Source: Candidatus Aminicenantota bacterium (GTDB taxonomy: Bacteria; Acidobacteriota; Aminicenantia; Aminicenantales; Aminicenantaceae). Taken from it: DNA of 34,767 nt. The position numbers were made by a program, and so were the translations under genes. The first letter of the stretch is position 1, and each line of letters begins with the position of its first letter. Of this stretch, positions 1 to 34,767 are shown one piece after another. The DNA is taken from the NCBI GenBank assembly GCA_003648765.1, contig QMPV01000012.1:1-34767 (forward strand). Direction: 5' to 3'. Below the pieces are notes generated by a model. The model saw nothing but the letters and a program-made list of their open reading frames with translations, ran no database searches and was not told the DNA's origin.

Positions 1-694
1 AGGCTTACTTCACTATCATTTTTCTTCCAGTAAAAACTCAAAGACCGGCATTATATGGCAATTCCTCCTTAAAATTGGAGCCAATTTTGGAGACACAAAG
101 GGTCAGAGAAAAATAAGATGACATTTTTTTAAAAAATTGGGGCCAATTTTGGCCACACTTAAAGGGATGATTATTTGAGGAGAAATTTGAGGCTAGGCCT
201 TCCCTTTTTAGCCTTGAATAACCAAGATTTTAGTCGTTTTTGGTTAGTCTAAACGAAGAACTTCTTCCCCTCGATGGTCCTCAACCTTATCCAAGGAGAG
301 GGTCAAATAAGAAAAAATAATAAAATAAGAAAAAGAGGGCAATTTAAAATCAACTTATCAAAAACTCCTATTCGAGGCAGCTGCCTTTCCCCGCTTAAGT
401 GAAAGGTAGAGACTCAAACCCCATTCAATTTATCTTCTCAAATAATCCCCAATCTCTTTGTTTTTCCCCTCCATTAGGGAATGTTTAAAAGATTTTTCAG
501 GGCAGCCTAGCCAGCCAGCGGCGGCTAGCCCAGAAAAACTCCTTTACTTTATTATAAATTTTTTGCATATTAAAAAGTAAGATGATGGATTCCTTTTTCA
601 CCCCACATTCCTTTTCTATTAGTTTCGCGGCCAATTCCTGGCGGCTTCCTAATAAAAATCAGCGCCCCCTAAATTATCGAGGAGATTCAAAACA
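1..694. other. Intergenic region without a convincing gene
   Basis: No reading frame with coding character is seen on either strand. The region is AT-rich with many stops. It holds two copies of an 18-bp palindrome at 71-88 and 133-150 (listed separately). A small GC-rich inverted repeat, CTAGCC at 507-512 against GGCTAG at 523-528, is the only other dyad noticed. The end of the region is the upstream leader of the receiver/HD-GYP gene; I could not identify a confident -35/-10 pair for it. Confidence 0.6.
71..150. repeat. Two copies of an 18-bp palindromic repeat
   Basis: The sequence AAAATTGGAGCCAATTTT at 71-88 and AAAATTGGGGCCAATTTT at 133-150 share perfect 8-bp inverted arms around a 2-base centre. 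Both continue with related sequence on the right (TGGAGACAC... and TGGCCACAC..., each followed by AAAGGG), so the repeat unit is longer than the palindrome and the copies are direct repeats 62 bp apart. They could be a pair of operator sites, a REP-like dispersed element, or the remnant of a transposon end. No gene to the left is visible to decide which. Confidence 0.7.
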
Positions 695-2077
695 ATGACC
701 TCTTCGGACAAAACAAAAGTTCTCCTAGTGGAGGATGAAGTCATCATCGCCCGCGACATTCATCACATGCTCACCAATACCGGTTACGACGTTGTGGCCG
801 TGGTCAACACCGCCTCCGAGGCCATCGAGAAGGCTAAAGAATTAAAACCGGATGTGGTGCTGATGGACATTATGCTGGAAGGCAAACGAGCCGGAGTAGA
901 AGCGGCTTCCTACATCTATTTCAATCTTAATATTCCGATTATTTATATGACCGCTTACACTGACCAGATCACCGTGGAACAGGCCAAAAAATCAGAGCCC
1001 TTTGGTTATCTCTTAAAGCCTTTCGAAGAAAGAGAATTGCGGACCACCATTGAAGTGGCCCTGTATAAATTCAAAATGGAAAACCGGTTGAAAGAAAGAG
1101 AACAATGGCTCTCTACTATCTTAACCAGTATCCGCGAGGGCTTAATTGCTACTGATGCTCAAGGTCGGATAACCTTCATGAATCCCTTAGCGGTTAAATT
1201 AACCGGTTGGCCCGAAGACAAAGCCCTGGGGCAATCTTTAAATAAAGTGGTGAAAATAATCGATGAAAACAAACAAAAAATAATTAAAATCCCTCTCAAA
1301 GATCTTCACTCAGGCTCACAATTTGTCTTTCCTCCCCGGTGTCTTTTAGCTAACCGAGAAGGGCATTTGATTCCCATTGCTCCCCTAATTTCACCTATCG
1401 AAAATGAGAAACAAGTCATCAGTGGAGTGGTTCTGACCTTAGCTGATATAACCGCCCAAAGAAAAGCAGAAGAAGAACAGCTGAAAAGCTTGGAGAAAAT
1501 GACGAAAGCCATGATTGGGACTATTCAAGCTTTAGCCTCGACAATTGAAATGCGTGACCCCTACACCGCCGGACATCAACGCCGAGTGGCTCTTCTCTCG
1601 GCAGCTATAGCTGAAAAGATGAGACTTCCTCAGGAAACAATCGAAGCTATCAAATTAGCCGCGGAAGTTCACGATATAGGTAAAATCCACATCCCAGCTG
1701 AAATTTTGAGTAAACCTGGGCAGCTTTCTGAGTTAGAATACAACATCATTAAAACTCATCCTCAGGTAGGATACGAAGTTCTCAAAAATATTGAATTTCC
1801 CTGGCCGATCGCCGAAATTGTTCATCAGCACCATGAACGTCTTGATGGCAGTGGGTATCCCCAAGGACTAAAAAACGATCAAATTCTTCTTGAAGCCCGC
1901 ATTATTGCTGTGGCTGATGTGGTCGAGGCCATGGCTTCTCACCGGCCTTATCGTCCAGCCAAGGCCATCCAGGAAGCGCTTCAAGAAATCCAGAAAAACA
2001 AAGGCAAACTCTATGACCCGGAGGTAGTTGAGGCTTGCTTATCTCTTTTCAAGGAAGGATACATCCTTCAGGCCTAA
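695..2077 (+). CDS. Receiver-PAS-HD-GYP response regulator (predicted c-di-GMP phosphodiesterase)
   Basis: A 460-residue cytoplasmic signalling protein. Residues 8-122 form a receiver domain with acidic pocket E13/D14, phosphoacceptor D58 (VVLMDIM), T86 and K108. Residues about 135-255 form a PAS-like domain (GLIATDAQGRITFMN), joined by a short helical linker. Residues about 270-455 form an HD-GYP domain with DPYTAGHQRRV (288-298), the HD pair H326/D327 in HDIGKIHIP, and HHERLDGSGYP (379-389). HD-GYP domains hydrolyse cyclic di-GMP; all signature residues are present, so activity is likely. There is no DNA-binding domain. The ATG at 695 follows the GAGGAG ribosome site at 679-684. No histidine kinase is adjacent, so its partner must be elsewhere; the kinase at 28600 has its own regulator. 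The input sensed by the PAS domain is unknown. Confidence 0.93.
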   Translation: MTSSDKTKVLLVEDEVIIARDIHHMLTNTGYDVVAVVNTASEAIEKAKELKPDVVLMDIMLEGKRAGVEAASYIYFNLNIPIIYMTAYTDQITVEQAKKSEPFGYLLKPFEERELRTTIEVALYKFKMENRLKEREQWLSTILTSIREGLIATDAQGRITFMNPLAVKLTGWPEDKALGQSLNKVVKIIDENKQKIIKIPLKDLHSGSQFVFPPRCLLANREGHLIPIAPLISPIENEKQVISGVVLTLADITAQRKAEEEQLKSLEKMTKAMIGTIQALASTIEMRDPYTAGHQRRVALLSAAIAEKMRLPQETIEAIKLAAEVHDIGKIHIPAEILSKPGQLSELEYNIIKTHPQVGYEVLKNIEFPWPIAEIVHQHHERLDGSGYPQGLKNDQILLEARIIAVADVVEAMASHRPYRPAKAIQEALQEIQKNKGKLYDPEVVEACLSLFKEGYILQA

Positions 2078-2489
2078 AAATTTTCTCCGGAATTGATTAA
2101 TCCCTAAATTATTAAAGGAGGAAGTACCCAAAAATAACAAAAAGCGCTAATTCTCTTTTTAGTTCACGGTACTAATGGATACCTGCTAAGAGGGACGCTT
2201 TGCGGGCAAGTCCTCACCTTTCACCTTGGATCTCAAGGAAAACCTCTTAAGCGAAGAAGTTATGGGTGAGCGGGTTTAAATTATCCCTCTTTCTGCTATC
2301 TTGTTTAACATTTTTAGGTTATTTAACATTCTCTCGCTCTGGTAAAAGATTGGTTTCGGGAAAGAGTTCTTAGATTAGATAGGCTAAGGAATGACAAAAA
2401 ACCTTCGTTATTCAAAGGTGAAGGGTGAAGACCTGATTTTAATTTCGCAAACCCCCTTTTTTATTTTCTCAAATTTTATAAAATGAGGT
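2078..2489. other. Intergenic region, possible structured RNA
   Basis: No gene of useful length is seen. A consensus-like AAAGGAGG at 2115-2122 is not followed by any ATG, GTG or TTG at a workable distance. Further on, CTCACC (2213-2218) can pair with GGTGAG (2265-2270) around an inner hairpin CCTTG-GATCT-CAAGG (2224-2238); this could be a small structured RNA but is short enough to be chance. Direct repeats TTTAACATT lie at 2304-2312 and 2322-2330. Confidence 0.4.
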
Positions 2490-2492
2490 TTG

Positions 2493-2711
2493 ATGTTAAA
2501 TCTGCATAAATTTCTCAGTTCTCTCTTCTTGGTGCTTTCCATAATTTTCTCTATTCTGGGAATTGCTTTTTTTCTTTTTCTCTTTCTCCCCGAATTCAAC
2601 ATTTACTGGCTCATTCTTGCCCCTGTAATTCTCACCATTTATCAATTGCCGGCTGTTGGCCTTTTCTGGCTCCACAAAAAATTCAAAAATGAGCACAAGC
2701 CTTCTCTTTAA
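2493..2711 (+). CDS. Small membrane protein with two predicted helices
   Basis: A hypothetical protein of 72 residues. It has two strongly hydrophobic segments, about residues 8-30 (FLSSLFLVLSIIFSILGIAF...) and 35-57 (NIYWLILAPVILTIYQLPAV...), followed by a basic tail (HKKFKNEHK), so the C-terminus is probably cytoplasmic. I do not recognise the family. I chose the ATG at 2493 over the in-frame TTG at 2490 because GAGG at 2485-2488 is too close to the TTG and only just far enough from the ATG. It precedes the alpha-mannosidase gene by 86 bp on the same strand and could be cotranscribed. Phenylalanine- and leucine-rich AT-rich DNA can give such frames by chance, so confidence is moderate. Confidence 0.5.
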   Translation: MLNLHKFLSSLFLVLSIIFSILGIAFFLFLFLPEFNIYWLILAPVILTIYQLPAVGLFWLHKKFKNEHKPSL

Positions 2712-2797
2712 ATCCATATTGACCTTTCGTCGGGGAATTGATAAGATTCAGCCGCTTTCCATGGTCATCAAACCTTTTACTTAGAAGGGAGTCTCCA

Positions 2798-5700
2798 ATG
2801 AGAAATTCCATTCGTCTTATTTTGGGCATCTTTCTAACTTTACTTATTATTTCTCTCCCTTTTCAGGCCCAGGAATCTCAAAAAATTCAACATCTTATTC
2901 AGGAATTTGAGAGTCTGATCGATGCCTCCATTCCCTTCTGGAAAGTCTCTTGTCAAGATTTCCCCTCAGCGGCCTCTCCTTCTTACGATGATTCCTCTTG
3001 GGAAACTCGCCCCCGTTCCTTGACTTTACGTGAAAAAAAGTTCATCTGGCTTCGTCACCAAATTACTATTCCCTCTCACTTTGCTGCAATTCCTACCGCC
3101 GGTCAGGAAGTATCTCTCCGTCTGATTTTTCGGGGCCTAGGAATATTCTCCGGCCAAATTTTTCTTAATGGACAATTACTTCAGAATTTCACTCTAGATT
3201 TCGGCAATTCAGCCCGCAGCCTAACTAAAATCTTTCCTTTGGTTGATCAAGCTAACCCCCAAGCGAGTTACCTTATTGCTCTTCGGCTGGAAAACAAAGG
3301 TCGCTTGCCATTGCTCTCTCGGAAACAAGCTGAGCCTGGTACCTTCCTTCAGCTCCAGACAGCTCGTCTCGTCTATCCCCGGGCCATTGAGGCTGAAGAA
3401 AAACTTAATCGCTGTCTTCTAGACTTAAAATTAGGAATGAAACTACTCGAACTTGCCCCCCAACCACCCTTGCCTCCCCATCGTCTCCGGCCCCTGTCTC
3501 CAGTTTACCGGAAAAGAATAAATTCTAAGGAATTCAAAAAAATCCTCGCCGCCTTCTATAAAGCAACTCGTCAAATTAACCTTCAAGCCCTCAAAGAAGG
3601 AAATTATTCCCAAGTAGAAAACAGTCTAAAGAAATTCTATTTCGAACTTCAGCCCGTTATTAAATACGCTAAAAATTTTACTATTTATGTCGGTGGCAAT
3701 TCTCATATTGATCTAGCCTGGCTATGGAGATGGTTGGAAACAATTGAAGTGGGGCGGGCTACCTTTGAAACTATCCTTCAAAATATGGAGGAATATCCCG
3801 AAATCATTTATATCCAAAGCCAGGCCCAGCTTTATGAATGGATCGAAAAAAAGTACCCCCAACTTTTTGAGAAAATCCGCCAAAAAGTCCGCGAAGGGCG
3901 TTGGGAAATCGTCGGAGGGATGTGGGTCGAACCTGATTGTAATCTTATTGATGGAGAATCTTTTGTCCGCCAAATTCTCTATGGGAAACGTTACTTTAAA
4001 GAAAAATTTGGAGTCGATGTGACTATTGGTTGGAATCCAGATTCTTTTGGTTACAACTGGAATATGCCCCAATTTCTGGTTAAGTCAGGATTTAAGGCTT
4101 TCGTGACTCAAAAAATTTTTTGGAACGACACCACTTCTTTTCCCTATTTTCTTTTCTGGTGGGAAGCTCCAGACGGTTCCCGAATTCTTACTTATTTTCC
4201 ACCCACGGGTTATGTCGGAAGTCTGCGGGCCGAGAGGATGATTGAAGGCTTGAAAAATTTCGAGCGGAATACTGGGCTTCAACAAACTTATATTCTTTAC
4301 GGCCTGGGAGACCACGGTGGCGGTCCTAATCGGGAAATGCTCGACCGGGCCCGTAACCATGAAAAACAGGCCCTCTTTCCTCAATTAATCCATAAACCTT
4401 TCCACGAATTTATTCAGAAAATTCAGAAAAAAGCTGCCTCGACCATTCCACTGTGGAAAGATGAACTTTATCTGGAATATCATCGGGGAACTTACACTAC
4501 TCAAGCTAAAACCAAAAAATGGAACCGTCGTTCAGAAGTCTGGCTGACCGAAGCCGAAAAAATTGCCTCTCTGGGTTTTCTCTGGGATAAAGACTATCCC
4601 CAAAAAGCCTTGACCCGAGCCTGGAAAAATGTCCTCCTTAACCAATTTCATGATATTCTCCCCGGCTCCAGTATCCATCCAGTCTATCGGGATGCCGAAG
4701 AATTCTACCAGCGAGCGGCCCAAGTGACGCGGAAGGTCATCAATCAAGGCCTTCTTTTCCTCGCCCAAAAAGTCAAAATCCCGCCGACTCTCAATGATTC
4801 CCCTTTATTGGTTTTCAATTCCCTTTCCTGGAAAAGAGACGGCCTGGTAAAAGTGGCTCTTCCCCGGCATTTAAGTTCTCAGGAAAATCTAGTCGTGGAA
4901 AACCACCGCGGCGAGATAATTCCTTCTCAATTAATCACCACCAGAGGCAGAAAATTAATTTGTTTTCTAGCCAAAGATATTCCTCCTCTAGGCTACAAAC
5001 TATATCAGATCCGGCCGGCTCCAGCACTTTCTTATAGAAGTAACCTCAAAGTGGAAAAGTTCACTCTGGAAAATAAATTTTTTAAGATTGTCCTTCACCC
5101 CGAAACCGGCAACATAATCAGTATTTTCGATAAACAGGCTAAAAGAGAGGTAATTTCCCACCAGCAGCCAGCCAACCAATTACAACTTTTTGAAGATATC
5201 CCAGAAAGATGGGACGCCTGGAACATCGGTTATACCGGCCGGAAGTGGACTCTCGACAAATATGACCGCCTCGAGGTAGTCCACCAGGGCCCCGTGCTAG
5301 CCTCCATCAAAATTTCTAAAAGCTTTCTTGGCTTGGCTAAGGCCCGGCGAGAACCCACTACTGACTTTCCCTCTTCCTTTTTCAATCAAGAAATTATTCT
5401 CTACAACGATCTCCCTCGCATCGACATCAAGATGAAGGCTGATTGGTGGGAAGAGCATACTTTGCTTAAAGTAGCTTTCCCGGTTGAAGTAGACAGCCAA
5501 CAGGCCACTTATGAAATTCCCTATGCTTTTATTCAACGGCCGACAGCGAGAAACACTCCCTGGGAAAAAGCTCGTTTTGAAGTTTCAGCCATCCGTTGGG
5601 CCGATCTCTCCGACGGCGATTACGGAGTCAGCCTGCTAAATAACTGTAAATATGGTCATGATATTGAAAAGAACGTTATGCGTTTAACTCTCCTGCGTTC

Positions 5701-6151
5701 CCCTACCTGGCCTGATCCTCTAGCCGACCGAGGAAAGCACGAATTCGCCTATGCTCTCTATCCCCATCAAGGTGATTGGCGTCAAGCAGACACAGTGCTG
5801 CGGGCTTACGAATTCAATGTCCCTCTCCGAGCAATATGGCTGGAAAAGAGTTCCGGGATGAAAAACACTCAACCAACTCTTCCTCCCAAAATGTCGTTCT
5901 TTAAAGTCACTCCCACCAACATTATTCTGGCAGCTATCAAAAAAGCTGAGGATCGCCCCACCCTAATTCTTCGCCTTTATGAAGCAGAAGGTCTTTCCAC
6001 AGAAGCAACTCTGGAATTCTTCCAACCTCCCCGTCAGGTTTATGAAACCGATTTAATGGAAAATCGTCTCAAGAAACTATCCTGTCGGGGTCAAAAGCTT
6101 AATTTGGCTTTTGGAAAAAATGAAATAAAAACTGTCGAGGTCGGCTTCTAA
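2798..6151 (+). CDS. Exported GH38-family alpha-mannosidase
   Basis: About 1117 residues. The N-terminus MRNSIRLILGIFLTLLIISL is a typical signal peptide ending near FQA-QES, so the enzyme is exported. After a beta-rich N-terminal region (to about 160) comes the GH38 catalytic domain. GNSHIDLAWLW supplies the zinc ligands H303 and D305, WNPDSFGYNW carries the predicted nucleophile D415, and NQFHDILPGSS carries a further zinc-ligand histidine, H618. The alpha-mannosidase middle domain and the large beta-sandwich C-terminal domain follow. Family members cleave alpha-linked mannose from glycans by a retaining mechanism. The ATG at 2798 has AGAAGGGA just upstream; an in-frame TTG at 2738 would put 20 charged residues before the signal peptide and is rejected. 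No glycan transport genes are nearby. The gene converges on the tRNA pair with no clear terminator between. Confidence 0.93.
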   Translation: MRNSIRLILGIFLTLLIISLPFQAQESQKIQHLIQEFESLIDASIPFWKVSCQDFPSAASPSYDDSSWETRPRSLTLREKKFIWLRHQITIPSHFAAIPTAGQEVSLRLIFRGLGIFSGQIFLNGQLLQNFTLDFGNSARSLTKIFPLVDQANPQASYLIALRLENKGRLPLLSRKQAEPGTFLQLQTARLVYPRAIEAEEKLNRCLLDLKLGMKLLELAPQPPLPPHRLRPLSPVYRKRINSKEFKKILAAFYKATRQINLQALKEGNYSQVENSLKKFYFELQPVIKYAKNFTIYVGGNSHIDLAWLWRWLETIEVGRATFETILQNMEEYPEIIYIQSQAQLYEWIEKKYPQLFEKIRQKVREGRWEIVGGMWVEPDCNLIDGESFVRQILYGKRYFKEKFGVDVTIGWNPDSFGYNWNMPQFLVKSGFKAFVTQKIFWNDTTSFPYFLFWWEAPDGSRILTYFPPTGYVGSLRAERMIEGLKNFERNTGLQQTYILYGLGDHGGGPNREMLDRARNHEKQALFPQLIHKPFHEFIQKIQKKAASTIPLWKDELYLEYHRGTYTTQAKTKKWNRRSEVWLTEAEKIASLGFLWDKDYPQKALTRAWKNVLLNQFHDILPGSSIHPVYRDAEEFYQRAAQVTRKVINQGLLFLAQKVKIPPTLNDSPLLVFNSLSWKRDGLVKVALPRHLSSQENLVVENHRGEIIPSQLITTRGRKLICFLAKDIPPLGYKLYQIRPAPALSYRSNLKVEKFTLENKFFKIVLHPETGNIISIFDKQAKREVISHQQPANQLQLFEDIPERWDAWNIGYTGRKWTLDKYDRLEVVHQGPVLASIKISKSFLGLAKARREPTTDFPSSFFNQEIILYNDLPRIDIKMKADWWEEHTLLKVAFPVEVDSQQATYEIPYAFIQRPTARNTPWEKARFEVSAIRWADLSDGDYGVSLLNNCKYGHDIEKNVMRLTLLRSPTWPDPLADRGKHEFAYALYPHQGDWRQADTVLRAYEFNVPLRAIWLEKSSGMKNTQPTLPPKMSFFKVTPTNIILAAIKKAEDRPTLILRLYEAEGLSTEATLEFFQPPRQVYETDLMENRLKKLSCRGQKLNLAFGKNEIKTVEVGF

Positions 6152-6196
6152 GCTTTTAAAAGAAGCGAATAGAAATTCTTTCGAGAAAAAGAAGAG

Positions 6197-6271
6197 CGCC
6201 CCCGACGGGATTCGAACCCGTGTTGCCGCCTTGAAAGGGCGATGTCCTAGGCCTGGCTAGACGACAGGGGC
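6197..6271 (-). tRNA. tRNA-Glu (anticodon TTC)
   Basis: On the minus strand the sequence folds as a standard cloverleaf. The acceptor arm GCCCCTG pairs with CGGGGGC, including one T-G wobble. The anticodon arm has stem CGCC/GGCG and loop CTTTCAA, giving anticodon TTC. The T arm ACGGGTTCGAATCCCGT is canonical. The discriminator is G, and the following bases are CTC, so the 3' CCA is not encoded and must be added by a nucleotidyltransferase. It lies 7 bp downstream of tRNA-Lys, in the same transcript. Confidence 0.95.
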
Positions 6272-6278
6272 GCGTGAA

Positions 6279-6353
6279 TGGTGAGCCGTGCTGGACTCGA
6301 ACCAGCGACACCCGGCTTAAAAGGCCGGTGCTCTCCCTCTGAGCTAACGGCCC
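6279..6353 (-). tRNA. tRNA-Lys (anticodon TTT)
   Basis: On the minus strand it begins GGGCCGTTAGCTCAG, typical of tRNA-Lys. The acceptor arm GGGCCGT pairs with ACGGCTC. The anticodon stem CGGC/GCCG encloses the loop CTTTTAA, with anticodon TTT. The T arm is GCTGGTTCGAGTCCAGC. The discriminator A is followed by an encoded CCA (6279-6281), unlike the neighbouring tRNA-Glu. It is the first gene of a two-tRNA unit with its own promoter at 6373-6401. Confidence 0.96.
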
Positions 6354-6372
6354 GTTTATTTGGGGATGCTTA

Positions 6373-6401
6373 TTTATAAACTAATTGGCAAAATGTGTCA
6401 A
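6373..6401 (-). promoter_or_regulatory. Sigma-70-type promoter of the tRNA-Lys/tRNA-Glu unit
   Basis: Read on the minus strand, TTGACA (6401-6396) is followed after exactly 17 bases by TATAAA (6378-6373). This is a near-consensus promoter. The expected start point is about 6366, some 13 bases ahead of the mature 5' end of tRNA-Lys at 6353. Confidence 0.8.
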
Positions 6402-6412
6402 TAGACTTAAGA

Positions 6413-6442
6413 CTTTCTTCTAATCAGAAAGCAGGTTTTTTT
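6413..6442 (+). terminator. Weak candidate terminator, plus strand
   Basis: CTTTCT (6413-6418) and AGAAAG (6426-6431) can form a 6-bp stem with a 7-base loop, followed after four bases by seven Ts (6436-6442). The stem is AT-rich and the T-run is not directly adjacent. It could stop plus-strand readthrough from the alpha-mannosidase gene that has passed the antisense tRNAs. Confidence 0.25.
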
Positions 6443-6455
6443 AATGAAAATTAAA

Positions 6456-7148
6456 TTATTTTACTTCTTCAATCCTTTCAATAATCCAGCGGCCACGATA
6501 ATGCCGACCCAGAGATTCATCGGTTAAATCATATTTTCTTAAATAAAAACGGTAAGTCTTGGATTCACCATCTTTTTGCTTGACGGCTACATCAACCGTC
6601 TTAAACCTAACTTTACCAGTAAAGGTTCTAATGGTCGGCAATTCCCCGGTCCCCAGAGAAAAAGTAGCAATTTCTTCTTCACGAGCGGCAGCTGCTTTAG
6701 CTTCGTTATATTCTTTCTGGAGGTTCTTATGCTTTTCATATTGTTCATCGTACTTTTTCTGCATTTCTTCAACTTTCTTTCGAGCGGCCCGCCGGGCAGA
6801 ACGTGTCCGGGCGTTTTCCAACTCAAACTTGGCCTCATCTAAAGCGTCTCGAGCATCTAAAGTAATACCTACCGACTCTTCCACCTTTTTCTTGAGTTCC
6901 TGCTCCTTTTTGTCCATCTCAGGCAATTTGAAAGGTTCTACTGTTTCTTCACCAATAGCTATAATTTCCCAGCTGGCGAAATCGATGCTGACTGGTTCCA
7001 AAGCCATAGTTGACATTGTGGTTGTATCCCTAAGAGAAACTGCATCAAAATATCTCTTTAAAAGAGTTCGTTCTGGTTTAGAGGCGCAACTCTGGAACGC
7101 CAGAAAAATAATTAAGACACCAATAATGGAAAGAACTTTCCGATTCAT
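6456..7148 (-). CDS. Predicted lipoprotein with central coiled coil
   Basis: A hypothetical protein of 230 residues. The N-terminus MNRKVLSIIGVLIIFLAFQSC is a lipoprotein signal with the lipid-modified cysteine at C21. Residues about 30-75 contain an RTLLKRYFDAVSLRDTTTMS segment, reminiscent of the start of NTF2/DUF4878-like domains of lipoproteins. Residues about 80-160 are a charged heptad-like coiled coil rich in K, E, A and R. The last 70 residues look beta-rich and end with HYRGRWIIERIEEV. I do not recognise the family as a whole. It starts 12 bp after the gatA stop behind the strong ribosome site GGAAGGAGGAAG, so it is cotranscribed with gatCA, but this probably reflects genome layout rather than function. 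The C-terminus probably lies in the periplasm or on the membrane face. Confidence 0.85.
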   Translation of the reverse strand: MNRKVLSIIGVLIIFLAFQSCASKPERTLLKRYFDAVSLRDTTTMSTMALEPVSIDFASWEIIAIGEETVEPFKLPEMDKKEQELKKKVEESVGITLDARDALDEAKFELENARTRSARRAARKKVEEMQKKYDEQYEKHKNLQKEYNEAKAAAAREEEIATFSLGTGELPTIRTFTGKVRFKTVDVAVKQKDGESKTYRFYLRKYDLTDESLGRHYRGRWIIERIEEVK

Positions 7149-7160
7149 TCTTCCTCCTTC

Positions 7161-8609
7161 CTAAATTATTTTATTATATTCTTTTCTAAATTCTACTTTT
7201 TTTTCTAGTAAAAAAGCAAGTCTAAACAACTGTGATTCTTGAAAAAAATCTCCGATAATCTGCAGACCTATGGGTAAACCCTCCTTGGTCATCCCTACTG
7301 GGATAGAAATAGCCGGCACCCCGGCTAGGTTAGCGGTCACGGTAAATATGTCTGATAAGTACATGGCAAGGGGGTCAGCTTTAGCTCCGAAGCGAAAGGC
7401 TGGCTCAGGCGTGGTCGGGGTAAGAATAAAATCCACCTTTTTCAGGGCTGAAGAGAACTCGCGGGCAATTAAATGGCGAGCTCGGGTAGCCTGACCATAA
7501 TACGCTTCATAATAACCAGCACTCAGAGCAAAAGTGCCCAAGATTATCCGACGCTTGACTTCTGGTCCAAAGCCTTTGGTCCTTGTTTTTTCATACATAG
7601 CTCGGAGTTGATTGACTTTCTGGTCCCGAAAGCCATAACGGACACCATCATAACGCGCCAAATTGGAGCTGGCTTCAGAAGGAGCAATAACATAATAGCA
7701 GGGAAGAGCTATCTTCCACGAAGAAAATTCTATCTCTTCAAATTGAGCGCCCTCTTTTTCCAAATAATTGATAATTCTCTCAAAAGCTGTTCCTACTTCA
7801 GGATCAATGCCTTCTAAAAGTTCCCCCGAGATAAGACCAATTCTCAAAGAAGTCAAAGGTTGGGCTAATTCGGTTAAATAATCGGGGACCGGTTGAGCGG
7901 CAGTGGTTGAATCTCGATGATCCTGGCCGGCAATAACCTGAGTCAAAAGAGCACAATCTTCCACTGAACGGGTTAAAGGGCCAATCTGATCAAGCGAAGA
8001 GGCAAAAGCCACTAAACCATAACGCGAAACCCGGCCATAGGTAGGCTTAAGTCCCACCAGACCACAAAAAGCTGCTGGCTGGCGGACTGATCCCCCAGTA
8101 TCAGACCCTAAGGCCAGGGGTACTTCTCCCGCCGCTACGGCCGCCGCTGAGCCGCCACTGGAACCACCAGGCACACAATCTAAATTCCAAGGATTTCGGG
8201 TAGGGAAAAAGGCCGAATTCTCAGTGGAAGAACCCATAGCAAACTCATCAAGGTTGGTCTTACCAATAATAATAGCTCCCGCTCTTTTTAATTTCTCGAC
8301 AACAGTGGCCTCATAAGGGGGATAAAAATTTTCCAAAATGCGGGAAGCACAGGTAGTGCGAATTCCTCGAGTGACAATGTTATCTTTTACTGCTACAGGA
8401 ACTCCCGCTAAGAGTCCTTGCCGAGCTGGAGCACCCTTATCTAAGGCTTGGGCTTGAGCCAGAGCTTCTTTCTCACAGACCGTAATAAAAGCTCTCAACT
8501 GCTCATCTTTTTCTTTTATCCTGTGGAGAAAATACTCCACCACTTCTTGAGCTCGGAGCTCTCCCGTCCGGATGAGATGGGCCAATCTGACAGCTGAGTC
8601 AGGTATCAT
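7161..8609 (-). CDS. gatA: Glutamyl-tRNA(Gln)/aspartyl-tRNA(Asn) amidotransferase subunit A
   Basis: A 482-residue amidase-signature protein of the normal GatA length. GatA releases ammonia from glutamine (or asparagine), and the GatCAB complex uses it to convert Glu-tRNA(Gln) or Asp-tRNA(Asn) to the correct aminoacyl-tRNA. The Ser-cisSer-Lys triad is intact: K75 in PVAVKDN, S150 in the GGSSGGSAAA motif (148-157) and nucleophile S174 in GSDTGGSVRQPA. The ATG overlaps the gatC stop by four bases (ATGA), indicating translational coupling. The partner gatB is not in the window. A lipoprotein gene follows after 12 bp. Confidence 0.97.
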   Translation of the reverse strand: MIPDSAVRLAHLIRTGELRAQEVVEYFLHRIKEKDEQLRAFITVCEKEALAQAQALDKGAPARQGLLAGVPVAVKDNIVTRGIRTTCASRILENFYPPYEATVVEKLKRAGAIIIGKTNLDEFAMGSSTENSAFFPTRNPWNLDCVPGGSSGGSAAAVAAGEVPLALGSDTGGSVRQPAAFCGLVGLKPTYGRVSRYGLVAFASSLDQIGPLTRSVEDCALLTQVIAGQDHRDSTTAAQPVPDYLTELAQPLTSLRIGLISGELLEGIDPEVGTAFERIINYLEKEGAQFEEIEFSSWKIALPCYYVIAPSEASSNLARYDGVRYGFRDQKVNQLRAMYEKTRTKGFGPEVKRRIILGTFALSAGYYEAYYGQATRARHLIAREFSSALKKVDFILTPTTPEPAFRFGAKADPLAMYLSDIFTVTANLAGVPAISIPVGMTKEGLPIGLQIIGDFFQESQLFRLAFLLEKKVEFRKEYNKII

Positions 8610-8905
8610 TCCTTGCCTTCGATCACCTGGGGTACTTTAAAGAATTCTTTGTCTCTCTCTGGGGCATTACTCAATGCTTCTTCCACTCCAAAACTTGACT
8701 GGACCACATCCGCTCGCATAGGAGCTGGAAAATCTACGGCTGGATAAGCAGCTTCTTCTGTTGGGGACAAATCAACCTGAGCTATTTGCCTCACCCACTC
8801 CACTATTTTTTCCAATTGGGGAGCCAACTCTTCCTTTTCTTTTTCAGTCAAACGAAGAGCTGCCAAGAGACAAACATGGTCGAGATCAATAATTTTGGAA
8901 GCCAT
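8606..8905 (-). CDS. gatC: Glutamyl-tRNA(Gln)/aspartyl-tRNA(Asn) amidotransferase subunit C
   Basis: A 99-residue protein of normal GatC length, starting MASKIIDLDHVCLLAALRLT and containing the family features L-LARL-like helix, LEKIVEWVRQIAQVD and the conserved R-D stretch APMRADVV near residue 70. It wraps around GatA and stabilises the GatCAB complex. An in-frame TTG at 8944 has a plausible ribosome site but would add a hydrophobic N-terminus (NFLLVFFIILPL) foreign to GatC; it also overlaps the -35 box of a good promoter. I therefore chose the ATG at 8905, which has no Shine-Dalgarno sequence and lies only a few bases after the predicted transcription start. Confidence 0.93.
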   Translation of the reverse strand: MASKIIDLDHVCLLAALRLTEKEKEELAPQLEKIVEWVRQIAQVDLSPTEEAAYPAVDFPAPMRADVVQSSFGVEEALSNAPERDKEFFKVPQVIEGKE

Positions 8906-9289
8906 TAGTGGGAGGATTATAAAAAAAACCAGGAGAAAATTCAAATATAATTCCTCTTAAGAAGAATAAAAAAATTGGAAAAAGGTCATGGCCTCAGGTT
9001 TTATTCTTCTAGGATCACCCTTACTAAACTTCCAGAATCCATTTGAAGATTATCTCCTCCCCACCTTGAACCTAAAAATTCTGTATAAAAGGGGCAACAA
9101 GAGCTCAAGTAAGAAAAACTTCGGGTAAGCTCTCGAGTGAAGGAAAACTCAGAAAAACTTTTAATACTTTAGGTTGGACTTGGCGCGGCTAAAAAGTTGA
9201 TTTGAAATTTTTTCTCTGGAATTGCTCTCCACCTTCCTCTCCCAGCCCTTTCGCCAATATTTAATAATTCTCTCCACCCTCGTCTGCCT
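8906..9289. other. Intergenic region between gatC and AOR genes
   Basis: About 380 bp with no recognisable gene. It contains the gatC promoter at its left end. A short direct repeat AGAAAAACTT occurs at 9112-9121 and 9151-9160. On the minus strand a 13-codon frame (MDSGSLVRVILEE) follows GGAGGAG at 12 bases spacing, but nothing supports it as a gene. No clear intrinsic terminator for the AOR gene was found here. Confidence 0.4.
8916..8944 (-). promoter_or_regulatory. Promoter of gatC-gatA-lipoprotein, near-leaderless
   Basis: On the minus strand TTGAAT (8944-8939) is separated by exactly 17 bases from a consensus TATAAT (8921-8916). The predicted start point, about 7 bases after the -10 box, falls near 8909, only about four bases before the gatC ATG at 8905. 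That leaves no room for a ribosome binding site and none is seen. Confidence 0.65.
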
Positions 9290-11239
9290 TCAAAAATCAT
9301 TATTTTCAATAATCAGGCCATTTTCTGTCCATCCCTGAAGACGATAATAGACATCAAGAATCTTCTGCTGGAACTCTGGATCCACCGCCCGGCCGCGGTA
9401 AGGACCTTCCTTGAGAGGCACCCTAAATTTAGGAGGAATAAAGGCATCATAATCTCGGCTTCTTCCTTGGATATTGTTAATTTTTCTTTCCAGCTGATAA
9501 ATCCTCCGGCCACAGTCTTTTAGGGACTCTATCTCATAGGTCAGGCCGGTCAGGGACCGATATAATTCTAAAAACAGGTCCGAAAAAATATCACCGCTAA
9601 AAAAATCACAGAGTCCCAGCGAATCAATCAAGGCTTTGCCTACCTGAGATTGAACTACATAAGCCGCCAATTCCTCGGGCTGGGCCAAACCGGCTTCCTC
9701 CGCTTGGATTGTCCAAGCGTAGGTGTGATCGCCACGTCCTCGATTGGAGGTGCTATAGGCCGTAAACATCCCTGGAAAGACCTTGGGCTCAATCCCGGCG
9801 TAGCCCAGGCCTCCATAGGACTGGGTGAAACAAAAAATAATCTCCTTTTCATCAGCCGGTGGAAACCGGGCCATCAATTCATCAATGATTTTATCAGGAT
9901 ATTGAGCAAAAAGACGTCCGAGAAGAGACGATCGATAAGCCACACTTTCCAAGAAATTGAGCATTTCTTCAGCTTCTCCAAAACGCAATTTACTTTGTTC
10001 CTCCCCTAGGTATCCTTTTTCCGTCAGCTCCATCGCTGTGGCTGTTAAACTGCCGAAACTCATGGTATCCACACCTAATTCGTTGGCTCTTTTATTCAGA
10101 TAAAAAATAGCTTCCCGGTCTACCAGGCAACAATTAATCCAGAGGGCGATGGTTTCAAACTCGGGTCTGACACCCTCTCCCCGAAAACGACCGCTCTCTA
10201 CCCGAGCCCGGCGGGCACAAAAAATATGTCGACAACGATGACAAACCTGATGTCGGCCAGCTATGGCCAAGAAAACCGCTGTGGAAACCCGATCATAAAG
10301 AGCCGGGTCAAAATAACCTTCATCAAAATTATGCCAGGGCAAATACCCACCTTGATCACCCTCAAAATCTCCTCGGAAAGCCCGGTCCAACCACCAAGTA
10401 GTCCCTGTTTCCGGACGAAAAGAGACGGTCTTTTGAGGATCAGCCACATCAGCTTCAATCTGCTCATCCAGCTGGCGAGCTAAGGCGGTAAACTTGGAGG
10501 GATCAAAAACCCTCACTGGCTTATTCCCCCAAACTGTTACAGCGACAAGATTCTTAGAGCCGAAGACAGCACCTCCGCCGCCCCGACCGAAATTCCGATG
10601 GTAATCTGTGGTTAAATTGGCATAAGGCACTAAATTCCATCCGGCTGGCCCCAAACAGAGAGTAGAGGAACCAGGATACTTTTTCTCTAGATAATTAATA
10701 ATGGCTGAAGTCGGGCGAACGACCACCTGACCATTAATTTCTTCAAAAAGATCCGGCTCGGCCTCCAAAATTTCTACATTTCCTTCAGCCACCACCAATC
10801 TTACGGGGCGGTTGGCTCGACCATCAATAATAATTTGGTCAAATCCAGCTCTTTTCAAGCGATTGGGAAAATGCCCTCCGCAACTCGAATGAGTAATTAA
10901 TCCATAAAGAGGTGGATATTGGCCTAAACCAGCTGGCGGACGGGGTGAATAAGTCAGAGGACTGATAAAAGAACACGAACCCCGGCCGGCCGTGGGCACT
11001 GGAGTGTCGTTTAAAGGGGAATTACCGATAATAACCCTATTATCTGAGCTAAGAGGATCTTGGAGAAAGCCAATGTCTCGGATTTTTTCCCAGAGGAGGG
11101 CAGCCTGGACGCCGCGTCCGCCAATATATTTTTGATAAAGCTCCCAAGAGGGTAGCGTGACTCGAACCTGGCCCCTAGTTAAATCAACCCAGGCCCACCT
11201 TCCTTGGTAACCATAAAAGCCATTACTAGCTGACTTCAT
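9290..11239 (-). CDS. aor: Aldehyde ferredoxin oxidoreductase family tungstopterin enzyme
   Basis: A 649-residue protein, slightly longer than classical AOR (about 605-620). Family members bind a bis-pterin tungsten site plus one [4Fe-4S] cluster and pass electrons between aldehydes and ferredoxin in the cytoplasm. Visible features are the N-terminal GYQGRWAWVDLTRG...YIGGRG, the pterin-loop-like GRGGGGAVFGSKNLVA (218-233) and the cluster cysteines C333, C336, C341 plus the distant C544 in DSLGLCDF. The first three are spaced C-x2-C-x4-C, one residue longer than the usual C-x2-C-x3-C. This suggests a divergent subfamily whose substrate I cannot name. The start has a strong ribosome site (AGGAGGG). 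No moaD, pterin-synthesis or tungstate-transport gene is adjacent, so cofactor genes lie elsewhere. Confidence 0.9.
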   Translation of the reverse strand: MKSASNGFYGYQGRWAWVDLTRGQVRVTLPSWELYQKYIGGRGVQAALLWEKIRDIGFLQDPLSSDNRVIIGNSPLNDTPVPTAGRGSCSFISPLTYSPRPPAGLGQYPPLYGLITHSSCGGHFPNRLKRAGFDQIIIDGRANRPVRLVVAEGNVEILEAEPDLFEEINGQVVVRPTSAIINYLEKKYPGSSTLCLGPAGWNLVPYANLTTDYHRNFGRGGGGAVFGSKNLVAVTVWGNKPVRVFDPSKFTALARQLDEQIEADVADPQKTVSFRPETGTTWWLDRAFRGDFEGDQGGYLPWHNFDEGYFDPALYDRVSTAVFLAIAGRHQVCHRCRHIFCARRARVESGRFRGEGVRPEFETIALWINCCLVDREAIFYLNKRANELGVDTMSFGSLTATAMELTEKGYLGEEQSKLRFGEAEEMLNFLESVAYRSSLLGRLFAQYPDKIIDELMARFPPADEKEIIFCFTQSYGGLGYAGIEPKVFPGMFTAYSTSNRGRGDHTYAWTIQAEEAGLAQPEELAAYVVQSQVGKALIDSLGLCDFFSGDIFSDLFLELYRSLTGLTYEIESLKDCGRRIYQLERKINNIQGRSRDYDAFIPPKFRVPLKEGPYRGRAVDPEFQQKILDVYYRLQGWTENGLIIENNDF

Positions 11240-11771
11240 TAACCCTCCTGAAATTTAAGTTTGAAGTCACTTTTTTCTTTAAAACTAGAATCTTTTTCTT
11301 GCTGACCAATTTTGCTGCTATTCATTTCTTACCTCTAATATCTTCTTTTCCCGGACAACCAGGTCTTTGAAGATGAACCGGAGATTAATTTTACGCCAAT
11401 AAATATCCAAGGCGATCAATATTCAAGGAATTTTGGCGGCACTCTTCTCTCGAAGGCGAGTAAGGTATGTTCGAATTTCCCAAAAACCTGCCCATCCAAT
11501 CTTTTTAACCTTTTTCTCAATCTTGATCTTGTCTTTTTCCCGATTACCCAAAGCCTCGGTCAAAGCTGGCCGCTAAAGGACCACTACCAAAATTGCCCTT
11601 GGACAATCTCCCCTTCATTACTGCTTCTCTTTACTTGAACAAGATAAACACAACTCTTTTGTCTGCCGGCAAAAAGCCCTGGGCCACTCCTCTCCTCCCT
11701 AGTTTCAAAATTCACCACTCCGACAAAAGAAGTGAGCCCTCCGAACCGTTCAAAGCCTCTTGCCTTCCCAA

Positions 11772-11806
11772 TTCTCAACTTGAGAACAGAACGGTGCACT
11801 GTTCTG
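11772..11806. repeat. Two adjoining palindromes
   Basis: TTCTCAA-C-TTGAGAA (11772-11786) is a perfect 7-1-7 palindrome. It is followed directly by the 20-bp CAGAACGGTGCACTGTTCTG (11787-11806), whose halves match in nine of ten pairs; the mismatched pair would be G-T in RNA. The pair could be operator sites or tandem hairpins in an RNA. They lie about 220 bp upstream of the ABC-F start codon and about 530 bp upstream of the AOR gene. Confidence 0.6.
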
Positions 11807-11969
11807 AAAATCTCCTTAGGAAATCAGCTGGAGAGGTTATTGGAAATATAGAGGAAAAAGCATTGAATTGGGCTCCTTGGATCTGACAAGAAGCCACTTT
11901 CAGTTTGAGCACCGTCTTGATTATACAAAATTATTTACTTCCTTAGAAGTGTTTTTCTTAGCTCTTAAG

Positions 11970-11998
11970 TTGGCAATTGCTGCCAGCTTGGTTATCAT
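11970..11998 (+). promoter_or_regulatory. Sigma-70-type promoter of the ABC-F gene
   Basis: TTGGCA (11970-11975) and TATCAT (11993-11998) are separated by exactly 17 bases, each one base off consensus. The expected start point near 12005 gives a leader of about 25 bases containing GAAGGA ahead of the ATG at 12030. Confidence 0.65.
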
Positions 11999-12029
11999 AA
12001 AATCTGCTCTCTCTTGAAGGACGTCTTCA

Positions 12030-14066
12030 ATGGTGACCCTCAGAAATGTCTATTACTCGATCGCTGGGCGGAAAATTCTCTCAGGTGTTTCCTGGACAAT
12101 TCCCCCTGGAAAACGATTGGCTTTGGTTGGGGCCAATGGCTCGGGGAAGACGACCCTTCTCAAGCTAATCGCTCAAGAACTAACTCCTCAAGAGGGCGAA
12201 ATAATCGTTCCTCGGAATTTTCGCCTGGGCTATCTCCCTCAAGAAATTCTAAACTTCCCTCATTCAAGCGTTTTAGAACACGTCCTCCAGGGACGGCCCG
12301 AAATCCTCAAATTGGAACAAGAAATTCAAGAGCTCCATAACCAACTGACCACGCCAGGTGAAAAAACCAACCAATTACTCAGCCAACTTGGGTCACTGGA
12401 AGAAAAATTCCAAGCTCTGGCTGGCTATCAAGTTGAATCTCAAGCCAAAATTTATCTCTCCGGCCTGGGTTTCTCTCCCCATGATTTCCATAGGCCTTTA
12501 TCAACCTTCAGCGGCGGTTGGACGATGCGGGCCTATCTGGCTCGACTCCTCCTCCAAGCACCCGATCTACTGCTTCTTGACGAACCCACTAACCATCTTG
12601 ATCTAGTGGCTCTAGAATGGTTGGAACAATATTTGTTGGAGTTCAAAGGAGCTGTGGTCATTGTTTCGCACGACCGTTATTTCATTGACCGCTTAGCTGA
12701 TGAAATTTATGAGCTGGAAAATGGCTTATTAACTAAATACCCGGGCCGATACAGTCTCTATCTTGAGGAAAAAAGAAAAAAGATCGAGATTCAAAGAAAA
12801 AAATATGAAGAACAGCTAGCTGAACGGGAAAGAATTCTGAGGTTTGTCCAAAAATACAGAAGTGATAAAAAAAGGGCCCGTCAAGTTCAAAGCCGGCTGA
12901 AACTTCTAGAAAAGATGGAACCGCTCACTCCTTCACCATCTCTGCCCCGGCTCAATTTTCGCCTATCCATCACCTCCCCCAGTTATAAAGATGTGTTGAT
13001 AATGGAAAAGGTTTGGTTTCGCTTTGACCCAGGAGATTGGCTCTTTCGCGACCTGGAACTCCATTTGACCCGGGGAGCAAAAACAGCCTTGGTCGGACCC
13101 AATGGCTCAGGCAAAACAACTCTCACCCGACTGATCACAGGGGAATTGAAGCCCCAAAAAGGCCGAATTCGCCTTGGACCCAGAACTCAGATTGGCTATT
13201 ATTCCCAACAACCTACTAGTACCCTCAATCCAGAATCTTCCGTCTATGAAGAAGTCATAGCCTCCACGCCTCTGGACCGCTTACTTTATGTGCGGGAAGT
13301 TTTGGGCATTTTTCAATTCAAAGGCGAAGAAATAAATAAAAAAATCGGTGTTCTCTCTGGGGGCGAAAAAGCCCGAGTTTCTCTAGCAAAAATTCTGCTC
13401 TCCTCGGCCAATTTTCTAATAATGGACGAACCTACTACTCATCTGGATTTAATCGCCCGCGAAGCTCTGGAAGAAGCCCTCCGGTCCTATGAAGGAACTC
13501 TACTTATCATTTCCCATGATCGGTATTTCCTCGATCGCATCGTCCACCAAGTCATTGAAATAAATAACAAACAATTAATTCCCTATCCAGGCAATTACAC
13601 TTATTACTCAACTAAAAAGAAAAGCATCCATCAGCAATTTGTGCTGGCTGAACAAAAACAAAAGGAGTCCTCCACCTTGAAATCCTCTTCTTTTTCTTCC
13701 GAGCCATCTTCATCTTCCACTTTTACCACCGCTAAAACTCCTTCACCTCCGGGAAGAAAAACAAAGGAACAACGCCGCCGAGAGGCTGAAGCCCGGCAGG
13801 CTATAAGTCAAAAAAGAAGAAGCCTCCAACTCAAAATTAAAGAAATAGAAGAGAGAATCATGTCTTTAGAAAACAGAAAGAAGGCTTTAGAAGAAATTCT
13901 GGCTAACCCTCAAACCTATCAAGAAAAAGGAGAGGTCATTGCTCAAGTTAGTCAAGAATATTCCCAACTCCGGCGTCATCTAGACCAGTTATATTCGGCT
14001 TGGGAAAAAGCTGGGCAAGAGTTGGAAAAACTTCTGGCTAACCTTCCTTCAATAAGCAAAAAATGA
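12030..14066 (+). CDS. ABC-F family ATPase (translation factor type)
   Basis: A 678-residue soluble protein with two ABC ATPase domains and no membrane segment, the ABC-F arrangement. Members bind the ribosomal E site and rescue or regulate stalled translation; some protect against antibiotics. Domain 1 has Walker A GANGSGKTT (34-42), signature FSGGW and Walker B LLLLDEPTNHLD with D184/E185. A charged linker of about 80 residues (EKRKKIEIQRKKYEEQL...) is the P-site tRNA-interaction motif. Domain 2 has Walker A GPNGSGKTT (356-364), signature LSGGEKARVSLA and Walker B LIMDEPTTHLD with D466/E467. A Ser/Thr-rich spacer leads to a C-terminal coiled coil (about 590-670), as in Uup/YdiF/YfmR types. 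Both catalytic glutamates are intact. The ATG at 12030 follows GAAGGA. Which ABC-F subfamily it belongs to, and whether it confers resistance, cannot be read from sequence alone. Confidence 0.95.
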   Translation: MVTLRNVYYSIAGRKILSGVSWTIPPGKRLALVGANGSGKTTLLKLIAQELTPQEGEIIVPRNFRLGYLPQEILNFPHSSVLEHVLQGRPEILKLEQEIQELHNQLTTPGEKTNQLLSQLGSLEEKFQALAGYQVESQAKIYLSGLGFSPHDFHRPLSTFSGGWTMRAYLARLLLQAPDLLLLDEPTNHLDLVALEWLEQYLLEFKGAVVIVSHDRYFIDRLADEIYELENGLLTKYPGRYSLYLEEKRKKIEIQRKKYEEQLAERERILRFVQKYRSDKKRARQVQSRLKLLEKMEPLTPSPSLPRLNFRLSITSPSYKDVLIMEKVWFRFDPGDWLFRDLELHLTRGAKTALVGPNGSGKTTLTRLITGELKPQKGRIRLGPRTQIGYYSQQPTSTLNPESSVYEEVIASTPLDRLLYVREVLGIFQFKGEEINKKIGVLSGGEKARVSLAKILLSSANFLIMDEPTTHLDLIAREALEEALRSYEGTLLIISHDRYFLDRIVHQVIEINNKQLIPYPGNYTYYSTKKKSIHQQFVLAEQKQKESSTLKSSSFSSEPSSSSTFTTAKTPSPPGRKTKEQRRREAEARQAISQKRRSLQLKIKEIEERIMSLENRKKALEEILANPQTYQEKGEVIAQVSQEYSQLRRHLDQLYSAWEKAGQELEKLLANLPSISKK

Positions 14067-14276
14067 AATTTTTTCACTTTACAATTCAGATAAAATTTTT
14101 CCAGATTCACCTAAATGAAAACTCAATTTCAGTGGCTAATTATCTAGAATATAAAGAAATAATAAAACCAGCCATGTTTAGTATATTAATATATTTCTAT
14201 ATAATTTGAATAAAATATTCATTTTTCGAGCAGCTAAATTCGTTAAAATTTCTTAAATAAAAATTAAAATTTTCTG

Positions 14277-14305
14277 TTGACAGAACCCAAAAGAATAAAT
14301 AAAAT
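14277..14305 (+). promoter_or_regulatory. Main promoter of the hdr/nuo/mvh operon
   Basis: A perfect -35 TTGACA (14277-14282) and a one-mismatch -10 TAAAAT (14300-14305) are separated by exactly 17 bases. The DNA upstream is A/T-tract rich, as for UP elements. The expected start point is near 14312, inside the left arm of the inverted repeat at 14308-14350. Confidence 0.75.
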
Positions 14306-14307
14306 CA

Positions 14308-14350
14308 ACTGTAATTATCGGAAGGCTTTGAGTTTTCCGATAATTACAGT
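14308..14350. repeat. 16-bp perfect inverted repeat at the operon start point
   Basis: ACTGTAATTATCGGAA (14308-14323) and TTCCGATAATTACAGT (14335-14350) are exact reverse complements around an 11-base loop. Outside them ATCA (14304-14307) and TGAT (14360-14363) could extend the pairing past a bulge. It begins two bases after the -10 box and spans roughly -4 to +39, so it could be a repressor operator or a hairpin at the very 5' end of the mRNA. It does not match the CIRCE, Rex or Fur consensus that I know. Confidence 0.85.
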
Positions 14351-14521
14351 AAAAATAGTTGATGCAGGAAGTTCATTACTCGCCCAATTATTGGTAAGCC
14401 GATTTTTATCTCTTTTTAAAGGCATTATTTTTGATAAAAATAGGGCATTATCTGCCAACCCTCAGTAATTTACACCCCCCAAATACACCTTCCTTTTTTA
14501 AATTTTCCATAAGGAGGACTC

Positions 14522-15103
14522 ATGGAAATCCAGAGAAAAATAAAATTTGAGGGAGAGCTTTCGCGGGATTTTCTTGACGAAATTAAAGAGATGTCCCATT
14601 GCGATGAAATCGATCGCTGCATTCAATGCGGCACCTGTAGCAGTTCCTGTCCTATGGCCATCTATATGGATTACCCTCCTCGAAAAATTATCGCCTTTGT
14701 GAAAAATGGATTCAGGGAAGAAGCCTTAAAAAGTTTTACTATCTGGCTCTGTTCCTCCTGCTATACCTGTCAGGTTCGTTGTCCCGCTAAAATTAAAATC
14801 ACCGATGTCATGTATGCCTTGAAAAGGAAAGCTATTCAGGAAAAAGTTTATCCTGGGCAATTTACTATCCCTGTCCTTGCCCGGGAAATGTATCGAATGA
14901 TTGCTAAAAACGGGCGTAGCTCCGAACTCTGGCTCATTCTCAATCTTTACTTAAAATCATGGAATCCCCTGGGTCTTATGAAGATGGCTCCGACAGGAAT
15001 AAGCCTGCTCAAAACAGGACGGATGAGCTTCAAGAAAGAAAAGATCAAGAATACTAGTCAACTTCAGAAAATCTTAAAAGCCGTCAAGGAGGATGGACAA
15101 TGA
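14522..15103 (+). CDS. hdrC: HdrC-like iron-sulfur subunit
   Basis: A 193-residue soluble ferredoxin-like protein. Two [4Fe-4S] motifs are complete: C33-x2-C36-x2-C39-x3-C43-P and C77-x2-C80-x2-C83-x3-C87-P. The spacing and the sequence around them (IDRCIQCGTCSSSCPM; WLCSSCYTCQVRCP) are those of heterodisulfide reductase subunit C, which carries electrons from the HdrA flavin to the HdrB active site. It is the first gene of the operon, with the ribosome site AAGGAGG, and its stop overlaps the hdrB start. In bacteria without coenzymes M and B, Hdr-type subunits serve other disulfide or C1-linked partners. Confidence 0.93.
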   Translation: MEIQRKIKFEGELSRDFLDEIKEMSHCDEIDRCIQCGTCSSSCPMAIYMDYPPRKIIAFVKNGFREEALKSFTIWLCSSCYTCQVRCPAKIKITDVMYALKRKAIQEKVYPGQFTIPVLAREMYRMIAKNGRSSELWLILNLYLKSWNPLGLMKMAPTGISLLKTGRMSFKKEKIKNTSQLQKILKAVKEDGQ

Positions 15104-15978
15104 AAGATTATGCCTATTATCCCGGTTGCTCACTCAAGGGCAATGCTAAACACTACGAAGAATCCATCCTGCCTGTTTTTAAAGAACTGGGATTTGCTCT
15201 TGAGGAGCTGGAAGACTGGAATTGTTGTGGAGCTACGGCCTATTTTGCCGTTGACGACCGCATGGCTGCAGCTATTTGCGGCCGAAATTTAGCGCTGGCG
15301 GAGAAAGAAGGCAAAGATATTCTGGCTCCTTGTGCTGGTTGCTATTTAACTTTAAGGAAATCAAATCAATATCTAGCTAATGGCTCAGAAGAAGCCCAGA
15401 AAATTCTGGCCGTTCTCAAAGATGTAGATTGTGAATATCATGGGCAGGTCAAAGTGAAACACCCTTTAGAAGTTCTCATTCAAGACGTAGGGCTGAAAAC
15501 CATCCAAGCCAAAGTTCAAAATCCTTTGGTCGGTCTAAAAGTCGCCTGTTATTACGGCTGTCAATTAGTCAGACCTTTCACTGAATTCGATGATCCTGAC
15601 TACCCCGTGACTTTGGACCAAGTAATGGCGGCTATTGGAGCTACACCGGTTGAATATTCGGCCAAAACTAAATGTTGTGGCGGTTCTCTCACAGGAACAA
15701 TTGAAGAAGTAGGCACTCAGCTCAATTATGTTCTCCTTAAAGAAGCTAAAAGAAAAGAAGCTGATGTGATTGTGACTATATGTCCTCTGTGTCAATTTAA
15801 TCTGGAAATAATCCAGAATAAAGTAGCCCACAAATTTAAGGAAAAATTTGATATTCCCGTCCTCTATTTTTCCCAGCTAATGGGCCTGGCCTTTGGCCTG
15901 AATAAATATGAACTGGGGTTTAAACGTTCCATTATTCCTTTGAGCCCGCTGTGGGAAAAAATTCAGAGAGGAGGATAA
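15100..15978 (+). CDS. hdrB: HdrB-like catalytic subunit with two CCG domains
   Basis: A 292-residue protein with the two cysteine-rich CCG domains that bind noncubane [4Fe-4S] clusters in HdrB. Domain 1 has C10 (YYPGCS), C42-C43 (NCCGA), C78 and C81 (PCAGC). Domain 2 has C150/C154 (ACYYGC), C192-C193 (KCCGG), C228 and C231 (CPLC). All ligands are present, so a working disulfide-type active site is likely. In methanogens HdrB reduces CoM-S-S-CoB; the substrate here is unknown, because nothing in the window suggests those coenzymes. Its ATG overlaps the hdrC stop by four bases and hdrA-N follows one base after its stop, so the three Hdr genes are coupled. Confidence 0.94.
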   Translation: MKDYAYYPGCSLKGNAKHYEESILPVFKELGFALEELEDWNCCGATAYFAVDDRMAAAICGRNLALAEKEGKDILAPCAGCYLTLRKSNQYLANGSEEAQKILAVLKDVDCEYHGQVKVKHPLEVLIQDVGLKTIQAKVQNPLVGLKVACYYGCQLVRPFTEFDDPDYPVTLDQVMAAIGATPVEYSAKTKCCGGSLTGTIEEVGTQLNYVLLKEAKRKEADVIVTICPLCQFNLEIIQNKVAHKFKEKFDIPVLYFSQLMGLAFGLNKYELGFKRSIIPLSPLWEKIQRGG

Positions 15979-15979
15979 G

Positions 15980-16831
15980 ATGAACCAAAATGGTCAGCCT
16001 AGAATAGGTGTTTTTGTCTGTCATTGTGGCACTAACATTGCCGGCAAAGTAAATGTCTATGAAGTGGTCGACTTCTCTTCCAAACTCGACCATGTGGTCA
16101 TCGCCAAAGAATACAAATTCATGTGTTCTGATCCCGGGCAGGAACTTATCAAGCAAAGCATCCTAGAATACAAGCTTAACCGGGTTGTAGTAGCCTCCTG
16201 TTCTCCTTTAATGCACGAACCCACTTTCCGCGCTGTTACGGCGGAGGCTGGTCTTAATCCCTTCTATTTCCAGATGTCCAATATCCGGGAGCATGTCTCC
16301 TGGGTGACAGAAGACCCGGAGAAAGCCACCAAAAAGGCTAAAGCTCTTATTTCAGCAGCTGTCCGCCGGGTGGCTTTACATGACCCTCTCTTTAAAAAAG
16401 AAGTTCCGGTCCGACCCGAAGTCCTCATTGTTGGCGGAGGCATCGCCGGTATCCATGCCGCCCTGACTTACGCCAATTCAGGGAAAAAGGTCTATCTGGT
16501 GGAGAAGGAGCCCTCAATCGGAGGACATATGGCCATGCTGGACAAAACTTTTCCCACCCTTGACTGCTCCGCCTGTATTTTAACTCCTAAAATGACCGAA
16601 GTAGGTAAACATCCTAACATTGAGCTTTTAACTTGGAGTGAGATTGAGGAAGTTTCCGGATATGTGGGCAATTTCAAAGTCAAAATCAAGAAAAAAGCCC
16701 GCTATGTTGACCTGGATAAGTGTAATGGTTGCGGAGCTTGTTGGGAAAATTGCCCGACAGTCATTACTCCTTCTGAAAGGATAATCCGGAAAGGAAAAAC
16801 CATCATTAAAATTGTCGAAAAAGAACATTGA
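15980..16831 (+). CDS. hdrA: N-terminal half of HdrA (split flavin subunit)
   Basis: 283 residues, less than half of a normal HdrA. It contains the N-terminal domain with C14/C16 (VFVCHCGTN), C49 and C74 (ASCSP), the first FAD-binding Rossmann motif VGGGIAGIHAAL (151-162), the HdrA-typical LDCSACILTPKM (195-204), and the first cluster of the inserted ferredoxin domain, C248-x2-C251-x2-C254-x3-C258. The protein stops just after this cluster. In whole HdrA the next segment begins with an A-I-[YR]-x-P-x-x-QAVP stretch; that stretch occurs at residue about 202 of the gene at 23352, which carries the rest of HdrA. So this is a clean split, not decay: the frame is intact, the ribosome site (GAGAGGAGG) is good, and the other half is in the same operon. 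The FAD site would need both polypeptides. Confidence 0.9.
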   Translation: MNQNGQPRIGVFVCHCGTNIAGKVNVYEVVDFSSKLDHVVIAKEYKFMCSDPGQELIKQSILEYKLNRVVVASCSPLMHEPTFRAVTAEAGLNPFYFQMSNIREHVSWVTEDPEKATKKAKALISAAVRRVALHDPLFKKEVPVRPEVLIVGGGIAGIHAALTYANSGKKVYLVEKEPSIGGHMAMLDKTFPTLDCSACILTPKMTEVGKHPNIELLTWSEIEEVSGYVGNFKVKIKKKARYVDLDKCNGCGACWENCPTVITPSERIIRKGKTIIKIVEKEH

Positions 16832-16832
16832 A

Positions 16833-17207
16833 ATGACTCTTCAACAAATTAAGGAACTTCTTCAAGCTGAAGTCATCTTTGGAGACCACTATCTGGATAG
16901 AGAAATTACTTTTGCTGGCGGGTCAGATCTGATGAGTGATGTTTTAGCTTTTGGGCAACCAGGAATTCTTTTGCTCACTGGTTTAACCAATCTCCAATCC
17001 GTCCGTACCGCCGATATTATCGAAGCTAAAGCCATCATCTATGTAAGAGGAAAAAAGCCGGATGCCCAAACTATCAAATTTGCCCGAGAAAAAAATATTC
17101 CCATATTATCCACCCCCTTAACGATGTATGAGGCCTGCGGGATTCTTTATCAAGCTGGGCTACCGGGAGTAGGGAGCTTACGTCCCACAACAACCTCTAA
17201 TGAATAG
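16833..17207 (+). CDS. DRTGG-domain protein 1
   Basis: A small protein of 124 residues, almost entirely one DRTGG-like domain (MTLQQIKELLQAEVI...SDLMSDVL...VRGKKPDAQTIKFAREKNIPIL). The domain occurs in phosphotransacetylase and HPr kinase families and is thought to bind a small ligand or a partner protein; its role as a stand-alone protein is not established. I chose the ATG at 16833, just after the hdrA-N stop (TGAAATG), because it begins the conserved domain; it has no ribosome site and probably depends on re-initiation. The gene at 19019 is a clear paralogue. Its stop overlaps the following HATPase gene. Confidence 0.85.
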   Translation: MTLQQIKELLQAEVIFGDHYLDREITFAGGSDLMSDVLAFGQPGILLLTGLTNLQSVRTADIIEAKAIIYVRGKKPDAQTIKFAREKNIPILSTPLTMYEACGILYQAGLPGVGSLRPTTTSNE

Positions 17208-17646
17208 ACATGATGAATTTATCCAAACATTTACCATTTTGGGTAGAGATTTCAGCCGAGCCGGCAGCGTCTCGACTGAAATTAAAGAAATCCTTCAAGA
17301 AATCGGTGTGCCTTCATCCATCATTCGGCGGGTGGCTATTGCTTCTTATGAGGCAGAAATGAATGTAGTTATGTATGCTCAAAAAGGAGAATTAACTCTA
17401 ACGCTTAACCCGGAGACCATTAAAATAGAAGTGGAGGATGAAGGCCAGGGCATAGAAGATATTGAACTAGCTATGCAGGAAGGTTACTCCACTGCTACAG
17501 AAGAAATGCGGGAAATGGGCTTTGGAGCTGGTATGGGTTTACCTAATATCAAGAAGAATGCCCATATCTTTATTATTACTTCCTCGCCTGGAGTAGGCAC
17601 ATATTTAAAAATGATCTTTTACTTGGACGAGGAGAGGGCGGCCTAA
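17200..17646 (+). CDS. Anti-sigma-factor-like ATPase (HATPase domain) 1
   Basis: A 148-residue single-domain GHKL ATPase of the SpoIIAB/RsbW type. It has an N-box E51-x3-N55 (EAEMN), a G1 box D80-EGQGI and a G2-like GFGAGMGLPNIKKNA (107-121). There is no histidine-phosphorylation domain, so it is either a serine/threonine kinase acting on a partner or a nucleotide-gated binding protein. Its ATG overlaps the DRTGG stop, and the next gene starts at the last base of its stop codon. Homologues sit beside [FeFe]-hydrogenase genes in other anaerobes, suggesting a regulatory role; the target is unknown. Confidence 0.88.
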   Translation: MNRHDEFIQTFTILGRDFSRAGSVSTEIKEILQEIGVPSSIIRRVAIASYEAEMNVVMYAQKGELTLTLNPETIKIEVEDEGQGIEDIELAMQEGYSTATEEMREMGFGAGMGLPNIKKNAHIFIITSSPGVGTYLKMIFYLDEERAA

Positions 17647-19022
17647 TGGAATATTTTCATACTATTCGCATTGACCCTGACAAATGCCAGGGCCGCATGA
17701 GCTGTCTCCGCGTTTGCCCTACCCAGGCCATTCGAGTCAGAGGAGGTAAAGCCCGCATGCTGGAAGATAGATGTATTGATTGCGGGGAATGCATTACGGC
17801 CTGTAAAAACGGAGCCATTCGGCCACTCACCGATCCAGTAGGTGAATTAACCAAATTCCGCTACACTATAGCCATCCCCACTCCTGCCTTATATGCCCAA
17901 TTCGGCCAAGAAATTCTTCCAGGAAAAATCCTCAGCGGCCTCCGTCGGCTTGGTTTTGATGATGCCTACGATCTAGCTTACACTTGCGGGGAAGTAAGTC
18001 TTGTCATCCAGGAATATCTACGGGAAAATAAAGGCCCCCGACCGATTATTTCCAATGTCTGTCCTACGGTGGTCCGACTCATTCAGGTTAAATATCCATC
18101 TCTGGTGGACCACGTCACTCCCATTGACATCCCTCGGGAAATAGCCGGCCGGGAAATAAAAAAGAAAAAGGCCCAACAACTTGGACTGAAAGAAAAAGAA
18201 ATCGGTGCTTTTTATATCACTCCTTGTCCAGTTAAAATGCTTTCGATTAAACAGCCAGCGGAAAAAGTCAAGTCTCATCTCGACGGGGCTATTTCGATTG
18301 CTGATATTTACGGTCCCCTCCTCTCAGCCATGGAAACTCTGGATAAATCAGAAGAAAACAACTCCCTGGAAAATATCTGTCTCCTGGGTTTGGGCTGGGC
18401 CATTGCCGGTGGCATTCGGCGGACCTTAAAGCTGAAGAATTCCTTGGCTGTCTCAGGCATCACCGAGATAATTAAAGTCTTTGAAGATATAGAAAGAGGC
18501 AAATTAAAACATATCGATTTTATTGAAGCTTATTCTTGTCCTCAAGGTTGTGTGGGTGGCTCTCTAACCGTGGAGAACCTTTACATTTCTTATAATAAAA
18601 TCCTTCAACTCTTGGAAACATTGGAATTCGAAAAAATAAAAGCCTGCCCGGACATTGTTAAAATCCGCCGTCGTTATCGCTCCGGTTACTACTTCATCGA
18701 AGGTAAATTAAAACCCAGACCACTAAAACCCCTATATGAAGACCTTTCTCTAGCCATTCAGAAAAAGAAGGAAAAAGAAGAGATCTATGCCCGACTCCCC
18801 AAAATAGATTGTGGCGTTTGCGGCTCCCCTACCTGTCAGGCATTCGCCGAAGATGTGGTCAGAGGGGAGGCCGAGTTAACTGACTGTTTCGCCATGATTC
18901 CGGAGAAATTTCAGGAACTTTCTCAGGAATTAATTAAACTTTTAAAGAAAACCGCCCAGGCCTTCTCCTCAAAAATCCCCAAGAAGCAAACCCTTTCTAA
19001 GGAAAAAAAGAGGAAAAAATGA
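17646..19022 (+). CDS. H-cluster-like [FeFe]-hydrogenase-related protein (probable sensor)
   Basis: 458 residues. A ferredoxin domain (1-60) has C43-x2-C46-x2-C49-x3-C53 and an incomplete first motif, C14, R17, C20, C24. The hydrogenase-like domain keeps the four [4Fe-4S]H ligands: C139 (SNVCPT), C194 (ITPCPVK), C298 and C302 (YSCPQGCVGG), plus K197. In catalytic enzymes the L1 motif is TSCCP; here it is SNVCP, so the proton-transfer cysteine is replaced by V138. A C-terminal C389-x2-C392-x4-C397-x16-C414 motif is the small FeS domain found in group C sensory hydrogenases. The PAS and output domains of many such sensors are missing, but separate HATPase, DRTGG and PHP genes flank it. It is more likely to sense H2 or redox state than to turn over H2. 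A basic, lysine-rich tail ends the protein. Confidence 0.85.
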   Translation: MEYFHTIRIDPDKCQGRMSCLRVCPTQAIRVRGGKARMLEDRCIDCGECITACKNGAIRPLTDPVGELTKFRYTIAIPTPALYAQFGQEILPGKILSGLRRLGFDDAYDLAYTCGEVSLVIQEYLRENKGPRPIISNVCPTVVRLIQVKYPSLVDHVTPIDIPREIAGREIKKKKAQQLGLKEKEIGAFYITPCPVKMLSIKQPAEKVKSHLDGAISIADIYGPLLSAMETLDKSEENNSLENICLLGLGWAIAGGIRRTLKLKNSLAVSGITEIIKVFEDIERGKLKHIDFIEAYSCPQGCVGGSLTVENLYISYNKILQLLETLEFEKIKACPDIVKIRRRYRSGYYFIEGKLKPRPLKPLYEDLSLAIQKKKEKEEIYARLPKIDCGVCGSPTCQAFAEDVVRGEAELTDCFAMIPEKFQELSQELIKLLKKTAQAFSSKIPKKQTLSKEKKRKK

Positions 19023-19360
19023 CTTTACAAGAAATTATCAAGGGTTTAAATCTCGAAGTTATTACTGGAGGAGATAATTTAAATCTCGAGGTAAAAGATG
19101 GGTACACCAGCGACCTCCTCAGCGATGTGATGGCCAATGCTCAACCTGCCTGCCTTTGGATCACTCTCCAGACCCATGTCAATATTGTGGCCGTAGCCAA
19201 ACTAAAAGACTTGGCCGGGATTATTATTGTTAACGGCCGTCAGCCCGACAAAGAAACCCGTCAAAAGGCGCAAGAGGAAAACCTGCCTCTTCTCCTGAGC
19301 AAGGAGACAGCCTTTCAGGTCTCGGGGCGACTTTATCAACTTCTGGGAAAGGGAAAGTGA
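19019..19360 (+). CDS. DRTGG-domain protein 2
   Basis: A 113-residue paralogue of the protein at 16833: both begin MTLQ-I, carry an SDLLSDVM/SDLMSDVL motif, and share the NGRQPDKETRQKAQEENLPLL/VRGKKPDAQTIKFAREKNIPIL segment. It is a single DRTGG domain with no catalytic residues that I can identify. Its ATG overlaps the preceding stop (ATGA) and its stop overlaps the GTG start of the PHP gene. Two diverged copies flanking the H-cluster-like gene suggest a heteromeric regulator, but that is inference. Confidence 0.85.
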   Translation: MTLQEIIKGLNLEVITGGDNLNLEVKDGYTSDLLSDVMANAQPACLWITLQTHVNIVAVAKLKDLAGIIIVNGRQPDKETRQKAQEENLPLLLSKETAFQVSGRLYQLLGKGK

Positions 19361-20094
19361 AGGTGCTTCGAACTTTTAAAGCTGATCTCCACATTCATAC
19401 TTGCCTTTCTCCCTGCGGTGAACTTTCTATGTCGCCTCGCAATATCATCCTCCGCGCTGTGGAGGAAAAAATTGATATCCTCGGCATTTGTGACCACAAC
19501 TCCGCTGAAAATGTCCCGGCCCTTTTGGCCATAGCCAAAACATATCCCGTGACTATTTTCCCCGGCATGGAAATAACCTCCCAGGAAGAAATCCATATCC
19601 TGGGACTTTTTGATAATTTAGAGGCCGTTCTCCAGCTCCAGGAAGAAGTCTATCATCATCTCCCGGGAGAAAATGATGAAGAAGCTTTTGGGCTTCAGGT
19701 AGTGGTCAATGAACAGGGAGAAGTTTTACGCTTCAATCCTCGATTACTTATTGGTGCTTGCAACCTCTCTCTCAACCAGATTGTCGATTTAATTCATTCC
19801 TTTAAGGGCCTAGCCATCGCTTCCCATATTGACCGGGAATCATTCAGCTTGATCAGTCAGTTAGGTTTCATTCCCTCTGATATCATTCTGGATGCTTTAG
19901 AAATTTCTCCTTCCATTTCTTACTATCAGGCTCTCAATCGTTTTGCTCCTCACCTGCCGTTGGTCTCCTTTTCCGATGCCCACCGGCCCGAGGAAATAGG
20001 ACAAAGCTTCACCCGCTTCCTCATCCAAGAGGCCTCTCTAACTGAGATTCGCCTGGCTCTCCGAAACCAACAAGGCAGGAGGATAATTCATTAA
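19357..20094 (+). CDS. PHP-domain metal-dependent phosphoesterase
   Basis: 245 residues with the metal-binding motifs of the PHP superfamily: DLHIHTCLSP (H12, H14), GICDHNS (D46, H47), PGMEITSQEEIHIL (E72, H80), ASHIDR and the C-terminal SDAHRPEE. Family members hydrolyse phosphoesters such as histidinol phosphate or nucleotides with a trinuclear metal site. The substrate is unknown. The GTG start overlaps the DRTGG stop (GTGA). Its place between HATPase and DRTGG genes, next to an H-cluster-like protein, suggests that it reverses a phosphorylation or degrades a signalling nucleotide; group C [FeFe] proteins linked to phosphatases are a known theme. Confidence 0.9.
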   Translation: MKVLRTFKADLHIHTCLSPCGELSMSPRNIILRAVEEKIDILGICDHNSAENVPALLAIAKTYPVTIFPGMEITSQEEIHILGLFDNLEAVLQLQEEVYHHLPGENDEEAFGLQVVVNEQGEVLRFNPRLLIGACNLSLNQIVDLIHSFKGLAIASHIDRESFSLISQLGFIPSDIILDALEISPSISYYQALNRFAPHLPLVSFSDAHRPEEIGQSFTRFLIQEASLTEIRLALRNQQGRRIIH

Positions 20095-20095
20095 A

Positions 20096-20629
20096 ATGGA
20101 GGATTTATCCTTGCACATTCTTGATGTGGCCGAAAATTCTCTGGCGGCCAAAGCTACCCGGGTAATTATCCGTCTTGAAGAGGATACCCAGGCTAAAACC
20201 CTCCGACTGGTTATTGAAGACAATGGTCAGGGGATGGATAAAGAGACTTTGAAACGGGCTGTTGATCCTTTTTTCACCACCAAACAGACCCGTCGAGTGG
20301 GCTTGGGACTTTCTTTACTGGCTCAAGCGGCCCACGCCACGGGGGGACAGTTTTCTCTGGAATCAAAGCCTGGTTGGGGAACAAAAGTGACAGCCACTTT
20401 TAAAACAGATCATTGGGACTTGAAACCCCTCGGCGACATTAGTCAAACCTTATTGACTCTTATTCTAGGCCATCCTGAAGTGGAGTTGATTTTTATTCAC
20501 CGCCGGGACAATCAAGAAGCTATCTTCTCTACCGAAAAGGTTAAAGCCGAGCTTAACGGATGGCTACTTAATTCTCCCCAGGCAATTCCATTAATCATGG
20601 ATCATATAAATAAAGCTATGAACTTATAA
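20096..20629 (+). CDS. Histidine-kinase-like ATPase domain protein 2
   Basis: 177 residues. The first 105 form a GHKL ATPase with N-box E13-N14 (DVAENSLAA), G1 box D42-NGQGM, an F-box-like VDPFFTTK and G2 box GLGLSLL (69-75); these resemble histidine kinase catalytic domains more than SpoIIAB. There is no dimerisation/phosphoacceptor histidine domain. The remaining 70 residues (WDLKPLGDISQTLLTLILGHPEVEL...) are unassigned. It begins one base after the PHP stop and is followed after 11 bp by nuoE with a fresh ribosome site (AGGAGGG), the boundary between the signalling cassette and the electron-transfer genes. Confidence 0.87.
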   Translation: MEDLSLHILDVAENSLAAKATRVIIRLEEDTQAKTLRLVIEDNGQGMDKETLKRAVDPFFTTKQTRRVGLGLSLLAQAAHATGGQFSLESKPGWGTKVTATFKTDHWDLKPLGDISQTLLTLILGHPEVELIFIHRRDNQEAIFSTEKVKAELNGWLLNSPQAIPLIMDHINKAMNL

Positions 20630-20640
20630 GGAGGGAAACC

Positions 20641-21093
20641 ATGGAGGCTAAAGTTTCCGAAATACTCCAACGATATGAACCGGAACAAAGCTCTATCATC
20701 GCTATTTTGCAGGACATCCAGGAAGCCTATGGCTATCTTCCCCGAGAGACACTAGTTGAAGTAGCCCAGGAACTCAATATTCCGCTAAGTCGTGTTCTCA
20801 GTCTAGCCACCTTCTTCCGAGCTTTTAGTTTAAAGCCCAAAGGTAAACATCCTATCCACGTCTGTATGGGCACCGCCTGCCATGTTCGAGGCGCTCAACT
20901 CGTCTTGGAAAAGTTCGAACGTGAACTGGGCATTAAAACCGGAGAAACAACTGAAGATTTCACTTTTTCTTTAGACGCCGTTCGCTGCGTGGGTTGTTGT
21001 GGTTTGGCCCCAGTGGTAATGGTCGGGGAAGAAGTCCACGGTAAGGTTTCTCAAATGAAAGTTCCGGGAATTATTAAAAAATATAAAAAATAA
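20641..21093 (+). CDS. nuoE: NuoE/HydC-type [2Fe-2S] subunit
   Basis: A 150-residue thioredoxin-fold ferredoxin of normal NuoE/HydC length. Cluster ligands are C75-x4-C80 (VCMGTACHVRG) and C116-x3-C120 (RCVGCCGLAP). In complex I and in trimeric bifurcating hydrogenases this subunit works with NuoF to move electrons between NAD(H) and the FeS chain. The N-terminal helical bundle (LQDIQEAYGYLPRETLVEVA) is typical. It is followed after 11 bp by the small [2Fe-2S] protein gene and then nuoF. Confidence 0.94.
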   Translation: MEAKVSEILQRYEPEQSSIIAILQDIQEAYGYLPRETLVEVAQELNIPLSRVLSLATFFRAFSLKPKGKHPIHVCMGTACHVRGAQLVLEKFERELGIKTGETTEDFTFSLDAVRCVGCCGLAPVVMVGEEVHGKVSQMKVPGIIKKYKK

Positions 21094-21104
21094 AGAGGTG
21101 CAAA

Positions 21105-21494
21105 ATGCCTAAACTGACAATAGAAGAATTGGAAAAATTAAGGGAGAGGGCGAAAAAGGCAACATTTCTCCGAGAAACCACTGATTATCGGGCCAAGATA
21201 ACGGTTCACATGGGCACCTGTGGGATCGCGGCTGGCGCCAGAGAAATCATGAATGCCTTTCTTCAAGAGCTTCAAGCAAGAGATATCACTGATGTTCTTC
21301 TCACCAACTCAGGTTGTGCTGGGCTGTGCAGTCGTGAACCTATGGCCACTATAGAAATTAAGGGCCAGGCTCCAGTGAAATATGTTGATCTAACCCCGGA
21401 AAAAGTTAAGCAAATATTCGAAAAACATGTTCTCGGAGGCGAAATAGTTCAAGACTACGCCCTCGGCATCGGTAGCGAAAAAACTGACTATTAA
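21105..21494 (+). CDS. Small (2Fe-2S) ferredoxin-like protein
   Basis: A 129-residue protein with the thioredoxin-like [2Fe-2S] fold. It has C39 (HMGTCGIAAGA) and C71-x3-C75 (SGCAGLCSREP), three cysteines rather than the four of NuoE; as I recall, the TCGIAAGA form is usual for this stand-alone family. Such genes are often found between hydC/nuoE and hydB/nuoF in bifurcating hydrogenase operons, where it may be an extra electron carrier or an assembly subunit. It has the ribosome site AGAGGTG, and nuoF follows after 12 bp. Confidence 0.88.
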   Translation: MPKLTIEELEKLRERAKKATFLRETTDYRAKITVHMGTCGIAAGAREIMNAFLQELQARDITDVLLTNSGCAGLCSREPMATIEIKGQAPVKYVDLTPEKVKQIFEKHVLGGEIVQDYALGIGSEKTDY

Positions 21495-21506
21495 AGGAGG
21501 GCCGAT

Positions 21507-23339
21507 ATGGAAGAGAAAACTACTCCGACAAGATACCGGCTACATCTCATGGTCTGTGCCGGGACAGCCTGCGTCTCCAACCGCTCTTTTGAAATAAAAG
21601 AAGCTTTGGAGAAAGAGCTCAAAAAACAGGGCTTAGAAAATGAAGTCCTGGTCGTGACCACGGGCTGCAATGGCTTCTGTGAAAGAGGACCTCTCTTAGT
21701 GGTGCAACCTGGTAATATTTTCTATCAACAACTGACAGTTAAAGACATTCCTTACCTAGTGGAAGAACACTTTCTGAAAGGACGTCCGGTTCAAAAATTA
21801 ATGTATACTCCGCCTGAAGAAAAAAAACCCATTCCTGTCCTCAACGATATAGACTTCTTCAAAAAACAAGTTCTCATTGCTCTTCGGAATCGAGGTTTAA
21901 TTGATCCCGAAAAAATCGAAGATTATATCGCCCGAGATGGCTATCGAGCTCTAGTTAAAGCCCTCACCCAGATGACTCCCGAAGAAATAATTGAAGAAAT
22001 TAAGAAATCAGGGCTTCGAGGTAGAGGCGGGGCCGGCTTTCCAACCGGCCTTAAATGGGAATTTGTCCGGCTAGCCAGTCCTGCCAATGGCGGCCTAAAA
22101 TACCTGGTTTGTAATGGCGACGAAGGTGACCCCGGGGCTTTTATGGACCGGAGTATTCTAGAGGCCGATCCCCATTCAGTTATCGAAGGAATGGTTATTG
22201 GCGCTAAAGCCATTGGCGCTCAACAGGGTTATGTTTACATCCGCAATGAATACCCTCTAGCCCTCAAGAGATTAACTCTGGCGCTGGAGCAAGCCCGTGA
22301 ATATGGACTTCTCGGCAAAGATATTTTAGGAACGGGCTTTGATTTTGATATCAAAGTGGCTCGCGGGGCTGGCGCCTTTGTCTGCGGTGAAGAGACGGCC
22401 TTGCTAGCCTCAATTGAAGGCCGTCTGGGTGAACCTCGACCTCGTCCACCTTACCCCGCTCAACGTGGCCTCTACGGCCAACCAACCTGTATCAATAATG
22501 TTGAAACCTGGGCGAACGTGCCGGTGATAATCAATCGTGGAGCTGAATGGTTTTCCAAAATCGGCACCAAGACCAGTAAAGGAACCAAAGTATTTTCTCT
22601 GGTCGGTAAAATCAACAACACCGGTTTGGTCGAAGTTCCCATGGGGATAACGCTCCGGGAAATTATTTTTGAAATAGGCGGAGGAATTCCCGGAGGCAAA
22701 GAATTTAAGGCCGTCCAGACAGGCGGCCCTTCGGGTGGGTGTATTCCTAAAGAAAAACTTGACCTGCCTATCGACTATGAAAGTTTAACCGAAGCCGGCT
22801 CCATGATGGGCTCTGGGGGTATGGTGGTTATGGATGAAGACACCTGTATGGTGGATGTGGCCAAATACTTCCTTTCTTTTACTCAAGACGAATCCTGCGG
22901 CAAATGTACTCCTTGTCGGGAAGGAACCAAGGCTATGTTGGACATTCTGGAGCGCATCACTAAAGGGGAAGGCACCGAAGAAGATTTACAGCTTCTAGAA
23001 GATTTGGCGGTCTCCATTAAGGAAACCGCCCTCTGTGGGCTAGGAAAAACTGCTCCCAATCCGGTGTTGACAACTCTCCGTTATTTCCGGGACGAATATT
23101 TAACCCACATCCGCGACAAGAAATGTCCAGCTCATGTTTGTCGAGATCTTAATGTCTACACTATTGACGAAAAAATTTGTCTGGAAGTGGGTCATGGCTG
23201 TGACGTGTGCCGACGCAATTGTGCTTCTGAGGCTATTATTGGCGAAAAAAATCAACCTCACCGGATAATTCAGGAAAAATGCATCAAATGCGGCGTGTGC
23301 TACGATGTTTGTAAATTCGGCGCCGTGAAAGTTGATTAA
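21507..23339 (+). CDS. nuoF: NuoF/HydB-type NAD(H)-binding flavoprotein subunit
   Basis: 610 residues in the HydB layout. The N-terminal thioredoxin-like [2Fe-2S] domain has C17, C22, C54 and C58. The FMN/NADH domain has GLRGRGGAGF (169-178) and CNGDEGDPGAF. An SLBB domain follows, then the NuoF [4Fe-4S] site C464-x2-C467-x2-C470 (ESCGKCTPCREG) plus the later LCGLG cysteine. A C-terminal two-cluster ferredoxin follows. Its second motif, C592-x2-C595-x2-C598-x3-C602, is standard; the first is C558-x6-C565-x2-C568-x3-C572, with an insertion and no proline after the last cysteine. The subunit oxidises or reduces NAD(H) at FMN. The strong ribosome site AAAGGAGG precedes the ATG. It is the NAD module of the complex proposed for this operon. 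Confidence 0.95.
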   Translation: MEEKTTPTRYRLHLMVCAGTACVSNRSFEIKEALEKELKKQGLENEVLVVTTGCNGFCERGPLLVVQPGNIFYQQLTVKDIPYLVEEHFLKGRPVQKLMYTPPEEKKPIPVLNDIDFFKKQVLIALRNRGLIDPEKIEDYIARDGYRALVKALTQMTPEEIIEEIKKSGLRGRGGAGFPTGLKWEFVRLASPANGGLKYLVCNGDEGDPGAFMDRSILEADPHSVIEGMVIGAKAIGAQQGYVYIRNEYPLALKRLTLALEQAREYGLLGKDILGTGFDFDIKVARGAGAFVCGEETALLASIEGRLGEPRPRPPYPAQRGLYGQPTCINNVETWANVPVIINRGAEWFSKIGTKTSKGTKVFSLVGKINNTGLVEVPMGITLREIIFEIGGGIPGGKEFKAVQTGGPSGGCIPKEKLDLPIDYESLTEAGSMMGSGGMVVMDEDTCMVDVAKYFLSFTQDESCGKCTPCREGTKAMLDILERITKGEGTEEDLQLLEDLAVSIKETALCGLGKTAPNPVLTTLRYFRDEYLTHIRDKKCPAHVCRDLNVYTIDEKICLEVGHGCDVCRRNCASEAIIGEKNQPHRIIQEKCIKCGVCYDVCKFGAVKVD

Positions 23340-23351
23340 GGAGGTGAGACT

Positions 23352-25109
23352 ATGATTCATCTAACCATAGACGGTAAAAAGTTAGAGGTAGAAGAAGGAA
23401 CTACCATCCTCCAAGCGGCCGAAAAAGCTGATATCCATATTCCCACCCTTTGCTTCCATCCTCTCCTAGAACCCTACGCCTCCTGCCGGGTCTGCATTGT
23501 CGAAGTTGAACATCAAGGTAAGAAAGAATTATTGACTTCCTGCAATACCCTGGTTCGTGAGGGAATGGTGGTTGAAACAGCTTCTGAACGGGTCCTGCGA
23601 GCCAGAAAATTGAATGTGGAAATGCTCCTGGCCCGGGCTCCGGCAGCTGAGCCCGTCAAAAAAATTGCCCAGGAGCTGGGTATTGAGAAACCTCGTTTTG
23701 AAATTAAGGATCCCCAAGAAAAATGTATTCTCTGTGGACTTTGCGTCCGGGCCTGTGAGGAGGTAGTAGGAGCCAATGCCATCAGTTTTATTAATCGAGG
23801 CCAAGAACGAGAAGTGGCTCCGCCTTTTGGAGAACCGAGCGAAGCTTGTATCGGTTGTACAGCCTGTGCTTTCTTCTGTCCTACTGGAGCTATCACTTAT
23901 GAAGATCTCTATGGACGCCAAGTCATCCATGAAGAACTTAATCTCGGGCCAGCTACAGCTATTCGGGTGCCTATTCGGCAAGCTGTGCCCATGGTACCTT
24001 TTATCGACGAAGACGCCTGCATTCATTTTAAGACGGGCAACTGCCAGCTGTGCGTCAAGGTCTGCGAAAAGGAAGCCATCAACCACGATATGAAAGAAGA
24101 AGAAATAGAAATCGAAGTGGGCTCCATCATCTTGGCCTCAGGTTTCAAACCCTTTGACGCCCGACGAATTCCAGCTTATGGTTACGGAAGATTTCCCAAC
24201 GTCATTACTGCTCTGGAATTTGAAAGATTGGTTAATGCCTCTGGACCTACTGGAGGAAAAATCCTTCTGGCGAATGGCCAAGAACCAAAAGCCGTGGGCA
24301 TCATTCATTGTGTGGGCTCACGAGATGAAAATTACAATGAGTATTGTTCCCGAGTCTGCTGCATGTACTCCCTCAAATTTGCTCATCTCATTAGAGAAAA
24401 AACTGAGGCTGATATCTATGATTTTTACATCGACATGCGGTGCTTTGGAAAAGGTTACGAAGAATTCTACCATCGTCTCCTTCACGAAGGGACTAAATTC
24501 ATCCGAGGCCGCGTGTCTGAAATTACTGACATTCCTTTAACCCCAGAAGAAGAAGGTAAACTTATCATTCGGGTTGAAGACACTCTGGTGGGCACTGTCA
24601 GACGAATCCCCGTCGACATGGTGATTTTAGCTACTGGACTTGAACCTAGTCTCGATCATAATGAGATTGCTCATATTTTCAATATTTCTTGCAGCCAAGA
24701 TACCTTCTTTCTGGAAAGACATCCCAAGCTCGCGCCGGTTTCCACTTTCTCTGATGGCATCTTTCTAGCCGGGACCTGTCAATCTCCCAAAGATATTCCT
24801 GATACAGTTGCCCAGGCTGGAGCTGCTGCTTCTGAAGCCCTGGCTTTGGCTGATAAGGGTACTTTTGAGCTCGAGCCCATAACTGCCGAAATAGATGAAA
24901 AACTCTGTGCAGGCTGCCAAATCTGCGTTTCTCTTTGTCCTTTCAATGCTATCACCTACAACAAAGAAAAGCATATTTCCGAAGTCAACGACGCCCTGTG
25001 CAAAGGTTGCGGAACCTGTGTCTCAGCCTGTCCCTCCGGGGCCGCCCAACAGAAACACTTCCGCGATCTACAGATAATGGCGGAGATTGAAGGACTTTTC
25101 ATTGACTAA
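23352..25109 (+). CDS. NuoG-like N-terminus fused to the C-terminal half of HdrA
   Basis: 585 residues. A [2Fe-2S] domain (C34, C45, C48, C64) and a two-cluster ferredoxin (C125/128/131/135 and C166/169/172/176) resemble the N-terminus of NuoG/HydA, without the His-Cys3 cluster motif and without an H-cluster. From about residue 202 the sequence is HdrA from its middle: AIRVPIRQAVPMVPFIDE, inserted-ferredoxin cluster C223/C231/C234/C238, the FAD-domain remainder with HCVGSRDE and YCSRVCCMYSLK (C320, C332, C336, C337, and K342 at the position of the flavin-contacting lysine of methanogen HdrA), and a C-terminal ferredoxin (C519/522/525/529 and C550/553/556/560). It lacks the first Rossmann motif, which is in the gene at 15980. 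It probably bridges NuoEF to the HdrA flavin. Start ATG after AAGGAGGTGAG. Confidence 0.92.
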   Translation: MIHLTIDGKKLEVEEGTTILQAAEKADIHIPTLCFHPLLEPYASCRVCIVEVEHQGKKELLTSCNTLVREGMVVETASERVLRARKLNVEMLLARAPAAEPVKKIAQELGIEKPRFEIKDPQEKCILCGLCVRACEEVVGANAISFINRGQEREVAPPFGEPSEACIGCTACAFFCPTGAITYEDLYGRQVIHEELNLGPATAIRVPIRQAVPMVPFIDEDACIHFKTGNCQLCVKVCEKEAINHDMKEEEIEIEVGSIILASGFKPFDARRIPAYGYGRFPNVITALEFERLVNASGPTGGKILLANGQEPKAVGIIHCVGSRDENYNEYCSRVCCMYSLKFAHLIREKTEADIYDFYIDMRCFGKGYEEFYHRLLHEGTKFIRGRVSEITDIPLTPEEEGKLIIRVEDTLVGTVRRIPVDMVILATGLEPSLDHNEIAHIFNISCSQDTFFLERHPKLAPVSTFSDGIFLAGTCQSPKDIPDTVAQAGAAASEALALADKGTFELEPITAEIDEKLCAGCQICVSLCPFNAITYNKEKHISEVNDALCKGCGTCVSACPSGAAQQKHFRDLQIMAEIEGLFID

Positions 25110-25116
25110 AAAATAG

Positions 25117-25145
25117 TGGATAATCATTTTTAATTTGTCTATAAT
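25117..25145 (+). promoter_or_regulatory. Internal promoter ahead of mvhDGA
   Basis: A consensus -10 TATAAT (25140-25145) lies 17 bases after TGGATA (25117-25122, four of six matches to TTGACA). It sits in the only sizeable gap (86 bp) of the 16-gene cluster. The predicted start near 25152 leaves a short leader with AAGGAGG before the mvhD ATG at 25196. It would allow the [NiFe] hydrogenase genes to be expressed apart from the Hdr/Nuo genes. Confidence 0.55.
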
Positions 25146-25195
25146 ACAAAGTTTCGCGTCGGCATAGACCGAAAAAACATGGAAGGAGGCCAACT

Positions 25196-25627
25196 ATGAG
25201 TCAGCAAGCCTTCGAACCCAAGCTAGTTGGCTTCTTGTGTAATTGGTGTTCCTATACCGGGGCTGACCTCGCCGGAACAGCCCGGATGACCTACGCTCCC
25301 AATCTCCGGATAATCAGGGTCATGTGTAGTGGCCGAGTGGATCCTCAATTTGTGCTCAAAGCTTTTCAGGAAGGAGCGGATGGAGTTCTTATCTCCGGCT
25401 GCCATCCCGGCGATTGCCATTACCAAGAAGGCAACTACAAAGCCCTCCGAAGGCACCGCCTACTATCCAAAATGTTGGAACAATTTGGCATCGAAAAAGA
25501 ACGTTTTCGTCTGGAATGGGTTTCCGCCGCAGAAGGTGCTAAATTCCAGAAAGTCTGTAATGAATTCACTGAACAAATCAGAAAATTAGGACCATTGTCC
25601 TGGAATGGAGGAAAAAAGAATGAGTGA
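25196..25627 (+). CDS. mvhD: MvhD-type [2Fe-2S] electron-transfer subunit
   Basis: 143 residues with the five cysteines of the MvhD/FlpD family: C15 and C18 ([12 protein letters not shown]), C44 (VMCSGRVDP), C69 and C74 ([10 protein letters not shown]). MvhD carries electrons from the [NiFe] hydrogenase (MvhAG) to the flavin subunit HdrA. The length is standard for the stand-alone subunit. Its presence between HdrA-C and MvhGA is the strongest contextual evidence that hydrogenase and Hdr modules form one complex. Its stop overlaps the mvhG start (ATGAGTGA). Confidence 0.95.
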
Positions 25628-26600
25628 TCAGAAGCCAAAAGTAGCTTTTTACTGGTGTGCATCCTGCGGAGGATGCGAAGAAGCTGTGATTGACCTGGCC
25701 GAAGATATCCTCAAAGTAGTGGAAGCTGTTGATATTGTTTTCTGGCCGGTAGCTCTCGATTTCAAGAAAAGTGACGTTGAAGCAATGGAAGACGGGTCAA
25801 TCGCAGTGAGTTTTATCAATGGAGCTGTGCGCCTCTCGGAACAAGAAGAGATGGTTAAATTGCTCCGCCGAAAATCTCAATTAGTCGTGGCCTTTGGCAG
25901 CTGCGCCCATTTGGGAGGAATTCCCGGGTTGGCTAATTTCTGGGACAAAGAATCCATTTTTAATCGAGCCTATCATACGACTCCTTCCACTGATAATCCT
26001 GAAGGGGTGGTTCCCCAAGAAAAATGCACTATTGACGGGAAGGAGTTATACTTACCAAGTTTTTTTAATACTGTTTATGCTCTTGATCAGGTTATCGATG
26101 TGGATTATTACCTCCCGGGATGTGCTCCTCCTCGAGACCTCATTATGAATGCTGTTCAGGCCATTCTTGAAGGTAACCTCCCTCCTAAGGGATCCGTGCT
26201 CTCTCCCAACAAAGCCCTCTGTGAAGACTGCGACCGCAATGACACCAAACCCGAAAAATTAGCCATCAAAGATATTAAACGTCCTTGGGAAGTTATTCTC
26301 GATCCCGAAGTTTGTTTCTTGGCTCAAGGGGTCATTTGTCTTGGCCCGGCCACCAGAACAGGTTGCGGCCAACGCTGCATTAGCGCCAACATGCCCTGTC
26401 GTGGTTGCTTCGGACCAACCGACCAAGTTATTGATATGGGAGCCAAATTCCTGGCAGCCTTTGCTTCTATTTTGGATGCTGATGACGAAAGCGAAGTGGA
26501 AAAAATTGTCGAGACAATCGTGGATCCTGCTGGCACCTTTTACCGCTTCAGTCTGCCAACATCCATTCTCAGACGACGTAAAATGGAGGAAAAACGATGA
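25620..26600 (+). CDS. mvhG: [NiFe]-hydrogenase small subunit, Mvh type (group 3c-like)
   Basis: 326 residues, cytoplasmic (no twin-arginine signal). Proximal cluster ligands are C16-x2-C19 (ASCGGCE), C95 (GSCAHLGG) and C168 (LPGCAPP). Further clusters use C201/C204 (LCEDCDRN), C232, C240, C249, C253, C260 and C263. I chose the ATG at 25620 because GGAGGA at 25607-25612 is ideally spaced; an upstream ATG at 25605 would start before this site. The protein passes electrons from the Ni-Fe site of MvhA to MvhD. Its last bases overlap the mvhA start (ATGA). Confidence 0.95.
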
Positions 26601-28057
26601 GTCAAAGAATTACAATTGATCCCATAACTAGGTTAGAAGGCCATGGCAAAATAGAAATATTTTTGGACGATAAAGGCGATGTTGAACGGGCTTTTCTCCA
26701 GATTCCTGAACTCCGGGGATTCGAACAATTTGCCGTAGGTCGACCTGCCGAAGAAATGCCCCGGATCACTCCTCGAATCTGCGGTGTCTGCCCCACGGCT
26801 CACCATATGGCTTCCACTAAAACTCTGGATGATCTCTTTAAAGTAGAGCCCACCCCTGCAGCCCGGATGATTAGAGAGTTAATTTATAACGCCTTCCAAT
26901 TTGAAGACCATACGCTTCATTTCTTTTTTCTAGGCGGACCGGACTTCGTTGTTGGTCCCAAAGCCCCCAAAGCCGAACGCAATATACTCGGCGTAATCGG
27001 CAAAGTTGGTCTGGAAATTGGGGGAAAAGTTATCCGAGCTAGAAGGGAAGCCCGAGACATTATCAATTACCTTGGAGGTAAAGTAATTCATCCCGTTTGT
27101 GGCCTTCCTGGTGGTGTTTCCAAACCACTGGATGAAGAACACCGACTCCAATTTTTGGAAACCGCCAAATTCATCCGGGAATTTGCCCTCTTTGCTCTCC
27201 AGATCTTTGATGATGTCGTTCTCAAAAATAAAGAATACGTCGAACTAGTCACTGGTGATGCCTATAAGATGGAAACTTATTATATGGGACTGGTGAATAA
27301 AGATAACAAAGTTGACTTTTATGACGGCGACGTTCGGGTAGTTGATCCCGAAGGCAAAGAATTTGCCAAATTTAAACCCCATGAATATCTTGATCATATT
27401 GCCGAACATGTGGAACCTTGGACCTATATCAAATTCCCCTTCTTAAAGAAAGTCGGTTGGAAAGGTTTTGTTGAGGGTAAAAATAGCGGCATTTTCCGAG
27501 TGGCTCCTCTCGCTCGACTAAATGCTTCTGATGGGATGGCTACGCCCTTGGCTCAGGAAGCCTATGAAAAAATGTACGAAACACTGGGGGGCAAACCTTC
27601 CCACCACACCCTCGCCTTTCATTGGGCTCGCCTTATTGAAGCTCTCCAGGCAGCGGAAAAGATGGTTGAACTTCTGGAAAATAAAGACATCACTGATCCC
27701 AATATTCGGAATATTCCCACAGAAACTCCCACAGAAGGAATAGGTATTGTTGAAGCTCCTCGAGGAACTCTTATTCACCACTACAAAACAGATGAAAGAG
27801 GTATCATTACCGAAGCCAACCTAATTGTGGCCACTGTTAACAACGCGGCGGCCATAACCATGTCCATCGAAAAAGCAGCCAAAGCCTTTATTAAAGGGGG
27901 CAAAGTAGACGAGGGAATTCTCAATCTGGCGGAGATGGCCTTCCGACCCTATGATCCCTGTCACGCTTGCGGAACTCACGCCCTACCTGGAGATATGCCT
28001 CTTGAAATCCGGATTTACGATCACGAAGGGGAACTAGTCAAGAAACTGAAAAAATAA
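26597..28057 (+). CDS. mvhA: [NiFe]-hydrogenase large subunit, Mvh type (group 3c-like)
   Basis: 486 residues with all four Ni-Fe ligands: C62 and C65 in RICGVCPTAHH, and C455 and C458 in DPCHACGTH (H461). It splits or forms H2 in the cytoplasm. A 25-residue tail follows H461 (beginning ALPGDMPLEIRIYDHEG); in many [NiFe] hydrogenases a C-terminal extension is removed by a specific endopeptidase after Ni insertion, but neither that protease nor hyp maturation genes are in the window. The gene ends the operon, 15 bp before a strong terminator. With MvhG, MvhD, Hdr and Nuo subunits it would feed H2 electrons to a bifurcating flavin. Confidence 0.95.
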   Translation: MSQRITIDPITRLEGHGKIEIFLDDKGDVERAFLQIPELRGFEQFAVGRPAEEMPRITPRICGVCPTAHHMASTKTLDDLFKVEPTPAARMIRELIYNAFQFEDHTLHFFFLGGPDFVVGPKAPKAERNILGVIGKVGLEIGGKVIRARREARDIINYLGGKVIHPVCGLPGGVSKPLDEEHRLQFLETAKFIREFALFALQIFDDVVLKNKEYVELVTGDAYKMETYYMGLVNKDNKVDFYDGDVRVVDPEGKEFAKFKPHEYLDHIAEHVEPWTYIKFPFLKKVGWKGFVEGKNSGIFRVAPLARLNASDGMATPLAQEAYEKMYETLGGKPSHHTLAFHWARLIEALQAAEKMVELLENKDITDPNIRNIPTETPTEGIGIVEAPRGTLIHHYKTDERGIITEANLIVATVNNAAAITMSIEKAAKAFIKGGKVDEGILNLAEMAFRPYDPCHACGTHALPGDMPLEIRIYDHEGELVKKLKK

Positions 28058-28072
28058 GGTGGTGATTCTCTC

Positions 28073-28107
28073 AGGCCCTTTCTCTGGAAAGAAAGGGCCT
28101 TTTTCTT
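28073..28107 (+). terminator. Intrinsic terminator of the hdr/nuo/mvh operon
   Basis: AGGCCCTTTCT (28073-28083) pairs perfectly with AGAAAGGGCCT (28090-28100) around a 6-base loop, and the run TTTTTCTT follows. It is a classic Rho-independent terminator 15 bp after the mvhA stop. Confidence 0.92.
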
Positions 28108-28599
28108 GTAAAAATCCTGTTTCTATATCTTAGAACTAAAAAGAAGATCTTAATCATACTTTTTCTCGCCTAGAGAGGGAATCTTTAATCCCTAAAAAAT
28201 CATAGCTAAATTTCCTCTTCTCACCGGAGCAATTAAGGAGAAGAATTTACATTAGGTAAGCCAGCTGGAAAAGAGCTCTTAACTTAGTTGAAGAAACGCT
28301 TGCTTTTACCCAGGCACCCCGTCTAACTTTGGCTCTTACCAGAACCCTCCATCCAATTTGAAAATTAAGTCTAAAAACCATTAACTTGTCTCACGAGGCT
28401 GCTGGAAAATAGAAAATATGAGGAGATAATCATTAACTAAGAACATGGGGACAATGAGATTGAAATTCCAAAGGAGAGCCTTTTAGCCCTTATTTCACCA
28501 AAGATTTCTTTAGGTGAGGAATTTTTCCCTACTTTAGCTTGATATCTTCATTAAAGTGCTTTAAAATGAAGCCTATAATTAAAGTTCCATTGATTTAAC
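28108..28599. other. Intergenic region upstream of the histidine kinase gene
   Basis: About 490 bp without a recognisable gene on either strand. It holds an imperfect hairpin, TCACC...GGTGA at 28495-28517, whose arms continue as AAA/TTT around one bulged base, and the weak -10 element of the kinase gene. Nothing else was seen. Confidence 0.4.
28574..28579 (+). promoter_or_regulatory. Candidate -10 element of the histidine kinase gene
   Basis: A consensus TATAAT stands 20 bases before the kinase ATG at 28600. The hexamer 17 bases upstream (TTAAAG) is a poor -35 match, so an activator may be needed. A start near 28586 would give a 14-base leader, which fits the lack of a ribosome site before the ATG. 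Confidence 0.35.
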
Positions 28600-30591
28600 A
28601 TGAATCCACCACAGCTCTCCTTAAGAACAAAATTAATCCTTAGTTTCCTAGTGGTCATAATTTTTGGTGGTCTAATTTCCTTGATTATCGGCTGGCGCAT
28701 AGTAAAAAACACTCTTATCAGTCAAGCTCAACTAAAAGTTAAACATGACCTTTCAGCTGCCTGGATGGTCTTTAATGAACGCCTTAACGACATTAAAGAC
28801 ATTATTGCTCTGACTTCCGCCCGGGAAAGCCTTCACCAGGCGCTTCAGGAAAAGCGCCAAGATATTCTTCTTAAGTACCTCCAAAGAGTCCGTCAGGGAT
28901 ACGCTCTCGACTTTCTCAACCTGACCGATGCTCGAGGGCAAGTGGTCATTCGGACCAGAAATCCAGCTCATACCGGTGACGATCAGTCGAATGATGAATT
29001 AGTCTCCCGAGCTCTTCAAGGAGTTACCGTAGCTGCGCCTCAAATAATTCCCCGGAAAGAACTTCTCAAAGAAGGTCCTGATTTAGCTGAAAGAGCCAAG
29101 ATGAAAATTTTACCCACCCCTAAAGCCGCCCCTCGGGAGGAAAACATCGAAACGCGAGGCATGGTGTTAAAAGCCGCCGCCCCCCTTATTGATGAAAGTG
29201 GCCAAATATTGGGCGCTCTTTATGGGGGTTTGCTTTTGAATCGCAATTATGAAATTGTCGACCGAGTCAAAGGTATCGTTTATAAAGACGAAAAATACAA
29301 GGGTCGAGAAATTGGTACAGCCACTATTTTCCAGCACGACCTGCGCATCTCCACTAATGTCCGCAATAAAGATGGCAGCCGAGCCATCGGTACCCGGGTC
29401 TCCCGAGAAGTTAGTCAAGCCGTTTTGAAAGAAGGGCAACCTTGGATTGATCGAGCCTTTGTAGTCAATGATTGGTATATTACCGCCTATGAACCCATTC
29501 GCAACATTGAAGGACGCATTATCGGTATGTTGTATGTCGGCATGCTGGAAAAACCCTATTTGGACACTACTAATCGCGTGATGCTTACCTTTACCGGAAT
29601 GGCCTCTCTCTGTGTAGTAGTTCTTCTAATTATCCTCTATTTCTCCACGACCAGGATTATCAATCCCCTCCAAAAAATGGTGACCGCCACTCAATGGATT
29701 GCCCAAGGTGACCTCTCCCATAAAGTAGATGTGACTTCTAGCGATGAAATCGGCCAATTAGCTGCTTCCTTCAACGTGATGGTGGACAATCTTAAAGAAG
29801 CCAATCGAAAACTTATTGAATGGGGCAAAACTCTGGAAAAAAAAGTAGAAGAAAGAACTAAAGAATTATGCGCTATGCAAGCCCATCTGATTCAATCTGA
29901 AAAATTAGCTTCCCTCGGAAAATTAGCGGCAGGCATTGCGCATGAAATCAATAATCCTTTGGGCGGCATTCTAATTTACAGCCATCTTCTCTTGGAAGAT
30001 ACCGATAAAAATAGTCCTCACTATGAAAATTTAAAAAAAATCGTTAAAGAAACAGCCCGATGTAAAGAGATTGTCAAAAGGCTTTTGGAATTCGCGCGAC
30101 CCAAAGAACCGGAATTTACCTTGATCGATATCAATGAAATTGTCGAGAAATCCCTCTCTATCGTGGAAAGACAGGTGCTTTTCCAGAATATCAAAATCAT
30201 CAAAGATTATGATCCTCATCTCCCTAGAACAGTAGCTGACGGAGCTCAATTACAACAGGTGTTTACCAATATTATTATTAATGCGGCTGAAGCAATGAAT
30301 GGCCAAGGAACTCTCACGATTAAAACCTACCGAGATCCGGAGGATAAATATCTCCACATTTCCTTCGCCGACACCGGCCATGGCATAAGCGAAGAGGATA
30401 AAAGAAGAATTTTTGAACCCTTTTTCACGACGAAGGAGGTTGGCCAAGGCACCGGTTTAGGACTGGCTATAAGCTACAGCATAATCCAAAAACATCAAGG
30501 AACTATTGAAGTTATTAGTCAACCCCAAGAAGGAGCCACTTTTATTGTTAAACTTCCCATTAGGAAAGACGGGGATGAAGAAAAAACATAA
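28600..30591 (+). CDS. Sensor histidine kinase with extracytoplasmic Cache-like domain
   Basis: 663 residues. There is a membrane helix at about 11-32, a long extracytoplasmic region (33-326) resembling a Cache sensor (GTATIFQHDLRISTNV...GTRVS; DWYITAYEPIRN), a second helix (327-348), a HAMP domain (about 349-400), and a short coiled coil. The kinase core has H448 in the H-box GIAHEINNPLGG, then N-box, G1 FADTGHGIS, FFTTKEVGQGTGLGLAIS and a usual C-terminus. This is the NtrB-like kinase class that pairs with NtrC-type regulators; the regulator gene overlaps its end by 17 bp. Cache domains bind small molecules such as organic acids; the ligand here is unknown. No Shine-Dalgarno sequence precedes the ATG at 28600. 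Confidence 0.94.
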   Translation: MNPPQLSLRTKLILSFLVVIIFGGLISLIIGWRIVKNTLISQAQLKVKHDLSAAWMVFNERLNDIKDIIALTSARESLHQALQEKRQDILLKYLQRVRQGYALDFLNLTDARGQVVIRTRNPAHTGDDQSNDELVSRALQGVTVAAPQIIPRKELLKEGPDLAERAKMKILPTPKAAPREENIETRGMVLKAAAPLIDESGQILGALYGGLLLNRNYEIVDRVKGIVYKDEKYKGREIGTATIFQHDLRISTNVRNKDGSRAIGTRVSREVSQAVLKEGQPWIDRAFVVNDWYITAYEPIRNIEGRIIGMLYVGMLEKPYLDTTNRVMLTFTGMASLCVVVLLIILYFSTTRIINPLQKMVTATQWIAQGDLSHKVDVTSSDEIGQLAASFNVMVDNLKEANRKLIEWGKTLEKKVEERTKELCAMQAHLIQSEKLASLGKLAAGIAHEINNPLGGILIYSHLLLEDTDKNSPHYENLKKIVKETARCKEIVKRLLEFARPKEPEFTLIDINEIVEKSLSIVERQVLFQNIKIIKDYDPHLPRTVADGAQLQQVFTNIIINAAEAMNGQGTLTIKTYRDPEDKYLHISFADTGHGISEEDKRRIFEPFFTTKEVGQGTGLGLAISYSIIQKHQGTIEVISQPQEGATFIVKLPIRKDGDEEKT

Positions 30592-31951
30592 AATTCTGAT
30601 TGTCGATGATGAGGAGGCAATTCGCGACTCTTGCAGTCAAGTTCTCCGCCGGGCCGGTTACTGGGTTAAGACAGCTGTCGACGCCCTGGAAGGTTTAAAC
30701 TTGATCACTCAGGAAACTTTTGATGTTGTTCTACTCGATTTAAAGTTACCTCGACTTAATGGCCTGGAAGCTCTTCCCCAGTTCAAGAAAAAACAACCTG
30801 AATTGCCAGTCATCATTATTACTGGTTATGCCACTATAGAATCTGCGGTGGAAGCTATCAAAAAAGGGGCCTTTGATTATTTGGCCAAACCTTTCAGTCC
30901 CCAAGAACTTCGGGTTATCATTAAAAAAGCCCTGCAGGCCAAAAGTTCTATTCTCTCTCTCCCTGAGTTGGAAAAAGGTGAATTTCCGGAGGATTTCTCC
31001 GATTTTGATATGGTCGTTGGCGCTAGCCCAGTTATGAAGAAAGTTTTAGAAATTGTTCGGCGAGTCAGCCCAACTGATAGCACCGTGCTTATTACTGGAG
31101 AAAGTGGCACCGGTAAAGAACTTCTAGCTCGAGAAATACACAAACACAGTCCCCGCCGCCAAGCTCCTTTTGTCGTGGTTGACTGTGGCGCCCTGGTGGA
31201 GACTTTGTTCGAAAGCGAACTTTTCGGGCATGTTAAAGGATCTTTTACCGGCGCTTATGCTACTAAACATGGCCGTTTCGAAGTGGCCAATGGCGGAACA
31301 ATCTTTTTAGACGAAATCAGTAATATTTCTCTTAATATTCAGGCTAAGCTTCTCCGGGTAATCCAAGAAAGGGAAGTAACTCGCATCGGTAGTTCTCGAC
31401 CGATTAAAGTAGATGTTCGCATCATTGCGGCCACCAACCAAGATCTGGCTGCCTGTGTGCGACAAGGAACGTTTCGGGAGGACCTCTTTTACCGGCTAAG
31501 TGTGGTCCCAATTCACCTGCCCCCTCTTCGGGAAAGAAAGGAAGACATTCCTTACTTAATTGACTATTTTCTCCAAAAATATTGCCAGAAAGCGAAAAAA
31601 AGACTCAAAACCATTCCGCCTCAAGTTAAAAAAGCTCTTATGAATTATGATTGGCCAGGAAATATCCGCGAGCTAGAAAATACTATTGAAAGAGCTGTGG
31701 TTCTCGCTCAAGGCGACGAACTGGAAATGGCCGACTTAATCTATCATGGATTAGGAACTAGATACTCATCTTTTCCTCCCGGAGGCGAATTTAAATCATT
31801 AGAGGAAATAGAAAAAGAATATATCAAACTAGTGCTGCAAGCCCAGGGAGGCAATAAAAGCAGAACAGCAAAAATTTTAGGGATTGATCGCAAAACTCTT
31901 TTGGCGAAAATAAAAAAATATAATCTAGGAGAAAAAGTCGACTCTGACTAG
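30575..31951 (+). CDS. NtrC-family sigma-54-dependent response regulator
   Basis: 458 residues. The receiver domain (1-120) has D11/D12, phosphoacceptor D55, T83 and K105. The AAA+ domain (about 145-390) has Walker A GESGTGKE, the sigma-54 contact loop GSFTGA, Walker B GGTIFLDE and arginine-finger region LFYRLSV. The C-terminus has a Fis-type helix-turn-helix ([21 protein letters not shown]). All parts needed to activate sigma-54 promoters are intact. I chose the ATG at 30575 ([13 protein letters not shown]) because the receiver starts there. It overlaps the kinase gene by 17 bp. A sigma-54 promoter 150 bp downstream of its stop, ahead of hydrogenase genes, is the obvious candidate target. 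Confidence 0.95.
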
Positions 31952-32000
31952 GTCAAAAATGGACAGAAGTGGGGAAAAATTCTCCTGAAAGCAAAGGGGG

Positions 32001-32047
32001 ATCTTTTAGATAGGGAACATGGCTCATGCTTTTACTATCCTAAAGAT
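32001..32047. promoter_or_regulatory. Imperfect dyad, candidate activator site for the sigma-54 promoter
   Basis: ATCTTTTAGATAG (32001-32013) and CTATCCTAAAGAT (32035-32047) are inverted repeats matching at 11 of 13 positions, 21 bases apart. They lie 55-100 bp upstream of the -24 box, where enhancer-binding regulators of the NtrC class bind. Confidence 0.45.
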
Positions 32048-32101
32048 AATAAATAAATTACAGATAAATATCTCTTACTAAGCCAGCCTCATTATTAAAT
32101 A

Positions 32102-32115
32102 GGCACAATTCTTGC
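32102..32115 (+). promoter_or_regulatory. Sigma-54 (-24/-12) promoter of the group 3b hydrogenase operon
   Basis: The sequence AGGCACAATTCTTGCA (32101-32116) carries the GG at -24 and GC at -12, exactly 10 bases apart, and agrees with the consensus TGGCACnnnnnTTGCA in all but the first base. The expected start is about 32127, giving an 80-base leader to the ATG at 32207. An NtrC-type activator gene ends 150 bp upstream. Confidence 0.85.
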
Positions 32116-32125
32116 AATCTATTCT

Positions 32126-32177
32126 TTTCCGAAAGGTCATATCTGTACATAATATTTTCTAACCCACCTTTCGGAAA
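32126..32177. repeat. 12-bp inverted repeat at the start of the hydrogenase leader
   Basis: TTTCCGAAAGGT (32126-32137) and ACCTTTCGGAAA (32166-32177) are exact reverse complements with a 28-base loop. The left arm begins at the predicted transcription start, so the mRNA would begin with a long hairpin. Each arm also contains the small palindrome TTTC-C/G-GAAA, so the two could be a pair of protein sites instead. Confidence 0.7.
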
Positions 32178-32206
32178 GAAAAAGATTTTAAAAAAGGAAG
32201 ATAGCC

Positions 32207-33268
32207 ATGAAAATTGTCAAGCTAAAAAAAGAAAATCTCCATCCCTTTCTTCAGGCTGTCTCACAAGATGCCGAACTCTGGGCGCCTGTTCGCCTGAGTA
32301 ATAACAAACATTCCTTCCAGTTGATTGACGACTTTTCTAAAATCGACTTGGATTATACCCGAACCATTCTTCCCCCCAGAAAACTTTTTCTGCCTCCCGA
32401 GTTCAACATGTTTCAAGCCTCATTCCAGGGCTACCAAGAAGACTATTCCCATGTTACTCCCAAAGTTCTCTTTGGTGTCCATCCCTGTGATCTTCATGGA
32501 CTCTTAATTTTCGATCAGTTCCACCGTCAGGCTTTTGAAGACCCTTATTACCTAAAGGCCCGAGAGAACACCCTAGTTTTTGGCCATTCTTGTTGGCCTG
32601 ATGAATACTGTTTTTGCCAATCCACCCATACTCATATTATTGAAGAAGGCTATGATCTCTTCTTCTCCGAACTGGATGACTATTATCTGGTCTGGATAGG
32701 TTCGAGTGAAGGCGATGATTGCCTCCGCCTCACCCCGGAGTTATTCGAGGAATCCATCAGTGAAGAAGACATTAAAAGTTATATTGCCTGGCAAGAGAAA
32801 AGAAATCGAGCTTTCCAACTCCATATTAACTTTGTTTCTATGCCGGATCTGATGGAGCTTCGCTATCATCATCCTCTATGGGAAGTCCTCGGTCAGGCCT
32901 GCCTTTCCTGTGGCTCCTGCAGTATGGTCTGTCCCACCTGTAACTGTTACAACGTCAACGATCACCCCGTCTTGGGTAAAAATTATTCAGAAATTCACCG
33001 CTGTTGGGACTCCTGCATGCTGGAAAATTATTCAGCGGTAGCTGGAGGGGAAAACTTTCGGGAAAAACGTTCTCAACGACTAAAACTCTGGTACACCCAT
33101 AAACTGCAAGCTTACATCTCCAAATATGGTAAGCCGGCCTGTGTCGGCTGCGGACGGTGTCTTGTCACCTGCCCGGTAGACATCAATATTTACACTGTCT
33201 CCCGGGCTCTAGAAGGCGAGCAAGTTGACGCCTTCTGGAATCGCTTAGCCAATGAGGTGAAACAATGA
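32207..33268 (+). CDS. hydB: Sulfhydrogenase beta-type 4Fe-4S subunit (group 3b hydrogenase)
   Basis: 353 residues, matching the beta subunit of Pyrococcus-type soluble hydrogenase (and AsrA of anaerobic sulfite reductase). The C-terminal half has two [4Fe-4S] motifs, C232-x2-C235-x2-C238-x3-C242-P and C312-x2-C315-x2-C318-x3-C322-P. The N-terminal part contains FGVHPCDLHGLLIFD (C94) and C129/C135/C137, which could bind a further cluster. It links the flavin gamma subunit to the hydrogenase small subunit. It is the first gene behind the sigma-54 promoter, with ribosome site AAGGAAG; its stop overlaps the next start (ATGA). Confidence 0.9.
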   Translation: MKIVKLKKENLHPFLQAVSQDAELWAPVRLSNNKHSFQLIDDFSKIDLDYTRTILPPRKLFLPPEFNMFQASFQGYQEDYSHVTPKVLFGVHPCDLHGLLIFDQFHRQAFEDPYYLKARENTLVFGHSCWPDEYCFCQSTHTHIIEEGYDLFFSELDDYYLVWIGSSEGDDCLRLTPELFEESISEEDIKSYIAWQEKRNRAFQLHINFVSMPDLMELRYHHPLWEVLGQACLSCGSCSMVCPTCNCYNVNDHPVLGKNYSEIHRCWDSCMLENYSAVAGGENFREKRSQRLKLWYTHKLQAYISKYGKPACVGCGRCLVTCPVDINIYTVSRALEGEQVDAFWNRLANEVKQ

Positions 33269-34125
33269 AAGTTGTCAATAAAACCAACCAGACAAAAAAT
33301 CCATTCCTGCCTGAACCCGCCCGAATTGTCAGGATGTACCCTCTAACGGAAGATGTCAAATTTTTCCAGGTCCGGTTAGTTGATATAGAAAAATCTTTAT
33401 CTTTTCAATACCGTCCTGGTCAATTTGCTATGATTTCGGTCCTGGGTGCTGGCGAAGCCCCATTTTCCATTTCCTCCACCCCATCGCGGCCCGGCTTGCT
33501 TGAATTCTGTATTCGTCAAACGGGCACTGTAACTAGGGCGATTTTCAATTTAAAGGAAAATGACCTGATTGGGGTTCGTGGACCTTACGGCAATGGCTTT
33601 CCTATCGAAAAAATGGAAGGCAAAGACATCCTGATTGTCATGGGCGGTCTGGGAGCGGCTCCTCTGCGTTCGGTTCTCCTTTATTGTCTTGACAACCGGG
33701 ATCTTTTTGGTCGAGTTATTCTGCTTCATGGAGCCAAACGCCCCGCGGAAATGATTTTCCTTCAAGAATTTCTCGATCTAAAAAAACGTAGCGATCTGGA
33801 GTGCTATTTAACAGTCGATCAGGATGATACTGGTCAATGGGTGGACAACGTTGGGGTAGTCACTACCCTTTTCCCCCAATTGAAAGAAATTAATCCCAAC
33901 CAAACTGTGGCGCTGGTTTGTGGCCCCCCAGTCATGTACAAATTTGTCATCCAGGAACTTTTAAAACTCAACATCCCAAAAGACCAGATCCTAATGACTT
34001 TGGAAAGACGGATGAAATGCGGCGTGGGTAAATGTGGTCATTGTGCTATTGACTACATTTATACCTGTCTTGACGGTCCTGTATTTACTTACTGGGATGT
34101 TATTCATATGAGAGAGTTAATCTAA
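33265..34125 (+). CDS. hydG: Sulfhydrogenase gamma-type FAD/NAD(P)-binding subunit
   Basis: 286 residues of the ferredoxin-NADP reductase / dihydroorotate dehydrogenase electron-transfer (PyrK-like) family. The FAD domain has YRPGQFAMISV and APFSISSTP. The nucleotide-binding domain has GGLGAAPLRSVL (127-138) and CGPPVMYK. The C-terminal [2Fe-2S] site is C252, C257, C260 and C268 (KCGVGKCGHC...TC). In group 3b hydrogenases it exchanges electrons with NADP(H) or NAD(H); which of the two cannot be read with confidence. It overlaps the beta-subunit gene by four bases; the delta-subunit gene follows after 10 bp. Confidence 0.93.
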   Translation: MKVVNKTNQTKNPFLPEPARIVRMYPLTEDVKFFQVRLVDIEKSLSFQYRPGQFAMISVLGAGEAPFSISSTPSRPGLLEFCIRQTGTVTRAIFNLKENDLIGVRGPYGNGFPIEKMEGKDILIVMGGLGAAPLRSVLLYCLDNRDLFGRVILLHGAKRPAEMIFLQEFLDLKKRSDLECYLTVDQDDTGQWVDNVGVVTTLFPQLKEINPNQTVALVCGPPVMYKFVIQELLKLNIPKDQILMTLERRMKCGVGKCGHCAIDYIYTCLDGPVFTYWDVIHMRELI

Positions 34126-34135
34126 GGGGGAGATA

Positions 34136-34767
34136 ATGGACAACAGAAAATTGAAGATCGGCATTTATGAATTAACTGGATGTGCAGGTGATGCCTTAAT
34201 GATTCTTAACTGTGAAAAAGAACTCTTGGATATCTTTCAGGCAGTAGACATCCAATCTTTCTTGATGGCTAAAAGCGACAATATCGAGGGCGAACTGGAT
34301 GTAGCCCTGGTCGAAGGTTCAGTGACCACTGAAAAAGAAATAGAAGAATTAAAAGATATAAGGCAACGCTCTCGGATAGTAGTGGCTCTTGGTTTATGTG
34401 CCACGGTGGGCGGTATTCAAGCGCGTTTTCAAAACCCTCAGGAGTGGCAAGAACATTTCCGCAAAGTCTATGGCGATACGTCTATGGAGCTCAAGGCCAC
34501 TGTCTCCAAACCTATTGATGCCTATGTCAAAGTTGATTTCTATCTACCTGGTTGTCCCATAAGTAAAGAGCAGTTTCTTCACTTTTTCACCCGGATTGTC
34601 AAAGGTACTCCTCCTGAAGAATATCCGCGTCCGGTCTGTGTCACCTGCAAATACAAAGAAAACGACTGTCTCTTGAAAAGAGGCCTTCTCTGTCTTGGGC
34701 CCTTAACTAGTGACGGATGTGGGGCTGTGTGCCCCAGCCATAACCTCCCCTGCGTAGGTTGCTGGGG
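34136..34767 (+). CDS. hydD: Group 3b [NiFe]-hydrogenase small (delta) subunit, cut by window edge
   Basis: At least 210 residues, open at the right edge. It starts MDNRKLKIGIYELTGCAGDA after the ribosome site AAGGGGGAG. The proximal cluster ligands are C16, C88 (GLCATVGG) and C140 (LPGCP); the position of the usual second cysteine of the C-x2-C pair is D19. Other cluster cysteines are C168/C171/C178, C186, C195, C199, C206 and C209. It carries electrons between the Ni-Fe large subunit and the beta subunit. The large subunit gene should follow just outside the window. Confidence 0.92.
   Translation, partial: MDNRKLKIGIYELTGCAGDALMILNCEKELLDIFQAVDIQSFLMAKSDNIEGELDVALVEGSVTTEKEIEELKDIRQRSRIVVALGLCATVGGIQARFQNPQEWQEHFRKVYGDTSMELKATVSKPIDAYVKVDFYLPGCPISKEQFLHFFTRIVKGTPPEEYPRPVCVTCKYKENDCLLKRGLLCLGPLTSDGCGAVCPSHNLPCVGCW

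Follow-up and report, generated by a model that had tools for sequence, protein, structure and literature searches.

The locus raises the question of what a set of six genes, of which only one product is related to an electron-transfer protein, does in the middle of a hydrogenase operon. The window, i.e. the whole stretch of 34,767 nucleotides of Candidatus Aminicenantota bacterium DNA that was analysed, carries this cassette at positions 16833-20629, between HdrA-N and NuoE in a single operon. We propose that the cassette serves specifically to regulate electron-bifurcating enzymes of the NuoEF (Bfu) type and acts through a redox-read phospho-switch, a reading to which we assign a probability of about 0.5.

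Organization of the locus

The six genes, their order and their common strand, as given in the original prediction, were confirmed by coordinates, Pfam matches and AlphaFold2 folds (the latter for the H-domain and DRTGG). The genes and their neighbours are as follows:

14522..16831, + strand: HdrC, HdrB and HdrA-N (the first 283 aa of HdrA)
16833..17207, + strand: DRTGG1, 124 aa from ATG; Pfam DRTGG 4.4e-6, over cut-off; candidate phospho-acceptor or ligand-binding domain
17200..17646, + strand: HATPase1, GHKL ATPase of the SpoIIAB/RsbW (serine-kinase) type; HATPase_c_2 2.9e-8
17646..19022, + strand: HydS-like protein of H-cluster fold; Fe_hyd_lg_C 3.2e-28, C-terminal FeS domain 4.8e-14; AF2 and VIA
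19019..19360, + strand: DRTGG2, 113 aa; Pfam DRTGG 2e-6, over cut-off
19357..20094, + strand: PHP-fold metallo-phosphoesterase (PHP hydrolase), GTG start; PHP 1e-5 (just under cut-off), PHP_C 8e-5 (over cut-off)
20096..20629, + strand: HATPase2 (GHKL), histidine-kinase-like ATPase domain with C-terminal extension; HATPase_c 9e-17
20641-21093, + strand: NuoE (Pfam)
21105-21494, + strand: small 2Fe-2S thioredoxin-like protein (Pfam)
21507-23339, + strand: NuoF with C-terminal 4Fe-4S domains (Pfam)
23352..25109, + strand: NuoG/BfuA-like N-terminal part fused to HdrA C-terminal part; Fer2_4, Fer4
25196..28057, + strand: MvhD, MvhG and MvhA [NiFe] hydrogenase; RICGVC and DPCHAC motifs retained in MvhA

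HdrA-N ends at 16831, the ATG of DRTGG1 lies at 16833 and NuoE starts at 20641, while neighbouring genes of the cassette overlap by 8, 1, 4 and 4 bases or abut. The region 20641-23339 encodes a NuoE-like subunit and a NuoF-like subunit with extra Fe-S domains, as is characteristic of the Bfu family, and is predicted from its domain content to be a BfuC/BfuB-like NAD(H) module. The fusion product encoded at 23352..25109 matches positions 263-639 of the HdrA2 model as well as the N-terminal part of FeFe A6.

Association of the cassette with NuoEF-type enzymes

A chance origin of the cassette is excluded, as dozens of genomes of several phyla have the genes in the same order. In Clostridia the cassette adjoins, in the same order, the [FeFe] hydrogenase HydABC, which bears out the earlier claim that related genes neighbour [FeFe] hydrogenases in this group, while in Aminicenantes and other phyla it adjoins [NiFe] Hdr-Mvh-NuoEF enzymes. 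A short form is found next to NuoEF-linked formate dehydrogenases, and PHP and HATPase2 are missing from 19 of 21 of these short cassettes (formate dehydrogenase assignments being mostly by profile similarity, with four loci confirmed with Pfam). Since the catalytic partner may thus be [FeFe], [NiFe]-Hdr or formate dehydrogenase, the NuoEF module represents the common factor. The DRTGG-HATPase1-HydS core was found in most of about 120 loci; among the 47 full-context loci of clade B, to which the HydS-like protein of the window belongs, 46 also encode NuoF and 43 encode two DRTGG proteins.

An Fe-S protein that probably reads redox state

The HydS-like protein consists of an N-terminal ferredoxin domain, an H-cluster-fold domain and a C-terminal Cx2Cx4Cx16C cluster domain, and no PAS domain was found in it with Pfam. 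It shares this architecture with TamHydS of Thermoanaerobacter mathranii (PMC8163306, PMC13104023, PMC11803613), the type of the group D (M2e) putative sensory [FeFe] hydrogenases, of which it is a sister, and both proteins have a histidine kinase-like ATPase encoded next door and a NuoEF-type enzyme close by. In the AlphaFold2 model the H-domain fold was obtained with a mean pLDDT of 89.6 and Z-scores of about 27-33 against [FeFe] hydrogenases. All four [4Fe-4S]H cysteines are present (C139, C194, C298 and C302) and the cluster cysteines 139, 194, 302, 389, 392, 397 and 414 are retained in 120/120 HydS-like sequences; however, where group D proteins have two N-terminal [4Fe-4S] motifs, one N-terminal cluster of the window protein is short of a cysteine, position 17 being Arg.

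The surroundings of the [2Fe] subsite were compared between 65 clade-B and 55 clade-A sequences. The position equivalent to Q325 of CpI is occupied by Arg (R164 in the window protein) in 58/65 clade-B sequences as compared to 1/55 in clade A, the proton-relay Glu (E252 of TamHydS) occurs in 18/65 as compared to 53/55, and G300 in 5/65 as compared to 49/55. In the window protein the relay Glu is replaced by Ile and the GGC loop by QGC. The [2Fe] pocket, judged by its residues, thus appears to have been rebuilt with retention of the cluster cysteines. The Arg, Ile and QGC substitutions set the window protein apart from TamHydS, as does a host without maturases and, at the level of its clade, a partner enzyme that is [NiFe]-Hdr or formate dehydrogenase. 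In a rooted FastTree phylogeny clade B received a support of 0.965 and clade A only 0.12, so that clade B may branch within clade A. The Fisher values obtained in the analysis take no account of relatedness.

A profile search of the host genome (92% complete) found neither HydG nor a HydF over cut-off, and the genome has no H-domain (PF02906) protein besides the HydS-like one, while the maturases are present in the Thermotoga maritima control genome. HydG is likewise missing for 50 of the 63 clade-B sequences whose genomes were checked; it is present in 8/10 checked genomes in which the cassette adjoins an [FeFe] enzyme. Since the host is apparently unable to make the hydrogen-binding metal site of the H-domain, the input read by the HydS-like protein is probably redox state and not hydrogen, and the window cassette is a maturase-orphan variant of a cassette that is already known but functionally unsettled. 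Literature searches, for which subscription journals were mostly outside reach, returned no publication dealing with relatives of group D that lack maturases.

These observations bear directly on the suggestion, made in the original prediction beside that of a redox sensor, that the protein is a sensor of H2. On the model put forward for HydS of groups C and D, such a sensor would bind an entire H-cluster and signal H2 to the kinase parts. Its complement of [4Fe-4S]H cysteines, the retention of Lys at the CpI K358 position (K197, which also counts against the reading favoured here), the ability of TamHydS to turn over H2 when given synthetic cofactor (PMC8163306) and the presence of a hydrogenase next door would all accord with such a role. 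Against it stand the lack of HydG, of HydF over cut-off and of any other H-domain protein in the host and likewise in most relatives, the Arg and Ile in the pocket, and the occurrence of the same core beside formate dehydrogenases. The H2 sensor is thus unsupported for this genome and appears very unlikely, and a redox sensor is preferred. The group C HydS of T. maritima (PMC10055695), itself a proposed regulator, similarly has a cluster at its C-terminus and an H-domain whose second-sphere residues are altered; unlike the window protein, it possesses a PAS domain and is encoded in a genome with maturases.

Components of a putative phospho-switch

HATPase1 has intact G-boxes and an intact N-box (E51, N55), the E and N being invariant in 117 copies; it matches TIGR01925 SpoIIAB at 2.3e-12, below cut-off, and no PDB sequence match was obtained at E 0.01. 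Both DRTGG proteins carry a D-x-x-S-D-V motif (Ser35 in DRTGG1) whose D and S are ~100% conserved in 218 copies, and the AlphaFold2 model of DRTGG1 (pLDDT 91.8) superimposes on the DRTGG domain of AF1212 (2ioj) with a Z-score of 16.4 and 1.9 A over 114 residues. By sequence, the DRTGG profile confidently reaches only the DRTGG domains of HPr kinase and pyrophosphatase, and the serine segment lies outside those strong alignments. As in the SpoIIAB/RsbW partner-switching systems, a GHKL kinase with E-x-x-x-N is thus found beside a small partner with an invariant serine, although that partner is a DRTGG protein, sometimes fused, instead of STAS, and neither sigma factor nor PP2C accompanies it. 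In the PHP protein the full set of metal-ligand type residues (D10, H12, H14, D46, H47, E72, H157, D207 and H209) is 97-100% conserved in 79 copies, while HATPase2 matches sporulation kinase B at 7.9e-7. Sixteen loci encode a fusion of DRTGG with HATPase1 and four a fusion of PHP with HATPase2. The fusions, the SpoIIAB/RsbW-like nature of HATPase1 with its intact kinase-type ATP site, the invariant DRTGG serine and the intact PHP metal site lend indirect support to a switch function, and with it to the earlier description of the cassette as signalling-like, as far as residue conservation and gene fusion can indicate this.

Other observations count against a regulator. The invariant DRTGG serine may be needed for the fold or for ligand binding instead of being a phospho-site. 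HATPase2, in which no phospho-acceptor domain was found, is without an obvious substrate, and Pfam matched none of the six products to STAS, PP2C, a sigma factor or a transcription regulator. A classical two-component system was rejected, as a HisKA/DHp phospho-acceptor His and a receiver domain are absent from the six products (Pfam).

Proposed mechanism and alternative explanations

In the proposed mechanism, a redox-responsive Fe-S input would feed a switch made up of kinase and phospho-acceptor, and this switch would tune the enzyme encoded alongside; the redox part is argued mainly by exclusion of H2. The HydS-like protein would carry [4Fe-4S] clusters and no [2Fe] subsite in this organism, and would therefore report the redox state of reduced ferredoxin or of the partner enzyme, not H2. 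It would gate the phosphorylation by HATPase1, as an anti-sigma-type GHKL kinase, of both DRTGG proteins on the D-x-x-S-D-V serine, while PHP, with HATPase2 as its partner, would remove the phosphate. The phospho-state of DRTGG would in turn determine the activity of the neighbouring enzyme, or else its assembly or expression. As PHP and HATPase2 are missing from nearly all of the short cassettes, not every cassette can rely on the phosphatase step.

Much of the same data fits a role in maturation or repair, in which the ATPases and PHP would serve as chaperone or hydrolase in cofactor insertion into NuoEF-containing complexes, and the HydS-like protein as an Fe-S scaffold. We consider this possible but rather doubtful. 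Some GHKL ATPases are chaperones, and the cassette tracks NuoEF across differing catalytic partners; the HydS-like gene, however, is found without NuoF nearby in 8/32 full-context clade-A loci, and the SpoIIAB-like, histidine kinase-like and DRTGG types, the last a regulatory domain, favour regulation. The Acetomicrobium mobile NiFe-HydABCSL operon, as described in the accessible parts of two reports (PMC8880783, PMC9304861), similarly couples a [NiFe] Bfu-type enzyme to extra kinase-like genes, namely HisK, HydD and HydP; the window encodes in addition the HydS-like protein, two DRTGG proteins and subunits of Hdr and Mvh. 'Maturation and/or regulation' is assumed there for these genes (PMC8880783); according to both sources HisK and HydD of this related operon are absent from the purified holoenzyme, in favour of a regulator. 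That the HydS-like protein is instead an extra electron-transfer subunit, with the other five proteins as its accessories, seems unlikely. Its several Fe-S clusters would suit such a role, as would its homology to the H-domain with which BfuA of [FeFe] enzymes ends, yet it travels with the ATPase/DRTGG core, in some Clostridia also away from NuoF.

If the cassette is the redox-read regulator that we favour, it may, tentatively, typify a widespread Fe-S/GHKL-kinase/DRTGG phospho-switch class in which the H-cluster fold without [2Fe] is a pure redox switch controlling NuoEF-type bifurcating enzymes of any substrate, and of which the group D 'sensory hydrogenases' would be one branch and not the model. 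Such a class, regulating bifurcating enzymes of several substrates, would be relevant to the way in which anaerobes adjust the balance between NADH and ferredoxin. Fusion and synteny name HATPase1 and DRTGG as likely partners for signal transfer from group D 'sensory' hydrogenases, for which the maturase-less relatives are natural controls. Anti-phage defence was also considered as a function and rejected on operon context and conservation; the only PADLOC matches are those of the PHP protein to Ppl and PDC-M49A, and they cover the profile in part.

Operon and cassette organisation

In the operon of the window, HdrC, HdrB and HdrA-N are followed by the six cassette genes and then by NuoE, a small 2Fe-2S protein, NuoF, a NuoG-N/HdrA-C fusion, MvhD, MvhG and MvhA, the last with its nickel-ligand motifs intact. 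The six-gene composition of the original prediction was borne out, neighbouring genes being found to abut or to share 1 to 8 bases:

16833-20629, forward strand: cassette of DRTGG1, HATPase1, HydS-like protein, DRTGG2, PHP and HATPase2
17646-19022, forward strand: HydS-like protein, an H-cluster-fold relative of the group D 'sensory' [FeFe] hydrogenases

Predicted structures back both the H-domain assignment of the HydS-like protein (Z about 27-33 to [FeFe] hydrogenases) and the DRTGG assignment (Z 16.4 to AF1212). HdrA of the window is split, its first 283 aa being encoded at 15980-16831, where the product terminates in one CxxCxxCxxxC half-ferredoxin, and its remainder lying within 23352-25109, where it starts with another cysteine group and is fused behind a NuoG/BfuA-like N-terminus; the split is also seen in the other [NiFe]-Hdr loci.

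Distribution and genomic settings

From 396 searched genomes of the phylum and a scan of GTDB contigs, 120 usable HydS-like sequences were obtained, the nearest named loci including several from Candidatus Aminicenantes MAGs at 67-72% identity. Profile annotation of the loci distinguished three settings of the cassette. In Clostridia the genes mostly run DRTGG-HATPase1-HydS-DRTGG-PHP-NuoE-HATPase2-2Fe2S-NuoF, and motif detection placed a group A [FeFe] HydA beside a cassette of this type in 19 loci, which upholds the expectation that related genes adjoin an [FeFe] enzyme in these bacteria. In Aminicenantes and others the cassette occupies the same [NiFe]-Hdr arrangement as in the window, and in the third setting a short cassette (two DRTGGs, HATPase1 and HydS) adjoins NuoE-NuoF and a large subunit, which Pfam matches in the four loci checked identify as a molybdopterin enzyme of the NADH-linked formate dehydrogenase (FDH) type. 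The cassette is real and widely conserved; it is a variant of a type that is already known but unsettled, and the variant itself is new.

The tree of the HydS-like proteins separated clade A (n=55, mostly Firmicutes) from clade B (n=65), to which the window protein belongs; when rooted on group A and C sequences, A and B together were monophyletic (0.962), as was B (0.965), and A was weakly supported. No [FeFe] HydA was detected in any full-context clade-B locus, and neither MvhA nor FDH in any clade-A locus. Among full-context clade-B loci NuoF was present in 46 of 47, and PHP and HATPase2 accompanied all 22 [NiFe]-linked cassettes and were missing from 19 of the 21 linked to FDH. Three loci, L045 (genome G344), L082 and L086, carry MvhA immediately upstream of the cassette; L045 is without NuoF in the stretch fetched, and L082 and L086 are short contigs. 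In L043 (G336) a second HdrC-HdrB-HdrA set (16666-19899) directly follows the NuoG/HdrA fusion, at the place where its relatives have MvhDGA.

Maturases and the [2Fe] pocket

The original prediction had proposed an H2 or redox sensor within the cassette, and for the window organism a role of the HydS-like protein in sensing H2 is unlikely, given the outcome of the HydG and HydF searches and the altered [2Fe] pocket. In the window genome (92% completeness, 0.8% contamination) the PF02906 search returned a single protein, the search for HydG gave zero matches, and that for HydF recovered distant GTPases only, which scored 93 bits where the cut-off is 325; T. maritima and nine genomes of the phylum were positive in these searches. 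Of the clade-B sequences, 63 come from genomes that were tested, and HydG over the cut-off was likewise absent for 50 of them; the HydG-positive genomes of the first set (G021, G030, G068, G195, G231 and G274) each also encode other H-domain proteins. Genomes whose cassette is [FeFe]-linked provided a control for incompleteness: HydG was found in 8 of the 10 tested, so that about a fifth of the negatives may be false, which is too few to account for the 50 of 63. Our literature search found no report of group D relatives without maturases.

The [4Fe-4S]H-site and C-terminal-cluster cysteines are retained in the HydS-like proteins, and the pocket differs between the two clades. Correspondence to CpI and TamHydS numbering is based on sequence alignment and motif positions. 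The position of CpI Q325 is occupied by arginine in 58/65 clade-B proteins as compared to 1/55 in clade A, the GGC-loop glycine G300 is kept in 5/65 as compared to 49/55, and K197 (CpI K358) is lost in nine clade-B members. In group D, the proton relay has been proposed to be a glutamate, E252 in TamHydS (PMC11803613); a glutamate is found at this position in 53/55 clade-A and 18/65 clade-B proteins, and the window protein has isoleucine. In clade B the arginine may fill the [2Fe] site.

Two single cysteine positions also vary. At residue 17, the second cysteine of the first N-terminal cluster, the window protein has arginine; clade B has 27 Cys, 26 Arg, 11 His and 1 Lys at this position, and clade A has Cys in 55/55. 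In the FDH-linked loci L061, L062, L096 and L123 histidine replaces the cysteine aligned with CpI C499.

A putative phospho-switch

TamHydS and TmHydS have been termed putative sensors, with no pathway identified (PMC8163306, PMC10055695, PMC13104023), and in A. mobile HisK and HydD are no part of the holoenzyme (PMC9304861). We infer that the cassette may constitute a phospho-switch, for which the HydS-like protein would be the redox input. HATPase1 is similar to SpoIIAB, and the Glu and Asn of its N-box, together with every G-box, are conserved across 117 copies, as are D-x-x-S in DRTGG across 218 copies and the metal-site residues of PHP across 79. The fusion of DRTGG with HATPase1 in a single open frame in 16 loci, and of PHP with HATPase2 in 4, argues that these are cooperating pairs. 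The main rival to a phospho-switch is that the cassette serves maturation instead. In one locus, L076 (G064), the long cassette is otherwise present and HATPase1 is scarcely detectable (31 bits). A sensor histidine kinase with sCache domains is encoded downstream of MvhA in the window, at 28600-30591.
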